From Rhodothermus marinus (lineage in GTDB: Bacteria; Bacteroidota; Rhodothermia; Rhodothermales; Rhodothermaceae): DNA of 64,000 bases. The position numbers and the translations under genes are program-made. The DNA lies in contig NZ_AP019797.1 of NCBI RefSeq assembly GCF_009936275.1, forward strand, positions 797,501 through 861,500, read 5' to 3'. The notes beneath the pieces were generated by a model that saw only the letters and a list, made by a program, of their open reading frames with translations, made no database searches and was not told the DNA's origin. Shown in pieces: positions 1 to 64,000 of the stretch (its first letter is position 1; each line of letters opens with the position of its first letter).

Positions 1-1
1 C

Positions 2-223
2 GCCTTTCGCTCCCAGTTCTACAATCCCGAATACGAGCCGGCCGAGGACGAGCCGGAGACGTTCGTTTCCAATCCCGAGTTTTTCCGGTGGATCGAGGCG
101 CGCGCCCGGAGCTACGGCTACATGATCGGCGCCACCTACGGCGAGCCCTTTCTGTACCGACACGGACCGGTGGGCGTCAGAGACCTGATGGCCGTGTTGC
201 GTCACGAAAAACCGTACCGTTAA
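2..223 (+). CDS. bshB1: Bacillithiol biosynthesis deacetylase BshB1 (C-terminal fragment)
   Basis: Only the last 73 codons are in the window; the gene begins upstream. BshB1 is a zinc-dependent LmbE/PIG-L family hydrolase that deacetylates GlcNAc-malate to GlcN-malate in bacillithiol synthesis. The visible tail contains SQFYNP, a PETFVSNPEFF stretch, IEARARSYG, IGATYGEPF and a final GVRDL segment, which match the ending I know for Bacteroidetes-type BshB1. The zinc-binding N-terminal half is outside the window, so the catalytic residues cannot be checked. It ends with TAA about 105 bases before the efp promoter, so it is probably the end of a separate transcript. Confidence 0.8.
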   Translation, partial: AFRSQFYNPEYEPAEDEPETFVSNPEFFRWIEARARSYGYMIGATYGEPFLYRHGPVGVRDLMAVLRHEKPYR

Positions 224-328
224 CGGGCCGGAACGCCGGGCTCTCTTCGTGAAATCTCCGTGATTCGGGAGACGAAGCCCCTTCTTCGAGGTTTGCTCGG
301 CGCCCGTCGCGCCAGCGAGGCGGTTTCG

Positions 329-358
329 TTGACACCTGTGCGGCGGGCAGCCTATATT
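329..358 (+). promoter_or_regulatory. Sigma70-type promoter of the efp operon
   Basis: TTGACA (329-334) and TATATT (353-358) are separated by 18 bases. This is a perfect -35 box and a near-consensus -10 box, about 48 bases before the efp start codon. It is the clearest housekeeping promoter in the window and probably drives efp, accB and accC, and possibly further genes. Confidence 0.75.
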
Positions 359-405
359 GATCTACTGCGTGGCGTATTTTATAGCAAACGAAACCCGTTG
401 CACCG

Positions 406-984
406 ATGGCGGACACGAGCGATTTCCGAAACGGACTGGTCCTTGTCTGGAAAGGCGATCTCTGGCAGATCGTCGAATTTCTCCATGTGAAGCCCGGCAA
501 AGGCGGGGCCTTCGTGCGCACGAAGCTGAAGAACGTGCGGACCGGACAGGTGGTGGACAACACCTTCCGGGCGGGCGAGCGCGTCGAGACGGCCCGCATC
601 GAGCGCCGGCCGCACCAGTTCCTGTACGAGGACGAGCTGGGGCTGCACTTCATGAACCTGGAGACCTACGAGCAGATTACGATTTCGCCTGATCTGGTGC
701 CCCGGCGGGGATTCCTGAAGGAGGGCGGTGAGGCCGACGTGCTCGTGCATGCCGAAACGGAGACGCCCATCACCGTCGAGATTCCCAAACATGTGGAGCT
801 GCGCGTGGTCGAGACCGAGCCCGGCGTGCGGGGCGACACGGCCACGGGTGGCTCGAAGCCGGCCAAACTGGAAAGCGGGGCGGTCATTCAGGTGCCGCTC
901 TTTATCAACGAGGGCGACGTGGTGCGCGTGAACACCGAGACGGGCGAATACATCACGCGCGTGGCCACGGCCGAGGCCGGGTGA
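406..984 (+). CDS. efp: Translation elongation factor EF-P
   Basis: EF-P binds ribosomes stalled on polyproline and promotes peptide bond formation. The 192-residue protein has the full three-domain length: a KOW-like N-terminal domain with the loop HVKPGKGGAF (Lys32 is the tip residue that is post-translationally modified in many bacteria), and a C-terminal OB domain ending in the typical VNTETGEYITR. No modification enzyme (EpmA/B, EarP, YmfI) was seen in this window, so the state of Lys32 is unknown. The ATG at 406 follows the promoter at 329-358. accB begins 27 bases after the stop, suggesting co-transcription. Confidence 0.97.
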   Translation: MADTSDFRNGLVLVWKGDLWQIVEFLHVKPGKGGAFVRTKLKNVRTGQVVDNTFRAGERVETARIERRPHQFLYEDELGLHFMNLETYEQITISPDLVPRRGFLKEGGEADVLVHAETETPITVEIPKHVELRVVETEPGVRGDTATGGSKPAKLESGAVIQVPLFINEGDVVRVNTETGEYITRVATAEAG

Positions 985-1011
985 TCCTCCCCCAACCATC
1001 CCAGCCCTACC

Positions 1012-1581
1012 ATGGACCTGGAACGCATCCGCGAACTGCTGAAAATCGTCGCCGAAAGCGGCGTGGCGGAGGTGGAGATCGAGGAAGAGGACTTCAAACT
1101 GGTCATTCGCAAAAATGCGCCCACGATCGTGATGCAGTCGGCGCCCGTGCCGGCCTACGCCATGCCCTACGGCATGCCCCAGATGATGCCGACGCCGGCC
1201 CCAGCGCCCGTGCCGGCCGCTCAGCCGGTGGCTGCGCCGGCCGGAGTGGGATCCAACCCGGGCTCGGCGGCTGAAGCTCCTGCGGCGCAGACCGACCAGA
1301 GCGCCGATGGAGCCCCGGCGGCCGTCAAAGAGAAGGAAAAAACCTACATTGTGCGGGCGCCGATCGTGGGCACCTTCTACCGCGCGCCGGCCCCCGATGC
1401 GGATCCGTTTGTCGAGGTGGGCGACCGCGTCAAACCCGGCGACGTGCTCTGCATCATTGAGGCGATGAAGCTCATGAACGAGATCGAAAGCGAGGTGGCC
1501 GGCGTGGTCAAAGAAATCCTGGTTGAAAACGCCCAGCCGGTGGAGTACGACCAGCCCCTCTTCGTCATCGCCCTCGACTGA
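1012..1581 (+). CDS. accB: Acetyl-CoA carboxylase biotin carboxyl carrier protein
   Basis: AccB carries the biotin that shuttles carboxylate between biotin carboxylase and carboxyltransferase in the first step of fatty acid synthesis. The 189-residue protein shows an N-terminal helix region (1-35), a Pro/Ala-rich linker (about 45-105) and a C-terminal biotinyl domain with EAMKLMNE, Lys153 being the biotinylated residue. The thumb-containing biotinyl domain ends with a typical PLFVIALD tail. The biotin carboxylase gene starts 8 bases after the stop, forming the usual accBC pair. Confidence 0.97.
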
Positions 1582-1588
1582 GCCAGCC

Positions 1589-2947
1589 GTGTTTCGCAAA
1601 GTACTGATCGCCAACCGGGGAGAGATCGCGCTGCGGGTGATCCGCACCTGCCGCGAACTGGGCATCAAGACCGTCGTGGTCTACTCGACGGCCGACCGCG
1701 ACTCGCTCCCCGTGCGCTTTGCCGACGAGGCGGTCTGCATCGGACCACCGCCTTCCTCCGAAAGCTACCTGCGCATCGACCGCATCATCGCGGCCGCCGA
1801 AGTGACCGGCGCCGACGCCATCCATCCGGGCTACGGTTTCCTGTCGGAAAACGCCGACTTCAGTGCCATCTGTGCCGACAACGGATTGAAATTCATCGGC
1901 CCCTCGCCCGAAGCCATCCGGCTCATGGGCGACAAAAGCCTGGCCAAAGAGACGATGCGGAAGGCCGGGGTGCCCGTGGTGCCCGGCTCCGACGGGGTGA
2001 TCGAGAACGTGAAGGAAGGGCTGCGCGTGGCGGCCGAGATCGGCTATCCCGTCATGATCAAAGCGGCGGCCGGAGGCGGCGGACGCGGGATGCGCGTGGT
2101 GCAGCGCGAGGAAGACTTCGAGCGCCAGTTCAATGCGGCGCGCCGCGAGGCCGAGGCGGCCTTCGGACGGCCCGACGTCTATCTGGAGAAGTTCATCGTC
2201 CAGCCCCGCCACGTGGAGATTCAGGTGCTGGGCGACGGCAAAGGGAACGTCATTCACCTGGGCGAGCGCGAATGCTCCATCCAGCGGCGCCACCAGAAGC
2301 TGCTGGAGGAAGCCCCTTCGCCCATCATGGATGAAGACCTGCGGCGACGCATGGGTGAGGCGGCCGTGCGCGGCGCCCAGGCCGTCAACTACGAAGGGGC
2401 CGGCACGATCGAATTTCTGGTCGATGCCAACCGTAACTTCTACTTCATGGAGATGAACACCCGCATTCAGGTCGAGCACCCCGTCACCGAGGAGGTGACG
2501 GGCTTCGACCTGATCGAACAGCAGTTGCGGATCGCGATGGGCGAGCCGCTGCCGCCCCAGGAGGCCGTCCGGATCGAGGGACACGCCATTGAGTGCCGCA
2601 TCAACGCGGAGGATCCGTTCAAGAACTTCAGCCCCTCGCCGGGCAAGATCACCGTGTTTCATCCGCCGGGTGGGCCGGGTGTGCGGCTCGACACGCACGT
2701 GTACGCGGGCTACATGATCCCGCCCTACTACGATTCGATGATCGCCAAGCTGATCGTGCGGGCACCCACGCGCCAGCAGGCCATCCGCCGCATGCTGCGG
2801 GCGCTCGAGGAGTTTGTCATCGAAGGGGTACGCACGACCATCCCCTTCCATCGCCAGCTGCTGGAACATCCCGACTTTCAGGCGGGGCGGTTCGACACGC
2901 GCTTTCTGGAAACAACTTTTCGCCTGGAACCCGAGCCAACCTCCTGA
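1589..2947 (+). CDS. accC: Acetyl-CoA carboxylase, biotin carboxylase subunit
   Basis: This enzyme carboxylates AccB-bound biotin using ATP and bicarbonate. I chose the GTG at 1589 because it gives the canonical N-terminus ([15 protein letters not shown]) and a 452-residue protein, the normal family length. An in-frame ATG further upstream lies inside accB and would add unrelated sequence. Visible landmarks are the glycine-rich ATP-grasp loop [11 protein letters not shown] (around residues 160-170), [10 protein letters not shown], the [10 protein letters not shown] segment and the catalytic [14 protein letters not shown] motif, followed by the C-terminal biotin carboxylase domain. Confidence 0.96.
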
Positions 2948-2970
2948 CGAACCAGAAACCCAACGACGCC

Positions 2971-3354
2971 ATGGAATTCCCCAGCGAATTACGTTACACG
3001 AAAGAGCACGAGTGGCTGCGGCTGGAAGCCGACGGTAAGGAAGCCACGGTCGGCATCACGGACTTCGCCCAGCGGGAGCTGGGCGACATTGTTTACGTCG
3101 AGCTGCAGCCCGTGGGGACCGAACTGGCCAAAGATGAGGTGTTCGGGACGGTCGAGGCGGTCAAGACCGTCTCGGAGCTGTTCATGCCGGTTTCGGGCAC
3201 CATCATCGCCGTCAACGAGGCGCTCCAGGATCATCCGGAGCTGGTCAACCAGTCGCCCTACGGCGAGGGCTGGATGATCCGCATTGCGGTGAAGGATCCT
3301 TCGGAGGTGGAGACGCTGCTGACGGCCGAGGAGTACGCGGCCATGGTGGGGTGA
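2971..3354 (+). CDS. gcvH: Glycine cleavage system H protein
   Basis: GcvH is the lipoyl carrier of the glycine cleavage complex and can also relay lipoate or octanoate in some bacteria. The protein has 127 residues with the standard start (RYTKEHEWL), a [19 protein letters not shown]-like core and [13 protein letters not shown], where Lys65 is the lipoylation site. The ATG at 2971 was preferred over longer in-frame starts that overlap accC. No gcvT or gcvP is present nearby, so here gcvH sits in a housekeeping run between accC and guaA and not in a gcv operon. Confidence 0.96.
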
Positions 3355-3376
3355 GCAGGAAGGGAAACGAGCGGCA

Positions 3377-4945
3377 ATGCACGAAAAGATCGTCATTCTC
3401 GACTTCGGCTCGCAGTACACGCAATTGATCGCCCGGCGCGTGCGGGAGGCGGGGGTCTACTCGGAGATCTACCCCTGCACGCTTACGCCGGACGAAGTGG
3501 CGGCGCTGCGTCCGAAGGGGTTGATCCTTTCGGGCGGGCCCTGCTCGGTCTACGATCCGGGCGCGCCGCAACTGCCCCGCGAGATGCTGGAGCTGCGGCG
3601 CGAAGACGGCTCGCCGATGCCCGTGCTGGGCATCTGCTACGGGCTGCAGGCGATGGCCCAGACGCTGGGCGGGGCCGTCGAGCGGGCTGATCGGCGTGAG
3701 TTCGGGCGGGCCCATCTGGAGATCGACGACGACTCGGATCTGTTCGCCGGGGTGCCTTCGGGGACCACGGTCTGGATGAGCCACGGCGACCACCTGACGC
3801 GCCTGCCCGAGGGCTTCGAGGTCATCGCCCATACGGAAAACGCGCCGATCGCGGCCGTGCGGGCCGTCGATCGCCCCCTCTACGGCGTGCAGTTTCACCC
3901 CGAGGTGGTGCACACCGACTACGGGCGCCAGATCCTGCAGAACTTCGCGCTGCGGATCTGCGGCTGTCGGGGCGACTGGACGCCGGCCTCGTTCATCGAA
4001 GAAAAGATCGCCGAGGTGCGCGAGCGGGTAGGCGACGAGCACGTAATTCTGGGCCTCTCGGGCGGCGTCGATTCGTCCGTGGCGGCCGTGCTGCTGCACC
4101 GGGCGCTGGGCGACCGGCTCACCTGCATCTTTGTGGACAACGGCCTGCTTCGCAAGGGCGAGGCCGAGCAGGTGGTGGCCACGTTCCGGGATCACTTCCA
4201 CATCCGGCTGAAGGCCGTCGATGCCGGAGCGCTGTTTCTCTCGCGCCTGGAAGGCGTGGTCGATCCCGAGCAGAAGCGCAAGATCATCGGCGCCACGTTC
4301 ATCGAGGTTTTCGAGCAGGCCACGGAAGAGCTGACGCGCGAGCTGGGGCGCCGTCCGCGCTTTCTGGCCCAGGGCACGCTCTACCCCGACGTGATTGAAA
4401 GCGTGTCGTTCCGGGGGCCTTCGGCCACGATCAAAACGCACCACAACGTGGGTGGCCTGCCCGAAAAACTCAATTTTGAGATCATCGAGCCGTTTCGGGA
4501 GCTTTTCAAAGACGAAGTGCGGGCCATCGGCCGTTTACTGCAGGTGCCCGAGGTGATCCTGCACCGCCATCCGTTCCCCGGACCGGGTCTGGCCGTCCGG
4601 GTGATCGGTCCGGTGACGAAGGAACGGCTGGACCTGCTGCGCGAGGCCGACGCGATTTTCATCGAAGAGCTGCAGCGGCACGGCCTCTATGACCAGGTAT
4701 GGCAGGCCTTTGCCGTGCTGCTGCCCGTGCAGACGGTGGGCGTGATGGGCGACGAGCGCACCTATGAGTACGTGTGCGCGCTGCGGGCCGTGACCAGCGT
4801 CGATGGCATGACGGCCGACTGGGCCCGCCTGCCGCACGAATTCCTGGCGCACGTGTCCAACCGCATCGTCAACGAGGTGCGGGGCATCAACCGGGCCGTT
4901 TACGACATCAGCTCGAAGCCACCGGCCACGATCGAATGGGAATGA
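3377..4945 (+). CDS. guaA: GMP synthase (glutamine-hydrolysing)
   Basis: GuaA converts XMP to GMP using glutamine and ATP. The 522-residue protein has both modules: an N-terminal class I glutamine amidotransferase with the triad Cys87 (GICYGLQ), His174 and Glu176 (FHPEV), and a C-terminal ATP pyrophosphatase domain with the P-loop SGGVDSS at 228-234. It ends in the highly conserved KPPATIEWE. The next gene overlaps its stop codon (ATGA at 4942-4945), so the downstream envelope genes are likely translationally coupled. Confidence 0.98.
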
Positions 4946-6372
4946 GCCGCCGCGGCATACAGGCGCTTCTGATCGGGTGGCTGCTGGGCCTGATGGGGCT
5001 CGGCGCGTGGGCTCAGCCGACCGAAATCCCGCGCATCGAAGCGGCCGAAACCGAATTCGGGCAGGCGCTGCAAGCCTTCGAGCGGGGCGACTACGGACTG
5101 GCCTACCGGCAATTCCGGCGGGTGATCGACGCCTATCCGGCGCATCGGCGCACGACGGCCGCCTGGATCATGGCCGCCAAGGCGCTCTATCGCATGGGGG
5201 AGTACGACCATGTGATCCGATGGGCCGACGAGTTCGTGGCACGGTACCCGACGAGTCGCTACCGCTCCGAGGCCGAACGACTCCGGCATCTGGCCGAAGC
5301 GGCCCTGCTGCGCCGCCGACAGGCGGCCCGTCTGATCACGCTGGGCATTTTGCTGCCCATGGACGCCGACAACGCACCGCTGACCCAGGCGCTGTTCGAC
5401 GGGATCCGGCTGGCCGTCGCGGCGCACAATGCCGACAGCCTGGCCGCACCGGTGCGCATGGTGTTCCGGGATGCCGGAAACGATCCGGCCCGGGTGCAGG
5501 CGGCGCTGCGGGCGCTTCTCGATGAACAGCAGGCCGATCTGGTGATCGGTCCGCTCTACAGCGAGCAGGCACGGGCGGCCGCCGAGGTGGCCGAGCAGCG
5601 GGGCGTCGTGCTCGTGGCCCCGCTGGCGACCGACGAACGGGTTTCCGAAGCCCGCCGCTTTGTGTTTCAGGCCAACCCGACACTGACCGTGCGCGGCGAA
5701 CTCATGGCCCGCATGGCCGTCTACGGGCTCCGGCTCGACAGCATCGGCGTGGTGGCCCAGTTCGGCGACCCGACCGCCGAGCGCATGGCCGAGGCGTTTC
5801 AGGCCGAAGCGCTCCGCCTGGGAGCCGCCGTCCCGTTCTACAAATTGCTGTCCGATGCGCAGGCCTGGGCACAACTGGTGCAGCACGTCGGGCGCGATAC
5901 GCTGGCCCGGGTGCGGGCGCTTTACCTGCCGCTTTCAGGCGCGAACGCACCCCTGCTGGCCCGTGCGGCACTGAGCAGCCTGGATCGCTCCGGGCTCACA
6001 CCGCGCGTGCTGGGCAATGCCGCCTGGCGCGACGTGCAGGCGGCCCTGCAGGCCAGCCGCTACCTGCTGACCTTCAGCAACGACTTCTACGTCGATACCA
6101 GTCGGGCCGAAGTGAAAGATTTTATCCGGCGCCATCAGGCCCTGGGCCGCACGGAGGCGCCCGACCGGCTGGTCTACACCGGCTACGATGTGACGCGCTT
6201 TCTGCTGACGCAGCTGCCGGATCGCGCGGCGCTGGTGGATCTGGCCGACCGCATCCGGACGGCCCCGTTTTACCAGGGACTGGGCATCCGGCTGCACTTC
6301 GACGGCGGCCAGGTCAATCGCGCCCTGTATTTCCATCGCTACCGTGACGGACGGCTTGAGCTGCTGCGCTGA
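4942..6372 (+). CDS. TPR plus periplasmic-binding-fold protein (LpoA/LppC-like)
   Basis: The protein is about 476 residues. It has an N-terminal signal peptide (hydrophobic stretch ending in GAWAQP), TPR-like helical repeats in the first 130 residues ([28 protein letters not shown]), then a type-1 periplasmic-binding fold ([50 protein letters not shown]). That order resembles LpoA/LppC, the outer-membrane activator of penicillin-binding proteins, and also branched-chain amino acid binding proteins. The signal sequence ends without a lipobox Cys, unlike LpoA. Start: ATG at 4942 overlaps the guaA stop as ATGA; an ATG two codons upstream (4936) is also possible. Ligand and partner are unknown. 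Confidence 0.7.
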
Positions 6373-6429
6373 GAGGAACAGGCCCTGCGGCGCTTCGTAC
6401 CAGTCGCGGCATTTTAAAAACAGAAGCTT

Positions 6430-7272
6430 ATGCTGAAAAGCTTTCGACAGATTGGAACCGGGTGGCTGCTGGTGATCGGCCTGCTGGTGGCCGGTTGTGC
6501 GGGAAGCGGGCGTCTGCGGCACAGCTCGCCGCAGGAGGCCTTCGAGCGCGCCATGGAATTCTATAACCAGGGGAAGTACGACCGCGCCATCGAGTACTTC
6601 AAGGCGGTCTTTACCTACGGGCGCACGCACGAATGGGCCGCCGACGCGCAGTTCTACCTGGCCCGTGCCTACTACCAGAACAAGGAGTACCTGCTGGCCG
6701 CCAGCGAGTACGAGCGCTTCATCCAGATCTACCAGATCGACCCCCGCGTGCCGCAGGCCGAGTACGAGCGGGCCATGTGCTACTACAAGCTCTCGCCGCC
6801 CTACGAACTGGACCAGACCGACACGCGCAAGGCCATCGAGGCTTTTCAGCTCTTCATCGACCGCTACCCCAATCACGAACTGGTCGACGACGCTACGCAG
6901 AAAATCCGCGAACTCCGCGCGAAGCTGGCCCGCAAGCAGTACGAGGCCGCCCGGCTGTACGAACGTCGTGAACTCTACGAAGCGGCCGCCGTCACCTACG
7001 AAGCGGTCTTCGACGCCTACCCCGACACCCCCTGGGCCGACGACGCGCTGGTCGGTGCCATGCGGGCCTACATCGCCTATGCCGAGCAGAGCGTGCGGGC
7101 TCGCCAGCCGGAGCGCTACCGGCGGGCCGTCGAACTCTACGAGCGCCTGCTCCAGATCTTCCCCGAAAGTCCGCTGCTGCGCACGGCCGAAGCGCTTTAC
7201 ACACAGGCCCGGCAGCGACTGACGGAGCTGGAAGGGGATGCTTCGCTGGCCCAGGGGCAACGCCAGAACTGA
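6430..7272 (+). CDS. bamD: Outer membrane assembly lipoprotein BamD
   Basis: BamD is the essential TPR lipoprotein of the BAM complex that inserts beta-barrel proteins into the outer membrane. The 280-residue product has a lipoprotein signal peptide with lipobox LVAGC (Cys23), then repeated TPR units: [65 protein letters not shown] and [12 protein letters not shown]. The SPPYELDQ-type segment and the overall length match YfiO/BamD. nadD starts 3 bases after the stop, so the two are probably co-translated. Confidence 0.93.
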
Positions 7273-7275
7273 CGC

Positions 7276-7875
7276 ATGGCACGGCAGCGCGTCGGGCTCT
7301 TCGGCGGTTCGTTCAATCCCCCGCACCTGGCCCATCTGATCGTGGCCGAACAGGTGCGTGAGCAGGCCGGACTGGACCGGGTGCTCTGGGTGCCCTGTCA
7401 CACACCGCCCCACAAGGACGAACAGGAGCTGGCCGCGCCGCGTCACCGACTGGCCATGGTGCGGCTGGCCGTCGAGGGTAATCCATTTTTTGAGGTCTCC
7501 GATATAGAAATTCGCCGGAGGGGCCGCTCCTACACGATCGACACGATCCGTGCGTTGCAGACGCAGCACCCTGACTGGGAACTGAGGCTGATCCTGGGCG
7601 AAGACAGCCTCCGCACCTTCCACACCTGGCGTGCTCCGGAAGAGATCGTCGCCCGCGTGCCGCTGGTCGTTTATCGCCGGCCCGATGCGCCCGACCATCC
7701 GGTCGATCCACGTTTTCTGGCCCGAACCACGTTCGTCGAGGCCCCGCTGCTGGAGATTTCGGCCACCGAGATCCGCCGGCGCTGTCGCGAGGGCCGTTCC
7801 ATTCGCTATTTCGTACCCGAGCCGGTCCGACAATACATCATCGAACACCAACTCTACGGCGCTTCGGTGCGCTGA
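7276..7875 (+). CDS. nadD: Nicotinate-nucleotide adenylyltransferase
   Basis: NadD adenylates nicotinate mononucleotide to deamido-NAD in NAD synthesis. The 199-residue protein has the nucleotidyltransferase signature GLFGGSFNPPHLAH at its N-terminus (residues 7-20), the LRLILGEDSL segment and the C-terminal ISATEIRRR motif that contacts ATP phosphates. Length is normal. It closes the tightly packed + strand run that starts with efp; the following 137 bases hold two palindromes and no obvious terminator. Confidence 0.96.
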   Translation: MARQRVGLFGGSFNPPHLAHLIVAEQVREQAGLDRVLWVPCHTPPHKDEQELAAPRHRLAMVRLAVEGNPFFEVSDIEIRRRGRSYTIDTIRALQTQHPDWELRLILGEDSLRTFHTWRAPEEIVARVPLVVYRRPDAPDHPVDPRFLARTTFVEAPLLEISATEIRRRCREGRSIRYFVPEPVRQYIIEHQLYGASVR

Positions 7876-7903
7876 AAACGCATCTTCGGGTGCGCCGGAG
7901 GCG

Positions 7904-7917
7904 ATATTTCGAAATAT
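7904..7917. promoter_or_regulatory. Perfect 14-bp palindrome after nadD
   Basis: ATATTTCGAAATAT reads the same on both strands and lies 28 bases after the nadD stop in an AT-rich pocket. It has no T-tract, so it is a better candidate for a protein-binding dyad than for a terminator. No binding protein can be assigned. Confidence 0.4.
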
Positions 7918-7952
7918 GAAAAATCCATTTTTTGGGCGCGTGCGTGCGGATT

Positions 7953-7966
7953 GTTCAGCTCTGAAC
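7953..7966. promoter_or_regulatory. Inverted repeat GTTCAG-CT-CTGAAC
   Basis: Six-base perfect arms with a 2-base centre lie 46 bases upstream of the small gene at 8013. The size and position suit an operator, but nothing identifies the regulator. Confidence 0.35.
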
Positions 7967-8012
7967 GAAGAGGGGTTCGGCATGGTCACCCTGGCAGTAA
8001 CATGGACGTCGT

Positions 8013-8222
8013 ATGCCGAACACTCACCCCGGCTCCGTCGAACAGCTGCTGCAACGCGCCCTTGAACTCGGGCTCATCGATCGGTACGAGCGCCGCGGCG
8101 ATCGCTTCTACCTCGAAGCCGCTTCCCTGCAGGTTGAACTGACCGAAACGCAGGCGTTGCGCTGGCTCGAAGCGGCTCTGGACGCCTTTCTACGCATGCA
8201 GGGAGGACTGCGCGAAGACTGA
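8013..8222 (+). CDS. Small uncharacterised protein, 69 residues
   Basis: I do not recognise this protein. It is acidic and helical (SVEQLLQRALELGLIDRYERRGDRFYLEAASLQVELTETQALRWLEAA in outline), without a signal peptide, Cys pairs or membrane segments. The pattern of a short helical lead, a RGDRFYLE beta-like strand and an amphipathic C-terminal helix is compatible with a small regulator or adaptor, but that is speculation. It is isolated: 137 bases from nadD and 170 bases before the next gene. The 170-base gap downstream shows no terminator or RNA that I can identify. Confidence 0.55.
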   Translation: MPNTHPGSVEQLLQRALELGLIDRYERRGDRFYLEAASLQVELTETQALRWLEAALDAFLRMQGGLRED

Positions 8223-8392
8223 TCGCGCGGGTGCCGAAGCCCGGGCGCATTGCCTTCGAGCAAGCACGGTCCTGCCGACGGCCGGACCATGAAAGCATCG
8301 GGCGCAGTGGCATGCTTCGGCCATGCACATCCGCTTGAAACGCCGCCGGTGCTGGATCGTTTGTTCGCTCGGGTTTCAGCATCGGTGGACAC

Positions 8393-9520
8393 ATGAGCGA
8401 AACACCTGCACGACAGGAAGTCAAAAGCCAGACGCTGTTGCAGCGGGCGCGGGCGGCCCATGCAAGCAGTCGGTTTGCCGAGGCGGCACGCCTGTATCTG
8501 GCGGCGGCCCGTCTGCTGGGCGATCGTCCCGACCGGCGCGCCGAGGCCCTGCTGGAGGCCGCGCATGCGCTGCGCCTGGTGGGATACTTTCGGCGGGCCC
8601 TGCAGCTCTACGAGCGGGTGCAGGCCCTGGCGCAGCAGCTCGGCGACGAGGCGCTCTGGATGGACGCGCGCGTCGGCGAGGGGATGGCCCGCCGTGCCAT
8701 GGGCGACCTTGAAACGGCCATCGCCTGCTTCCGAGAAGCGCTGGACTACTACCAGGAACAGGACGATCCGGAAGGCATCGGCTACACGCTCTGGTGTCTG
8801 GGTGGTGCGCTGCGCCTGACCGGCGACTTTGACGAAGCGCTCGACTGTCTGCTGGAAGCGCTGGACATCTTCGAAGACGAGGAGCCTTCGACGGCCGAGG
8901 GATACGTCCGCTGCGCGCTGGGCGGCCTGAGCCGGATGCGGGGCGAATACGACGCTTCACTGGCCTACTACCAGGCGGCCGAGCGTATCCTGACGGCCTG
9001 CGACGACCTCTTCGGCCGCGCCTATGCCGCCTGCGGCATCGCCAACGCCCACCGCATGCTGGGCAACGTCGAGGCCGCCCATCATTATTTTACCCAGGCC
9101 CAGCAGCGCTACCACCAGATCGGCGATCGGGTCAGCTACGCCTACACGCTCTGGGGCGAGGGGACGCTTTTCAAGGTGACGCACCGGCTCGAACAGGCCC
9201 GCGAGCGATTCCGACAGGCGCTTACGCTCTTTCGCGCAACGGGCGACGACCGGGGCATCGCCTACGCCTACACGGGCCTGGCCGAGCTGCTGCTGCTCGA
9301 AGAACGGGCCCCCAAGCAGGCCCGGAGCTACCTGGAAGCGGCTCGTGAACGGGCCGGTCGGCACGGCTACACCTTCGAACGACTGCACGCCGAGCTGCTG
9401 TTGCATCTGTCCGGAATGCAACCGGCCGAAGGGGGACTGGAGGCGTTGCGCGAAGCCTATCGGCGTTGCGGTTCGCAATGGCTCGAAGGTGAAGTCTCCC
9501 TTCCACTCAACATTCCGTAG
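8393..9520 (+). CDS. Tetratricopeptide repeat protein, cytoplasmic
   Basis: The 375-residue protein is built almost entirely of TPR units of about 40 residues, of the class with Gly-Asp turns between helices (LGDEALW, MGDLETAIACF, TGDFDEALDCL, IGDRVSYAYTLW, TGDDRGIAYAYTGLAELL). There is no signal peptide, DNA-binding domain or enzymatic domain, so it is a scaffold or peptide-binding protein. Such repeats are usual in LGN-like and transcriptional-sensor proteins, but here they stand alone. The GH32 gene starts 3 bases after the stop codon, so the two are almost certainly one operon; a functional link to fructan use is inference only. Confidence 0.85.
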   Translation: MSETPARQEVKSQTLLQRARAAHASSRFAEAARLYLAAARLLGDRPDRRAEALLEAAHALRLVGYFRRALQLYERVQALAQQLGDEALWMDARVGEGMARRAMGDLETAIACFREALDYYQEQDDPEGIGYTLWCLGGALRLTGDFDEALDCLLEALDIFEDEEPSTAEGYVRCALGGLSRMRGEYDASLAYYQAAERILTACDDLFGRAYAACGIANAHRMLGNVEAAHHYFTQAQQRYHQIGDRVSYAYTLWGEGTLFKVTHRLEQARERFRQALTLFRATGDDRGIAYAYTGLAELLLLEERAPKQARSYLEAARERAGRHGYTFERLHAELLLHLSGMQPAEGGLEALREAYRRCGSQWLEGEVSLPLNIP

Positions 9521-9523
9521 CCG

Positions 9524-10945
9524 ATGGCGCGCGACTACTGGCCCCGTCCGCTGTTGCACTTCGCCCCGCCGCAGGGCTTCATGAACGACCCGAACGGGTT
9601 GGTCTACCACCGCGGCCGCTATCACCTCTTTTACCAGCACAATCCCTACGCGCCGGTCTGGGGGCACATGAGCTGGGGACACGCCGTCGGGCCTTCGCTG
9701 CTGGACTGGGAGGATCGGCCTGTGGCGCTCCCGGAGCAGCCCGACCATATGATCTTCTCAGGCTCGGCCGTCGTTGATCAGACCAGCACGGCCGGTTTCG
9801 GCGCCGACGCGCTGATTGCCGTCTATACGGCCCACTACCGGGACGATCGGGAGGCGCAATGCCTGGCCTACAGCCCGGACGGTGGGGAGCGGTGGACGTT
9901 CTACGAGGGAAATCCGGTGCTGGTGGATCCCGAGCGGCCGCATGTGCGCGATCCGCAGGTCTTCCGGTACGAACCGGACGGCTACTGGGTGATGGCCGTG
10001 GCCCTGGCCGACGACCGGCAGGTGGCCTTCTACGCCTCGGACGATCTGAAACGCTGGGAGCTGCTGAGCACGTTTGGTCCGGCCGGCTGCTGGCAGGAGG
10101 CGCCCCACTGGGAATGTCCGGCCCTGCTGGAATTGCCCGTGGACGGTTCCGACCGCACGCACTGGCTGCTGGAGGTGGACGTGGACGGCGGGGCGCCGAC
10201 GGGCGGCTCGGGCGCGCAGTATTTCACCGGGCATTTCGACGGCGTACGCTTCGTGCCGGACGATCCGCCCGAAACGGTCCGCTGGGTGGAGTCCGGACCC
10301 GACTTCTATGCGGCGCAGGCCTTCAATCACATGCCGGATGGGCGCCGGGTGTGGCTGGGCTGGATGAACAACTGGCGCTACGCGAACGCGTTGCCCACCC
10401 ATCCGTGGCGGGGCATGCTGACGATCCCGCGCGAGCTGTCGATGGTGGAAGTCGATGGCCGCCACCATCTCGTGCAGCGTCCCTGTCGGGAGTGCTACGC
10501 ACGCATGCGGCCGGTGGAGGCGCCGCCAATCGGGCGTTCGTTTCCGCTACCCGAAGCCGGGCTGCTACGGCTCCGGATGCGTACCGACAGCGCATGGCAC
10601 GTTCGGTTTTTCACCGGCACCACGCCGGGCGTGATTGTGGGCTACGACGCCGAAACCCGCCGTCTTTTTCTGGATCGCCGCGCGGCCGGCCGGACCGACT
10701 TTTCGCCCGACTTTCCCGCTCGCTTTGCGGCGCTGCTACCGCCCGATGCGCCAGAGGAACTCGACCTGGAGATCCTTTTCGACCGCTACAGTCTGGAAGT
10801 TTTCGCCCCGCAGGCCCGGCTCGTCCTGAGCGCGCTGGTCTTTCCGGCGCCCGGGGATCGTGCGGCCGTAATTCAGGACGAAGGTGAATCGATCCGGGAG
10901 GTGCAGCTTAGCGACTATGCAGTCGCTTCAGCGTCGGCCGGCTGA
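9524..10945 (+). CDS. Glycoside hydrolase family 32 beta-fructosidase (sucrose/fructan hydrolase)
   Basis: GH32 enzymes hydrolyse sucrose, sucrose-6-phosphate, inulin or levan. The protein has 473 residues and the three catalytic motifs in order: NDPNG at 21-25 (nucleophile Asp22), RDP at 142-144 (transition-state stabiliser) and EC at 197-198 (acid/base Glu197), followed by a C-terminal beta-sandwich (about 330-473). There is no signal peptide, so it should act in the cytoplasm, which favours sucrose or imported short fructo-oligosaccharides as substrate. No fructokinase or sugar transporter is adjacent. The 3' end overlaps the convergent PepSY gene by 31 bases. Confidence 0.92.
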   Translation: MARDYWPRPLLHFAPPQGFMNDPNGLVYHRGRYHLFYQHNPYAPVWGHMSWGHAVGPSLLDWEDRPVALPEQPDHMIFSGSAVVDQTSTAGFGADALIAVYTAHYRDDREAQCLAYSPDGGERWTFYEGNPVLVDPERPHVRDPQVFRYEPDGYWVMAVALADDRQVAFYASDDLKRWELLSTFGPAGCWQEAPHWECPALLELPVDGSDRTHWLLEVDVDGGAPTGGSGAQYFTGHFDGVRFVPDDPPETVRWVESGPDFYAAQAFNHMPDGRRVWLGWMNNWRYANALPTHPWRGMLTIPRELSMVEVDGRHHLVQRPCRECYARMRPVEAPPIGRSFPLPEAGLLRLRMRTDSAWHVRFFTGTTPGVIVGYDAETRRLFLDRRAAGRTDFSPDFPARFAALLPPDAPEELDLEILFDRYSLEVFAPQARLVLSALVFPAPGDRAAVIQDEGESIREVQLSDYAVASASAG

Positions 10946-12147
10946 GCGGACGGCGGTGCGGTCGGGCGAACCCGTGAAGCAGTTCCACGGGTCGTAGTCG
11001 GACTCCGTCTGGAACGGCGCTGTCGCCGCCAGCGCGGAAACCAGATCAGAAAGCCGGTAATCGGCAGGCTGGCCACGATCAGACAGGCGAAAAACGCCAG
11101 AAGTCGTCCGGGCCAGCCGAGAATCGCTCCGCTGTGGATGTCATAGTTCATGCGGAGCACTTTGTCGCCCAGATTGCCTTCCTCGAAGCGATCGGTGGCC
11201 AGCTTTTCACCGGTGTACGGGTCGAAGTACTGTTCAATCCGTCGGTAGAAGGTGCCCTCATCCGGATAGACGTCGATCTGCAGAGGCATTGCAGGCGTTG
11301 CGGGTGCGCGTACGATCACCATATGGGCATCGGGATAGGTCCGCAGCGTGTGCAGATAGAGGCTGTCCATGAGCGCTTCGGGCGAACGGGATGCGACAGC
11401 AGCGGAAGCGGCGAGTTCGAACCGGGGCGGCTCCGGTATCGACTGGCCGCCGGAGAACAGCCAGTACACGCCGCTTTTCATCCAGCCGAAGGCCATGACC
11501 AGCCCGGTGATCGCCAGGAAAACCACAATCCAGGAGGCGTAGAATCCGAGTACGTTGTGGAGATCGTAGGTCAGTCGCTTGGGGCCAAGTCCCCAGGTAA
11601 TCCGGAAGCGGGAGCGGCGGCCCTGTGGCGTGGTCCAGACCCGGCGATTGCGTGGCCACCAGAGGATGAGTCCGGTGAGCAGCAGGATCACAAAAATAAT
11701 CGTGGCGCTTCCAACGACGATCCGGCCGATCTCGTGCGGTAGCAATAGCGTGGTATGAAGGTGCTCGACCGTGGCCCAGAAGGTGTCGTGATAGTTGTAA
11801 ACTTCCAGAAATTCTCCCGTGTAGGGATTCATGTAAGCTCCGATCCAGTCTTCCAGATCGTTGCGGTTCCAGGCCCAGACGTGATAGGTGCGGGGTTCAT
11901 TGGGATAGCTGATCAGGAGCACGCCATATTCGGGCCCGACCCGGGCCTGCATGCGGGCAAGAGCCTCGCTGGGTGGAAGCATCGGAGAGGGCTGGGAGGC
12001 CACGAAGCGCACGTCCCGATCGAAAAGATCCTGCAGCTCTTCTTCGAAGACGTAGAGGGCGCCGGTTGTGGCAACTATGAAAACGACGAGGCCGGTTATC
12101 AGTCCAAGCCAGCGATGAAGCGTGACGGCAAACGTGCGAACGGTCAT
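10915..12147 (-). CDS. PepSY-associated transmembrane protein (iron-uptake linked)
   Basis: The 410-residue membrane protein begins MTVRTFAVTLHRWLGL, the typical start of PepSY-TM proteins, and has a first helix (ITGLVVFIVATTGALYVFEEEL), a large periplasmic PepSY region, two central helices near IVVGSATIIFVILLLTGLILWW-type sequence, a helix followed by GLVMAFGWMKSGVYW, and a final helix with ITGFLIWFPRW. Such proteins often sit beside siderophore receptors and are thought to help reduce ferric siderophores. I chose the ATG at 12147 because it gives this start; longer frames add non-homologous sequence. It lies 59 bases downstream of the TonB receptor, with a strong hairpin in between. Confidence 0.85.
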   Translation of the reverse strand: MTVRTFAVTLHRWLGLITGLVVFIVATTGALYVFEEELQDLFDRDVRFVASQPSPMLPPSEALARMQARVGPEYGVLLISYPNEPRTYHVWAWNRNDLEDWIGAYMNPYTGEFLEVYNYHDTFWATVEHLHTTLLLPHEIGRIVVGSATIIFVILLLTGLILWWPRNRRVWTTPQGRRSRFRITWGLGPKRLTYDLHNVLGFYASWIVVFLAITGLVMAFGWMKSGVYWLFSGGQSIPEPPRFELAASAAVASRSPEALMDSLYLHTLRTYPDAHMVIVRAPATPAMPLQIDVYPDEGTFYRRIEQYFDPYTGEKLATDRFEEGNLGDKVLRMNYDIHSGAILGWPGRLLAFFACLIVASLPITGFLIWFPRWRRQRRSRRSPTTTRGTASRVRPTAPPSAQPADAEATA

Positions 12148-12167
12148 GGTGGTGCCGATCCGTTTAT

Positions 12168-12195
12168 GGGGCCAGGGAGCCTGCTCCCTGGCCCC
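12168..12195. terminator. Strong hairpin between the TonB receptor and PepSY genes
   Basis: GGGGCCAGGGAGC and its exact complement GCTCCCTGGCCCC form a 13-bp stem (12 bp if a 4-base loop is allowed). A T-rich stretch (GTTTTCATTGTTT) follows only on the + strand, where no gene precedes it. On the - strand, the coding direction here, there is no U-tract. In the operon it is therefore more likely an attenuator, or an RNA-stability element that sets the receptor above the PepSY gene, than a full terminator. Confidence 0.5.
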
Positions 12196-12206
12196 GTTTT
12201 CATTGT

Positions 12207-14552
12207 TTAGAGCGTGTAGCGCACCAGCAGACGGAAGTTGCGGGGTGGCTCTACCTGCCAGTAGTAGAAGCCGTAGTAGCGCGTGCCGGTGTAGAGTGTG
12301 GCATCGAGGATGTTGTTCACGTTCAGCGCAAGCTGCAGGCGATCGTAGCGCCAGCTCAGCCCGCCGTCTAGCCGGAAATAGTCGGGAAGCGATTCCTGAG
12401 CGCCGGGCGAAGCCCAGGCCGAAGTGCGATCCCACATCCAGCGGTAGCCCAGGCTCACGCTGAAACCAGCGGGCAGATGATAGGTGGCCCATCCGTTGGT
12501 AACGTGGCGCGCGCCGCCATAGCGATCCCCTTCGCGTTCCGGGTCCGTGTCTTTGGAAATGAACGCGTCGGTGAAAGCATAATTGAGCACCACGTCGAGT
12601 CGGGGAAACAGCTCGCCTCGCAGATCAACCTCGATCCCACGGGTGAGCGTCTCACCGAGCTGAACGGAAAAGTTCGGGTTTTCCGGGTCGGTGGTCAGCA
12701 CGTTGGTTTTGACAATTCGGTAGGCGGCCAGCGTGAGGTTCCAGCGGCCTTCCCCGCCGTCGTGCTTCAAGCCGACTTCGAGGTTGTGACCGCGCACGGG
12801 TTTGAAAGCGCGGCCCTGTGCGTCGGAGCCAGCCTGTGGCAGGAAAGTTTGATCGTAGAGACCATATACATGCGTGTTTGGACGAAGCGTTACGCTGAGT
12901 CCGGCGCGCGGCGTGATGACGTGTTCCACCAGCTCTTCCCCGAACGGCGTATTGTAACGGGAATTGCTGCGTGCCTGTGTGAAACGTGCCCCCAGTGTTA
13001 GCCGCAGGCGCTCCTCGAAGAACCGCAGTTCATCCTGCACGTAGAGCGCTTCATGGCTGGCGAAGGTCACGTAATTGGCACGATTCCGAAGCGGCTGCGA
13101 CCGATCGAAACGGGGCAGTTGCGCAGCAGAGAGGCCATAGGTGGGCCGGTAGATATTGAAGGGCTGCGCTTCGCTATCCAGTAGCTGATATTGCCCGAAT
13201 TCGGCAAAATAGTCTTTGTCGGCCATATCCAGGCCGATCAGCAAATAATGGGTCACAGCGCCGGTTTGCTCAGTCCCCTGGAGAAATACCTGGGCTGCTT
13301 TTTGCTGCAGGTGGCTATCCCAGAGGCCGATCTGACGCAACATGTTTCCCGCCGAATCGATCGCGGCGGGCCAGATGGAGCTACCAGTGGGTCGATAGTC
13401 AAAAAAGGTTCCCTGCGCACGTAGTTGCCACCTGTCATTGAGTTGATGGGTAAAATATAAGAAAAAGCTGTTTTCTCTGATTTTAGATGGGTCCAGACTT
13501 GGATCGGCAATGGTAAACCCTTCGGGCAGGGCGTCCGGTTCAAAGCCGCGTGCGGAAAACTGATAGACACTCCCGGGATTTAGCAGGCTGGCATACTGAT
13601 AAGTGTACTCCAACGTCACGGTAGTCCGAGAGGATAGACGGTAGGTGAGGACAGGAGCGATCGCCAGCCGGCTTTGAAAGTCGTGCTGCAGGAAAGATTC
13701 GGTGCGGTAGCCGAGTACGTTCAGCCGATAGAGCAGCCGAGGGCTTCCCAGCTGGCCATCCAGATCGATAGTGGCCCGGTACAGATTGAAGCTGCCCAGC
13801 GACAGGGAAACTTCCTGACGGGTGCGCCCGGTCGGTTTTTTGGTCACCACATTATAGAAGCCGACGGGCTCACCGTTGGCCAGCTTGAAGCCGGCCGGTC
13901 CTTTGATAAACTCGATGCGCTCCACGAGCGCCATATCTTCCGAAAGCGGCCCCCACGTCGACGAGACGTCCAGGCCGTTTCGAAAGGCGGCGACGCGGGC
14001 GCCGCGCATGTGCACGCGGGTGAACTGGGCCCAGTGTTCGGCTTCAATGGCCCCACTGACATTGCGCACGACGCCTTCTCGCATGTTCAGCAACTGCTGA
14101 TTGCGTAGCAGGTCGGCCGTGACGACCTGAATGTTCTGGGGAATTTCGGCCAGTGGCGCCTGCAGCAGCAGCGTAGGGGAGGGATAAGCCGCGCGGTAGT
14201 TCGTGGCATATGCCGTGACGACAATTTCCTGAAGCTCGGCAATGCTTTCGCGCAGCACCACAGGAGGCAGGCTGGTGACCTCACCTGCGCGAATCGTCAC
14301 ACGGCGCGTCTGGGTCTCTAACCCGACCGCCGACACCACCAGCGTGTAGGTGCCCGGCGGAATCTGTGCAATGAGAAAGTGTCCGGTGGAATCGGTAACA
14401 CTACCGAGCGAAGTTCCCTGAAGCCAGACGTTGATCAATTCGGCGGGTTGCCCATCGGAGGTAACGACACGCCCCTGCAGCGTGCCGAAGTTTTCCTGCG
14501 CCTGGGCTATCATCGGGGCCAAAAACAGCAGGCCAAGTAACAGCCGTCTCAT
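12207..14552 (-). CDS. TonB-dependent siderophore receptor with N-terminal carboxypeptidase-regulatory-like domain
   Basis: This 781-residue outer-membrane receptor has a signal peptide (MRRLLLGLLFLAPMIAQAQ), a CarboxypepD_reg-like beta-sandwich (LQGRVVTSDGQPAELINVWLQ to about residue 100), a plug domain (IPQNIQVVTADLLRNQQLLNMREGVVRNVSG, FIKGPAGFKLANGEPVGFYNVVTKKP) and a C-terminal beta-barrel ending in FRLLVRYTL with the terminal aromatic/hydrophobic pattern. The plug sequence is of the FhuA/FpvA ferric-siderophore type. I chose ATG 14552; an in-frame TTG three codons earlier is less likely. It is transcribed with the PepSY gene. No Fur box was recognised. Confidence 0.9.
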   Translation of the reverse strand: MRRLLLGLLFLAPMIAQAQENFGTLQGRVVTSDGQPAELINVWLQGTSLGSVTDSTGHFLIAQIPPGTYTLVVSAVGLETQTRRVTIRAGEVTSLPPVVLRESIAELQEIVVTAYATNYRAAYPSPTLLLQAPLAEIPQNIQVVTADLLRNQQLLNMREGVVRNVSGAIEAEHWAQFTRVHMRGARVAAFRNGLDVSSTWGPLSEDMALVERIEFIKGPAGFKLANGEPVGFYNVVTKKPTGRTRQEVSLSLGSFNLYRATIDLDGQLGSPRLLYRLNVLGYRTESFLQHDFQSRLAIAPVLTYRLSSRTTVTLEYTYQYASLLNPGSVYQFSARGFEPDALPEGFTIADPSLDPSKIRENSFFLYFTHQLNDRWQLRAQGTFFDYRPTGSSIWPAAIDSAGNMLRQIGLWDSHLQQKAAQVFLQGTEQTGAVTHYLLIGLDMADKDYFAEFGQYQLLDSEAQPFNIYRPTYGLSAAQLPRFDRSQPLRNRANYVTFASHEALYVQDELRFFEERLRLTLGARFTQARSNSRYNTPFGEELVEHVITPRAGLSVTLRPNTHVYGLYDQTFLPQAGSDAQGRAFKPVRGHNLEVGLKHDGGEGRWNLTLAAYRIVKTNVLTTDPENPNFSVQLGETLTRGIEVDLRGELFPRLDVVLNYAFTDAFISKDTDPEREGDRYGGARHVTNGWATYHLPAGFSVSLGYRWMWDRTSAWASPGAQESLPDYFRLDGGLSWRYDRLQLALNVNNILDATLYTGTRYYGFYYWQVEPPRNFRLLVRYTL

Positions 14553-14858
14553 AGGATACAAGAGATTTTGGGTTCGACATGAATTTAGACTCAGTATAGA
14601 TAGTGAATGAGTAGCTTCAAAAGCAATCGATGGGCTTCAAGAATCCATAAAATCAGCGTATCAAGGCTCTGTGTAACGATCTGGTGACCTCTGCTCTATT
14701 TCGGTAGAGTACACCGGTTGGACGAGACCGGGCAGGTTGGGGCAGATCCGAGCGGCCTATTCGATGGTGGCTACATTGAAGCCCGCCCGGCGATTTCCCG
14801 GACATCCATGGCCCCGCTTCATTTTCCGGGCACGACAGGGCGGACACAAAGAGCCACG
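14553..14858. other. Intergenic region between TonB receptor and SorC regulator
   Basis: These 306 bases hold a candidate promoter for the receptor (14593-14620) and, at 14838-14848, GGGCGGACACA, which equals one arm of the dispersed palindromic repeat without its partner arm. Short open frames here have no recognisable product. No terminator with a T-tract was seen after the regulator gene. Confidence 0.4.
14593..14620 (-). promoter_or_regulatory. Candidate promoter of the TonB receptor operon
   Basis: On the - strand TTGAAG (14620-14615) and TATACT (14598-14593) are 16 bases apart, with about 40 bases to the start codon. The match is 4/6 at -35 and 5/6 at -10 with slightly short spacing, so this is plausible but not certain. 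Confidence 0.45.
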
Positions 14859-15812
14859 CTAATCGGCCAGCAGCTGCTCGGCGGTTTCGTGGTCGGTGAT
14901 CAGCACCTTGATGTAGCCGCCGCGCAGGGCGCCACGGATGGCCTCCACTTTGGCCGGGCCGCCGGCAATGCCCACCACACGCGGAACGCGCCGGAGTTCT
15001 TCCAGCGTGATCCCGATCAGGTGCTGATCCAGCGACGTCCGCACGGAGCGGCCCCGGCTGTCGTAGAAGCGCATGGCGATGTCTCCGATGGCGCCGGCCG
15101 CTTGCAGTTCTTCGTAAAAACGCTGAAGCTGCTCGTCTTTCGTTTGAAAGACGGGATTGGTGTTCAGCGCGCCAATGCCGGTGTAGGCCACGGTTAGCCT
15201 GGGGAAGAGCGACAGGGCGGCCTGCACGTAACGGTCGCTCAGCAGCACCTCGCGGGCTTCCGGGCGGTGCACGATGCCCGGTGCGGGTAGCAGGGTTACC
15301 GGGGCCTGCAGGAGCTGGGCCAGCCGGCGGGAGAGATCGGCCGCATAGGCTTCGGCTTCCGGGGGACCGATGCCGCCGAGGGTCTGGACGACGTGCACCT
15401 TCGTGGTGGGCATGGCCTGCAGTTGCTGGATCATGGCCTGCAGCGTGGTGCCCCAGGTCATCCCGATGACGTCGCCGGCCTGGACGGTACGGCGCAGGTA
15501 ATCGGCGGCGGCAGCACCCAGTTGCTTTTTCAGCAGGGCATCATCGCCCGGCGAGGGCGTCTCCACGATCACCGCTTCCAGCAGGCGGTAGCGCCGCTCC
15601 AGCTCCGATTCCAGTTCGACGAACTGACTGGCGCCCCGGATGGTGATCTGGACGATGCCCAGCCGTCGGGCCTGTTGCAGCAGGCGTGAGACTTTGGGCC
15701 GCGACAGCCGCAGCCGCCGGGCAATCTGCTGTTGCGTCAGGTTCTGAAGGTAATACAGCTCGCTGACCTTCGTCAGCAGCCGTAGATCAAACGGACTCCG
15801 CGGTCGAGGCAT
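14859..15812 (-). CDS. SorC-family sugar-responsive transcriptional regulator of the rhamnose locus
   Basis: SorC/DeoR-type regulators bind a phosphorylated sugar through a C-terminal domain related to NagB/RpiA folds and control divergent sugar genes. The 317-residue protein has an N-terminal helix-turn-helix (LTQQQIARRLRLSRPKVSRLLQQARRLGI, about residues 26-54) and a long effector domain (GMTWGTTLQAMIQQL, VVQTLGGIG, VGIAGGPAKVEAIRGAL, LITDHETAEQLL). The start at 15812 gives the natural N-terminus; an upstream in-frame start adds 22 unrelated residues. It is transcribed away from susC, so rhamnose or rhamnulose-1-phosphate is the inferred signal. Confidence 0.85.
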   Translation of the reverse strand: MPRPRSPFDLRLLTKVSELYYLQNLTQQQIARRLRLSRPKVSRLLQQARRLGIVQITIRGASQFVELESELERRYRLLEAVIVETPSPGDDALLKKQLGAAAADYLRRTVQAGDVIGMTWGTTLQAMIQQLQAMPTTKVHVVQTLGGIGPPEAEAYAADLSRRLAQLLQAPVTLLPAPGIVHRPEAREVLLSDRYVQAALSLFPRLTVAYTGIGALNTNPVFQTKDEQLQRFYEELQAAGAIGDIAMRFYDSRGRSVRTSLDQHLIGITLEELRRVPRVVGIAGGPAKVEAIRGALRGGYIKVLITDHETAEQLLAD

Positions 15813-15849
15813 GGAGGATTTTCCAATCGTTCGGGTGCGACGCTGATGG

Positions 15850-15876
15850 GAGAATACAATATCTGAACATATTCTC
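15850..15876. promoter_or_regulatory. Candidate operator GAGAATA-N13-TATTCTC
   Basis: Two perfect 7-base inverted arms have centres 20 bases apart, two helical turns, as expected for a dimer binding one face of DNA. An inner inverted repeat (AATAT/ATATT) overlaps it. The site lies 38 bases upstream of the regulator start, where the regulator's own promoter should be (TTGTGA-N18-TATTCT on the - strand is a weak candidate), so autoregulation is likely if this is its site. Confidence 0.5.
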
Positions 15877-15921
15877 ACAAATGTCCATTTGATAATTTCA
15901 TCTTATCTTCAAAAACAGATC

Positions 15922-15950
15922 TTGTAGAAGCTTTCAAGAAAAGATAAAAT
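15922..15950 (+). promoter_or_regulatory. Candidate promoter of the susC-rhamnose operon
   Basis: TTGTAG (15922-15927) and TAAAAT (15945-15950) are 17 bases apart, 5/6 match at -10 and weak at -35, in an AT-rich stretch between the divergent genes. Predicted transcript start is about 47 bases before the susC ATG. A weak -35 box suits an activator-dependent or derepressible promoter. Confidence 0.5.
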
Positions 15951-15965
15951 TCTATCGTATCAGAT

Positions 15966-15981
15966 TGATCATAACTGATCA
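15966..15981. promoter_or_regulatory. Candidate operator TGATCA-TAAC-TGATCA
   Basis: Two copies of the 6-base palindrome TGATCA flank a 4-base spacer, just downstream of the predicted susC transcription start. The position suits a repressor roadblock. The binding protein is not known from sequence; the adjacent SorC-type regulator is the first candidate. Confidence 0.4.
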
Positions 15982-16003
15982 AATGATTAAAAATGGAGGC
16001 ACT

Positions 16004-19000
16004 ATGTTGAACGACCGGTACAACGTCTGGCGAAACGGCTGGAAGCGATTCGGCTTCTGGTTGGTGCATGTCTGGCTGCTCACAGCAAGCGCTTCGATAG
16101 CCCAAGCGCAGACGGGAGCGGTTACGGGACGCGTGACAGATGCCGACACGGGCGAGCCGCTTCCCGGTGTGAATGTGGTGGTGGAAGAACTGGCGACCGG
16201 AGCAGCCACCGATGTGGAAGGGCGGTATACGATCTCCGGGCTGCGGCCGGGTACCTACACGCTACGGGCCTCCTTTGTGGGCTATGAGGACCAGACGCAA
16301 GCGGTTGTGGTGCGTGCCGGAGAGACGGTGGAGGTGAATTTTGCCCTGCAGCCCACGACCCTGGGCTTGCAGGAGGTGGTCGTGGTGGGGTATGGCACGC
16401 AGCGGTGGGAGGATGTGACGGGTTCGGTGGCGGCGGTCCGTACGGAAAACCTGGCGTTGATGCCCGTGACGGGGCCCGATCAGGCGCTGGCCGGTCAGGT
16501 GGCCGGGGTACAGGTGCTGCAGGGGAGCGGCATTCCCGGTGGCGGCCCGCAGATTCAGGTGCGTGGCGTCGGTGCGATCGGCGCGGGAAATCAACCGCTT
16601 TTCGTGGTGGACGGCTTCCCGCTTCCCAGTTCGACCAATGAAATTCGCAATCCGCTCAACGACATTCCCCCCGAAGACATCGAATCGATTACAATCCTGA
16701 AGGACGCTTCGGCGGCGGCGATCTACGGCTCCCGGGCGGCCAACGGGGTGGTGATCATTACGACAAAGAGCGGGCGGGGACAGCGGCCTACCGTAACGAT
16801 CACCTCTTCGATCGGCGTGCAGCAGATCCCGCCGGAGCGCAAGCCGGACATCATGAGTGCCCGGGAGTTTGCTCAGTGGATGAAGGAACGTTACGAGGAT
16901 CACGTGCGGATCGACCTGGGCCGGGAGCCAACCCCGGATGATATTCCGGAGCCCTATCGCAATCCGGAAAGCGTGCAGGGCGTGGACTGGTTCGACGCCG
17001 TAACACGGACGGCCCTGATGTCGGACCTGAACGTAAGCGTCAGTGGAGGAAGCCAGCTCGTTACCGCCTACTTTTCGGCCGGTGTGTTGCGGCAGGAAGG
17101 CGTGCTCAGGAACACCGACTTTACGCGGTATTCCCTCCGGGCCAACCTGCGCTTCTATCCCAACGACTGGATCAACCTGGGATTGAACGTGTCGCCGGTA
17201 TTTGCACAGCGCAATCTACCCGTCCAGGGTGGAGGTGGCATCTGGGATGAAACCTTCGCGCGCAATGCAGGGGCCATTTCGATGGGACAGATTCTGGTAA
17301 CCTGCCCGATTGCCAGTCTCGACGATGTGCAGGTGGGATGCCCGGGCACTTTCTCCTGGCCCAATCCTGTTCAGGCGCTGGAAAGCCTGGCGCTTGGCAC
17401 GGAGTCGGCCCGTTTTGTGGGCAGTTCCTTCGTGGAACTCGAACCTGTCTCGGGTTTGCGGCTGAAGTCGCAGCTGAATACGGAAGTGTTCGGGAGCGAG
17501 ACCCAGTTCTATCGGCCTTCGACGATCGGAACAATTAACACGCCACCTCCTCTGGCGCCGCAGGGACGCTACCAGACCAGCAGCTATCTGAACTGGCTGA
17601 ACGAAAATACGGCCACCTGGAATCTGGCGCTCGGGGATCATGCGGTCGAGGTGCTGCTGGGCACCAGCTTTCAGAAACACACGCAGCGGACCGGAAGCTT
17701 TACCGGCGAAGAATATCCAAGCGACGAGGTCAAGACGCTGAACGCGGCCGCGCGCATTACGGGCCAGACGCTGATCGAGGAATGGGGCATGATCTCCTAT
17801 TTCGGACGGGTCAACTATGAGTATCGGAATAAATACTTCTTCACGGCGTCGCTGCGTCGCGACGGTTCGTCCCGGTTTGGCCCGAGGAATCGATGGGGGA
17901 CTTTCCCGGCCATCGCGCTTGGCTGGCGCCTGTCTGAGGAAGGATTCCTGCGGGGGGTTAACTGGATTGACGATCTGAAGCTGCGGTTTTCCTGGGGCGA
18001 AACCGGTAACAACAACATCGGCAACTATGATTACATCAGCCGGGTGACCTCGCAGAATTACGTACTGGGCGGCGGCCTGGCTTCCGGCCGCGTGGTTTCC
18101 TCGCTGGGCAACGATCTGCTGGGATGGGAGACTACGCGGGAGACCAACCTGGGGCTCGATGTGACGCTGCTGAACAATCGCGTCAACCTGAGCGCCGAGG
18201 TTTACCAGAGCTATACGACGGATCTGCTTCTTGACGTAGAAATCCCGCTGTCTTCCGGTTTTACTACGATCAAGGAGAATCGCGGCAAGGTCAGAAACCG
18301 GGGGATCGAGGTGGCGCTGCAGACGACCCCGGTCAGAAGAAGCAATTTCGTCTGGATCTCGAGCTTCAACGTGTCGGCCAACCGAAATGTCGTCCTGGAG
18401 CTGGGCCCCACCGGCGCGCCCATCTACAGTGGTCGCAGCGGCGAGGCAAACCCTACGCATATCACGATGATCGGCAAGCCGGTGGGTATGTTTTTCGGGT
18501 ATGTGTTTGAGGGGCTTTATCGCAACTGGGATGACGTCAACAACAGTCCGCATTTTCCGGGCGCGATCCCGGGGAACGTGAAGTACCGCGACGTAAACGG
18601 AGACGGTACGATCTCGCCGGTGAGCGACTTCGACATCATTGGAAATCCCTACCCGGATCTGGTATTCGGTATCACCAACAGTATCACCTATAAAAACCTG
18701 GATGTGCAGCTTGTGCTTACGGGGCAACTGGGCGGGGAGAAGCTGATGGCCTTCAAGGAGTCGCTGAACAACATCGACGGCGTGTTCAATGTGGAGCGCG
18801 AGATGCTGCAGCAATGGCGCTCGCCCGAAGACCCCGGAAACGGCCGGGTGCCCACGACGGCCGGGACCGCACTTGGCCGGGTCCTGTATCGCGATGTCAA
18901 CTCGCTGTGGGTCAAAGACGCCTCGCACCTGGCCATCAAGAACATCACGGTCCGCTATAACCTGCCCAACCGCTGGTTCCAGTCCTGGATGTCGATCAAC

Positions 19001-19192
19001 CGGGCGTCCGTCTATCTGAGCGCCCAGAACGTGTACTACTTCACGAGCTATCCGGGCAATCCGGAGCAGACCAACTACAACGATACAGGCAACCCCCTGC
19101 GCTATGGCAATCCCAACCTGACGCCCGGACTGGACTATGCGCCCTATCCGTTGCCCCGTACGGTGACGCTGGGCATCGAACTCTCGTTCTGA
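16004..19192 (+). CDS. SusC-family TonB-dependent outer-membrane transporter (RagA type)
   Basis: SusC proteins form the barrel through which glycans captured by SusD enter the periplasm. The 1062-residue protein has a signal peptide ending near IAQAQ, a CarboxypepD_reg-like domain (VTGRVTDADTGEPLPGVNV), the SusC signature region EVVVVGYGTQ, a plug (VRGVGAIGAGNQPLFVVDG, ILKDASAAAIYGSRAANGVV) and a long barrel ending in TVTLGIELSF. I chose ATG 16004 because GGAGG lies 4-8 bases upstream, one of the few clear ribosome sites here. The SusD gene and a rhamnosidase follow, so the substrate is inferred to be a rhamnose-containing oligosaccharide or glycoside. Confidence 0.93.
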   Translation: MLNDRYNVWRNGWKRFGFWLVHVWLLTASASIAQAQTGAVTGRVTDADTGEPLPGVNVVVEELATGAATDVEGRYTISGLRPGTYTLRASFVGYEDQTQAVVVRAGETVEVNFALQPTTLGLQEVVVVGYGTQRWEDVTGSVAAVRTENLALMPVTGPDQALAGQVAGVQVLQGSGIPGGGPQIQVRGVGAIGAGNQPLFVVDGFPLPSSTNEIRNPLNDIPPEDIESITILKDASAAAIYGSRAANGVVIITTKSGRGQRPTVTITSSIGVQQIPPERKPDIMSAREFAQWMKERYEDHVRIDLGREPTPDDIPEPYRNPESVQGVDWFDAVTRTALMSDLNVSVSGGSQLVTAYFSAGVLRQEGVLRNTDFTRYSLRANLRFYPNDWINLGLNVSPVFAQRNLPVQGGGGIWDETFARNAGAISMGQILVTCPIASLDDVQVGCPGTFSWPNPVQALESLALGTESARFVGSSFVELEPVSGLRLKSQLNTEVFGSETQFYRPSTIGTINTPPPLAPQGRYQTSSYLNWLNENTATWNLALGDHAVEVLLGTSFQKHTQRTGSFTGEEYPSDEVKTLNAAARITGQTLIEEWGMISYFGRVNYEYRNKYFFTASLRRDGSSRFGPRNRWGTFPAIALGWRLSEEGFLRGVNWIDDLKLRFSWGETGNNNIGNYDYISRVTSQNYVLGGGLASGRVVSSLGNDLLGWETTRETNLGLDVTLLNNRVNLSAEVYQSYTTDLLLDVEIPLSSGFTTIKENRGKVRNRGIEVALQTTPVRRSNFVWISSFNVSANRNVVLELGPTGAPIYSGRSGEANPTHITMIGKPVGMFFGYVFEGLYRNWDDVNNSPHFPGAIPGNVKYRDVNGDGTISPVSDFDIIGNPYPDLVFGITNSITYKNLDVQLVLTGQLGGEKLMAFKESLNNIDGVFNVEREMLQQWRSPEDPGNGRVPTTAGTALGRVLYRDVNSLWVKDASHLAIKNITVRYNLPNRWFQSWMSINRASVYLSAQNVYYFTSYPGNPEQTNYNDTGNPLRYGNPNLTPGLDYAPYPLPRTVTLGIELSF

Positions 19193-19222
19193 ATGGCAGG
19201 ATTTCAAACAGCGAGGCAAGCC

Positions 19223-20734
19223 ATGAAACGATATACACTCATTCTGATTGCCGGCCTGCTGGGTGCTTCGTGCGACAGCCTGATCGACGTGCAGCCGCAA
19301 TCGGACATTTCGACGGAGACCTTCTTCCGCACGCCTGCGCAGATTGATCAGGCGATCCTAGGCGCCTATGGCTATTTGCAGACGCTTTATGCAGCAAATG
19401 GCCCTGGTGCCTTTACTGGTGCCTATAGTCTGCTCGAAATGCGTTCCGATAACACAACGTATCAGTTTAATGTGGACAATCGGGGTGCGCTTCATGCCGA
19501 GCAGATTGACGAATTTAGAGAACAATCTGAAAATATAGAAATACAAGCTTTCTGGCAGACTTCATATCAGGGAATTTATCAGACCAATGTGATACTGGAT
19601 CGAATTGAGTCGGTGGAATATGGCAATAATACTGCTTTGAAAGATCAGCATATTGGCGAAGCAAAATTTCTGCGTGCTTTTAACTATTTCAATCTGGTCC
19701 GGCTGTTCGGCGGCGTGCCGCTGAAACTGCACGAAATCAAAACGCCATCGGAAGCGTATGCCGAAGGGCGGGCTTCGGTGGACGAGGTCTATGCACAGAT
19801 TCTGTCCGATGTGCAGGATGCGGTGCAGAAGTTGCCTTGGACCTATCCGGCGGAACAGGCCGGCCGGGCCACGAAAGGAGCGGCGCTGATGCTGCTGGCC
19901 GAAGTGCATATGACCCGCCAGAACTTCAGCGAGGCGCGTGCCGCTCTGGAGCAGATCGTAAGTGCGGGGATCTACGAACTGCTTCCGGATTACGCGGAGG
20001 TGTTCAACCCGGCCAACAAAAACCACCGGGAGTCCATCTTTGAGATCCAGTACAGCAACAACTACGAGGGGGAAGAGGCGGACTGGATCTTTCAGTTTGC
20101 GCCGTTCAACTCGGGCTGTGCGCTGATGCAGGGGCCGTGCCAGGGGGCGCGCGTCTTTGCCTGGAATATCCCGACGCGCGACATGCTCGACGCCTATGAG
20201 CCCGGTGATCTGCGCAAGGGTGTGTCCATCGGCTGGTACGAAGATCCCTCCAACGTGCAGTACGACGTCGCCATTGGCGATTCCATTCCCTACGTCAAGA
20301 AGTTTGCCTGGCCCTTCAACGCACTGAACCGGACGAACGAAAACTGGCCGGTTTACCGCTACGCGGAGACGCTGCTGCTTCTGGCCGAAGCGCTGAACGA
20401 AGAAGGACGTACGGCCGAGGCGGAGCCCTATCTGAACGCGGTGCGGGCACGGGCCGGGCTGCCGCCGCTCACGGGGCTGTCCCAGGAGGAATTTCGGCAG
20501 GCCGTCTGGCACGAGCAGCGGGTGGAACTGGCCTTCGAGAACAAGCGCTGGTTCCAGCTGCTCCGGACCGGCCAGGCGCTGGACGTGATGCGTGCCCACG
20601 GAGAGCGGATGCGTCAGATCTCGGAACGCCTGGCCCGCGAAAATGCCTACCAGATCGAGCCGTACCGACTGCTCTACCCCATTCCGCTGCGCGAAGTTAT
20701 CTTGAATAACCTGGAACAGAACCCCGGCTATTGA
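19223..20734 (+). CDS. SusD/RagB-family glycan-binding lipoprotein
   Basis: The 503-residue surface lipoprotein partners with the preceding SusC. It has a lipobox ending in GASC (Cys17), followed by DSLIDVQPQSDIST, the typical SusD start, TPR-like helices (FLRAFNYFNLVRLFGGVPL, YAETLLLLAEALNEEG) and the C-terminal RagB/SusD region (VRARAGLPPL, ELAFENKRWFQLLRTG, RLLYPIPLREVILNNLEQNPGY). The ATG at 19223 gives the lipobox signal peptide; an in-frame ATG at 19193 is less likely. The stretch 19500-19700 is visibly richer in A and T than its neighbours. Confidence 0.93.
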   Translation: MKRYTLILIAGLLGASCDSLIDVQPQSDISTETFFRTPAQIDQAILGAYGYLQTLYAANGPGAFTGAYSLLEMRSDNTTYQFNVDNRGALHAEQIDEFREQSENIEIQAFWQTSYQGIYQTNVILDRIESVEYGNNTALKDQHIGEAKFLRAFNYFNLVRLFGGVPLKLHEIKTPSEAYAEGRASVDEVYAQILSDVQDAVQKLPWTYPAEQAGRATKGAALMLLAEVHMTRQNFSEARAALEQIVSAGIYELLPDYAEVFNPANKNHRESIFEIQYSNNYEGEEADWIFQFAPFNSGCALMQGPCQGARVFAWNIPTRDMLDAYEPGDLRKGVSIGWYEDPSNVQYDVAIGDSIPYVKKFAWPFNALNRTNENWPVYRYAETLLLLAEALNEEGRTAEAEPYLNAVRARAGLPPLTGLSQEEFRQAVWHEQRVELAFENKRWFQLLRTGQALDVMRAHGERMRQISERLARENAYQIEPYRLLYPIPLREVILNNLEQNPGY

Positions 20735-20755
20735 CAACCAACCCCGGATTTTAAC

Positions 20756-23584
20756 ATGCGAATCTGGCTTTGCTTAATGGTGCTCCTCTTGCTGGGAGGA
20801 GCGAAAGAGGGGGCTGCGCAGTCGAACCAGGCGTTGCAGGTTACTTCGCTCCGCACGGAATACCATGTCAATCCGATCGGGATCGAGGTCCGGCAGCCGC
20901 GGTTGAGCTGGCAATTACAGAGCGACCGGCGTGATGTACGCCAGGTGGCCTATCAGATTCAGGTGGCCACCAGCCGCGAAGCGCTCGCGCGCGGACGCGA
21001 GCTCGTATGGGACAGCGGCCGCGTCGAGTCGGACCAGTCGGTCTTCGTCCCCTATGGCGGACCGGCGCTGCAGAGCCGCCAGCGCTACTACTGGCGCGTG
21101 CGCGTCTGGGACAACCACGGCCGCAGCTCGGCCTGGAGCGAGCCGGCCTTCTGGGAAATGGGGCTGCTGTCGCCTGAGGAATGGCAGGCGCAGTGGATCA
21201 CGTACGACTGGGAAGAGGATACCTCGCAGCCTCAACCCGCACCGATGCTGCGCCGGACGTTCCGCGTCGATGGCCGCGTGCGCCGCGCCCGCCTTTACAT
21301 TACCAGCCTGGGACTCTACGAGGCGCACCTGAACGGTCGCCGCGTGGGCGACCAGCTCTTCACGCCGGGCTGGACGAGCTACCACCATCGCCTCCAGTAC
21401 CAGACCTACGACGTAACGGACCTGCTGCGTCCGGGCGAAAATGCCCTGGGCGTGATTCTGGGCGATGGGTGGTACCGGGGCTATCTGGGATGGGGTGGGC
21501 GCCGCAACGTCTATGGCGACCGACTGGCACTCCTGGCCCAGCTCGAAATCACCTACGAGGACGGCCGCACGCAGGTCGTGACCTCGGACCCCGACTGGAA
21601 GGCGACGACCGGGCCCATCCGCATGTCGGACATCTACATGGGCGAGATCTACGACGCCCGCCTTGAAAAAGAAGGCTGGACCGAGCCGGGCTATGACGAC
21701 AGCGACTGGCGGGGCGTGCGTGTACTGGAGCACCCGAAAGACATCCTGATCGCGCCCATCGGTCCGCCCGTGCGTCGCATTCAGGAGATCCGTCCGGTCG
21801 CGATCCTGTACACGCCCGAAGGCGATACGGTGGTGGATATGGGCCAGAACATGGTGGGCTGGGTGCGACTGCGCGTACGGGGGCCGGCCGGCACGGTCGT
21901 GACGCTCCGCCACGCCGAAGTGCTGGACAAACACGGCAATTTCTACACGGAAAACCTCCGCCGTGCCCGACAGACGGACCAGTACATCCTTAAAGGGCAC
22001 GGCGAGGAAGTTTTCGAGCCCCATTTCACCTTCCACGGCTTCCGTTACGTGGCCGTCAGCGGCTATCCGGGGGAGCTGACACCTGAGGCCATTACCGGCA
22101 TCGTGATCCACTCGGCCTTTGAGCCGACCGGCACATGGATCAGCTCGGACTCGCTGCTGAACCGGCTTCAGCTCAACATCCAGTGGGGCATGAAGGGCAA
22201 CTTCCTGGACGTGCCCACCGACTGTCCGCAGCGCGACGAGCGGCTGGGATGGACGGGCGACGCCCAGGTGTTTGCCCGGACGGCCATGTTCAACGGGCTG
22301 GTCGGCGGCTTTTTTACCAAGTGGCTGGGTGATGTAGCGGCCGATCAGAGTGCGGAAGGAGCTGTACCCCATGTCGTGCCCAACGTCCTGCCTTCCTTTG
22401 CGGGACGGTTTCCGGGCGGTGCGACCGGCTGGGCCGATGCCGCCGTGGTCATTCCCTGGACGATGTACCAGGTGTATGGCGACCGGCGTATTCTGGAGGT
22501 GCAGTATCCCAGCATGAAGGCCTGGGTCGAGTACATGCGCCGGGAAGCAGGGGAGGATCTGATCTGGGACACGGGCTTCCACTTTGGCGACTGGCTGGCA
22601 TTCGTGCCCGAAGAGAATGTGCGGCGGGCCTATCCGGGGGCGACGACCGGGCGCGATTTTCTGGCAACCGCCTACTTTGCCTACAGCACGCGGCTGCTGG
22701 CGCAGGCGGCCGAAGTAATCGGGAAAACCGACGAGGCCCGGCACTACCGGCAGTTGTACGAGGCCATCCGGGAAGCCTTCAACCGCGAATTCGTCACACC
22801 CAACGGGCGCGTTGCGCAGGCCACTCAGACGGCCTACACGCTGGCCATTCAGTTCGATCTGTTGCCCGAGCACCTGCGGGCCGAAGCCGGGCGCCGGCTG
22901 GCCGAAGACGTGCGCGCTCATAACATGCACCTGACCACGGGCTTTCTGGGCACCCCGCAGCTACTGCACGCGCTCAGCAACACCGGCCAGCTCGACGTGG
23001 CCTACACGCTGCTGCGGCAGACCACCTACCCCTCGTGGCTCTACCAGGTGAAAATGGGCGCCACCACGATGTGGGAGCGCTGGGACAGCATCAAGCCCGA
23101 CAGCACCTTCCAGGACCCCAGCATGAATTCCTTCAACCACTATGCTTATGGCTCGGTGGGCGACTGGATGTATCGCGTGGTGGCGGGAATCGATACGGAA
23201 ACGCCGGGCTACCAGCGGCTGCGCATTGCGCCGCAGCCGGGAGGTGGGCTGAAGTGGGTGCAGGCGCGCTACCATTCGCTCTACGGCGAGGTGGCCTCAA
23301 GCTGGGAGCTGGTCGATCCGCAGACGTTCGTGCTGGAAGTCACCATCCCGCCGAACACCACCGCCACCGTGCGCCTGCCGGGTGCGCAGCTGGCGTCGGT
23401 GCAGGAAGGCCGGCAGCCGGTGCAATCGGCGGCCGGGGTGCATCGGGCTTATCAGGACGGCGCCGACGTGGTGATCGAAGTCGGCTCGGGCACCTACCGG
23501 TTCACCTATCCGCCCTCGGCGGAGCTGGTCCGGCGCATTCAGACGCAGCCCGAGGTAGGACAGCCTGTGACGGTGAGCTTTTAG
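20756..23584 (+). CDS. Alpha-L-rhamnosidase, glycoside hydrolase family 78
   Basis: GH78 enzymes release terminal L-rhamnose from plant glycosides, pectin side chains and other polysaccharides by an inverting mechanism. The 942-residue protein has a signal peptide (to about AAQS), an N-terminal Fn3-like rhamnosidase domain (LRTEYHVNPIGIEVRQPRLSW), beta-sandwich domains including FTPGWTSYHHRLQYQTYDVTD, and an (alpha/alpha)6 catalytic barrel with the family hallmark DCPQRDERLGWTGD at 489-502 (Asp494 and Glu495 are the conserved acids) and TMWERWDS further on. It ends with a C-terminal beta domain. Secreted to periplasm or surface, it feeds rhamnose to the genes downstream. Confidence 0.94.
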   Translation: MRIWLCLMVLLLLGGAKEGAAQSNQALQVTSLRTEYHVNPIGIEVRQPRLSWQLQSDRRDVRQVAYQIQVATSREALARGRELVWDSGRVESDQSVFVPYGGPALQSRQRYYWRVRVWDNHGRSSAWSEPAFWEMGLLSPEEWQAQWITYDWEEDTSQPQPAPMLRRTFRVDGRVRRARLYITSLGLYEAHLNGRRVGDQLFTPGWTSYHHRLQYQTYDVTDLLRPGENALGVILGDGWYRGYLGWGGRRNVYGDRLALLAQLEITYEDGRTQVVTSDPDWKATTGPIRMSDIYMGEIYDARLEKEGWTEPGYDDSDWRGVRVLEHPKDILIAPIGPPVRRIQEIRPVAILYTPEGDTVVDMGQNMVGWVRLRVRGPAGTVVTLRHAEVLDKHGNFYTENLRRARQTDQYILKGHGEEVFEPHFTFHGFRYVAVSGYPGELTPEAITGIVIHSAFEPTGTWISSDSLLNRLQLNIQWGMKGNFLDVPTDCPQRDERLGWTGDAQVFARTAMFNGLVGGFFTKWLGDVAADQSAEGAVPHVVPNVLPSFAGRFPGGATGWADAAVVIPWTMYQVYGDRRILEVQYPSMKAWVEYMRREAGEDLIWDTGFHFGDWLAFVPEENVRRAYPGATTGRDFLATAYFAYSTRLLAQAAEVIGKTDEARHYRQLYEAIREAFNREFVTPNGRVAQATQTAYTLAIQFDLLPEHLRAEAGRRLAEDVRAHNMHLTTGFLGTPQLLHALSNTGQLDVAYTLLRQTTYPSWLYQVKMGATTMWERWDSIKPDSTFQDPSMNSFNHYAYGSVGDWMYRVVAGIDTETPGYQRLRIAPQPGGGLKWVQARYHSLYGEVASSWELVDPQTFVLEVTIPPNTTATVRLPGAQLASVQEGRQPVQSAAGVHRAYQDGADVVIEVGSGTYRFTYPPSAELVRRIQTQPEVGQPVTVSF

Positions 23585-23607
23585 CCACACAAAACCCACC
23601 GTAACGG

Positions 23608-25041
23608 ATGGCACAATCTTCCCGCATGCAGGCCCTGGCGGCGCGGCTCGACGCGCTCAACGAATTCGATCGCGAGCCGGTAACGCCCGATCGGCTTCAG
23701 GGGCTAGGCAGTTTTCTGGGGTTTTACGCCGGCGAGCACGTGGCGGGCACGGAGTTCGTCATCGGGCCGCTGTTCGTCGCGCACGGCGTGGCGGCGGCCG
23801 ATCTGATCGGCGGATTGCTGCTGGGTAACCTGCTGGCCGTGCTCTCCTGGGCGTTCATCTGTGCGCCGATTGCCGTACGCACGCGCCTGAACCTCTACTG
23901 GCAGCTCCGCAAGATCACGGGGCCGTACCTGCTGGTGCTCTACAATCTTGTCAATGCCCTGATGTTCTGCTTCCTGGCCGGCTCCATGATCTCGGTGGCA
24001 GCCACGGCCGTCGGCATGCCCTTCGACATGAAAATGCCCGGGCTCGACGATCTGTATCCGAACAGTGTGGGCTGGGTGCTGACTGTGTTTTTCGTCGGGG
24101 CGGTGGTGACGGTCTTCGCCATCTTGGGCTTCGAAAAGATCGCCCAGCTGGGTAAGGTGGCGGCCCCGTGGATGTTTCTGGTGTTTGTGGCCTGCGCGCT
24201 GGCTGTCCTGCCGCAGCTGGGCGTGCATTCGTGGAGCGACTTCTGGCGCGTGGCCCAGGAGAAGATCTGGACCGGCGAGCCCATGCCGGGCCGCGTGAAG
24301 TTCACCTTCTGGCATGTGGTGTTTTTCTCCTGGTTTACGAACATGGCCATGCATATCGGCATGGCGGATCTGACCGTGTTGCGCTACGCGCGCAAATGGA
24401 CCTACGGCTTTGCCAGCGCGGCCGGCATGTACCTGGGGCACTTCATCGCCTGGATCGCCTCGGGCATCCTGGTGGCGGCCGCGCTGGAGCAGGGCGGCGA
24501 CGTGGCCCCCGGCCCCATCGCCTACCTGGGGGCCGGCGTGGCCGGGCTGATCGCCGTCGTGATCGCCGGCTGGACGACGGCCAACCCCACCATCTATCGG
24601 GCCGGACTGGCCATCCAGACAATCACGCCCAACTGGAAGCGCTGGAAGGTTACGCTGGCCGTGGGCGCCGTGACCACCATCGCTGCGCTGTTCCCAGCCA
24701 TTATGATGCGGCTGCTCGACTTCGTGGCGCTCTACGGGCTGCTTCTGATGCCTATGGGTGCGGTGATCTTTGCCGATTTCTGGCTGCTGCCGCGCCTGGG
24801 ATTGCGCTCCTACTATGCCGAGTGGCGCAGACTGCTTTTCAGCTGGCCCGCCGCCGTGGCCTGGGGTGGGACGCTGCTCGTGTGCGGATTGCTGAACCTG
24901 CTGCTGGGCTGGCAGATCTTCTTCCTCGGCTTGCCCGGATGGTTCGTGGCCGTGGCGCTCTACGTGGGGCTCAGCTACCTGCAGCAGCGCCGCGCGGCGC
25001 CGGTGACGACACCCGAAGTTACCGCAAACGTGACGAAATAA
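23608..25041 (+). CDS. NCS1-family permease, candidate L-rhamnose transporter
   Basis: The 477-residue protein has about 12 hydrophobic segments and an N-terminal cytoplasmic tail. Its fold class looks like nucleobase:cation symporter-1 (purine/cytosine permease-like): GLGSFLGFYAGEHVAGTEF near the start, FEKIAQLGKVAAPWMFL in the middle, and TTANPTIYRAGLAIQ towards the end. Known NCS1 members move nucleobases, allantoin or hydantoins. Here it lies inside a rhamnose operon that has no other inner-membrane sugar carrier (no RhaT, ABC or MFS gene), so rhamnose is the inferred substrate. The next gene, a small membrane protein, starts 4 bases after the stop. Confidence 0.75.
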   Translation: MAQSSRMQALAARLDALNEFDREPVTPDRLQGLGSFLGFYAGEHVAGTEFVIGPLFVAHGVAAADLIGGLLLGNLLAVLSWAFICAPIAVRTRLNLYWQLRKITGPYLLVLYNLVNALMFCFLAGSMISVAATAVGMPFDMKMPGLDDLYPNSVGWVLTVFFVGAVVTVFAILGFEKIAQLGKVAAPWMFLVFVACALAVLPQLGVHSWSDFWRVAQEKIWTGEPMPGRVKFTFWHVVFFSWFTNMAMHIGMADLTVLRYARKWTYGFASAAGMYLGHFIAWIASGILVAAALEQGGDVAPGPIAYLGAGVAGLIAVVIAGWTTANPTIYRAGLAIQTITPNWKRWKVTLAVGAVTTIAALFPAIMMRLLDFVALYGLLLMPMGAVIFADFWLLPRLGLRSYYAEWRRLLFSWPAAVAWGGTLLVCGLLNLLLGWQIFFLGLPGWFVAVALYVGLSYLQQRRAAPVTTPEVTANVTK

Positions 25042-25045
25042 AACC

Positions 25046-25228
25046 ATGTTACGCCGTCTGTTGCAGGGATTGTCTGGCCTGGGGCTGGTCCTGACGGTCG
25101 CTCCCTCGTGGCTGGTGTTTGCCGGCCGGATCACCTGGGAGATGCATGCCGATCTGATGCTGGTGGGAACGGCCCTCTGGTTTGCGACGGCACCGTTCTG
25201 GATGCGATCGAAAGCGGACATGCTCTGA
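25046..25228 (+). CDS. Small membrane protein, 60 residues, between permease and rhaI
   Basis: The product has two predicted transmembrane helices (LQGLSGLGLVLTVAPSWLVF and MLVGTALWFATAPFW) joined by a short loop with GRITWEMHAD, and a charged C-terminal tail. It lies 4 bases after the permease and 8 bases before rhaI, so it is surely part of the operon. Small two-helix proteins in this position behind sugar permeases occur in Bacteroidetes genomes, from memory, but I know no assigned function. A role as accessory subunit of the permease is inference. Confidence 0.7.
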   Translation: MLRRLLQGLSGLGLVLTVAPSWLVFAGRITWEMHADLMLVGTALWFATAPFWMRSKADML

Positions 25229-25236
25229 AAAAAGCC

Positions 25237-26523
25237 ATGATCGACGCGGAAATTCTGGAACGACACAACCGACAGCGCGAGGCCGCGCACCGGCGTGATC
25301 TGGAGTACCTGGCCGAGCGGCTGGCGCGAAGCGGGATCGTGCTGGAAGCGGTGCTCGACGAACTGGCCACTTTCGAGGTGGCGCTGCCCACCTGGGCCAT
25401 GGCGGCCGGCGGTACACGCTTCGGGCGCTTTCCGATACCGGGCGAACCGCGCACCATCTTCGAAAAGCTCGAAGATGCTGCCGTCATTCATCAGCTCACG
25501 CGGGCCACGCCGCGCGTGTCGCCGCATTTCCCCTGGGACGTGGTAGATGACTGGGCGGCGCTGCGGGCCCATGCCGAGGCACTGGGGCTGGGCTTCGATG
25601 CGGTCAACTCGAACACGTTTCAGGATCAACCCGACCAGCCATATTCCTACAAACTGGGCTCGCTCAGTCACGCCGATCCGGCCGTCCGGCGCCAGGCCAT
25701 CGCGCACAACCTGCAGGTCGTCGCCTGGGGACAGGAGCTGGGTTCAACGGCACTGACCGTCTGGCTGGCCGACGGAAGCAACTATCCGGGCCAGATGCAC
25801 CTGCGCCGCAGCTTCGAGCGCGTGCAGGAAAGCCTGGCCGAAATCTACGCGGCGCTCCCCGAAGGCTGGCGGATGCTCATCGAATACAAGCCCTACGAAC
25901 CGGCTTTCTACGCCACGGTCATTCAGGACTGGGGCTCGGCCCTGCTGCTGGCTCAGGCGCTGGGTGAGCGTGCGCAATGTCTGGTCGATCTGGGCCATCA
26001 CCTGCCCAACACCAACATCGAGCTCATCGTGGCACGGCTCATCGGGGCCGGCAAGCTGGGAGGCTTTCATTTCAACGATGCCAAGTATGGCGACGACGAT
26101 CTGACGGCCGGTTCGATCAAGCCCTACCAGCTTTTCCTGGTATTCAACGAACTGGTCGATGCAGCGCGCGAGGGCGTGCCGGGCTTTCGGCCGGCCTACA
26201 TGATCGATCAGAGCCACAACGTGAAGGATCCGATCGAGGCGCTACTGCAGACGGTCGATCACCTGCAGCGGGCCTATGCGCGGGCGCTGCTGGTCGATCG
26301 CGAGGCACTCAGCCACTACCAGGAGACGGGCGACGTGCTCATGGCCGAGCGAACGCTACGGGCGGCGTTCGAGACCGACGTCGGGCCGCTGGTGGCCGAA
26401 GTGCGTCGCCGTCGCGGTGGTGCCCTGGACCCCGTACTGGCTTTCCGGGAGTCCGGTTACCGCCAACAGAAAGCCCGCGAACGAAGCACTCCGGCAACCG
26501 CACAGGCACCCGGCTATGCGTGA
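25237..26523 (+). CDS. rhaI: L-rhamnose isomerase, Pseudomonas stutzeri type
   Basis: This enzyme converts L-rhamnose to L-rhamnulose. The 428-residue length and sequence (LARSGIVLEAVLDELATFEVALPTWAMA, then FGRFPIPGEPRTIFEKLEDA, HFPWD, MLIEYKPYEPAFY, LVDLGHHLPNTNIE and GGFHFNDAKYGDDDL) are those of the RhaI group, not of the shorter-signature E. coli RhaA group. The Glu, His and Asp residues in the last motifs are the expected metal ligands of this xylose-isomerase-like barrel. I chose ATG 25237, which gives the natural length. Its 3' end overlaps rhaB by 8 bases. Confidence 0.9.
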   Translation: MIDAEILERHNRQREAAHRRDLEYLAERLARSGIVLEAVLDELATFEVALPTWAMAAGGTRFGRFPIPGEPRTIFEKLEDAAVIHQLTRATPRVSPHFPWDVVDDWAALRAHAEALGLGFDAVNSNTFQDQPDQPYSYKLGSLSHADPAVRRQAIAHNLQVVAWGQELGSTALTVWLADGSNYPGQMHLRRSFERVQESLAEIYAALPEGWRMLIEYKPYEPAFYATVIQDWGSALLLAQALGERAQCLVDLGHHLPNTNIELIVARLIGAGKLGGFHFNDAKYGDDDLTAGSIKPYQLFLVFNELVDAAREGVPGFRPAYMIDQSHNVKDPIEALLQTVDHLQRAYARALLVDREALSHYQETGDVLMAERTLRAAFETDVGPLVAEVRRRRGGALDPVLAFRESGYRQQKARERSTPATAQAPGYA

Positions 26524-27955
26524 GCGGCGAGCAGGCTACCTGGCCTTCGATCTGGGCGCCTCCAGCGGGCGTGCCATGCTGGGCTGGCTGGAAGGGCCGG
26601 TCCTGCACATGGCCGAAGTGCATCGCTTCGAGACGCCTTTGATCGAACGGGACGGCCATCTCTTCTGGGACGTGGAGGCGCTGGAACAGGAGATCTGGAC
26701 CGGCCTGCAGCAGGCGCTGGAGCAGATGCCAGCGCTGCGTGCGGTGTCGGTGGATTCCTGGGCGGTCGATTACGTGCTGCTGGACCGGGAGGGACGTCCG
26801 CTCCGGCCGCCTTACAGCTACCGGGACACGCGGACGCGCCCGATGATGGCGCGGGCCTTTGCCCGGGTCTCTCCGACTGAACTCTACGCCCGGACAGGTA
26901 TCCAGCTGATTCCTATCAACACGCTCTACCAGCTGCTGGCCGACCTGGAGGAGGACCCGGCGATGCTTCGCCGGGCTGAACGGCTACTGCTGATCGCCGA
27001 CTACTTCAACCAACGGCTGGGCGGGCAACCCGTGGTCGAAGTCTCGATGGCCAGCACCACCCAGCTCATGAACGTGCATACCCGCCAGTGGGACGCGGAG
27101 CTGCTGCGCGCGTTCGGGCTCGATTTTCCGTGCTGGCCCGACATTGTGCCTTCAGGCCAGGTGATCGGCCAGGTGCGGGGGCATCCATCCGTGGCCGTGA
27201 TCGCTTCCTGCTCGCACGACACGGCCTGCGCGGTGGCGGCCGTGCCCGCTCGTCCGGGCACCCGCTGGGCCTACATCAGCCTCGGCACCTGGGCACTGCT
27301 GGGCGTGGAGCGTACCACGCCGATCCTGACCGACGCCGCCCGGGAGGCCGGCTTCACGCACGAGGCAGGACTTGACGGTACGATTCGCTTTTTGAAAAAC
27401 CTGACGGGCCTCTGGGTGCTGCAGGAGTGCCTTCGAGCATGGCGCCAGGAAGGACCGGTCTCGTGGGAAACGCTCGAAGCCGAAGCGCGTGCGGCGCCCG
27501 CCGATCGGTGCTACCTCGACCTGGACGATCCCTACTTCTTCGAACCGGGGCAGATGCCCGAGCGCATTGTGGCCTATTGCCGGCGGCACGGCCTTCCGGT
27601 ACCGGAAGGCCGGGGCCAGATGGTGCGGGCCATCCTGGAAAGCCTGGCCCAGAACTTCCGGCGGGCGCTGCGCCAGCTGGAGGCGCTCATCGAAGCGCCG
27701 GTCGATACGCTGCACATCGTGGGGGGCGGCGCCCGTAACCGGCTGCTCTGTCAGCTCACGGCCGACACCTGCGAGGTGCGTGTGGTGGCCGGTCCAGCCG
27801 AGGCGACGGCCATGGGCAACCTGCTCATTCAGGCCCGCACGCTGGGCGACCTGCCCGAAGGCTACACACTGCGTGACGTTGTGGCCCGCTCCGAGACCTG
27901 CTGGATCTACGAACCTCATCAGGAACCCATTCCGCAAACCTTAACTGAAGGATAG
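26516..27955 (+). CDS. rhaB: L-rhamnulokinase (FGGY family)
   Basis: RhaB phosphorylates L-rhamnulose to rhamnulose-1-phosphate. The 479-residue protein has the two actin-like ATPase domains of FGGY kinases: YLAFDLGASSGRAMLGWL at the start, VDSWAVDYVLLD, RDTRT, CSHDTACAVAAVP, ISLGTWALLGVE and the C-terminal LHIVGGGARNRLLCQLTAD with AEATAMGN. These are rhamnulokinase-type versions of the motifs. The ATG at 26516 overlaps the end of rhaI. A TAG stop abuts the ATG of the next gene directly, so the three enzymes are translationally linked. Confidence 0.94.
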   Translation: MRERRAGYLAFDLGASSGRAMLGWLEGPVLHMAEVHRFETPLIERDGHLFWDVEALEQEIWTGLQQALEQMPALRAVSVDSWAVDYVLLDREGRPLRPPYSYRDTRTRPMMARAFARVSPTELYARTGIQLIPINTLYQLLADLEEDPAMLRRAERLLLIADYFNQRLGGQPVVEVSMASTTQLMNVHTRQWDAELLRAFGLDFPCWPDIVPSGQVIGQVRGHPSVAVIASCSHDTACAVAAVPARPGTRWAYISLGTWALLGVERTTPILTDAAREAGFTHEAGLDGTIRFLKNLTGLWVLQECLRAWRQEGPVSWETLEAEARAAPADRCYLDLDDPYFFEPGQMPERIVAYCRRHGLPVPEGRGQMVRAILESLAQNFRRALRQLEALIEAPVDTLHIVGGGARNRLLCQLTADTCEVRVVAGPAEATAMGNLLIQARTLGDLPEGYTLRDVVARSETCWIYEPHQEPIPQTLTEG

Positions 27956-30148
27956 ATGGAAACACAGATGACGTTTACGTTCGTGGAAAACCGCTGGGAC
28001 GATGCGGTCGCGGATCAACTGGATCCGCTGGGACGCCTGGTGTACCGTTCCAACCTGCTGGGCAGCGACTGGCGCATCACGAACACCGGCGGTGGCAATA
28101 CGTCCTCCAAGCTGATCGAGCGTGATCCGATCACCGGCGAGCCCGTCGAGGTGCTCTGGGTCAAAGGCTCCGGAGGTGATCTGCGCACGGCTACGCGGAA
28201 AAACTTCGCCTCGCTTTACCAGCAGAAACTATTGGCGCTGCAGGAAATCTACGCCCGTATGGAACCGCGTGGCCCCAAGACGCCAGCCGAAGATGCGATG
28301 GTCGAACTGTTTCGCCACTGCATCTTCAACCTGAACCCCTGCGCGCCCAGCATCGACACGCCGCTGCATAGTTTTATCCCTTATCGGCACGTCGACCATA
28401 CCCATCCGGTCCCCTGCATTGCCATCGCGACCGCCAAAGACGGACCGGACCTGACACGGGAGATCTACGGTGACGAGGTGCTCTGGGTGGACTGGCAGCG
28501 GCCCGGCTTCGAGCTGGGGCTCAAACTGCAGGAACTCTGCCGTCGGCATCCTTCGGCCCGCGGGGCGATTCTGGGAGGGCACGGCCTCATCAACTGGGCC
28601 GACGACGACAAGGAGTGCTACCTGCTCACGCTGCGATTGATCGACCAGGCTGCGCAATATCTGGCTCGCTTCGATCGGGGTATCGAAACGTTCGGCGGAC
28701 GGAAATATCCGGCGCTTTCCGAAGCCGAACGGGAAGCCGTGCTGGTTGAAATCCTGCCCTGGCTGCGTGGCCAGCTCAGCCAGGAGAAGCGGGTGATCGC
28801 TACCGTCGAGGCGAGCGAAAACGTCCTAGATTTTGTCAACTCGAACAGAGCGCCGGAACTGGCCGAACTGGGAACGTCGTGTCCGGACCACTTCCTGCGC
28901 ACGAAGATCAAGCCGCTTTACGTGGACTGGAATCCGACGGCTGAGTCGCTGGAGGTGCTCAAAGAGCGCCTGCAGGAAGGGCTGGAGCGGTACCGCGCCG
29001 ACTATCGGGCCTACTACGAAGCGCATCGCAAGCCCGACTCGCCGCCCATGCGCGGCGCCGACCCGACGGTGGTGCTCATTCCCGGCGTCGGCATGATCGC
29101 CTGGGGCAAGACCAAAAGCGAAAGCCGCGTGACGGCCGAGTTTTACAAGAGCGCCATCGAGGTGATGCGCGGGGCCGAGTCGGTCAGCACCTACACGGCG
29201 TTGCCGCGCCAGGAGGCGTTCGACATCGAGTACTGGGCACTGGAGGAGGCCAAGCTGCGGCGTATGCCGCCCGAGAAGGAACTGGCTCGGCAGATTGTCG
29301 TCGTCGTGGGAGCGGGTAGTGGCATCGGCCGTCGCGTGGCCGAACGGCTGGTACAGGAAGGCGCGGTAGTGGCTGCACTGGACCTGAACGGTCCGGCCGC
29401 CCGTGAAACGGCCGATCGCATCCTGGAGCAGGTGGGCATGGGCATCGGGGTAGCGGGTACGGGCATTTCGGCCTGCGGCGACGCCATCGGCCTGGAAGTG
29501 GACATGACCGATCGCGAGGCCGTGCGCCGGGCGCTTCGTTCGGTGATTCTGGCCTATGGTGGACTGGACCATCTGGTGATCACCGCCGGACTCTACGTGC
29601 CGCCGCCGCCCACCGGCGAGATCCCCGATGCCCGCTGGGACGACACCTTCCGGGTGAATGTGACAGGGCCGTTCATCGTAGCGGACGAAGCTCGGCGCAT
29701 CTGGGAAGCCCAGGGCCTCCCGGGCTCGCTGGTGATTACCACCAGCGTCAACGCCGTAGTGCCCAAGGTGGGCAGTATGGCGTACGATACGAGCAAAGCG
29801 GCCGCCAACCACCTCGTGCGCGAGCTGGCCCTCGCACTGGCACCGCTCGTCCGGGTCAACGGCGTGGCGCCTGCGACGGTCGTCGAAGGCAGCGCCATGT
29901 TTCCGCGCGAGCGGGTCATCGCTTCCCTCCTGCGCTATGGCATCCCCTTCGACGAAAATGAAGACACCGAAACGCTTCGCCAGCGACTGGCCGACTTCTA
30001 CGCGCGGCGCAACCTGCTCAAAGCGCCGATCACGCTGGACGATCAGGCCGAAGCGATCTTCCTGCTGGTGAGCGGACGCCGCCTGAGCAAAACCACCGGC
30101 CAGGTGCTCCACGTGGACGGCGGCATTCCGGAAGGCTTTCTGCGATGA
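27956..30148 (+). CDS. rhaEW: Bifunctional rhamnulose-1-phosphate aldolase / L-lactaldehyde dehydrogenase
   Basis: The 730-residue fusion cleaves rhamnulose-1-phosphate into DHAP and L-lactaldehyde, then oxidises lactaldehyde to L-lactate. The N-terminal class II aldolase/adducin domain (1-about 420) has GGGNTSSKL, His148/His150 in DHTHP and GGHGLINW, the zinc-binding signature. The C-terminal short-chain dehydrogenase (about 445-730) has GAGSGIG (452-458) and the active-site pair Tyr610/Lys614 in YDTSKAAA, and ends with GQVLHVDGG. This RhaE-RhaW fusion is known from comparative studies of bacterial rhamnose pathways. It starts directly after rhaB and overlaps lutA by 4 bases (ATGA). Confidence 0.92.
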   Translation: METQMTFTFVENRWDDAVADQLDPLGRLVYRSNLLGSDWRITNTGGGNTSSKLIERDPITGEPVEVLWVKGSGGDLRTATRKNFASLYQQKLLALQEIYARMEPRGPKTPAEDAMVELFRHCIFNLNPCAPSIDTPLHSFIPYRHVDHTHPVPCIAIATAKDGPDLTREIYGDEVLWVDWQRPGFELGLKLQELCRRHPSARGAILGGHGLINWADDDKECYLLTLRLIDQAAQYLARFDRGIETFGGRKYPALSEAEREAVLVEILPWLRGQLSQEKRVIATVEASENVLDFVNSNRAPELAELGTSCPDHFLRTKIKPLYVDWNPTAESLEVLKERLQEGLERYRADYRAYYEAHRKPDSPPMRGADPTVVLIPGVGMIAWGKTKSESRVTAEFYKSAIEVMRGAESVSTYTALPRQEAFDIEYWALEEAKLRRMPPEKELARQIVVVVGAGSGIGRRVAERLVQEGAVVAALDLNGPAARETADRILEQVGMGIGVAGTGISACGDAIGLEVDMTDREAVRRALRSVILAYGGLDHLVITAGLYVPPPPTGEIPDARWDDTFRVNVTGPFIVADEARRIWEAQGLPGSLVITTSVNAVVPKVGSMAYDTSKAAANHLVRELALALAPLVRVNGVAPATVVEGSAMFPRERVIASLLRYGIPFDENEDTETLRQRLADFYARRNLLKAPITLDDQAEAIFLLVSGRRLSKTTGQVLHVDGGIPEGFLR

Positions 30149-30879
30149 CCGTCGCGCTTTTTGTGCCCTGCTATATCGATCAGTTTTACCCGCGCGTGGC
30201 GCGGGCGGCGCTGACGCTGCTGGAGCGGCTGGGCTGTCGCGTGGAGGTCCCGCTGGATCAGACCTGCTGCGGGCAGCCGCTGGCCAACGCGGGTTTTGCC
30301 CGGGAGGCGCGGCCTGTCATGGCGCATTTCGTGCGAGTGTTCGCGCCGTACGATTACATCGTGGCGCCTTCGGGTAGTTGCGTCTTTCACGTGCGACATC
30401 ATCTGGAAGCGGACGACGCCGAAGCCGTCCGGCACGTGCAGCAGCGCACCTACGAGCTGTGCCAGTTTCTGCGCGAAGTGCTGCAGGTCGAGCGGATTGA
30501 AGCGCGCTTCCCGCACCGTGTGGCAGTACACGACAGCTGCCACGGCCTGCGCGGCCTGGGACTGGGCCGTCCGTCCGAGCGTATGGTCCCCGCCTACAGC
30601 GTGGTGCGTGACCTGCTGCGTCAGGTCGATGGACTGGAGCTGGTCGAGCCGTCGCGCCCCGACGAGTGCTGCGGTTTCGGTGGAACGTTCGCCGTCGAAG
30701 AAGAAGCGATGTCGGTGCGCATGGGGCAGGATCGGCTCGACGACTTCCTGCAGGCCGGCGCCGAAGTGGTCGTCAGTACCGATATGTCCTGCCTGATGCA
30801 TCTGGAGGGGCTGGCACGGCGGCAGCAGCTGCCCCTGCGCTTTCTGCACGTGGCCGAGATCCTTGCCGGAGCGGACTGA
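30145..30879 (+). CDS. lutA: L-lactate utilisation protein LutA (Fe-S oxidoreductase, YkgE family)
   Basis: LutA, LutB and LutC form the iron-sulfur L-lactate dehydrogenase that yields pyruvate. The 244-residue protein has the two cysteine-rich CCG domains: FVPCYIDQFYP with LDQTCCGQPLANAGF in the first half, and HDSCHGLRGLG with DECCGFGGTFAVEE in the second. Length is normal. It overlaps rhaEW by 4 bases and lutB by 1 base, so lactate made from rhamnose is oxidised by co-translated enzymes. Confidence 0.93.
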   Translation: MTVALFVPCYIDQFYPRVARAALTLLERLGCRVEVPLDQTCCGQPLANAGFAREARPVMAHFVRVFAPYDYIVAPSGSCVFHVRHHLEADDAEAVRHVQQRTYELCQFLREVLQVERIEARFPHRVAVHDSCHGLRGLGLGRPSERMVPAYSVVRDLLRQVDGLELVEPSRPDECCGFGGTFAVEEEAMSVRMGQDRLDDFLQAGAEVVVSTDMSCLMHLEGLARRQQLPLRFLHVAEILAGAD

Positions 30880-32279
30880 TGGAGGGGTTCATCGAACTGC
30901 CTGTGGTCGATCATGCCCGGCTGGCCGCCCGTTTTGTGGCCGATGCCGAACGTGTGCAGTGGCACGATGCGCTGCTCTGGCAGGTGCGGCTGAAGCGCGA
31001 TCGGGCCGCTGCCGAGGTGCCCGAATGGGAGGAATTGCGGCGACTGGCCTCGGAGATCAAGGCGCACGTGCTCACGTATCTGGATCGCTACCTGGAGCAG
31101 TTCGAGGCACAGGCGCGCGCCTGCGGCATCCAGGTGCACTGGGCGCGCGATGCCGCCGCCCACAACCGTATCGTGCATGAGCTGCTGGCCACCCGCCATG
31201 TGCGGCGCGTGGTCAAAAGCAAATCGATGCTGACCGAAGAGTGCGGTCTGAACCCCTACCTGGAGGCGCGTGGCATCGAGGTGGTCGATACGGATCTGGG
31301 CGAGCGCATCATGCAATTGCTCCGGCAGCCGCCCAGCCACATCGTTACCCCGGCCATCCATCTGCGTCGCGAAGAGGTGGCCCGGCTCTTTCATGAAAAG
31401 CTCGGCGTGCCCGAAAACCTGACGCCCGACGAACTGGTGGCCGTCGCCCGCCGGGTGCTTCGCCAGAAGTTTCTGGAAGCCGAGGCGGCCATCACGGGCG
31501 TCAACTTTGCCGTGGCCGAAACCGGAACGCTCGTCGTCTGCACGAACGAGGGCAACGCCGATCTGGGCATGCACCTGGCACCGGTGCACATTGCCGCAAT
31601 GGGGATCGAAAAACTCATCCCGCGTCTCGTCGATCTGGGTGTGTTTCTGCGGTTGCTGGCGCGCAGCGCTACCGGCCAGCCCCTCACGGTGTACACGACG
31701 CACATCGGGCGGCCGCGTCCCGGCCAGGAAGTGCATGTGGTGCTGGTCGATAACGGCCGAAGCCGTCGGCTGGGGCTGCCACGCTTCTGGCCGGCGCTGA
31801 AGTGCATTCGGTGTGGGGCCTGTATGAACACGTGCCCGGTCTATCGCCGGAGCGGTGGTTACAGCTACGGAGCCACGGTGCCCGGACCGATCGGCGCCAT
31901 TCTGATGCCCGGCTACGACGCGGCCCGCTATCGGACGCTGCCCTATGCCTCGTCGCTGTGCGGCTCGTGTCGCGAAGTGTGTCCCGTGCAGATCGACATC
32001 GACGAGCAGCTTTATGCCTGGCGGCAGGAGGTCGGTCCGCGCTATGTCCCCCGCCTGAAGCGCCTCGCCATGCGGCTGGCCGCCCGGGTGCTGGCTTCGC
32101 CGGGGCGCTACCGGAGGGCCGGACGCCTGCTGCGCTGGAGCCTGCGGCGCCTGCCGCGCCGGATCCTCTACGGCCCCTGGAACGGCTGGGGACGTGCCCG
32201 CGAGCTACCCTCGGCCCCGGCGGAAAGTTTTCTGGAATGGTATCGGAAAACCAGAGCCTCGGCCACGGCGCAACGATAA
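30879..32279 (+). CDS. lutB: L-lactate utilisation protein LutB (ferredoxin-type Fe-S subunit)
   Basis: The 466-residue protein has an N-terminal LUD domain (VKSKSMLTEECGLN, AETGTLVVCTNEGNADLG) and a C-terminal double [4Fe-4S] ferredoxin segment (CIRCGACMNTCPVY and CGSCREVCPVQIDI), then a basic amphipathic tail. This is the LutB/YkgF arrangement. The ATG at 30879 overlaps the lutA stop (TGATG). lutC does not follow directly: 434 bases of repeat-rich DNA intervene. Confidence 0.93.
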   Translation: MEGFIELPVVDHARLAARFVADAERVQWHDALLWQVRLKRDRAAAEVPEWEELRRLASEIKAHVLTYLDRYLEQFEAQARACGIQVHWARDAAAHNRIVHELLATRHVRRVVKSKSMLTEECGLNPYLEARGIEVVDTDLGERIMQLLRQPPSHIVTPAIHLRREEVARLFHEKLGVPENLTPDELVAVARRVLRQKFLEAEAAITGVNFAVAETGTLVVCTNEGNADLGMHLAPVHIAAMGIEKLIPRLVDLGVFLRLLARSATGQPLTVYTTHIGRPRPGQEVHVVLVDNGRSRRLGLPRFWPALKCIRCGACMNTCPVYRRSGGYSYGATVPGPIGAILMPGYDAARYRTLPYASSLCGSCREVCPVQIDIDEQLYAWRQEVGPRYVPRLKRLAMRLAARVLASPGRYRRAGRLLRWSLRRLPRRILYGPWNGWGRARELPSAPAESFLEWYRKTRASATAQR

Positions 32280-32300
32280 CCGCTCCGGCGGGTTCGGCAG

Positions 32301-32322
32301 GGACGCGCCAGTACGCGCGTCC
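32301..32322. repeat. Hairpin GGACGCGC-N6-GCGCGTCC after lutB
   Basis: Perfect 8-base arms with a 6-base loop lie 21 bases after the lutB stop; TTTTT follows 10 bases later. The 6-base loop matches that of most hairpins in the dispersed repeat, so it is probably a diverged member. The T-run is too far for a standard intrinsic terminator, though it may weakly terminate. Confidence 0.5.
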
Positions 32323-32343
32323 GATGAGTCGTTTTTAGAACTT

Positions 32344-32511
32344 ATATGGGATCGCTGATTTGCCAGTGCATGATGGCACAACCTTCTGTGTACCGGACAT
32401 CATCCGGTACGACGGGGCGGACACAACGGTCCGCCCCTACCTGGTAGGAAGGTCGTCGTTTGCCCAGGCCGGAGCGCACCACCGTGTGCGCCCGTGTTTT
32501 CTCACATACAC
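32344..32511 (+). repeat. Dispersed palindromic repeat, copy 1 (between lutB and lutC)
   Basis: This 168-bp unit aligns with 55673-55842. Shared parts are ATATGGGATCGCTGATTT, GTGCATGA, a CACA/TGTG pair, an ATCCGG box, hairpin GGGGCGGAC-N6-GTCCGCCCC (32414-32437) with CTAC after it, hairpin GCGCAC-N6-GTGCGC (32474-32491), and the tail CCGTG-TTTCTCACAT-CAC. Both strong hairpins have 6-base loops. It resembles REP/BIME-type elements; no transposase for them is in this window. Downstream, 32512-32713 holds no gene but more GC-rich diverged palindromic sequence, including GGCAC/GTGCC around 32612-32634. Confidence 0.8.
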
Positions 32512-32713
32512 CAGAGGATGATCCGGTAAGCCAGGGCTTTGCGCTGCGTGTCAGGAGCACGGGTTTGTAGTAAGCCACGAAGGCGCCAGCCGTAGTGGCA
32601 TCACCCGAGACGGCACTCCGCTTTGCTCCGTGCCTGACTACGAGCGCACGGGTCGTGCTTCAAACGGCAGGCTGTAAATCCTACCGAAACGCCATCGAAA
32701 ATCTACGAACGCC

Positions 32714-33298
32714 ATGTCGGACCCGGACCGTCGGCATATGCTGGAAGCCATTCGCCGAAACCGGCCGCCCGCGGCGCCGTTGCCCGAGATTCCGGCCTTT
32801 GCAGCGGCGGGGGAGGCGGCGCTGCGGGAACGCTTCGTGGAAAAAGTCCGGCGGGCCGGGGGCGAGGTGCTCGAAGCGCCGGAGAATGAACTGGAGGCCG
32901 TACTGCAACCCCTGCTTCCGGCGCAATGGGCTTCGACGGTGCCGGGACTGGCCGGGTCGGTGCATCTGGACGCCGTGGACGATCCGCACGCGCTGGATGA
33001 TCTGGAGACGCTGGTGTGCCCTGCGCGGCTGGGCGTGGCCGAAAACGGAGCCGTCTGGCTCGACGACGAAGCGCTCGTCCACCGGGCCGCCGCTTTTCTG
33101 GTCGAGCACCTGATCGTCGTGCTGGACGGTCGTCACCTTGTGGCCGACCTGCACGAAGCCTATGCCCGACTGGCGCCGACGTGGCAGGGGTTCGGGCTCT
33201 GGGTGGCCGGCCCCTCCAAGACGGCCGACATCGAGCAGACGCTTGTCCACGGCATCCACGGCCCGAGACGGTTTACGGTGGTGCTGCGGACCCCTTAA
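32714..33298 (+). CDS. lutC: L-lactate utilisation protein LutC (LUD domain, YkgG family)
   Basis: The third subunit of the LutABC complex. The 194-residue protein starts MSDPDRRHMLEAIRRN, has the LUD-domain core (CPARLGVAENGAVWLDDEALVHRAAAFLVEHLIVVL in outline) and the C-terminal GLWVAGPSKTADIEQTLVHGIHGPRRFTVVL, which is the signature region of LutC/YkgG. Its separation from lutB by a repeat island is unusual. Whether it is transcribed from the rhamnose operon or from a promoter inside the repeat cannot be told from sequence. Confidence 0.9.
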   Translation: MSDPDRRHMLEAIRRNRPPAAPLPEIPAFAAAGEAALRERFVEKVRRAGGEVLEAPENELEAVLQPLLPAQWASTVPGLAGSVHLDAVDDPHALDDLETLVCPARLGVAENGAVWLDDEALVHRAAAFLVEHLIVVLDGRHLVADLHEAYARLAPTWQGFGLWVAGPSKTADIEQTLVHGIHGPRRFTVVLRTP

Positions 33299-33730
33299 AA
33301 CGTAAGGCAGGTGCGTAGAATCCCCTGACCACACGTCATTTTTCGGACCGAAAGCACGGGCGTTTCCGGCGGTACGTTGCTACCGGATAAACGATACCAT
33401 TTCTACCACGTAGGACGGACCGCCGTGTCCGCCCCTACGTTCCTGCGGATTGGTTCCGGCACAGGGAGGCGATCAGCCGGGTAGCAGCCAGAACACGAGC
33501 GCGCCGCTCGCTCATAAACTTCATGGCGGGCAGAGCGGTTGTAGCCAATCCGGACCGTTTGAACGACAGGGGCCTGCGGGATCGGGCGCTTCAGCAAGAA
33601 GCTATCCCGGGCGTCCATCAAAGGGCTGCCCACATCTTTTTCACTGAAGCCCCCCGGTTGAAACCCTCGCGCGTTGTATTTTGCGACGAAAAACGTCGGG
33701 GTTCTGTGCCCCTGAGCTTTGTGGGAGCCT
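33299..33730. other. Intergenic region between lutC and tdh with diverged repeats
   Basis: These 432 bases contain no convincing gene. GAAAGCACGGGCG near 33349 equals the reverse complement of the tail of the palindromic repeat, and a further repeat hairpin lies at 33410-33438. A long - strand frame runs from the tdh region into 33403 but has no recognisable domain and no family-like start. The ribosome site of tdh (GGGAG) lies at 33723-33727. The segment 33540-33680 may be decayed sequence of unknown origin. Confidence 0.45.
33410..33438. repeat. Dispersed palindromic repeat, partial copy
   Basis: GTAGGACGGAC, a 6-base loop and GTCCGCCCCTAC form a near-perfect hairpin. The right arm and the 6-base loop length are the same as in the repeat copies at 32414-32440 and 55748-55773. 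The flanking parts of the full unit are missing. Confidence 0.65.
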
Positions 33731-34786
33731 ATGAAAATGAAAGCACTGGCCAAGATGCGCCCGGGGCCCGGGCTGGAACTGATCGAGACCGAGGTGCCAC
33801 AGCCCGGCCCGCGGGATGTGTTGATTCGCGTAACGGCGACGTCGATCTGTGGCACCGACGTGCACATCTACCGGTGGGATGGCTGGAGTCAGCAGCGCAT
33901 CCGGCCACCGCTGATTCTGGGCCACGAGTTTGCCGGCGAGATCGTGGCGGTGGGCGAAGCGGTCGAGGGGCTGGAGGTGGGTCAGCCGGTTTCGGCCGAA
34001 GGGCACATCGTGGACCATACCTGTGCCGCCTGTCGGGCCGGTCAGCCACACCTGTGCCGCAATGCGCGTGTGATCGGCATCGACCGTCCCGGTGCCTTCG
34101 CCGAGTACGTGTGCGTGCCGGCCGAGAACGTCTGGGTCAATGCACCCGATGTGCCACCGGAGATCGCCTCGCTGCAGGATCCGTTCGGTAATGCCGTGCA
34201 CGCTGTCTACACGTTCGACCTGGCCGGTCGCTCGGTGCTGGTGAGCGGGTGCGGGCCGATCGGCCTCATGGCCATTCCGGTGGCCCGCGTGGCGGGCGCC
34301 CGGCTGATCATTGCCACCGATCCCAACGAGCAGCGGCTGGCGCTGGCCCGGCGCATGGGTGCCGACGTGGTGCTCAATCCCCGGCGCGACGAGGTGGCCG
34401 AGCAGGTGCGGGCGTTGACCGGCGGGGACGGCGTGGACGTCGTGCTGGAGATGAGTGGAGCGCCGATGGCCATTCAGACCGCGCTGGAAGCGCTTCGCCC
34501 CGGGGGACAGGTGGCCGCGCTCGGCCTGACGCCCGAGCCGATCGCACTCGACTGGAACGACCTGGTGGTGATCAAAGGCGCCACCGTCCAGGGCATCTAC
34601 GGCCGCAAGATCTGGGACACCTGGCACCGGATGCGGGCGCTCCTGCAGACCGGCGCCGTCGATCTTCGTCCGCTCATCACGCACCGCCTGCCGCTGGAGG
34701 CCTACGAGGAAGCGTTCCGGCTGCTGATGAATCCCGGCGACGAAGTGGTCGCCAAGGTCATCCTGTACCCCAACGGCATGGACTGA
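33731..34786 (+). CDS. tdh: L-threonine 3-dehydrogenase
   Basis: Tdh oxidises L-threonine to 2-amino-3-ketobutyrate with NAD; Kbl, encoded next, splits it to glycine and acetyl-CoA. The 351-residue medium-chain dehydrogenase has catalytic-zinc residues Cys40 and His65/Glu66 ([14 protein letters not shown]), the NAD-binding GCGPIG, and the Tdh-specific DPFGNAVH. The structural-zinc loop reads Asp95, Cys98, Cys101, Cys109: the first Cys of E. coli Tdh (Cys93) is replaced by Asp. ATG 33731 was chosen because GGGAG precedes it; ATG 33737 is an alternative. Confidence 0.93.
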
Positions 34787-34841
34787 AGCCCTGAAACCTG
34801 CTATCTTTGAAGAAACGTCCCGAACCCAACCGGAGCCTGCC

Positions 34842-36029
<1,188 letters not shown>

Positions 36030-36043
36030 AGCAGAGGGATGTG

Positions 36044-36301
36044 ATGAGAAAAACACAGACGCCGCAAGAGATTCGCCTGGGCAAGCGTGGCCAGGTGGTG
36101 ATTCCAGCCAATGTGCGTCAGCAGTTGGGACTGGCGCCGGGCGACCGGCTGATTGTGCGTGTGGAAGATGGCCGATTGATCCTGGAAAAGCGCCAGGAAG
36201 TGATCGAACGGGTGAAGGCCCGGTTCGCCCACATTCCCTCAGAGGTCTGTCTGTCCGACGAATTGATTGCGGAGCGTCGGGCCGACGCACAGCGTCCCTG
36301 A
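36044..36301 (+). CDS. vapB: VapB-type antitoxin with AbrB/MazE DNA-binding fold
   Basis: The 85-residue protein has a SpoVT-AbrB swapped-hairpin domain (LGKRGQVVIPANVRQQLGLAPGDRLIVRV in outline, residues about 12-42) and a C-terminal tail expected to wrap the toxin. AGAGGG lies 7-12 bases before the ATG, an unusually good ribosome site for this window, and suits the need for more antitoxin than toxin. The toxin gene starts 1 base after its stop. Such antitoxins repress their own promoter; that promoter would have to lie in the end of kbl. Confidence 0.88.
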   Translation: MRKTQTPQEIRLGKRGQVVIPANVRQQLGLAPGDRLIVRVEDGRLILEKRQEVIERVKARFAHIPSEVCLSDELIAERRADAQRP

Positions 36302-36302
36302 T

Positions 36303-36683
36303 ATGGAACATGGTGTTGTGCTCGATGCCTCGGCCCTGCTGGCCTGGCTACATGACGAGCCCGGCGGCGACCAGGTGGAAGCGCTGCTGGAGGTGGCGGT
36401 AATGTCTGCCGTCAACTGGTCAGAGGTGCTCCAGAAAAGCCTGGCTCGCGGCGTCGCAGTGGAGGGATTGCGAGAGGATCTGGAGGCGCTGGGACTGCAG
36501 ATCGAGCCATTCATCATCCGGGATGCGGAGATTGCCGCCGGCCTCTGGGAGCAGACGCGACCGCTCGGGCTTTCGTTGGCCGACCGGGCCTGTCTGGCCC
36601 TGGGTTTACGATTGGGATGGCCGGTCGTTACGGCTGATCGGGCCTGGCAGGCACTGGGGAGCCAGGTACGCCTTATTCGATAA
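36303..36683 (+). CDS. vapC: VapC-type PIN-domain ribonuclease toxin
   Basis: The 126-residue protein is a compact PIN domain with the expected acidic residues: Asp8 (VVLDASALLAW), Glu41 (NWSEVLQK), Asp94 (LADRACLALG) and Asp112 (VVTADRAW). VapC toxins cut tRNA or rRNA at single sites and are held inactive by VapB. ATG 36303 follows the antitoxin stop at 1-base distance. An upstream in-frame start would overlap vapB and adds unrelated residues. Confidence 0.9.
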   Translation: MEHGVVLDASALLAWLHDEPGGDQVEALLEVAVMSAVNWSEVLQKSLARGVAVEGLREDLEALGLQIEPFIIRDAEIAAGLWEQTRPLGLSLADRACLALGLRLGWPVVTADRAWQALGSQVRLIR

Positions 36684-36700
36684 ACCGGAGCTTCCCCAGA

Positions 36701-36739
36701 CTTCGAAAAAGTCGGCCGCGAGCTGGGCGTGCTCGTGGC
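36701..36739 (+). repeat. 39-bp direct repeat, right copy
   Basis: Exact copy of the kbl 3' end. Directly after it, CTGA continues the reading frame to a stop with the same last residue, so this copy also encodes a complete kbl tail. It may be the original end of kbl. It ends 6 bases before the stop codon of the convergent methyltransferase gene. Confidence 0.95.
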
Positions 36740-36744
36740 CTGAC

Positions 36745-37710
36745 TCAATGGCGGGCGCGCTGCGTGGAAGCACACTTACGCAGGCGGCACAGGAAGAAGC
36801 CTTCCATTTCGGTGGTGGGCAGGATGCGCCGGGCATGGCGGAGTGCGGGGTGGAACGAACGACCCTCCCAGCTTTCAAGGCCGGGCAGCTGGTTGGCAAG
36901 GGGCAGGTCGACGGGTTCGACGGTCAGCACGCCGTCGAAGGTGCGCAGCAGGCGATCGAGCACGGCTTCGTTCTCTTCCGGCGCCATCGTGCAGGTGGCG
37001 TAAACGAGCACGCCGCCCGGGCGCAGGCTCTGGACGGCCGACACCAGCAGCCGGTACTGCTTGCGGGCCATCTCGCGGATTTTGCGCGGGCTCCAGTAGG
37101 CGAACGTCTCGGGATCGCTCAGGTGAAAGCGTCCTTCCGAAGAGCAGGGCGCATCGACCAGCACGTAGTCGAAGGATTCGGGCCGGTAGCGCCCCACGCG
37201 CGTGCCGTCCTGCAGGTACAACCGCACGTTGGGGGCGCCGTAGGCCTGCACGTTGGCCTTCAGGCGATAAAAGCGCGGGCGTACGACCTCGACGGCGGCA
37301 ATTTCGCCCCGGCCCTGCATCAGGCAGGCCAGTTGCAGCGTCTTGCTCCCCGGCGCCGCGCACAGGTCCAGCACGCGCGCGTCCGGCTCGGGCGCCAGCA
37401 CCAGCGGCGGCAGCATGCTGGCCAGGTCCTGCACGTAGATCCACCGCTCGCGGTAGGGCCTGCTTTCGAGCAGCGCTGCGCGCGCTTCCGGGGGCACCTG
37501 GAAGGCGTCGGCATACCACGCCACCGGCCGCGGCTGAAGGCCTTCGGCTTCCAGCGCGGCCTGCACGGTATCGCGATCGACCTTCAGCGTATTGACCCGG
37601 AAGGCCATGGCGCGCGGCTCTCGGAAAGCCGCTTCAACCATCGGCAACCGGTCCGGCGGCACCAGCCGCCGGAGCCGCTCCAGGAAGGCTTCCGGCAGGG
37701 CGGTGATCAT
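36745..37710 (-). CDS. RNA (cytosine-5)-methyltransferase, NOL1/NOP2/Sun (RsmB/RsmF) family
   Basis: The 321-residue protein methylates cytosine in RNA, most likely rRNA. It has the N-terminal NOL1-type region (PRAMAFRVNTLK), the SAM motif VLDLCAAPGSKTLQLA, the DAPCSSEGRF motif with one conserved Cys, and the nucleophile Cys motif YATCTMAPEENEAVLDRLL. It lacks a C-terminal PUA-like domain, so it is shorter than E. coli RsmF (479). The last residues (CASTQRARH) run close to the 39-bp repeat and may not be ancestral. Exact target base is not known. Confidence 0.88.
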   Translation of the reverse strand: MITALPEAFLERLRRLVPPDRLPMVEAAFREPRAMAFRVNTLKVDRDTVQAALEAEGLQPRPVAWYADAFQVPPEARAALLESRPYRERWIYVQDLASMLPPLVLAPEPDARVLDLCAAPGSKTLQLACLMQGRGEIAAVEVVRPRFYRLKANVQAYGAPNVRLYLQDGTRVGRYRPESFDYVLVDAPCSSEGRFHLSDPETFAYWSPRKIREMARKQYRLLVSAVQSLRPGGVLVYATCTMAPEENEAVLDRLLRTFDGVLTVEPVDLPLANQLPGLESWEGRSFHPALRHARRILPTTEMEGFFLCRLRKCASTQRARH

Positions 37711-37838
37711 TTTCCGAAGAACCGGAAGCGGGAAAAGGAGTTACGGTAGGTTGCAGGCCTGCTCCTTAACGCACCTCGCTGCCGGTAGTTTTGCCCGGTG
37801 ATTGAAGAGGTTGCGCGAAGATGCCGATATTCTTACCA

Positions 37839-37862
37839 TAGCAGGCAGGGCGCCGTGTCTTC
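37839..37862. repeat. Diverged fragment of the palindromic repeat upstream of clpX
   Basis: CCATAGCAGGCAGGGCGCCG and the following TGTCT align with gaps to the repeat at 33406-33430 (CCACGTAGGACGGACCGCCG then TGTCC). The pairing is lost. The rest of the 174-base gap 37711-37884 must hold the divergent promoters for the methyltransferase and clpX; no box stands out. Confidence 0.35.
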
Positions 37863-37884
37863 GATCAGGTAACCTGAGAACGTA

Positions 37885-39144
37885 ATGCGCCGAAGTGACG
37901 ACACGATTCGCTGCTCGTTCTGTGGGCGGACGACCCAGGAAGTCCTTTCGATGGTGGCCGGTCCGAACGATGTGTACATCTGTGACCGTTGTATTCACGA
38001 CGCGGCCGGCATCGTCCGTAACGATCTGATGGCCCATGCGGCCGCCCGTCGGCGCCCCCAGGCGCATCGGCGTCGCCTGACCCCTCCGGAGATCAAGGCC
38101 GCCCTCGACGAATACGTGATCGGCCAGGAGCGGGCCAAAAAGACGCTGGCCGTGGCGGTTTACAACCATTACAAGCGGATCGACCATCAGCACTATCTGT
38201 CCGATTACGACGACGTCGAGCTGGAAAAATCCAACATCCTGCTGATCGGTCCGACCGGTACGGGCAAGACGTTGCTAGCGCGCACGCTGGCCCGCATTCT
38301 CGACGTGCCGTTTTCGATTTCCGACGCCACGGCGCTGACCGAAGCCGGTTACGTGGGCGAAGACGTCGAAAGCATTCTGGCGCACCTGCTGCACGCGGCC
38401 GACTTCAACGTGGAGCGGGCCGAGCAGGGCATCGTCTATATCGACGAGATCGACAAGATCGCCCGCAAAAGCGACAGCCCTTCGATCACGCGCGACGTTT
38501 CGGGCGAAGGCGTGCAGCAGGCGTTGCTGAAGATTCTGGAGGGCACGATCGCCGGGGTGCCGCCGAAAGGTGGCCGCAAGCACCCGGAGCAGAACCTGAT
38601 CAACATCGACACGCGCAACATCCTGTTCATCTGTGGCGGGGCCTTCGAAGGGCTGGAAGAGATCATTGCCCGTCGCCTTTCGACCTCGTCGATCGGATTT
38701 TTTGCCTCGGGGGGCAGGCGCGTCGATCCGAAAGATCCGCGTATTTTCTACTACGTCGAGCCCGACGACCTGCTGAAGTTCGGACTCATTCCCGAATTCA
38801 TCGGACGTCTTCCCGTCATCACGCCGCTGGAGGCGCTTTCGGACGAGGCGCTCCGGAGCATTCTGACCGAGCCGAAGAATGCGCTGGTGCGCCAGTACCA
38901 GAAGCTGTTCGCCATGGACGGCATCGAGCTGATCTTCGAGGAGGAGGCACTCGATGCCATTGTCGAGCGGGCCAAGGAGCTGGGGACCGGCGCGCGGGGA
39001 CTGCGGGCCGTCATGGAGGAGGTGATGCTCGACATCATGTTCAACATCCACACGATGCCCGACGTGGGCGTGTGCCGGATTACGGCCGCCACGGTCCGCT
39101 ATGGCGAGGCCCCGATCTACGAAGAACGTCGCGCCAGCGCGTAA
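37885..39144 (+). CDS. clpX: ATP-dependent Clp protease ATP-binding subunit ClpX
   Basis: ClpX unfolds tagged proteins and feeds them to ClpP. The 419-residue protein has the N-terminal C4 zinc finger (Cys10, Cys13, Cys33, Cys36), Walker A GPTGTGKT at 122-129, pore loop GYVG, Walker [11 protein letters not shown], the [19 protein letters not shown] segment and sensor regions [15 protein letters not shown]. It is complete. No clpP gene is adjacent, in contrast with the frequent clpP-clpX order. Confidence 0.97.
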
Positions 39145-39237
39145 CGCAACGGTTGCAGAAGCGGCCGGAACCCCTGGTAGCCGACGGATTTAGCCCTGGC
39201 GTTGTGCGGTCCCCCCAGAACCCGGCCTGTTTCCGGC

Positions 39238-40206
39238 ATGCAACTTCGATGGGCGGCTTTTCGTGAGGCGTTGCGGCGTATCTGGCGGACCCTGCGCTAC
39301 TACCTGGTGGGGCTCTACCATCTGCTCGACCGCAAGCCGGTCTTTCTCTGGGCGCAGGCCATCGCCTTCAAGGTGCTGGTGACGATCGTGCCCGTGCTCG
39401 TGCTGGCAACCGGTCTGCTGGGCCGTATCCTGCGTCAGGAGCGTCCCTTTCAAACCGTGGCCCGTTTCATCCGAGACTTTCTGCCGCCCTATCAGAGCGA
39501 CCAGCTCATTCAGTTTCTGGAGCAGCTCCAGCGGGCCAGCGGCACCTTCACCATCATCGGTATTCTGGGCCTGCTCTACGCCACGATGACGCTCTTCACC
39601 ACGCTGCGCGGCGTGCTCAGCCAGGTGTTCGACGAGCCCTGGCATCAGGGGCGCTCCATCCTGCGCGGGTATCTGTTCGATCTGCGCATGATGGTGCAGG
39701 TCGGCGGACTGTTTCTGCTGACGTTCGGCGTTTCGCTGACGATTCAGGCGATCAACGTGGCCGGTCTGGAATGGCTGCAGCGGCTGCACCTGGACTACAT
39801 GTGGGTGCAGGAAGGATGGCGGCGCATCCTCCAGGTGCTGGGCCTGCTCATTCCCTATCTGCTCAGCCTGGCCATGTTCTTTCAACTCTACTACTTTACA
39901 CCGAAGCCCCGGCCGCCCGTCAAGGGCGCCCTGCTCGGTGCCGTCGTGGCGGCGCTGCTCTGGGAAGCGGCCAAGACCGCGTTCGCCTTTTACGCGGCCC
40001 GCTCCACGTTTTTTGAACGCTTCGCGAATAGCGGCATTTCGGCGATCGGGCACGTCTTCGGCCTGATCCTGGCCTTCGGTTTCTGGGTGTATTATTCGGG
40101 CGTGGTGTTTATCCTGGGGGCGTTGCTGGTGCTGCTCTACGAAAAACACCAGCGCGACCGGAAGGAAATGCCGGCTACCACCGTAATTTCTGAAGTGGAC
40201 GCATGA
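39238..40206 (+). CDS. YihY/BrkB-family inner-membrane protein
   Basis: The 322-residue protein has about six transmembrane segments and the family pattern: AIAFKVLVTIVPVLVLATGLL near the start, FTIIGILGLLYATMTLFTTLR, RGYLFDLRMMV, a YYFTPKPRPPVKGALLGAVVAALLWE segment in outline, and a final helix GLILAFGFWVYYSGVVFILGALL. Function of the family is unsettled; older RNase BN assignments were wrong. ATG 39238 was chosen over an in-frame TTG at 39202. Its stop overlaps the next start by 4 bases (ATGA), tying it to the outer-membrane assembly genes. Confidence 0.85.
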   Translation: MQLRWAAFREALRRIWRTLRYYLVGLYHLLDRKPVFLWAQAIAFKVLVTIVPVLVLATGLLGRILRQERPFQTVARFIRDFLPPYQSDQLIQFLEQLQRASGTFTIIGILGLLYATMTLFTTLRGVLSQVFDEPWHQGRSILRGYLFDLRMMVQVGGLFLLTFGVSLTIQAINVAGLEWLQRLHLDYMWVQEGWRRILQVLGLLIPYLLSLAMFFQLYYFTPKPRPPVKGALLGAVVAALLWEAAKTAFAFYAARSTFFERFANSGISAIGHVFGLILAFGFWVYYSGVVFILGALLVLLYEKHQRDRKEMPATTVISEVDA

Positions 40207-42311
40207 AGCGCGGGCGTTGTCGGATCGGGATCGTCGCGGCACTGCTGCTGGGGCTGGTGCGGCCGCTCATGGCGCAGGCGCCGCTGTGGTTGGTCAACGA
40301 GCGCACCACGATCCGGACCATTTCGTTTCGGTTCGTGGACACGAAAAGCTTCGAGGAGGACCAGCTCCGGGAGCAGATGGTGCTGCGGGCACCCTCGTGG
40401 TGGGATCGCGTCAAAGGCTGGCTGCCGTTCGTCTCGCCGGCCCGTTATCCGTTCGATCCGATCGAACTGGCCCGCGACGTGGTGCGACTTCGCCGCTTTT
40501 ATGCCCGCAACGGCTTTCTGCATACGGAGATCACCTATCCGGCCTCGCAGCTCGACACCGTACGCAACCAGATCCACATCGTGCTGAGCATTCGCGAAGG
40601 GCCGCCGCTCGTCATCCAGGACGTGGGCTTCTTCGATCCGGAGGGACGCTATCTGGTGACCACGCTCGATCCGGAGCTGCGGGAGCGATGGCGTCGATTT
40701 CGGGATCAGATCGCCTTTCGGGTGGGCGACCGCTACACTGAAGCGCGGCGCGTGGAGATTCAGGACGCCGTGCTGAACTGGTTTCGCGACCGGGGCTATG
40801 CCTTTGCACGCGTGCGTTCCGACGCCCGTATCGATTCGACCTTCAACACGGTGGACCTGCGCTTCGTGGTGGACACGGGGCCGCGCGGCTATTTTTCGGA
40901 AATTCAGATCGAAGGCAATCGGCGGGTGAGCGATCGGGTACTGCGCCGGGAGCTGCCGTTCCGCGAAGGCGATGTGTTCGCGCAGCGTAAGGTGGTGGAA
41001 GGACAGCGCCAGCTGTTCGGGCTGGAGATCTTCCGCGTGGCGCTGGCCGACATCCCGCCGCAGCCACGCGACAGCACGGTGACCGTACGCTACCGGGTGG
41101 CCGAGTCGGCGCTGCGTTTTCTGGTGCTGCAGGGCGGCTTTGGCCGCAGCGAGGGGCTCGGGGCCGAGGTGCGCTGGACGCATCGCAACTTTCTGGGCGA
41201 TGCCCGCACGCTGACGCTGAACCTGGCGGCGCAGACCGGCCTGCTGGCCCGTCGGGGACCGGGCACGCCACCCCCCCGGCTGTTTCGCTTCAGCGCGCTG
41301 TTTCGCCAGCCCTATCTGTTTTCGCGGCGGATGGAGCTGCTGCTCTCACCCTTCCTGGAGTATCAGCGCGATCCGCTGCTGGAAGACAGCGACGAGCCGC
41401 TCCAGATCAACACGCGCGAGTTCGGTCTGAACACCACGCTGTTTTATGAAATCTATCCGTTTCGCACCGTTACGTTGCAGCACGCCTTCAGCCGGGCGCT
41501 GCAGCTCACGCAGCAGCGGCGCGACACGACGAGCACGCGCGACCTGTTCGACAAAAGCATCCTGTCGCTGACGGCCACCTTCGGCCGCACGAACAACTAC
41601 TTCAATCCCCGACGCGGCTATCTCGTCCGACCGTTCGCCGAGCTGGGCGGCGGACTCATCGGCTCGGAGATCGAATACTATCGGTTGGGAGCCGAGCTGA
41701 CGGGCTACCTGCCGCTTACGCGTCGGAGCGTGCTGGCCGGCCGCCTGCTCTTTGGACGGCTGGAGCCGCTGGGACGCAGCCGCGAGGCGCTGGCCGGCCG
41801 TCTGGGGCGCGCCGATAGCCTGCGCTACGAGAATCGCTTCGACCCGATCCTTTTCTACGCGGGCGGTAGCAGCGACGTGCGTGGCTGGGGACTGCAACAG
41901 CTCGGACCGAAAGTAACCCGTCTGCAGATCAGCGACGGTGATACGACGATCTACTACGAGCCGATCGGGGGCAACCGGAAGCTGTTGCTGAACCTGGAGC
42001 TGCGCTTTGGCCTGCCGGGACTCGGCAGCGACTGGCAGGGCGCCGCCTTTCTCGATGGCGGCCAGCTCGGCCAGGATCGGCTGGTGCTGCGCACGACGGC
42101 TTTCCGATGGGCGGCCGGTCTGGGCGTGCGTTACCAGACGCCTGCCGGTTTTATCCGGCTCGATCTGGCCTACAAGCTCAATCCGAGCTACGAGGACCTG
42201 CGCGATCCGGCCGACGTGTACCGCTACCGCCAGGGATTGACGGATCGCCCTCCGGAGGTCCACTGGCAACGCCGCCTGCGGTTGCACCTGAGCATCGGCC
42301 AGACGTTCTGA
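40203..42311 (+). CDS. Omp85/BamA-superfamily outer-membrane protein, TamA-like
   Basis: The 702-residue protein has a signal peptide (ending near PLMAQA), about three POTRA domains (RTISFRFVDTKSFEEDQL; LREGPPLVIQDVGFFD-like; YFSEIQIEGNRRVSDRVLRRELPFREGDVF) and a C-terminal beta-barrel with the Omp85 feature GGSSDVRGWGLQQLGPK (the VRGF/Y motif of loop 6) and a barrel closing with RRLRLHLSIGQTF. It is followed 13 bases later by a TamB gene, so I call it TamA-like rather than BamA. The central BAM barrel gene is probably elsewhere in the genome. Confidence 0.85.
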   Translation: MKRGRCRIGIVAALLLGLVRPLMAQAPLWLVNERTTIRTISFRFVDTKSFEEDQLREQMVLRAPSWWDRVKGWLPFVSPARYPFDPIELARDVVRLRRFYARNGFLHTEITYPASQLDTVRNQIHIVLSIREGPPLVIQDVGFFDPEGRYLVTTLDPELRERWRRFRDQIAFRVGDRYTEARRVEIQDAVLNWFRDRGYAFARVRSDARIDSTFNTVDLRFVVDTGPRGYFSEIQIEGNRRVSDRVLRRELPFREGDVFAQRKVVEGQRQLFGLEIFRVALADIPPQPRDSTVTVRYRVAESALRFLVLQGGFGRSEGLGAEVRWTHRNFLGDARTLTLNLAAQTGLLARRGPGTPPPRLFRFSALFRQPYLFSRRMELLLSPFLEYQRDPLLEDSDEPLQINTREFGLNTTLFYEIYPFRTVTLQHAFSRALQLTQQRRDTTSTRDLFDKSILSLTATFGRTNNYFNPRRGYLVRPFAELGGGLIGSEIEYYRLGAELTGYLPLTRRSVLAGRLLFGRLEPLGRSREALAGRLGRADSLRYENRFDPILFYAGGSSDVRGWGLQQLGPKVTRLQISDGDTTIYYEPIGGNRKLLLNLELRFGLPGLGSDWQGAAFLDGGQLGQDRLVLRTTAFRWAAGLGVRYQTPAGFIRLDLAYKLNPSYEDLRDPADVYRYRQGLTDRPPEVHWQRRLRLHLSIGQTF

Positions 42312-42324
42312 AACGCGCCGGCAC

Positions 42325-45300
42325 ATGGAACCCACCTCGTCCATAACGCCTGCACGTCGGTGGCTGCGCCGCATCGGATGGGCGCTGCTTCTGGTGATCG
42401 GCACGCCGATCGTGCTGGTCGGGCTGCTTCTGCTGGTGCTGCAGACGTCGTGGGGTGCCGAGCAGGTGCGTCGGCTGATCGAACGTCAGGTGAACGCGCA
42501 GCTTCAGGGTGGACGGCTGGAGATCGGGGCGCTGCGGGGTAACTTCGTGCGCACGCTGGCACTCTACGACGTCGCCCTGCGCGACGCGTCCGGACGTGCG
42601 CTGCTGGCGCTGGATTCGCTCGAAATAGCCTACGTGCCCGAGGCGTTGCTTTTCGACCGGCGTGTACATCTGCGGCGGGTGCGCCTGATCCGTCCGCGCC
42701 TGGAGCTGACGCAGCAACCCGACAGCACCTGGGACCTGCTGCGTCTGTTCGGCACGGCACCCGACACGACCGCAAAGGAAACGGGAGCCGGTGCCGTCCT
42801 GGACATCTGGATCGACCACTTGGCGCTGCGCGACGGGACGGCGGCCCTGCACTTCCACACGCCCCGTGCCGACTCGACCTGGCATTTGCACCGGCTCGAC
42901 GTGCAGCTCGACACGCTGCGATTGCCACCGGAAGGCTGGCCCGCGTTCTCGGTGCGCACGCTGAAAGCGGTGCTGCAGCCGCCCGGCGCTCCCGACTCGG
43001 TGCACGTCCTCACCCGACTGGCGCTGCGCGAGCGGCGCTTCCGGCTCGACACGCTGCGCGTATGGTCCGCCAGCAGCCGGGTGACCGGTGGCGGGACGCT
43101 GCTGCTCCCGGCCGATACGGGACAAATCGAAGCGGTGCAGTTCCGGCTGGAAGCGCAGCCGCTGGCCCTCTACGACCTGACGCCGTTCGTGGCGGTCCCG
43201 GATCCCGGTCGGACGCTCGCGGGCTTCGTGACCGTGCAGGGCAGCGGCCGTCTGCTGCAGGCGCAGGCCGAACTGCGTACCGGCACGGGTGGCGAACTGG
43301 CACTGGCGGCCACGTTCACGCCGTTGCTGGACGATTCGGTGCGCTATCGGGCCGACGTGCAGGTGCGACGGCTGGACCCGGCTTTCTTCGGCGGACCGGC
43401 GGGCCGCCTCGATCTGCAGCTCCGGGCCGACCTGCAGGGACCGTCGCTGGAGGCGCTGGACGGCGAGGCCAGGCTCGACGTGTCGGAGGCGCGACTGGGC
43501 GCCTACCGACTGGATCCCACCCGGCTTCAGGTGCGCTTCGTGGAGGGCGAAGGCCGATTGACGGCACAGACCGGTCTGCGCGGCGCCCGGCTGCAACTGG
43601 ACGGCCGGGGGCGTCCGTTCGACCCGACGCCCACCTATCGCCTGGATGGTCTGCTGCAGAACCTGAACCCGGCCCGCTTCCTGTCCGACACGAGCTGGAC
43701 GGGACAACTGAACCTGGCCTTTCAGCTGGAGGGCGAAGGGGCGACGCGGCTGGACGGGCGGCTCATGCTGCAGCCTTCACGGTTGAACCGGGCGGCGATC
43801 GACAGCGGGCAACTGGCCGTACACCGGCGGGGCGACACGCTCCGCTTTGCGCTGGAGGCGACGCTGGCCGGAGGCCGCCTGCAGGGACGCGGGCGATTGG
43901 CCGGCGCCTCGACGCCTTCCTACGAGGTGGAGCCCTTCGTGCTGGAGCGAATCGACGTGGCGGCCCTGCTGGGCGATACGCTGCACAGCGCGGTCAGCGG
44001 TCGACTCCGGCTGCGCGGGAGCGGGACGGCGCCCGAGGCGCTTCGCCTGGAGGCCACGCTCGACCTGGATAGCCTGGTCTATGGCACCTACCGACTGGCG
44101 CCCGTACGCGTGCCCGTCCGGATGGATCGCGGATTGCTAACAGCCACGCCTGAAATCGGGCTGGACGAGGGCTATGTGGCTTTCCGCTTACAGGGACGGC
44201 CGATGGCCCGGCGGCCCCGCTGGCAGATCGACCGCGGCCGCCTGGAGCGGGTGAACCTGGCCGCCGTGATACCGGACTGGTCTTCGGTGCTGAACGGCTC
44301 GTTCGAAGGATTTTACCGGGGCGCGACGTCGGCCGATGCGGAAGCCGAGCTGGTGCTGCAACTGGAGGACTCCCGGCTCAACGCACAGCCACTGGAAGCG
44401 GCCACGCTGAACGCCACGCTGCGGCGCGGGCTGCTGACGCTGGCAACCCGGGCCACCTGGCCCGACGGATCGCTACAGCTGGAGGCGCAGGCCGACTCGC
44501 TGACGACCACGCCGGTCTACACGATCGAGCGGCTGGTCTTTCGCGGCGTGGATCTGGCGGCCTGGACCGGGCAGCAGCGGCCCCGAACCCGGCTGAACGG
44601 CGTGCTGACGCTGCACGGCCGGGGCATGGAGCCGCGCGCGATGCAGCTCGCCGCAAGGCTGCGGCTCGACGCCTCGCAGGTAAGCGACCGGCCTGTTTCG
44701 GGACAGTTCCGCGTGGCCGCCGTGGCCGGACGCTGGCAGCTCGGCGGGCAGATGGGCGTGGCCGACGGACAGGCCCGCTTCGACGCCCGACTGCTGCTGG
44801 ATGGACCTACGCCCCGCTACGCGCTGACGCTTGTGGCCGAGCAGCTCGACCCGATGCCCCTCCTGGGCATCGACACGCTCTCGGCCCGGCTCTCGCTTGA
44901 CGCCGAGCTGGAGGGCGAAGGCTTTGATCCGGCCACCATGCAGGCTCACGGCCGCCTGCAGAGCGACGGGGCCCACCTCGACGCGCTGGCCGTCGACCGA
45001 CTGGACGCCCGCTTTTCGATGGCCGAAGGGCTGCTGCGCCTCGATACGCTCCGGCTGGAAAGCAACGTGGCGACGGCGCAGGGCGGCGGCCAGGTGGCAC
45101 TTGTGGATCCCGAAGGCGTGCGCATGTCGGAACTGACGCTGCAGGTGCAGCTCCATCGGTTGCAGCCGCTGCGACGCCTTGTCGGGGCGCGCCTGCTGGC
45201 GCTCGACGGCGGCCGGATCGAAGCCCGCGCTTACGGACGGCCCGGTCAGCTCCGGTTCGAGGGGAGCTGGACGCTCCAGAACCTGATCTACGACGAACTG

Positions 45301-47442
45301 CGTCTGGTGGAACTCGAGGGCCGCACGGCCGGCGAACTGGACCGGCAGCGTCATCTCTCGAAGGCCGAGATCCGGTCGCAGGTGCATCTGCTGACGCTGG
45401 GCACCTTCCAGATCGAAGACGCCCGGGCCGAGCTGCGCTACGACGGCCGGCAGGCCGACTACGAGCTGCGCCTCGATATCGATCGCCGGCATACGGCCCG
45501 CCTCGAAGGCCAGGTGCTTCCGGCGGAGCAGGAGATCCGGTTGACGCGGCTCGACATGCGGCTGCACGACGCCCGCTGGCGTCTGCTGCAGCCGGCCACG
45601 TTCACCTACGGCGAGGCCTATCGTATTCAGGGCCTGCTGCTCTACACCGAAGCGCAGGATCAGCAGCTCGCGGCCGACGGCGTGATCGACCCGGACGGCA
45701 TGCAGAGCTTCGTCCTGACGCTCGAACGCTTCCGGCTCGAGACCGTTACCGACCTGTTCGACCTGGCCGGACTGGGCGGTGCGCTCAGCGGCACGGTGGA
45801 CCTGACCGGTCCGGCTGCGGCGCCGCGGCTCGGCGGGCAGCTTCTGCTCGATCTGACCTCGGAAGGGCGGTCGGTGGGCGATCTACAACTGAATTTGCAA
45901 TACGACAGCCTGCGGCTGCAGGTGGACGCCCGGCTCCAGCACCGGGCCGATGCCAGCACGATGACGCTACGCGGCACGGTTCCGATGGATCTCCGGCTAC
46001 AGGTGCCGCCCGATGCGCCGCCGTTCGATCCGAACCAGGCACCGCTCGATCTGACGCTGGCCGCCGATACGTTCGCCATCGCCTGGATCGAGCCGTTTCT
46101 GGATCCCGAGATCCTCCGCGACGTGCGAGGCCGTCTGGCCGGACGTGTTCATATCGGCGGCACGCTGGCTGCTCCACGGCTCGAGGGCCAGGCCCGGCTT
46201 TTCGACGGGGCCGTCTATCTTCCCGAGCTGGGCGTCACCTACCGCGACATCCGGGCCGAAGCCCACATGGAAGGCAATCGGATCATCCTGACCGCCTTCG
46301 AACTGCAATCGGGCGGTCGCCTCGCCGGCAGCGGCACCGTCGAACTCGAGGCGCTCACGCTGGGCACGCTCGACCTGCGCATGCGGGCCCGCTCGTTCCT
46401 GGCCGCCGACAACCGCGCCTATCGCACCGTCCTTTCCGGAACGCTCCGGCTGACCGGCACGACCGAACGGCCCGAAATCGAAGGCGACCTGCAGGTGGTC
46501 AGCGCCGACATCTACCTGATCGAGCAGACCACGGTGGCCGACCTGGAACCAGTCCAGCTCTCCGAAGCCGACCTGCAGATGCTGCGTCAGTATTTCGGCG
46601 TGCGCATTACCGAAGAGGACACGACCACCTTCGACTTCTATGAAGCCTCGCGCATGCGCCTGAACCTGCGCATGGAACGCGACGTGTGGCTGCGCTCGAA
46701 TGCCAACCCCAAGATGAACGTGCAGTTCACGGGCACGCTCACCGTCCAGAAGGAGCCCTATCAGGATCTGCAGCTCTTCGGGACGATCGAGGTGATCCCG
46801 GAGCGCAGCTACATCGTGCAGTTCGGCAAACGGTTCGAGATTACGGAAGGAACGCTGTCGTTCAACGGGCCGGCCGACGATCCGGAACTCAACCTGAAAG
46901 CCCGCTACGTGGTGCCCTCCCGTGAGGATCAATCCAGCCAGGTCACGATCCTGCTCTCGGTCAGCGGACGGCTGGACCGGCTCAACCTGGAGTTTTCGTC
47001 CGAGAACCCTTCGGGTCTCGAATTGCCGGACATCATCTCGTACATTGTCTTCGGCCGACCGGCCGGGCAGGCGCTCGCCTCGCTGGCGCCCGGTAGCAAC
47101 GGAGCCGGCGGTGGATTGCTGGGCCGCGGAGCCGGTCTGGCACTTGGCCAGCTGGCCGGCGTCGTCGAGGGACTGGCCGGCGAAGAACTCGGACTCGACG
47201 TGGTCGAGATCGAACCCGACGGGTTGCAGGGCGCCAAGCTGACCGTCGGCAAGTACGTCTCGCCGCGGCTGTTTGCCGCCGTCAGCCGGCCGATCGCCTT
47301 CGGCAACAATGCGGCCACGCAACGAACCGAAGTCTACACGGAGTTCACCGTCGAATACACGATCTTCGACGCGATGATCGTGCGCGTGACCAGCCAGGGA
47401 ACGACCATGCGGATTAACCTGCTGTGGCGCTATGCCTACTGA
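42325..47442 (+). CDS. tamB: Translocation and assembly module protein TamB-like (DUF490)
   Basis: At 1705 residues this is the largest gene here. It has an N-terminal membrane anchor (LLLVIGTPIVLVGLLLLVL), a very long beta-rich region of repeated strands (LRLEATLDLDSLVYGTYRL, many RLEGDLQ-type units) and the C-terminal TamB/DUF490 domain (DNRAYRTVLSGTLRLTGTTERPEIEGDL, LQLFGTIEVIPERSYIVQFGKRFEI, EGTLSFNGPADDPELNLKARY, PDIISYIVFGRP). AsmA-like proteins of this type form a hydrophobic groove spanning the periplasm, now thought to move phospholipids. It is flanked by TamA-like and Mla genes and overlaps mlaE by 11 bases, which supports a lipid-transport role. Confidence 0.9.
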   Translation: MEPTSSITPARRWLRRIGWALLLVIGTPIVLVGLLLLVLQTSWGAEQVRRLIERQVNAQLQGGRLEIGALRGNFVRTLALYDVALRDASGRALLALDSLEIAYVPEALLFDRRVHLRRVRLIRPRLELTQQPDSTWDLLRLFGTAPDTTAKETGAGAVLDIWIDHLALRDGTAALHFHTPRADSTWHLHRLDVQLDTLRLPPEGWPAFSVRTLKAVLQPPGAPDSVHVLTRLALRERRFRLDTLRVWSASSRVTGGGTLLLPADTGQIEAVQFRLEAQPLALYDLTPFVAVPDPGRTLAGFVTVQGSGRLLQAQAELRTGTGGELALAATFTPLLDDSVRYRADVQVRRLDPAFFGGPAGRLDLQLRADLQGPSLEALDGEARLDVSEARLGAYRLDPTRLQVRFVEGEGRLTAQTGLRGARLQLDGRGRPFDPTPTYRLDGLLQNLNPARFLSDTSWTGQLNLAFQLEGEGATRLDGRLMLQPSRLNRAAIDSGQLAVHRRGDTLRFALEATLAGGRLQGRGRLAGASTPSYEVEPFVLERIDVAALLGDTLHSAVSGRLRLRGSGTAPEALRLEATLDLDSLVYGTYRLAPVRVPVRMDRGLLTATPEIGLDEGYVAFRLQGRPMARRPRWQIDRGRLERVNLAAVIPDWSSVLNGSFEGFYRGATSADAEAELVLQLEDSRLNAQPLEAATLNATLRRGLLTLATRATWPDGSLQLEAQADSLTTTPVYTIERLVFRGVDLAAWTGQQRPRTRLNGVLTLHGRGMEPRAMQLAARLRLDASQVSDRPVSGQFRVAAVAGRWQLGGQMGVADGQARFDARLLLDGPTPRYALTLVAEQLDPMPLLGIDTLSARLSLDAELEGEGFDPATMQAHGRLQSDGAHLDALAVDRLDARFSMAEGLLRLDTLRLESNVATAQGGGQVALVDPEGVRMSELTLQVQLHRLQPLRRLVGARLLALDGGRIEARAYGRPGQLRFEGSWTLQNLIYDELRLVELEGRTAGELDRQRHLSKAEIRSQVHLLTLGTFQIEDARAELRYDGRQADYELRLDIDRRHTARLEGQVLPAEQEIRLTRLDMRLHDARWRLLQPATFTYGEAYRIQGLLLYTEAQDQQLAADGVIDPDGMQSFVLTLERFRLETVTDLFDLAGLGGALSGTVDLTGPAAAPRLGGQLLLDLTSEGRSVGDLQLNLQYDSLRLQVDARLQHRADASTMTLRGTVPMDLRLQVPPDAPPFDPNQAPLDLTLAADTFAIAWIEPFLDPEILRDVRGRLAGRVHIGGTLAAPRLEGQARLFDGAVYLPELGVTYRDIRAEAHMEGNRIILTAFELQSGGRLAGSGTVELEALTLGTLDLRMRARSFLAADNRAYRTVLSGTLRLTGTTERPEIEGDLQVVSADIYLIEQTTVADLEPVQLSEADLQMLRQYFGVRITEEDTTTFDFYEASRMRLNLRMERDVWLRSNANPKMNVQFTGTLTVQKEPYQDLQLFGTIEVIPERSYIVQFGKRFEITEGTLSFNGPADDPELNLKARYVVPSREDQSSQVTILLSVSGRLDRLNLEFSSENPSGLELPDIISYIVFGRPAGQALASLAPGSNGAGGGLLGRGAGLALGQLAGVVEGLAGEELGLDVVEIEPDGLQGAKLTVGKYVSPRLFAAVSRPIAFGNNAATQRTEVYTEFTVEYTIFDAMIVRVTSQGTTMRINLLWRYAY

Positions 47443-48241
47443 GTCGGAAGCGCTCGACATCCCGAAGCGTCCACCTGAGCGCATCGGCCGCGCGTTTTTC
47501 GAGAAAGCCGGTGGGCTGGTGCTGTTCATGGGCCGCTTCTTCCGGGACGTGTGGCGGCCGCCCTACGAGGTGCGTGAGCTGATCAACCAGATGGACGAAG
47601 CCGGCTCGAAGAGTTTCATCCTGACGGCCGTTACGGGCATTGCCATCGGTGTGGTGTTGGCCATGCAGAGCCGGGGCACGCTCGCCCGCTTCGGGGCCGA
47701 GGCGGTGCTACCCAACATGCTGGCGCTGTCGGTCTTCAAAGAGATCGGGCCGGTCATCACGTCGCTGGTGCTGGCCGGGCGCCTCGGGGCAGGGATGGCT
47801 GCCGAGATCGGCTCGATGCGCGTGACCGAGCAGATCGACGCGCTGGAGGTGGCCGCCCTCAGGCCCTTTCACTATCTGGTCATCACGCGCGTGGTGGCCT
47901 GCATCGTGATGTTTCCGGTGCTGACGACCTGGACGAACATGATCGCACTGGCCGGGGGCTACGTCGAGTCGGTCATCTCAGCCGACATGGACTACCGGCT
48001 GTTCTGGAACAGCGCTTTTTCGAGCCTGCGCTTTTCGGACCTGATCGTCGATACGCTCAAAACCAGCGTGTTTGGTTTTCTGGTGGGGATCGTAAGCTGC
48101 TACCTGGGCTACACGGTGCGGGGTGGCACGCGCGAAGTCGGGCAGGCGGCCATGCAGGCCGTGGTGATCTCGTCGCTGCTGATTCTGCTGGCCGACGTCG
48201 TCGTCGTGCGCATTTCGCTGTTCCTTTTCGGGGCGCTGTGA
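47432..48241 (+). CDS. mlaE: MlaE-family ABC permease (lipid transport)
   Basis: The 269-residue permease has five to six helices and the MlaE core: INQMDEAGSKSFILTAVTGIAIGVVLAMQ, FKEIGPVITSLVLAGRLGAGMAAEIGSM, RVTEQIDALEVAALRP and a C-terminal VSCYLGYTVRGGTREVGQAAMQAVV. MlaE is the membrane subunit of the system that moves phospholipids between inner and outer membranes. The ATG at 47432 overlaps the end of tamB. MlaF and MlaD follow in order. No mlaB, mlaC or mlaA gene is present here. Confidence 0.93.
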   Translation: MPTESEALDIPKRPPERIGRAFFEKAGGLVLFMGRFFRDVWRPPYEVRELINQMDEAGSKSFILTAVTGIAIGVVLAMQSRGTLARFGAEAVLPNMLALSVFKEIGPVITSLVLAGRLGAGMAAEIGSMRVTEQIDALEVAALRPFHYLVITRVVACIVMFPVLTTWTNMIALAGGYVESVISADMDYRLFWNSAFSSLRFSDLIVDTLKTSVFGFLVGIVSCYLGYTVRGGTREVGQAAMQAVVISSLLILLADVVVVRISLFLFGAL

Positions 48242-48269
48242 AAGGAGCCAATTCAGGACGATATGCAAG

Positions 48270-49046
48270 ATGCAAGAAGCTCACGCTACCATTGAAGGGA
48301 TCGAAGCGCCGCCCCCGTCGGAGATCGTGGTGGCATTGCGCGACGTGCACAAGCGATTTGGCGAGCGGGAAGTGCTGCGCGGGGTGTCGCTCGACGTGGA
48401 GGAAGGCACGTCGGCCGTGGTGATGGGCGGCTCGGGCACAGGCAAGAGCGTGCTGCTCAAGCACATCGTGCGGCTGCTGGTGCCCGACCGGGGCGCCGTG
48501 TGGGTGTTCGGCCAGCGCGTCGATCAGCTCGAAGGCGAAGCGCTCGATCGCCTGCGGCTTTCGATCGGCTACCTGTTCCAGAGCGGTGCGCTGTTCGACT
48601 CGATGACCGTCTACGAAAACCTGGACTTCCTGCTGGAGCGGCACACCCGACTCAGCCGGGCCGAGCGCCGCGACCGGATTCTGGAGACGCTCGACTGGGT
48701 GGGCCTGCGCCATACGGCCACGCAGTATCCGGCCGAACTGTCCGGCGGCCAGCGCAAGCGCATCGCGCTGGCGCGGGCCATCATCCTGCAGCCGAAACTG
48801 CTGCTCTACGACGAGCCGACAACTGGCCTCGACCCGGTCTCGGTCCGCACCGTCTCGGAACTGATCGTACGGCTGCGCGACGAGCGGGGCATTACGTCGA
48901 TCGCCATCACGCATGACCTGCTCTGCGCGGAAATCATTGCCGACCGGGCGCACTTCCTGCACGAAGGCCGCATCCTGATGAGCGGGACGCTCGACGAGCT
49001 ACGGCGGTCCGATCACCCCGTGCTGCGCAACTTCTTCGGAACCTGA
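48270..49046 (+). CDS. mlaF: MlaF-family ABC transporter ATP-binding protein
   Basis: The 258-residue ATPase energises the MlaE permease. Motifs are Walker A GGSGTGKS (53-60), the Q-loop YLFQSGALFDSMTVYENLDF, signature LSGGQRKRIALARA, Walker B LLLYDEPTTGLDPVS and switch His in AITHD. The LFQSGALFDSMTV segment is characteristic of MlaF rather than of general ABC importers. It lies 28 bases after mlaE. Confidence 0.95.
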   Translation: MQEAHATIEGIEAPPPSEIVVALRDVHKRFGEREVLRGVSLDVEEGTSAVVMGGSGTGKSVLLKHIVRLLVPDRGAVWVFGQRVDQLEGEALDRLRLSIGYLFQSGALFDSMTVYENLDFLLERHTRLSRAERRDRILETLDWVGLRHTATQYPAELSGGQRKRIALARAIILQPKLLLYDEPTTGLDPVSVRTVSELIVRLRDERGITSIAITHDLLCAEIIADRAHFLHEGRILMSGTLDELRRSDHPVLRNFFGT

Positions 49047-49107
49047 CGAATTCAAACCGCTGCGGCACGGCTTTTTCGGCATAACTGTTCACCAACCGCT
49101 TATCGTC

Positions 49108-50196
49108 ATGTCGCGCGAAGCACGGGTCGGACTGCTGGCGCTGGCGGGCATCGCGCTGTTCGTCATCGCACTGTTTGCGATTGCGAACCGCTCGTTTCTG
49201 CTGAGCGACACGTTTCTGCTGCGCGCCCGTTTCAACCGGGTGGCCGGGCTGGTACCCGGAGCGCCCGTACAGTTTCAGGGCGTGAACGTGGGGCGCGTCG
49301 AGTCGGTGCAGCTGCCGCCGGAGCCGGGCGGACAGATCGAAGTGACGATGGCGATCAAGGAAGAAGCCCGGCGTGTGATCCACATGCGCACGCAGGCGCA
49401 GATCAAAAGCGAGGGGCTGGTCGGTCAGCAGATCGTCGTGCTGGTCAATCCGCCGGGCGTGCAGGGCGAGCCGGTTTCGGAGGGCGACCTGATCGTGGGG
49501 GTCGATCCGTTCGACCTGTTCGAGATCACGGACCGGGCGCTGGCCTCGGTGCAGCGCTTCGAGGACGCGGCCAACGCCTTCCGTCAGATCATGCTCGACG
49601 TGCGGGCCGGCGAGGGCACGCTGGGCAAGCTGATCTACGATCCGACGCTCTACGACGAATTCGTGGCCACCACGAACGAGACGCGGCGCGTGCTGAACAA
49701 CCTGGCGAACAACGCCGAGGCACTGGTGGCGCTGGCCGAAGAGGCCACCCAGGGCGTACAGTCGATCCTGGACAAGATCGACCGGGGCGAGGGTACGATG
49801 GCCCGGATGCTGAACGACCCGGCGCTTTACGAGCGGCTGCTGGCTACGGCCGATACGCTCCGGCTGGTGGCTTCCGACCTGCGGGCCATCACAGGTGCCG
49901 CAGAAAACGCGGCCAACTGGGGGGCGCTGGGGGCCTATCGGTTCGCCGAGCTGATGGAAGCGGCCAAGCACAACTGGCTCTTCCGGCGCTACTTCGAGGA
50001 GCGCGGCTACATGGAGCGGGCCCCCTTCGAGGTGCGGGAGCGGGCCATCGAACAGGCTTACCGACAACTACAGGCCCGTATGCGTGAGCTGGACGCCTGG
50101 GAACGACAATTGCAGGAACGAGAAGCCCGGCTGAAGGCGCTGGAAACGCGCCTATCGGCCCTGGCCGACTCGCTGGCCGGTACCGATAGACGTTGA
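49108..50196 (+). CDS. mlaD: MlaD/MCE-family lipid-binding protein
   Basis: The 362-residue protein has an N-terminal transmembrane anchor (GLLALAGIALFVIALFAIA), an MCE domain (LLRARFNRVAGLVPGAPVQFQGVNVGRVESVQL, SEGLVGQQIVVLVNPPG) and a long helical C-terminal part with low-complexity 'GEGTLGKLIYDPTLYDE'-like segments and a coiled coil (about 300-360). MCE hexamers form the substrate channel of the Mla machine. The C-terminal extension makes it about twice the size of E. coli MlaD. The AI-2E permease gene begins 10 bases later. Confidence 0.92.
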   Translation: MSREARVGLLALAGIALFVIALFAIANRSFLLSDTFLLRARFNRVAGLVPGAPVQFQGVNVGRVESVQLPPEPGGQIEVTMAIKEEARRVIHMRTQAQIKSEGLVGQQIVVLVNPPGVQGEPVSEGDLIVGVDPFDLFEITDRALASVQRFEDAANAFRQIMLDVRAGEGTLGKLIYDPTLYDEFVATTNETRRVLNNLANNAEALVALAEEATQGVQSILDKIDRGEGTMARMLNDPALYERLLATADTLRLVASDLRAITGAAENAANWGALGAYRFAELMEAAKHNWLFRRYFEERGYMERAPFEVRERAIEQAYRQLQARMRELDAWERQLQEREARLKALETRLSALADSLAGTDRR

Positions 50197-50206
50197 GCAC
50201 GGCAAC

Positions 50207-51475
50207 ATGACGCCTCCGAAGTTCACGCCGAACGACCTGGAAGAACCGCGGCTGGGGCCGTTCGAGACGCTCCTGCTGGGCGGTGGGCTGGCGCTGTTTC
50301 TAGCGCTGCTCTACGAAATGCGGGAGTTTCTGAATCCGCCGCTGATCGCGATCGCCGCCACGATCTTGCTCTGGCCGCTACGCCGGTACCGCTCGGTGCG
50401 GGCGCTGCTGCTTTCCGGCGGCTTTCTGCTGCTGTTCTGGCTGCTGAGCCAGCTCCGGGTCGTGCTCATCCCGTTCGTGGTCGCCTACCTGCTGGCCTAT
50501 CTCTCCAATCCGCTGGTCGATCTGCTGGAACGTCGGCTGCACGTGCCGCGCTGGGTGTCGGCGCTGACCGTCACCGTGCTGGTGGTGGGGGCCCTGGCCG
50601 CCATCCTGCTGCTGCTGATTCCGACCATTGTCGGACAGCTCGTCGAACTCATCCGCCAGATGCTCAACAGCGTCGGCGAGCTGCGCCGCTGGCTCTATGA
50701 GAATCCCCTGCTGGACCGGCTGGAGGAAGTCCTGCCTATTGATCGACAGGCGTTGATCCAGCAGTTTACCACGTTTCTGCAGCAGCAACTCAACGCGCTT
50801 ACGCAGAGCCTTCCCGATGCGCTGGCGACCGTCGCGCAGTCGATCGGCTCGCTGCTGGGCGCGCTGACCGTGCTGGCCATTCTGCCCATGCTGATCTTCT
50901 ACACGCTCAAGGACTACCCGAAGCTGCGGGATGCGCTGATCAGCCTGTTTCCGAAGCACAACGGCCGCCGCGACTACCTGATGTACGCAGGCACCGTGGT
51001 GGGCAATTACCTGCGCGGCCAGCTCCTGATCAGCCTGATCGCGGCCTTCAACGTGTCGGTGGCGCTGCTGATTTTCGATGTACCGTTCGGACTCCTGATC
51101 GGCCTGCTGGCCGGCGTCCTGAACCTGATTCCCAACCTGGGCGCCGTGCTGACGAACATCATCGCGTTGTTGATTGCCCTGCTGTTCGGCGATCCGCCCC
51201 TGCTGGACGCCGTGATCGTGACCGGGGTGCTGCTGGGACAGGGACTGCTGGAAGCCAGCGTGCTCTCGCCCCACATTCTCAGCCACCAAGTGGGGCTGCA
51301 CCCGGTGCTGATTCTGCTGTCGCTGTTCGTGTTCGGATACTTCCTGGGTGCGTTCGGGCTGCTCATCGCCGTGCCCACGACAGCCATCCTGGTGGGTTTC
51401 TATCAGAGCTACCGGGAAGCCCGCGAGAAACTCGCCGGTGCTACGACGCCCGAATCGACCGAGGTAACGGAATAG
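50207..51475 (+). CDS. AI-2E family transporter (PerM/TqsA-like membrane protein)
   Basis: The 422-residue membrane protein has two N-terminal helix pairs (LLGGGLALFLALLYEM, LRVVLIPFVVAYLLAYLSNPLVDLLERRL in outline), an amphipathic periplasmic domain (LIRQMLNSVGELRRWLYENP) and a C-terminal membrane part with the family pattern VVGNYLRGQLLISLIAAFNVSVALLIF, GVLNLIPNLGAVLTNI and SHQVGLHPVLILLSLFVFG. Members export autoinducer-2, act as Na+/H+ antiporters or have unknown roles, so substrate is not assigned. Its place behind mlaD suggests an envelope role. Confidence 0.88.
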   Translation: MTPPKFTPNDLEEPRLGPFETLLLGGGLALFLALLYEMREFLNPPLIAIAATILLWPLRRYRSVRALLLSGGFLLLFWLLSQLRVVLIPFVVAYLLAYLSNPLVDLLERRLHVPRWVSALTVTVLVVGALAAILLLLIPTIVGQLVELIRQMLNSVGELRRWLYENPLLDRLEEVLPIDRQALIQQFTTFLQQQLNALTQSLPDALATVAQSIGSLLGALTVLAILPMLIFYTLKDYPKLRDALISLFPKHNGRRDYLMYAGTVVGNYLRGQLLISLIAAFNVSVALLIFDVPFGLLIGLLAGVLNLIPNLGAVLTNIIALLIALLFGDPPLLDAVIVTGVLLGQGLLEASVLSPHILSHQVGLHPVLILLSLFVFGYFLGAFGLLIAVPTTAILVGFYQSYREAREKLAGATTPESTEVTE

Positions 51476-51479
51476 GGCC

Positions 51480-51776
51480 ATGTCGAAAAAGCACGTGCCC
51501 ATCCGCTCCTGCGTGGTCTGCCGCACGCGGCGTCCCAAACACGAGCTGGTGCGCATCGTGCGGCGGCCGGACGGACGCGTCGAGCTGGATCCCGAACAGA
51601 AAAAACCCGGCCGGGGCGCCTACCTGTGCCCGCAACCGTCTTGCTGGAAACTGAAAGCTGCCCTTCCCCGATTGCAGCGCGCGCTGCGGACCGAATTCGA
51701 CGCCGAGGCGCGCGCCGCCCTGGCCGCCTGGGCCGAACGCATGCAACAGGCGACTCCGGCCGACGCCGCGACGTAA
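51480..51776 (+). CDS. ylxR: YlxR/RnpM-family RNA-binding protein
   Basis: The 98-residue protein carries the YlxR (DUF448) signature: PIRSCVVCRTRRPKHELVRIVR, then a KKPGRGAYLCPQPSCW stretch. It binds RNA; recent work on relatives points to RNase P as partner. The usual place is between nusA and infB, but here it follows the AI-2E permease by 4 bases and precedes tgt by 76 bases. This context with two tRNA/RNA genes in a row fits an RNA-related role. Confidence 0.92.
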   Translation: MSKKHVPIRSCVVCRTRRPKHELVRIVRRPDGRVELDPEQKKPGRGAYLCPQPSCWKLKAALPRLQRALRTEFDAEARAALAAWAERMQQATPADAAT

Positions 51777-51852
51777 GGCCGATCCATTTCGTCCCTTGAG
51801 GATCCTCTTGCAGCGGGCTGCGTGGAAGGGCGCCGCAGACGCGCAACGCACC

Positions 51853-52983
51853 ATGCGGTTTACGCTGGAACACGTCGATGCGGAAACGCGGGCGCGGGCC
51901 GGACGGCTCGAAACGCCTCATGGCGTCGTCGAAACGCCCATGTTCATGCCGGTGGGGACCGTCGGCAGCGTGAAGGCCGTCGGCCCCCGCGAGTTGCGCC
52001 GGGACGTGGGCGCGCAGATCATTCTCGGCAACACCTATCACCTCTACCTGCGGCCCGGGCTCGAAGTGCTCCGCCGGGCGGGCGGACTGCATCGTTTCAT
52101 GGGATGGGACGGCCCCATTCTGACGGATTCGGGTGGCTTTCAGGTTTTTTCGCTGGCCGCGCTGCGCAAGCTCTCGGAAGAAGGCGTCTGGTTTCAGAGC
52201 CATCTGGACGGCTCTCGCCACCTGTTCACGCCGGAAAACGTGATCGACTACCAGCGCGTGATCGGGGCCGACATTATGATGGTACTGGACGAGTGTCCGC
52301 CGGGCGATGCGTCGCTGGAGGCGGCACGCCGGGCGCACGAGCTGACCCTGCGCTGGGCCGAGCGCAGCAAGCGTCGCTTCGAGGAAACCGCACCGCTCTA
52401 CGGCTACGAGCAGGTGCTGTTTGCCATCGTGCAGGGCGGCGTATTTCCGGAACTGCGGCGCGAATCGGCCCGGGCGCTGGTGGCGATGGATTTTCCGGGC
52501 TATGCCATCGGCGGGCTTTCGGTGGGTGAGCCGACCGAACTCATGTACGCGATGGTGGAAGTGGTGACAGAGATTCTTCCCGCCGACCGGCCCCGCTATC
52601 TGATGGGCGTGGGGACGCCCGCCAACCTGCTGGAAAACATCGCGCGCGGCGTGGATCTGTTCGATTGCGTCATGCCCACACGCAACGGCCGCAACGGCAC
52701 GATCTTCACCACCGAGGGCATCCTGAACATCCGCAACCGGAAGTGGCAGACCGACTTTTCGCCGCTCGATCCGGGACTGGACGGGTACGTCTCGCAGACC
52801 TTCACGAAGGCCTACGTGCGCCATCTCTTTCAGGCCGGAGAGATTCTCGGCCTGCAGATCGCCACGATCCAGAACCTGAGTTTTTACCTGTGGCTGATGC
52901 GGGAAGCCCGCCGGGCCATTCTGGAGGGGCGCTACCGGAGTTGGATGAACGAAATGCTGCCGCGCATCAGCCGCCGCCTCTGA
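51853..52983 (+). CDS. tgt: Queuine/preQ1 tRNA-guanine transglycosylase lacking the zinc site
   Basis: Tgt swaps guanine 34 of GUN-anticodon tRNAs for preQ1. The 376-residue protein has the TIM-barrel motifs ILTDSGGFQVFSL (base-catalyst Asp92), FAIVQGG, YAIGGLSVGEP and the nucleophile Asp271 in DLFDCVMPTRNGRNG. The bacterial zinc ligands of E. coli Tgt (Cys302, Cys304, Cys307, His333) align with Leu309, Gly311, Ser314 and Gln340, so all four are absent while flanking sequence (SPLDPGLDGY, TKAYVRHLFQAGEILGLQIATIQNL) is well aligned. ATG 51853 gives the natural start; an upstream in-frame TTG is unlikely. Confidence 0.92.
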   Translation: MRFTLEHVDAETRARAGRLETPHGVVETPMFMPVGTVGSVKAVGPRELRRDVGAQIILGNTYHLYLRPGLEVLRRAGGLHRFMGWDGPILTDSGGFQVFSLAALRKLSEEGVWFQSHLDGSRHLFTPENVIDYQRVIGADIMMVLDECPPGDASLEAARRAHELTLRWAERSKRRFEETAPLYGYEQVLFAIVQGGVFPELRRESARALVAMDFPGYAIGGLSVGEPTELMYAMVEVVTEILPADRPRYLMGVGTPANLLENIARGVDLFDCVMPTRNGRNGTIFTTEGILNIRNRKWQTDFSPLDPGLDGYVSQTFTKAYVRHLFQAGEILGLQIATIQNLSFYLWLMREARRAILEGRYRSWMNEMLPRISRRL

Positions 52984-53049
52984 AACCGAACCGGTCCGGT
53001 AACCGGGGCGTTAGAGCGGAGCATTCGCAGCAGGCAATCCACAACGGTC

Positions 53050-54285
53050 ATGCCCCGGCAGTTTGACATCCCGGTTTTTTATCGCAGTCCGATCATCTCG
53101 CGCGTCAAGGAGGCCCGCCGCCGCCAGGATCCGCGCAAGAAGGATTTTTCGCCGACGGTGCTGGACTTCGGCCCGGTACGCTTCAAGCTGGCGCGGCATT
53201 TCGGGTTCTGCTACGGGGTGGAACAGGCCGTCGAGATCGCCTACCGGGCGCTGGAGGAAAATCCGGGCCGTCGGATTTTTCTGCTCTCGGAAATGATCCA
53301 CAATCCGCATGTCAACCGCGATCTGGAGCAGCGGGGCGTGCGCTTTCTGCGAACCACGCGCGGCGAGCAGCTCATCCCGTTCGACGTGCTCCGGCCCGAC
53401 GACATCGTGATCATTCCCGCCTTCGGCACGACGCCCGAGATCGAAGCTGAGCTGGCCGCCCGGGGTGTGGACGTGCGCCGCTACGACACGACCTGTCCGT
53501 TCGTCGAGAAGGTCTGGAAACGCAGCAGTCAGCTCGGTCAGCGCGGCTACACGATCGTCATCCACGGCAAACGCTACCACGAGGAGACGCGGGCGACGTT
53601 CGCGCGGGCGGCCCGCGAGGCGCCCGTCGTCGTCGTGCGCGACCTGGAAGAGGCGGCCGATCTGGCCCGCGTCATCCGCGGCGAGGCCGACGCTGCGTTC
53701 TTCTACGAGCGGTTCCATGACCGCTACTCGGAAGGCTTCGACCCGGAGCGCGACCTGGTGCGCATCGGCGTGGTGAATCAGACCACCATGCTGGCCACCG
53801 AGACGCAGGCGATCGCCGAGCTGCTGCGCCAGGCCATGATCGATCGCTACGGACCGGAAAACCTGCATGAACACTTCGCCGACACGAGCGACACGCTCTG
53901 CTACGCCACGCACGAAAACCAGCAGGCCACGCGGGCGCTGATCGACTCGGGCGGCGACCTGGCGCTGGTGGTGGGCGGCTACAACTCGTCGAACACGAGC
54001 CATCTGGTGGAGCTGTGCGCCGAGCGCATGCCCACCTACTTCGTGAAGGGACCGGAAGAGCTGCTTTCGCCCACGCGCATCCGGCATTACGATCTGGCGC
54101 TCGGCGCCGTTCGGGAAACCGAAAGCTGGCTGCCCGCGCACCGGCCCGTCGAGATCGTGCTGACGGCAGGGGCTTCGTGCCCGGACGCATTGCTGGAAGC
54201 CGTATTGCAGCGCGTGCTGCGCTGGTTCGAACCGGTGCGACCCGTCGAGGAGGTGCTGGCTCCCTACCTGGAAGCCGTCGCCTGA
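53050..54285 (+). CDS. ispH: 4-hydroxy-3-methylbut-2-enyl diphosphate reductase
   Basis: IspH makes IPP and DMAPP in the last step of the MEP isoprenoid pathway. The three cluster-binding cysteines are Cys54 (FGFCYGVEQAV), Cys149 (YDTTCPFVEKVW) and Cys377 (LTAGASCPD); VGGYNSSNTSHLVELC is also present. At 411 residues it is about 95 longer than E. coli IspH, with an N-terminal extension of about 45 residues and internal insertions, a size class seen in cyanobacteria, plants and some Bacteroidetes relatives. The methyltransferase gene follows after 6 bases. Confidence 0.95.
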   Translation: MPRQFDIPVFYRSPIISRVKEARRRQDPRKKDFSPTVLDFGPVRFKLARHFGFCYGVEQAVEIAYRALEENPGRRIFLLSEMIHNPHVNRDLEQRGVRFLRTTRGEQLIPFDVLRPDDIVIIPAFGTTPEIEAELAARGVDVRRYDTTCPFVEKVWKRSSQLGQRGYTIVIHGKRYHEETRATFARAAREAPVVVVRDLEEAADLARVIRGEADAAFFYERFHDRYSEGFDPERDLVRIGVVNQTTMLATETQAIAELLRQAMIDRYGPENLHEHFADTSDTLCYATHENQQATRALIDSGGDLALVVGGYNSSNTSHLVELCAERMPTYFVKGPEELLSPTRIRHYDLALGAVRETESWLPAHRPVEIVLTAGASCPDALLEAVLQRVLRWFEPVRPVEEVLAPYLEAVA

Positions 54286-54291
54286 ACGCGC

Positions 54292-55032
54292 ATGGCCTGG
54301 TATCAGGAATGGTTTGACCGCGACGAGTACGAACTGGTCTACCACCGGCGCGACGAGCGCGAGGCCGAACAGGTGGTGGACCTGATCGAGCGACTGGTGC
54401 GACCGGCGCCGGACAGCGAGATCCTGGATGTAGGCTGTGGGCGTGGACGCCATGCGCGGGTGCTGGCGCGACGGGGGTATCGGGTGACCGGCATCGACGT
54501 GGCCGAGCGCGCGCTTCAGATCGCCCGCAAGCGGACCGAGGCCGAGGGGCTGCACAACCTGCTTTTCCTGCAGCACGATATGCGCGAGCCGCTCTGCCGG
54601 ACCTGCTTCGACGGCGTCGTGAATCTGTTCACGGCCTTCGGCTTTTTCGAAGACGATGCCGATCACCTGCGGGCACTTCAGGCGATGGCGACGGCATTGC
54701 GTCCGGGCGGCTGGCTCGTGCAGGATTTTCTGAACGCCGAGTACGTGCAGCGTCACCTGGTGCCGCGCGATCGGTTTCAGCTGGACGGCATCGAGGTGGT
54801 GCAGGAACGCTGGATCGAAAACGGGCGCGTCAACAAACGCATCCGCCTGCGTCGAAACGGTATCGAGCAGGTATTCTACGAATCGGTCCGGCTGCTCCGG
54901 CTTTCGGATTTTCAGAAGCTGTACCGGGCGGCCGGCCTGAATCTGCAGGCGGTGCTCGGCGACTATGCCGGGCGGCCGTTCACTTCGGAAAGCCCCCGTC
55001 TGATTCTCTATGCGCGAAAAGCTGCGGTATAG
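54292..55032 (+). CDS. Class I SAM-dependent methyltransferase
   Basis: The 246-residue protein has SAM motif I ILDVGCGRGRHARVLARRG, an acidic strand YRVTGIDVAERALQIA, and motif IV VVNLFTAFGFFEDDADH. The N-terminus (MAWYQEWFDRDEYELVYHRRDEREA) is typical for a family of small-molecule methyltransferases whose substrates are mostly unknown. It is linked to ispH by a 6-base gap and overlaps the next gene by 23 bases, so they are one operon; a role in isoprenoid or quinone modification would be speculation. Confidence 0.85.
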   Translation: MAWYQEWFDRDEYELVYHRRDEREAEQVVDLIERLVRPAPDSEILDVGCGRGRHARVLARRGYRVTGIDVAERALQIARKRTEAEGLHNLLFLQHDMREPLCRTCFDGVVNLFTAFGFFEDDADHLRALQAMATALRPGGWLVQDFLNAEYVQRHLVPRDRFQLDGIEVVQERWIENGRVNKRIRLRRNGIEQVFYESVRLLRLSDFQKLYRAAGLNLQAVLGDYAGRPFTSESPRLILYARKAAV

Positions 55033-55582
55033 CTGGGTGCTGGTGCTGGTGGGATTGCTCGGGTGCGATCTGTTCGCGCCGCGCGAGCCCGAAGCGCCCG
55101 TCGCCGAAAGTGGCACGTTTTTGCAGCCCGATACACCCGAGCGCGTCGTGGAAAACCTGCAGGCGGCCATCGCCGAACGCAATGCCGGCAACTACGGGCG
55201 CTCGCTGGCCGAGGACTTTGCGTTCGTGCCCACGGCTTCGGCGCAGAGCCGCGATCCGGCGCTCTGGGCCGGATGGAATCGGGCGCGGGAGGAGCAGTAC
55301 TTCACGGCCATGGTGGTGGCCATCACGCCTTCGGCCGCGCCGCAGCTCCAGCTGAGCGACCAGACCGCCAGCTTCGAAAGCGACAGCCGTTACGTGCTGG
55401 AGGCCAGCTATCGGCTCACCGTGCCCCACACCCGCCCGGATGCGCCGACCATCGTCGAGGGACGCCTGATCTGGGAAATCACGCAGCAACCGAGTGGACT
55501 CTGGGCGCTGTCGCGCTGGACCGACCGCCAGCAGGGCGAAACCCCTTCGTGGAGCGACCTGAAACGCGCCTTCGTGAACTGA
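55010..55582 (+). CDS. Lipoprotein of unknown function, 190 residues
   Basis: The protein has a lipoprotein signal peptide with lipobox LLGC (Cys19) and a cone-shaped NTF2-like domain pattern: VENLQAAIAERNAGNYGRSLAEDFAFVP, then YVLEASYRLTV, GRLIWEITQQPSGLWALSRWTD. The layout of helix, curved strands and a final 'LWALSRWTD' strand fits SnoaL/NTF2-like folds, but this is inferred from pattern only. It overlaps the methyltransferase by 23 bases and is the last gene of the run that starts at ispH. Confidence 0.75.
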   Translation: MREKLRYSWVLVLVGLLGCDLFAPREPEAPVAESGTFLQPDTPERVVENLQAAIAERNAGNYGRSLAEDFAFVPTASAQSRDPALWAGWNRAREEQYFTAMVVAITPSAAPQLQLSDQTASFESDSRYVLEASYRLTVPHTRPDAPTIVEGRLIWEITQQPSGLWALSRWTDRQQGETPSWSDLKRAFVN

Positions 55583-55592
55583 ATCCGGGTTC

Positions 55593-55842
55593 GGGCGGAC
55601 ACGGAGGACAGTCCCTACAGAAAATGGCGAATTGAAGTAGGAGCGCACCACAGTGTGTGCCCGGATCATGTCATATGGGATCGCTGATTTACTGGTGCAT
55701 GAGGAGGCCACACCCCGTGTGGCGGACGTGATCCGGCGGGTATGATCGGGCGGACACAGGGGTCCGCCCCTACGGGATAGGGAAAACGCCAAGGATCTGT
55801 AGGGGCGCACCGCAGTGTGCGCCCGTGCTTTCTCACATGCAC
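55593..55842 (+). repeat. Dispersed palindromic repeat, copy 2, with added hairpins
   Basis: The segment 55673-55842 is the second full copy (170 bp) of the unit at 32344-32511. Hairpins are GCCACA-N5-TGTGGC (55707-55723), GGGCGGAC-N6-GTCCGCCC (55748-55769, then CTAC) and GGGCGCAC-N6-GTGCGCCC (55803-55824, preceded by GTAGG). Just upstream lie a further GCGCAC-N6-GTGTGC hairpin (55643-55660) and a decayed one (55593-55618). Position is between the convergent lipoprotein and DUF2914 genes. This explains nearly all of the 292-base gap. Confidence 0.85.
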
Positions 55843-55863
55843 TATGATTTCCCGGAAATCATA
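55843..55863. repeat. 21-bp perfect palindrome abutting the repeat
   Basis: TATGATTTCC, a single C, and GGAAATCATA form a perfect odd-length palindrome starting at the base after the dispersed repeat ends and lying 11 bases before the DUF2914 stop codon. No T-tract follows on either strand. It may be an insertion mark, a protein site, or a hairpin that stabilises the DUF2914 transcript. Confidence 0.6.
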
Positions 55864-55874
55864 TCAGCTGGCGC

Positions 55875-56984
55875 CTATTCATAGCGGTGGAGGTGGAGCC
55901 GCGGTGGCCGTTCGGCCGGAACCAGCTCGAACGGAATCCGCCCCAGCAGACGGCCCGTCTCGGTGCGCACCTCGACGCGCCAGCGACCCGGTTGCACGTG
56001 GCGCTTGAACGTGTAGCCCCGGTAGCCGTTGTCGCGGCCGCCCACCACCGCGTAGGCGATGGCGTCCTGCGTGATCCACGCGCGGCGGTCCGGATCGTAC
56101 CGCTGCCAGACGTGCTGCACGCCCGTGCGCAGCTGCGTCGGCGCAAAAATCGCCGCGAAACAGAAGACCGTGTCGCCTTCGGTGTAATGAAAACGCGGGC
56201 TTACCCGCTGCCAGAATCGATACCAGGGGGCCGGCTCGTAATGCAGAAGGTACACGTCGCCTTCGCGGCGCACATGGTGATAGACACCACCTTCGCGCAG
56301 GGCCAGTGGGACCGGCGGAATCCAGTTCAGCGCATAGAGTCCGTTCAGCACAAGCACGAGCGCCAGCGCACTCCCAAGTAATGTGGCGGCCTGACGTCCG
56401 TGCACCACGCCGCGGCGCCGGAAGAGGTGGACCAGCAGTCCGACCGGTACCAGGCTGAGCAGGCCGGACAGCGCGAAGATCAGATCGGTCATGCGTCGGA
56501 GCACCACCGGCACGAAAAAGACGAAAAACGTGAAACTGGCCAGCGTATAGAGGAGCAGCAATACGTACAGGTTGAGCAGACGGCGGTGGATGAACTCGTT
56601 GGCGACCAGCAGGGCGACCAGTCCGACGAAAAACAACCAGTGCGCAGGCAACGTGGTGCTCTGGAAATAGAAGACCACGTAGGCACTGAAAAGTGCGCCG
56701 AAGAAGAATTGCAGGATGGCCGGAAAGTAGGGCCGAAGGCGCTTCAGGCGGGGCGCGGCCAGTTGCTCGTGCTCGACCAGAACGGCCAGGGCGAGCGCGA
56801 TCCCCAGAATGAGCAGGTAGCCGAGCAGGATCAGGTTGTCGAGCCAGGCGTCGATGCGCCGCAGCGTGAGCGCATCCCAGGTGACGCCGCCCAGAAAAAA
56901 TGCCGCCGGAAGCAGATGGCGAAAGCGGCCCAGCCGGGCGTCCAGCCGCTGCTGAAGCGTCTGCACGCGCTGCGTCAGCCCCAT
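55875..56984 (-). CDS. DUF2914 membrane protein
   Basis: The 369-residue protein has about eight hydrophobic helices (from FLGGVTWDAL to ALVLVLNGLYALNW) and a soluble C-terminal domain with the DUF2914 pattern: VFCFAAIFAPTQLRTGVQHVWQRYD, a central Trp/Arg region, and VEVRTETGRLLGRIPFELV. Function is unknown; the domain resembles periplasmic beta-sandwiches. It starts 1 base after the stop of the DUF2480 gene, so both are translated together. Confidence 0.8.
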   Translation of the reverse strand: MGLTQRVQTLQQRLDARLGRFRHLLPAAFFLGGVTWDALTLRRIDAWLDNLILLGYLLILGIALALAVLVEHEQLAAPRLKRLRPYFPAILQFFFGALFSAYVVFYFQSTTLPAHWLFFVGLVALLVANEFIHRRLLNLYVLLLLYTLASFTFFVFFVPVVLRRMTDLIFALSGLLSLVPVGLLVHLFRRRGVVHGRQAATLLGSALALVLVLNGLYALNWIPPVPLALREGGVYHHVRREGDVYLLHYEPAPWYRFWQRVSPRFHYTEGDTVFCFAAIFAPTQLRTGVQHVWQRYDPDRRAWITQDAIAYAVVGGRDNGYRGYTFKRHVQPGRWRVEVRTETGRLLGRIPFELVPAERPPRLHLHRYE

Positions 56985-56985
56985 C

Positions 56986-57549
56986 TCACTCCGAACGTTC
57001 CGGGAAGGCCGGGCGCACGGCCTGCGCCTGCGGGGTCGGGCGCGCCTCCGGCCGGCGCCAGAGCGGGACCGACGAGCAGGGCTCGCCGTACATCACCTTG
57101 CGGGCCACTTCCTGCAGCCGGAGCACCGCCTGCACGTAGGCATCGACCGGCACGATCTTGCTGGCACATCCCTTGACCACCACAATGCGGTCCCGGTACT
57201 TCGACCAGTCCTCCCGCTCCAGCGCCCGCACGAAATAGTTGCGCAGCAGGTCTTCCCGTCGTCCGAAGGCCACGGAGCGGGCAATGCCGTGCAGTTTCGT
57301 GGCCACGAGCATGTACGCCCAGATGGGGACGATGGCGTCCGTCGAGCAGTAGATGGCCACGTGTTGATCGGCGTACTGCGACCAGTCGTGCGCCTGCACC
57401 TGCTGCCGGAAGGGTTTTTCGCGCAGGATCAACCCTTCCTCGAGAAACGGCGCCAGGTCCAGTTCGACGATCGGGCGCTCGTCCCAGAGCGCCTCCAGGT
57501 TATAGACGACAATGTCGCTCTGCGCGACGCGGTTGACGATCGGTTCCAT
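56986..57549 (-). CDS. DUF2480 family protein
   Basis: The 187-residue protein has the full DUF2480 pattern known from Bacteroidetes: NRVAQSDIVVYNLE, LILREKPFRQQVQAHDWSQY, VAIYCSTDAIVPIWAYMLV, VVVKGCASKIVPVDAYV and KVMYGEPCSSVPLW. Three conserved cysteines (CSTDAI, GCASK, EPCSS) suggest metal or Fe-S binding. It is encoded 13 bases after the cysteine desulfurase, the sulfur donor for Fe-S clusters, and members of this family often neighbour Fe-S assembly genes, so a role there is a reasonable inference. Confidence 0.85.
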   Translation of the reverse strand: MEPIVNRVAQSDIVVYNLEALWDERPIVELDLAPFLEEGLILREKPFRQQVQAHDWSQYADQHVAIYCSTDAIVPIWAYMLVATKLHGIARSVAFGRREDLLRNYFVRALEREDWSKYRDRIVVVKGCASKIVPVDAYVQAVLRLQEVARKVMYGEPCSSVPLWRRPEARPTPQAQAVRPAFPERSE

Positions 57550-57562
57550 GGCCTATAGCAGC

Positions 57563-58726
57563 TCAGGTGGTTGGCGTGGCGACGGAACGCTGGCGGAGCC
57601 GATGTACGGCCGCCGTCAGCTGTTCAAGGGCCTCGTCGATGTCGGCTTCGGTGGTGAAGCGACCCAGACTGATGCGGATGGCGCATTGCGCCTCGGCCTC
57701 GCTGAGACCCATGGCACGGAGCACGTGGCTGGGCTTGCCGCGACCCGAGCCGCAGGCGCTGCCGGCCGAAAGGGCCAGCGTGCGCACGGCGGCCAGCAGA
57801 CGGTCTGCCCGAACGCCCGGGATCGTGATGCTGCTCGTCTGGGGTAGCCGTGGCGCCTGCGCTCCGTTGATGCGGACATCGGACAGGGCGGCCTGCAGTT
57901 CGCGCTCCAGCCGATCGCGCAGGTATTGCAGGCGGCGGCTTTCGTCGGCCATTTCCCGGGCGGCCAGTTCGGCGGCCACTCCCATGCCGACGATGGCCGG
58001 CACGTTCAGCGTTCCGCTGCGCAGCCCCTGCTCGTGCCCGCCACCGTCCAGCAGGGGCACCAGGCGCAGCGGCGGGCGGCGGCGCACGTAGAGCACGCCG
58101 ACGCCCTTGGGGCCGTAGAACTTGTGGGCCGAGCAGACCAGCAGATCGATTCCCCCGACCGATACCGGAATCTTCCCCACGGCCTGCGTGGCATCGACCA
58201 GGAGCGGCACACCGTGGGCCCGTGTGCGCCGGGCGATCTCCTCGATGGGGTGCAGCACGCCCGTTTCGTTGTTGGCCCACATGACGGCCGCCAGGACGGT
58301 CTGCGGCGTCAGCGCCGCTTCCAGCGCGTCCGGATCCAGCCGTCCCTGCGCATCGACGGGCAGATAGGTCACCTGCCAGCCCCGGCGTTCCAGGGTCCGG
58401 CAGGCTTCGAGCACGGCCGCGTGCTCGGTCTGGACCGTCACGATATGCTGCCCCCGATGCCGGGAAGCCTCGGCCACCCCCTTGATGGCCAGGTTCAGCG
58501 CTTCGGTGGCGCCGCTGGTGAAGATCAGGCTTTCCGGATCGGCCCCCAGCAGGGCCGCCACCTGCTCACGGGCCACCTCGACGGCCGCCTCGGCCTCCAG
58601 GCCGTGGGTGTGGCCCCTGCTGGCCGGGTTGCCGAAGCGCTCGGTAAAGTACGGCAGCATACGCTCCAGCACCCGCGGATCGACGGGCGTGGTGGCGTTG
58701 TAATCCAGATAAACCGGTCGGCGCAT
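57563..58726 (-). CDS. Cysteine desulfurase (NifS/IscS class)
   Basis: The PLP enzyme removes sulfur from cysteine for Fe-S clusters and thio-modified tRNA. The 387-residue protein starts RRPVYLDYNATTPVDP, has the PLP lysine Lys202 (CSAHKFYGPKG), LDGGGHEQGLRSGT and the catalytic loop Cys325 in SAGSACGSGRGKPSHVLRAMG. The long mobile loop assigns it to class I (NifS/IscS-like), not SufS. ATG 58726 gives this start; upstream in-frame starts add 39 residues of low-complexity Ala/Pro sequence without family likeness. No iscU or iscA gene is adjacent. Confidence 0.92.
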   Translation of the reverse strand: MRRPVYLDYNATTPVDPRVLERMLPYFTERFGNPASRGHTHGLEAEAAVEVAREQVAALLGADPESLIFTSGATEALNLAIKGVAEASRHRGQHIVTVQTEHAAVLEACRTLERRGWQVTYLPVDAQGRLDPDALEAALTPQTVLAAVMWANNETGVLHPIEEIARRTRAHGVPLLVDATQAVGKIPVSVGGIDLLVCSAHKFYGPKGVGVLYVRRRPPLRLVPLLDGGGHEQGLRSGTLNVPAIVGMGVAAELAAREMADESRRLQYLRDRLERELQAALSDVRINGAQAPRLPQTSSITIPGVRADRLLAAVRTLALSAGSACGSGRGKPSHVLRAMGLSEAEAQCAIRISLGRFTTEADIDEALEQLTAAVHRLRQRSVATPTT

Positions 58727-58879
58727 GGGAATTTCGTCGGGGAACGGGACTGGAGTTGAAACGGAAGGCCTCGGGGGGAGTTTCGCAGGCAGAACAGAAG
58801 CGGCGGCGCCTTGCTGCGAAGACGCCGCCGCCTGTCCGTTCAACCGACCCGGCTGCCATCAGGTTGGTTGTCGAAATAA

Positions 58880-58896
58880 TTTAGACTATATCTAAA
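58880..58896. promoter_or_regulatory. Inverted repeat TTTAGA-CTATA-TCTAAA before the hydrolase gene
   Basis: Perfect 6-base arms around a 5-base AT centre end 4 bases before the ATG at 58901. As DNA it could be an operator; as RNA a weak hairpin would cover the ribosome-binding region. AT-rich flanks suggest the promoter is here too. Confidence 0.4.
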
Positions 58897-58900
58897 CAAT

Positions 58901-59989
58901 ATGCTGTGCAGATTCGGTGAAAACGTAAAACCGTACCTGGCGGGCAGCGTGTTGCTTCTGGTACTGCTTCTGGCAGCCTGCGGGGAGGTATCGACCGACC
59001 TCGAGATCGAGACCGAGCGCATCGTGGCCGGGGTGGACCTGAACCAGCTCTTTGCACCGCCCACGCCGCAGGAACGACAGCAGGTGCTCGACGCGTGGGC
59101 GGCCCGCGACGTGTCCGCCCACAACGCGCAGGAGGTTGCCCGGGCTTCGCTTGAACTCGACGGCACGCCTGTGACGCTGCAGATCCTGCACCATACGGTG
59201 CAAGGGCAGCGACATGTGGGGGCGGTGGTGGTGCCCGACAGTTTGCAGGCGCCGGCGCCCGTGCTGGTGTGGCTGCACGGCGGCGATGCAGGCGTGCAAC
59301 TGGAGACCGACGTCTGGCCGCTTGTCGACAGTCTGGACCTGAGCCGCTTCGTGCTGGTGATCCCGGCTTTTCGGGGCGAAGCGCTGGCCTATCAGGGGCT
59401 TACCTTTTCGGCCGAGGGCGCGCGCAATCCCTGGGACGGCGACGTGGACGATGCACTGGCTCTGCTCAACGTCGTGCTGGCCCGGGTGCCGATGGCCGAT
59501 CCGGAGCGTATCGTGGCGTTCGGTATGGATCGCGGGGCTACCGTGGCGTTGCTGATGGCCGTGCGGGACGCGCGTATTCAGGCGGCGATCGGCGCGGCCG
59601 GTCTGACGGATTTCTTCGGGGCGTTCATGCAGCAGGTCGTCGAGGAAGCCCTGCGGGGGACGGTCCGGCCCGTGCCGGGACTGGCCGCCTTCAGCGAGCA
59701 GGTGCTCGTGCCGCTTCGAGACGGCACGCTCTCGATGGCCGAAGCGCGGTGGGCCCTGCTGCGGCGCTCGCCCGTCTGGTTCGCCGATCGGCTACCGGCG
59801 GGTCAGTGGCACCACGGCCGCCAGGATCCGGTAATTCCGGCCTCGGAGGCCGAACGCCTCGCCTCGGTCCGCCCTGTCTCGTTCCAGGTGTACCTGTACG
59901 AAAGCGAAGCGCATGAGCTGATCTTGCTGCCCGGCAGCCTGGAGCGCATTCGGGCGTTGCTGGACGAACTGGCAGGCGCGAACTCATGA
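58901..59989 (+). CDS. Alpha/beta-hydrolase lipoprotein with Asp at the nucleophile position
   Basis: The 362-residue protein has a lipoprotein signal peptide (lipobox LAAC) and an alpha/beta-hydrolase core of the prolyl-oligopeptidase/dienelactone type: APVLVWLHGGDAGVQ (oxyanion region), RFVLVIPAFRGEAL, and a nucleophile elbow FGMDRGATVALL in which Asp210 stands where GxSxG has Ser. Candidate acid and base are Asp in GRQDPVIP and His in YESEAHEL. An Asp nucleophile occurs in haloalkane dehalogenases and epoxide hydrolases; otherwise the protein may be inactive. The GNAT gene overlaps by 4 bases (ATGA). Confidence 0.8.
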   Translation: MLCRFGENVKPYLAGSVLLLVLLLAACGEVSTDLEIETERIVAGVDLNQLFAPPTPQERQQVLDAWAARDVSAHNAQEVARASLELDGTPVTLQILHHTVQGQRHVGAVVVPDSLQAPAPVLVWLHGGDAGVQLETDVWPLVDSLDLSRFVLVIPAFRGEALAYQGLTFSAEGARNPWDGDVDDALALLNVVLARVPMADPERIVAFGMDRGATVALLMAVRDARIQAAIGAAGLTDFFGAFMQQVVEEALRGTVRPVPGLAAFSEQVLVPLRDGTLSMAEARWALLRRSPVWFADRLPAGQWHHGRQDPVIPASEAERLASVRPVSFQVYLYESEAHELILLPGSLERIRALLDELAGANS

Positions 59990-60471
59990 ACGCAGCGACT
60001 TTCCATATCCATCCGGTGCGCAACGAAGAGGAATGGGCACAGGCCCGGACCATTCGGGCGCGCGTGTTTATCGAAGAACAGGGCTGTCCGCCCGAGGAGG
60101 AGTGGGACGGATTCGACGAAGTGAGCCGCCATTTTCTGGGATGGGTCGGCGGGGTGCCGGTGGCGACGGCACGCTGGCGCGTGGTGCCCTTCAACGAACG
60201 TCTGGTGGCCAAGCTGGAGCGCTTTGCCGTGCTGCCGGGATATCGTGGACGGGGCTACGGCCGCGCACTGGTGCAGTACGTGATGGAAGATGCGCGGCGG
60301 GCCGGGTTCTCGACGTTGCTGATCCACGCGCAGGCCCATCTGGAGCGTTTCTACGAAAGCCTGGGCTTTCGGAGCACCGGCCATCGCTTCGTGGAAGCTG
60401 GCATTCCGCACGTGCAGATGATCTGGCGGGAACAAAAAAGCGCCGACCGGCCGAAGCCGATCGGCGCCTGA
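59986..60471 (+). CDS. GNAT-family N-acetyltransferase
   Basis: The 161-residue protein has the ElaA/YjcF-like GNAT pattern: RARVFIEEQGCPPEEEWDGFDE near the start, then the acetyl-CoA loop LPGYRGRGYGRALVQYVMEDAR and ending strands FYESLGFRSTGHRFVEAGIPHVQM. Substrate is unknown. Its last codons (KSADRPKPIGA) are encoded by the hairpin of the oppositely oriented terminator at 60434-60467, so the C-terminal tail is a by-product of that element. It is co-translated with the upstream lipoprotein hydrolase. Confidence 0.88.
   Translation: MNAATFHIHPVRNEEEWAQARTIRARVFIEEQGCPPEEEWDGFDEVSRHFLGWVGGVPVATARWRVVPFNERLVAKLERFAVLPGYRGRGYGRALVQYVMEDARRAGFSTLLIHAQAHLERFYESLGFRSTGHRFVEAGIPHVQMIWREQKSADRPKPIGA
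60434..60467 (-). terminator. Intrinsic terminator of the PPIase gene, inside the GNAT coding end
   Basis: On the - strand GCGCCGATCGGC, TTCG, GCCGGTCGGCGC form a 12-bp stem with one G-U pair and a stable TTCG tetraloop, followed by TTTTTT. It lies 22 bases downstream of the PPIase stop. On the + strand the equivalent pair is a C-A mismatch and no T-run follows, so termination is designed for the - strand. Confidence 0.85.
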
Positions 60472-60489
60472 GGTGCTGCCATGAAGGAA

Positions 60490-61542
60490 TTATAACTGGG
60501 CCTGCACGAGCGCCGGATTGATCCGGACGGTCGCCTTGGCCAGCAATTCTTCGAGCAGGTGCTGCACGGCCTCCTGCTTGCGTTCCTGTAGGAGCTGTTC
60601 GCGGGCCTCGGCCGCGTCCATCGGCGTGCCCTGGCGACGCTCCAGCAGGCGGATCAGGTGGTAGCCGAAACGGGTGCGCACCGGTTCGGTCGTCACGTCG
60701 CCGGAGTCGCGCAGCGCAAAGGCCGCCTCCTCGAAAGGCTCGACGGTCTCGCCGCGCCGGATGAAACCCAGATCGCCGCCTTCCTGGGCGCTACCGTCCT
60801 CACTGTGGCGGCGGGCCATTTCGGCAAAGTCGGCGCCGGCCCGGATGCTGTCGAGCACGGCCTGCGCGCGGGCCTTCACGGCGGCGGCTTCCTCTTCGGA
60901 GGCGTTCGGCGCCAGGCGGAAGAGGATGTGCTGCACGTGCACTTCCTCGGCCTGCTGCTGGCGGAACTGCTCGACTTCGTCGTCGGTGGGCGGGGTGGCG
61001 CGCGATTCAATCTGTTCCCGGAACGTCCGTTGCCGGACCATCTGCGCGATCATGCCGCGCAGCGAGTCCTCGGTCAACCCGTCCTGCGTCAGCGCTTCTT
61101 GGAAGGCTTCGGGACTGGGAAAGCGTGCCCGGATCTGCTCCAGCTCCTGCTCGACGGCGGTCGGATCGGCCTGGATGCCCTGCCGGGCGATCTCACCTTC
61201 GACCACGTGGCGTACGATGAAGTCCTCGATGATGCTCTTGTGCACCTCCGGCATTAGCGCCGGGTTCATCTGAATCTGCGGATAGCGCTGCAGAATGAAG
61301 CCGAGCTGCTGGCGAAATTCCTCGGCGGTCAGCGTATCGGAGCCGTATTCCGAGGTGACGATGGCCGCCACCGTCGAATCGGACACCGGCGCGCCCACCT
61401 GATAGGAGCGATCATCGTCGCCGCTGGTGGCATTGGCTTCGGTATCCTGCGCGCGGCAGCCCAGAAGGAGCAGCAACGTCAGGCTCAGCAGGGCCGGCAG
61501 GCGAAGCAGACGGCCTGCGTGCAGCAACAGTGCGGAAAACAT
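60490..61542 (-). CDS. PpiC/SurA-type peptidyl-prolyl isomerase lipoprotein
   Basis: A periplasmic foldase for outer-membrane proteins. The 350-residue protein has a lipoprotein signal peptide (lipobox LLGC, Cys29), a SurA-like N-terminal helical domain (LTAEEFRQQLGFILQRYPQIQ, SIIEDFIVRHVVEGEIARQG) and one parvulin rotamase domain (VHVQHILFRLAP, FAEMARRHSEDGSAQEGGDLGFIRRGETVEPFEEAAF, TRFGYHLIRLLE), then a C-terminal helix. E. coli SurA has two parvulin domains and no lipid anchor. ATG 61542 gives the signal peptide; a longer in-frame TTG start adds 13 residues. Confidence 0.9.
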   Translation of the reverse strand: MFSALLLHAGRLLRLPALLSLTLLLLLGCRAQDTEANATSGDDDRSYQVGAPVSDSTVAAIVTSEYGSDTLTAEEFRQQLGFILQRYPQIQMNPALMPEVHKSIIEDFIVRHVVEGEIARQGIQADPTAVEQELEQIRARFPSPEAFQEALTQDGLTEDSLRGMIAQMVRQRTFREQIESRATPPTDDEVEQFRQQQAEEVHVQHILFRLAPNASEEEAAAVKARAQAVLDSIRAGADFAEMARRHSEDGSAQEGGDLGFIRRGETVEPFEEAAFALRDSGDVTTEPVRTRFGYHLIRLLERRQGTPMDAAEAREQLLQERKQEAVQHLLEELLAKATVRINPALVQAQL

Positions 61543-61701
61543 AAAAGCAACCTGTTGTGATGGAGGTACGGGGAAAGACAACGGCAGTGCAACGGAGCGC
61601 CCGCCGATTAGATCCGGCCGGCGGCGGCTTTCCGCAAAAAAACGTTCAAGCGAAACCCGAAAGTAGCTTTGTGCGTTTGCAGCAGCGGTTTTTCGCTATG
61701 T

Positions 61702-61777
61702 GCCGCGTTCGTCTAGGGGTCTAGGACGCCAGCCTCTCACGCTGGTAACACGGGTTCGAATCCCGTACGCGGTACCA
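61702..61777 (+). tRNA. tRNA-Glu (anticodon CTC)
   Basis: The 76-nt sequence folds as a standard cloverleaf: acceptor GCCGCGT pairing with ACGCGGT (first pair G-U), D arm with TCTAGGGGTCTAGGA, anticodon stem CCAGC/GCTGG around loop CTCTCAC (anticodon CTC, reading GAG), T arm CGGGTTCGAATCCCG, discriminator A and an encoded CCA. The region TTCGTCTAG resembles that of E. coli tRNA-Glu closely. TAGCTTTG at 61664-61671 matches the Bacteroidetes -7 box TAnnTTTG and may be its promoter. A strong terminator starts 1 base after the CCA end. Confidence 0.97.
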
Positions 61778-61778
61778 A

Positions 61779-61811
61779 GCCCGCCGATCAGTCGATCGGC
61801 GGGCTTTTTTT
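61779..61811 (+). terminator. Intrinsic terminator of tRNA-Glu
   Basis: GCCCGCCGATC, loop AGTC, GATCGGCGGGC form a perfect 11-bp stem followed by seven T. It begins one base after the encoded CCA. Confidence 0.95.
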
Positions 61812-61871
61812 GTGCGAACGAAACGGGGTTGTTTTCGTTTTAACTTTTGGAAAAACAGATTTTTTGTGGGG

Positions 61872-62345
61872 ATGGAGAAGCAGCGAGCGAAACAGCCGAC
61901 CAAAAAAGCGCAGATCCTTTCGCTTTACCGATCCGGCATTCAGAACGTGGAGGATCTGGCGTTGCTGACGGGAAGCCGTCCCAGCTACGTCGGCGCCGTG
62001 CTGCGCGAGGCCGGGCTGGCGCCGGGCTACGTGGATCTGTACACGTCGACGCGGCACCCGATGAACGTCTATTCGCGCTACTTTGCCGGCAGGCTGGGCT
62101 ATCGGGACGTGGAAACGGCCCGTGAGAGTGTGGCCTTGATCGATCAGCTCTATCGGCAGTTTGCCCGCACCGGCGACCGGGCGGGGCAGCACCATGCGAT
62201 GGTGATGGCGCTGACCATGTTCAACCGGGCGCGCTGGTCGGGCAAGCAGGAGGCGGCCGAGGTCTACCGGCGCTGGCTGCTGCGCCAGTTGCGGACCGCC
62301 CGGCCACGCCGTACGGAAAAGCCGGAGAACACCTCGACCGCCTGA
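61872..62345 (+). CDS. Uncharacterised protein with helix-turn-helix-like N-terminus
   Basis: I do not recognise this 157-residue protein as a named family. Residues about 12-45 (AQILSLYRSGIQNVEDLALLTGSRPSYVGAVLREAGL in outline) have the spacing of a helix-turn-helix of the resolvase or sigma-like kind. The rest is helical and basic, with YSRYFAGRLGYRDVETARESVALIDQLYRQFARTGDRAGQHHAM and a poly-basic tail. The ATG at 61872 was chosen because GGGGA precedes it and it lies clear of the tRNA terminator; an earlier in-frame start falls inside the T-tract region. It stands alone between two terminators. Confidence 0.65.
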   Translation: MEKQRAKQPTKKAQILSLYRSGIQNVEDLALLTGSRPSYVGAVLREAGLAPGYVDLYTSTRHPMNVYSRYFAGRLGYRDVETARESVALIDQLYRQFARTGDRAGQHHAMVMALTMFNRARWSGKQEAAEVYRRWLLRQLRTARPRRTEKPENTSTA

Positions 62346-62347
62346 AC

Positions 62348-62380
62348 AAAAAAGAAGCCCGGCCCCTGCGGCCGGGCTTC
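62348..62380 (-). terminator. Intrinsic terminator of the DUF5666 gene
   Basis: On the - strand GAAGCCCGGCC, a 5-base loop and GGCCGGGCTTC form a perfect 11-bp stem followed by TTTTTT. It lies 29 bases after the stop of the gene at 62410. On the + strand the same stem follows the orphan gene by 8 bases but lacks a T-run. Confidence 0.9.
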
Positions 62381-62409
62381 TGTGGGGTGGTGGTTCGGGG
62401 GACGCGCGG

Positions 62410-64000
62410 CTACCGCATCAGCACCATGGAGCGCGTCTGCACCTGGTTGCCCACACGCAGGCGGTAGAGGTACAGACCGCTGGCGGCCGGACGTCCGGCC
62501 TCGTCCGTGGCATCCCAGATCACCTCGTGCTGCCCGGGCGACAGCATGCCCTGCACCAGCGTGCGCACCCGCTGCCCGAGCACGTTATAGATTTCCAGCG
62601 TGACGGGCTGCGGTGTCGTGCCGCCGAGTGTGAAGCGGATGGTGGTCTGCTGGCGGAACGGATTCGGGTAGCTGGGGGCCAGCTCGAACGTGGCGGGCAG
62701 GGCTGAAGGTTCGGCGCTGGTCGTTGAGGGCGTGCCCAGCACCGTCACGTAGTCGGCCGTGTAGGTGGTGCCGGCCGTGGTGGCGCCGGTCTTGCCGGCC
62801 GGAGCCGGTCGGCGTCCGTAGACGATCACCTGCTGGCCGGCCTGCACGTCGCTCCAGGCGATGGGCCGCTGGTGCTCGTCCACCACCACGGTCTGCGCGT
62901 CGATCAGGAACGTCATCTGTTGCACGACCACGGCATCGGCGCGCACGCTGTCGGCCTGGCCGGTGGCGGCAACGAAGTCCTCCAGCTTGATTTCCAGCGC
63001 CACCAGTCCCAGTCCGGGCTGGATCGTCGCTTTCACCTCGACGATCTGGCCGGTCTGCAGGTCGGCCAGCGTGATGGGCGTGCCGTCATGGGCCAGAATC
63101 TGCGTGCCGGCATCCACGAAGATCGTCAATCCGGCCACGATCAGGCTGTCGGCACCCAGCGCTTCGATGGTGCCTTTGAATTCCACTTCCTGCGCGTCCT
63201 CGCCGGTCAGCACCCGGATCCGCATGGCCCAGTAGGTACCGTCGGGATGCACCACGCCGCGCACGCGCACTACCATGCCCACCTGCAGGTCGCTCAGCGT
63301 GGCCTGCTGGCCCTGCGCATCGATCACGTAGATGCCGGGACGGGCATGGAAGACCAGACCCGCCACGGTCAGGGTACTGTCGGTCAGCGCTTCGATGGGA
63401 CCGCGCACGTCCACGACCGGATGGAACGCTTTGCGCACCTTGATCCTGGTGGCCAGCAGCGTGCCGTCGGGCTGAATCAGCGCCTTGACCTTGACCAGCA
63501 TGCCCACCTGCAGGTCGGCCAGTGTGAGCGGCCGGTCCCAGGCATCTTCGATCACCGTATTGTTGTTTACCTGGAAGGTCAGACCCCCCACGACCAGGCT
63601 GTCGCCGCCGATCGCCTCGATGCGGCCCACCAGTTCAAATTCGTGTTCGTCGACGTCTTCCACTTCGATTTTCAGCGCAAAGAGCAGCTGATGCCGTGGG
63701 TCGAAGTAGCCTTTGACCTCGACGAACTGGCCCACCTGCAGGTCGGCAAACGACAGCGGCTGGTCGTCTTCGCCGTGGATGCGCGTCAGGTTGGTCACCC
63801 GGAAGGTCAGGCCGCCCACGGTCAGCGTGCTGTCGGTCAGCGCCCGGATGAAGCCCTTGATCTCCACCTTCCGGCGGTGGACTTCTACGTGCGTCTCATT
63901 TTTGACTTCGATTTTTGTGGCCAGCAGTTGGCCATTCTGGTCGATTCGGGCCTTGACTTCGACCAGCAGGCCCACCTGCAGATCGGCCAGCGTGAGCGGC
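62410..64000 (-). CDS. Secreted tandem DUF5666 protein with C-terminal T9SS sorting domain (N-terminus outside window)
   Basis: The frame is open to the window edge, so the start is upstream of 64000. At least 530 residues are visible. They consist of six consecutive beta-rich units of 71-80 residues, each with a DSLxVxGLTFxV strand, a DLQVGQxVEVK motif and an ATxIxV strand, the DUF5666 pattern. The last 90 residues are the T9SS sorting tail: LPATFELAPSYPNPFRQQTTI, VTLEIYNVLGQRVRTLV, DEAGRPAASGLYLYRLRVG. So the protein is exported and then secreted or attached to the surface. Its function is unknown; OB-like small beta barrels are the likely fold of the repeat. Confidence 0.85.
   Translation of the reverse strand, partial: PLTLADLQVGLLVEVKARIDQNGQLLATKIEVKNETHVEVHRRKVEIKGFIRALTDSTLTVGGLTFRVTNLTRIHGEDDQPLSFADLQVGQFVEVKGYFDPRHQLLFALKIEVEDVDEHEFELVGRIEAIGGDSLVVGGLTFQVNNNTVIEDAWDRPLTLADLQVGMLVKVKALIQPDGTLLATRIKVRKAFHPVVDVRGPIEALTDSTLTVAGLVFHARPGIYVIDAQGQQATLSDLQVGMVVRVRGVVHPDGTYWAMRIRVLTGEDAQEVEFKGTIEALGADSLIVAGLTIFVDAGTQILAHDGTPITLADLQTGQIVEVKATIQPGLGLVALEIKLEDFVAATGQADSVRADAVVVQQMTFLIDAQTVVVDEHQRPIAWSDVQAGQQVIVYGRRPAPAGKTGATTAGTTYTADYVTVLGTPSTTSAEPSALPATFELAPSYPNPFRQQTTIRFTLGGTTPQPVTLEIYNVLGQRVRTLVQGMLSPGQHEVIWDATDEAGRPAASGLYLYRLRVGNQVQTRSMVLMR
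62839..64000 (-). repeat. In-frame tandem repeat within the DUF5666 gene
   Basis: The DNA motif CACCTGCAGGTCGG and close variants recur at about 62839, 63052, 63280, 63505, 63733 and 63973, spaced 213, 228, 228, 225, 228 and (last interval) 240 bases. All intervals are whole codons. The strong conservation at DNA level in this motif suggests recent copying or conversion among units. Confidence 0.85.

Follow-up and report, generated by a model that had tools for sequence, protein, structure and literature searches.

The rhamnose operon of Rhodothermus marinus raises the question of how L-rhamnose crosses the inner membrane when the sole large carrier found among the operon ORFs scanned resembles the nucleobase:cation symporters (NCS1). 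All coordinates given below are those of the window, the whole stretch of 64,000 nucleotides that was analysed. A sequence-only reading of the window had proposed that the locus covers L-rhamnose use from outer-membrane capture onwards, and this was borne out, as SusC/SusD capture proteins, a GH78 rhamnosidase, RhaI, a kinase, RhaEW and LutA-like and LutB-like proteins were all identified. The genes are tightly packed in the order SusC, SusD, GH78, permease, small ORF, RhaI, FGGY kinase, RhaEW, LutA-like and LutB-like, all on the plus strand, with a SorC-type regulator transcribed divergently.

The regulator (14859..15878, minus strand) is a SorC/DeoR-type sugar-binding protein (PF04198 Sugar-bind, E 3e-70; NCBIfam DeoR, 251.8 of 420 bits). 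Between it and SusC lies a palindrome, TTGATCA-N4-TGATCAA (15965..15982), which is a candidate operator. The mechanical ORF of the SusC-type TonB-dependent receptor begins at 15965, inside this palindrome, and by inspection we placed the start at the ATG at 16004, which is preceded by GGAGG; the gene so defined (16004..19192) scores 833 bits with TIGR04056 against a cut-off of 368.25. It is followed by a SusD-type lipoprotein (19193..20734; PF07980 and PF14322) and a GH78 alpha-L-rhamnosidase (20756..23584; PF17389, E 2e-124) that carries a signal peptide by inspection of its N-terminus. The permease ORF had been read correctly: it runs from ATG to stop exactly at 23608..25041 and encodes 477 aa. 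Linkage, fold and conserved residues lead us to propose this NCS1-like protein as the large subunit of an L-rhamnose symporter. Four nucleotides after its stop starts an ORF for a 60-aa two-helix membrane protein (25046..25228), the proposed small subunit, which separates the permease from the L-rhamnose isomerase RhaI (25237..26523; the likely start is 25237 and not the GTG at 25108). RhaI and the rhamnulokinase-like FGGY kinase (26516..27955, with 26516 the likely start) both score under their cut-offs (TIGR02629, 610.1 of 646.75 bits; TIGR02627, 456.4 of 527.95 bits), and RhaEW, the rhamnulose-1-phosphate aldolase/short-chain dehydrogenase (27956..30148), scores above its own (NF006189, 1103 bits against 634). 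The last two genes encode a LutA-like protein with cysteine-rich domains (30145..30879; PF02754, every NCBIfam match under cut-off) and a LutB-like L-lactate oxidation iron-sulfur protein (30879..32279; PF02589; TIGR00273, 411.8 of 444.8 bits, under cut-off).

Several other features were noticed around these genes. A 194-aa ORF (32714..33298, plus strand) stands behind LutB, where LutC would be expected, and it had no NCBIfam match at 1e-6 that would make it LutC. ARAGORN calls a tRNA-Gln at 30190..30275 (plus strand) inside the LutA-like gene, and this call is probably false. The operon is flanked, on the minus strand, by genes for a siderophore-type TonB receptor (12207..14561) and a PepSY-TM protein (10915..12492). 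In a Bacteroidota rhamnose operon at locus L158, an FMN-dependent L-lactate dehydrogenase-like gene (L158:8589..9743, minus strand) is situated between the kinase and the permease, where R. marinus has its Lut-like genes.

The R. marinus genome is a single contig of 3,430,829 bases in which the permease is single-copy. That RhaT is missing was confirmed, as no match was found in the genome even at E 10, and the Pfam NCS1 family (PF02133) also had no match anywhere in it. PF00083 gave eight weak stretches of 19-40 bits; five ORFs behind them were scanned, where one was found to be an EmrB efflux pump above cut-off, one was just under and the rest were below every cut-off, and the ORF at L108 is closest to the D-galactonate type, below cut-off. 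PF13407 was observed at nine places, of which those at L112, L114 and L116 are LacI-type regulators. In a whole-genome search the candidate operator is the only site at one mismatch or fewer; the same palindrome, with its centre changed, occurs at a locus of the same genus (L096). If the palindrome is the operator, no other carrier is under the same regulation. As far as the search extended, then, neither RhaT nor a second copy of the candidate operator points to a co-regulated rhamnose carrier elsewhere in the genome.

The resemblance to NCS1, on which the original assignment of the permease was based, is clear in the predicted structure and weak in the sequence. No Pfam family matches the permease at E 10, with NCS1, SSS and RhaT (PF06379) all unmatched, and PF02133 at this threshold also misses four relatives. 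The best NCBIfam match is CytX (TIGR02358) at 35.8 bits, far under the cut-off of 309.85. A sequence search of the PDB found no match with either the single permease sequence or a 59-row profile, and the fold assignment therefore rests on prediction. The AlphaFold2 model (pLDDT 90.7) shows a LeuT fold of 12 helices, in which TM1 and TM6 are broken (helices 33-44/49-58 and 234-243/246-249). Its closest solved structures are NCS1 proteins, namely CodB (Z 30.7) and Mhp1 (29.1, 27.6 and 26.0), which come ahead of the other LeuT-fold families, where SMCT1 (23.0) is the best and vSGLT reaches 21.9. When a profile of 112 relatives was aligned to CodB of E. coli, the alignment covered 393 columns (E 2.7e-5, with a probability of 74.5%). 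AllW, which is likewise an NCS1 protein, was not matched by this profile, as its E of 0.034 does not stand out from that of the control YbbY (0.074).

Several residues of functional interest in CodB were observed to be highly conserved in the permease family. The Na2 side-chain ligands Thr278 and Thr279 correspond to T323 (112/112 relatives) and T324 (111/112), and a Na2 site in the permease is probable. Arg216 and Tyr285 correspond to R259 and Y330 in all 112 relatives; the CodB study singles out this Arg-Tyr pair and describes Mhp1 as being without it (PMC9379551). Asn280, which lies near the cytosine in CodB, is replaced by alanine in 110 of the 112. The characteristic TM3 tryptophan of NCS1 (Trp108 in CodB) is missing, with no tryptophan at positions 115-136 in the 112 sequences, where the alignment of TM3 to CodB is unsure. 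Alignment A1 leaves out eight of the 66 scan loci (L006, L036, L046, L061, L063, L064, L066 and L067) that are partial or contain a stop. Because the Pfam NCS1 model does not match and the TM3 tryptophan is missing, we place the permease beside NCS1, as a sister lineage that has a CodB-like frame. These features also bear on the possibility, which its best family match and its best folds could suggest, of a nucleobase or HMP permease of the usual kind whose place in the operon is accidental. The permease belongs to no nucleobase family of Pfam or NCBIfam, in agreement with the earlier proposal of a rhamnose carrier; the very low CytX score, the unmatched PF02133, the absent tryptophan and a rhamnose-gene linkage conserved in many phyla make a chance nucleobase permease scarcely credible.

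This linkage was observed over a wide range of bacteria. A scan of genome contigs located the permease at 66 loci, most of them in MAGs, spread over some ten named phyla or candidate phyla. Among 67 loci (these and the R. marinus locus), tblastn found RhaI at 28, GH78 at 22, RhaEW at 21 and RhaB at 13, and two unrelated genes of the window taken as controls, GH32 and ClpX, at none. Linkage with rhaI, which had been suggested as a check, was examined in 392 genomes of the host phylum that are at least 90% complete. The permease is present in 40 of these, rhaI in 74 and RhaT in 51, and 38 of the 40 permease genomes contain rhaI (Fisher p 1e-29, a value that is too good as the genomes are related). 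Permease and rhaI lie within 10 kb of each other on the same strand in 33 of the 38 genomes; they are 2.5 Mb apart in G175, which counts against the linkage.

Permease and RhaT were found to replace each other. The 74 rhaI genomes comprise 32 with the permease only, 34 with RhaT only, six with both and two with neither (p 1.3e-12, which kinship makes too good). Among the 34 RhaT-only genomes, 31 have RhaT no more than 10 kb from rhaI; none of the six genomes with both does, and in three of these six RhaT and rhaI are on different contigs. Outside the host class, 48 rhaI genomes divide into nine with the permease only, 34 with RhaT only, four with both and one with neither (p 3.9e-6, inflated by kinship). 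When rhaI is counted by genus (n=46), 20 genera have the permease, 19 RhaT, four both and two neither, and one is mixed. Both types occur within the single family f29, and the five sampled genomes of the host genus include two with the permease and rhaI and three with neither. In 39 further genomes, reached through permease loci, RhaI was found in 20, RhaA in 16, either isomerase in 35 and neither in four; not all of the 20 RhaI matches are strong, one being partial at 138 bits, and the 35/39 is a raw count among genomes with the permease. In L012, RhaA ends 24 bp before the permease. This neighbourhood and the presence of RhaA in 16 of the 39 genomes indicate that the association of the permease with rhamnose does not depend on the type of isomerase. 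Counting against the linkage, as do the four genomes with neither isomerase, 18 of the 81 loci outside the mannitol-type branch described below have no rhamnose-linked gene, GH78, sulfatase or GH92 in the stretch examined; this neighbour count skips locus L090. We also noticed that four Bryobacterales loci (L038, L039, L042 and L043) share a conserved cluster in which a Gfo/Idh/MocA oxidoreductase accompanies diverged forms of the permease and the small gene, with no rhamnose gene in the stretch examined.

The neighbours of the permease help to decide between possible substrates. GH78 is the commonest neighbour besides RhaI and, in the stretch examined, is the sole rhamnose-linked gene for 14 of the 112 permeases, which would suit a carrier of rhamnose-containing oligosaccharides instead of free rhamnose; a 2013 survey mentions carriers for oligosaccharides where a genome has no carrier for rhamnose (PMC3870299). 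The signal peptide of GH78 leads us to expect hydrolysis before the inner membrane is reached, and RhaT, which the permease replaces, is a monosaccharide carrier; oligosaccharide cargo thus appears quite improbable. Export or import of an end product of the pathway, such as L-lactate or L-lactaldehyde, could be imagined from an operon that makes L-lactate and has Lut-like genes, and from SMCT1, by its name a lactate carrier, as the best structural match outside NCS1. The permease is however also present where Lut genes are absent from the stretch examined (LutA occurs at 11 of the 67 loci by tblastn) and where RhaA replaces RhaI, and the exclusion pattern is with RhaT, so that we regard an end-product carrier as very improbable. 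L-rhamnose itself, as the sequence-only reading had supposed, is supported by the linkage to rhamnose genes together with the NCS1 proteins as best-fitting folds.

The earlier claim that the permease is the only inner-membrane carrier of the operon held for large proteins among the ORFs scanned; it overlooked the 60-aa protein, which probably accompanies the permease. Short two-helix ORFs of the same pattern, ending approximately in WF-x-TAPFWM, follow the permease in many loci. The small protein has no Pfam or NCBIfam family: PF13937 (DUF4212) does not match the R. marinus protein and reaches one of five sequences at E 0.058, under cut-off, and no DUF4212-type match was found in NCBIfam. A profile built from 44 small ORFs detected 81 ORFs at E <0.01 in the loci examined, of which 37 were not in the profile, several of these being the same places fetched again. 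Relatives were observed at 63 of the 81 non-mannitol permease loci. In 24 cases the small ORF starts 4 nt inside the end of the permease gene, before the end of its stop codon (for L035, this count uses a different ORF from its profile match), an overlap that is typical of coupled translation. Values of pN/pS between 0.08 and 0.38 in 12 pairs indicate purifying selection on the small protein. It was not found in two rhaI loci without the permease (L098 and L099), and in G175 it accompanies the permease at a distance from rhaI.

The 18 loci where the small protein was not found consist of three contig ends, two with a diverged ORF, two with a weakly matching C-terminal extension and 11 that form one clade (SH-aLRT 99). 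The weakly matching extensions are those of planctomycete loci L055 and L060, which gave E 9e-5 and 0.007 when the set held two sequences and 23% with hhalign, and we do not claim them as a small domain. The 11-locus clade has no small protein within the stretch examined, which indicates that some permeases either do without the protein or are not linked to it.

Further evidence for the pairing comes from a sister branch of the permease. Its members (e.g. L091, L094 and L095) are 39-40% identical to the permease and have about 100 extra residues, and the fused relative of about 570 aa was found directly before a mannitol-type dehydrogenase in all 31 loci examined. These loci (L091, L094, L095 and L120-L148) belong to Bacteroidota family f29, except L091, which belongs to f32; the 31-locus set leaves out the further copies at G755:C19, G737 and G518:C95. 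The branch forms one clade (SH-aLRT 100) in a tree that took nine of the 31 mannitol types. Alignment by hhalign shows the C-terminal extension of these permeases to be homologous to the small protein (95.8%, E 7e-9, where 19 null windows gave E 0.02 or worse), and the model of the extension has two helices of high confidence, 504-529 and 534-567. Fusion in one branch is a classic sign that the separate proteins of another act together, and we therefore read the fusion as indicating that the separate permease and small protein do so. The R. marinus carrier thus probably works as a pair with its 60-aa protein. The model of the mannitol type fits CodB better (Z 38.0; Mhp1 32.4, next 24.9) than does that of the R. 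marinus permease.

The sister-branch dehydrogenase belongs to the mannitol dehydrogenase family in Pfam; in NCBIfam the closest models to that of L095 are fructuronate reductase and D-arabinitol dehydrogenase, and no match exceeds its cut-off. Mannitol is the likeliest substrate of this enzyme, and a PfkB kinase at L094 helps this assignment (PfkB occurs in one of 33 stretches, 30 of which are too short to show it). The fused relative is accordingly a candidate polyol carrier. A second, small branch (L081 and L149-L151) adjoins sulfatases, GH92 or SusCD and is without rhamnose genes. With such neighbours, and with very high residue conservation between the branches, the permease might be a broader carbohydrate carrier of deoxyhexoses, hexoses and polyols, for which rhamnose would be one of several substrates, or the substrate might shift from branch to branch. 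The neighbours in R. marinus and in most linked loci are nevertheless rhamnose-specific, and RhaT is replaced one for one. Few fully conserved positions differ between the rhamnose and mannitol types, and two of them, A124 to S and T328 to N, separate the types in a manner that suggests specialisation and that makes the substrate choice testable. We consider broad specificity of the R. marinus permease unlikely.

In our preferred reading, the permease supplies the operon's transport step at the inner membrane and functions as a cation-coupled L-rhamnose symporter together with its small partner. We infer the substrate, the coupling to Na+ and the pairing from the observations above, and consider this reading quite likely. 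SusC and SusD would bring rhamnose-bearing glycans across the outer membrane, and the exported GH78 enzyme would free L-rhamnose in the periplasm. The LeuT-fold symporter on its NCS1-like frame would then carry L-rhamnose inward, driven by a cation that is probably Na+, and RhaI, the kinase, RhaEW and the Lut-like proteins would convert it to dihydroxyacetone phosphate, L-lactate and pyruvate. Beyond R. marinus, we lean towards a separate family beside NCS1, in which a CodB-like LeuT-fold subunit is combined with a two-helix subunit of 50-70 residues, encoded by two genes in the rhamnose branch or fused in the polyol/mannitol branch, and which would take the place of RhaT in some ten named phyla or candidate phyla. 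If the small gene does encode a true subunit, anyone expressing the carrier would need to know of it, as the permease without it would be inactive.

LeuT-fold SSS proteins such as vSGLT carry galactose. Contrary to what had been suggested for rhamnose, sugar transport is therefore not new for the LeuT fold and would be new only for the NCS1-like group. GapMind reportedly lists Echvi_1617 of Echinicola as an L-rhamnose transporter; if that protein falls in the permease family, rhamnose carriage would already have genetic support. Listings of open-licence PMC papers showed no NCS1-like rhamnose or mannitol carrier. The 2013 survey of rhamnose catabolism describes RhaT, ABC and MFS carrier types and leaves some genomes without a carrier (PMC3870299); the permease family, if our reading is true, would be a fourth type of L-rhamnose carrier. 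A 2026 paper states that N-heterocyclic compounds are the substrates of every other bacterial NCS1 protein so far characterised, that whether NCS1 takes up anything else had been unknown, and that metformin can now be added (PMC13390362). A natural sugar branch, if true, would widen the substrate group of NCS1 much further than metformin does.

Compared with known systems, the permease shares its proposed role in L-rhamnose uptake with RhaT (DMT superfamily), RhaY (MFS) and RhaFGHJ (ABC), as these are described in the survey (PMC3870299), but differs from all three in fold and replaces RhaT. MetT, the metformin carrier of 2026, is an NCS1 protein that has a substrate other than an N-heterocycle, as proposed for the permease, and came to light through its linkage to a catabolic gene (PMC13390362); its substrate is a guanidine drug and no sugar.

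The SSS symporters vSGLT and human SGLT offer a parallel in that they are LeuT-fold sugar symporters, and the solved human SGLTs have a small partner, MAP17, according to the titles of the structure entries. SSS symporters also have small two-helix subunits (DUF4212) as partners of the LeuT-fold protein. The permease differs from them in having no SSS Pfam match and in a vSGLT score about 9 Z units below that of CodB (21.9 vs 30.7), and its small proteins differ from the DUF4212 subunits in reaching PF13937 no closer than the single sub-threshold match given above.

The closest systems are found among the NCS1 proteins. The hydantoin symporter Mhp1 agrees in fold (Z 29.1, with an rmsd of 2.9 across 406 residues) at 15% identity and, according to the CodB study, has no counterpart of the Arg-Tyr pair of CodB and the permease (PMC9379551). 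CodB, the Na+/cytosine symporter (7qoa), is 16% identical to the permease, which differs from it in the missing PF02133 match and TM3 tryptophan, in the replacement of Asn280 by alanine, in having rhamnose genes and not codA beside it and in having a small partner protein. The two nevertheless have in common the Na2-site threonines, the Arg-Tyr pair and the 12-helix LeuT fold, in which the predicted model superposes on CodB with Z 30.7 and an rmsd of 3.6 across 392 residues.
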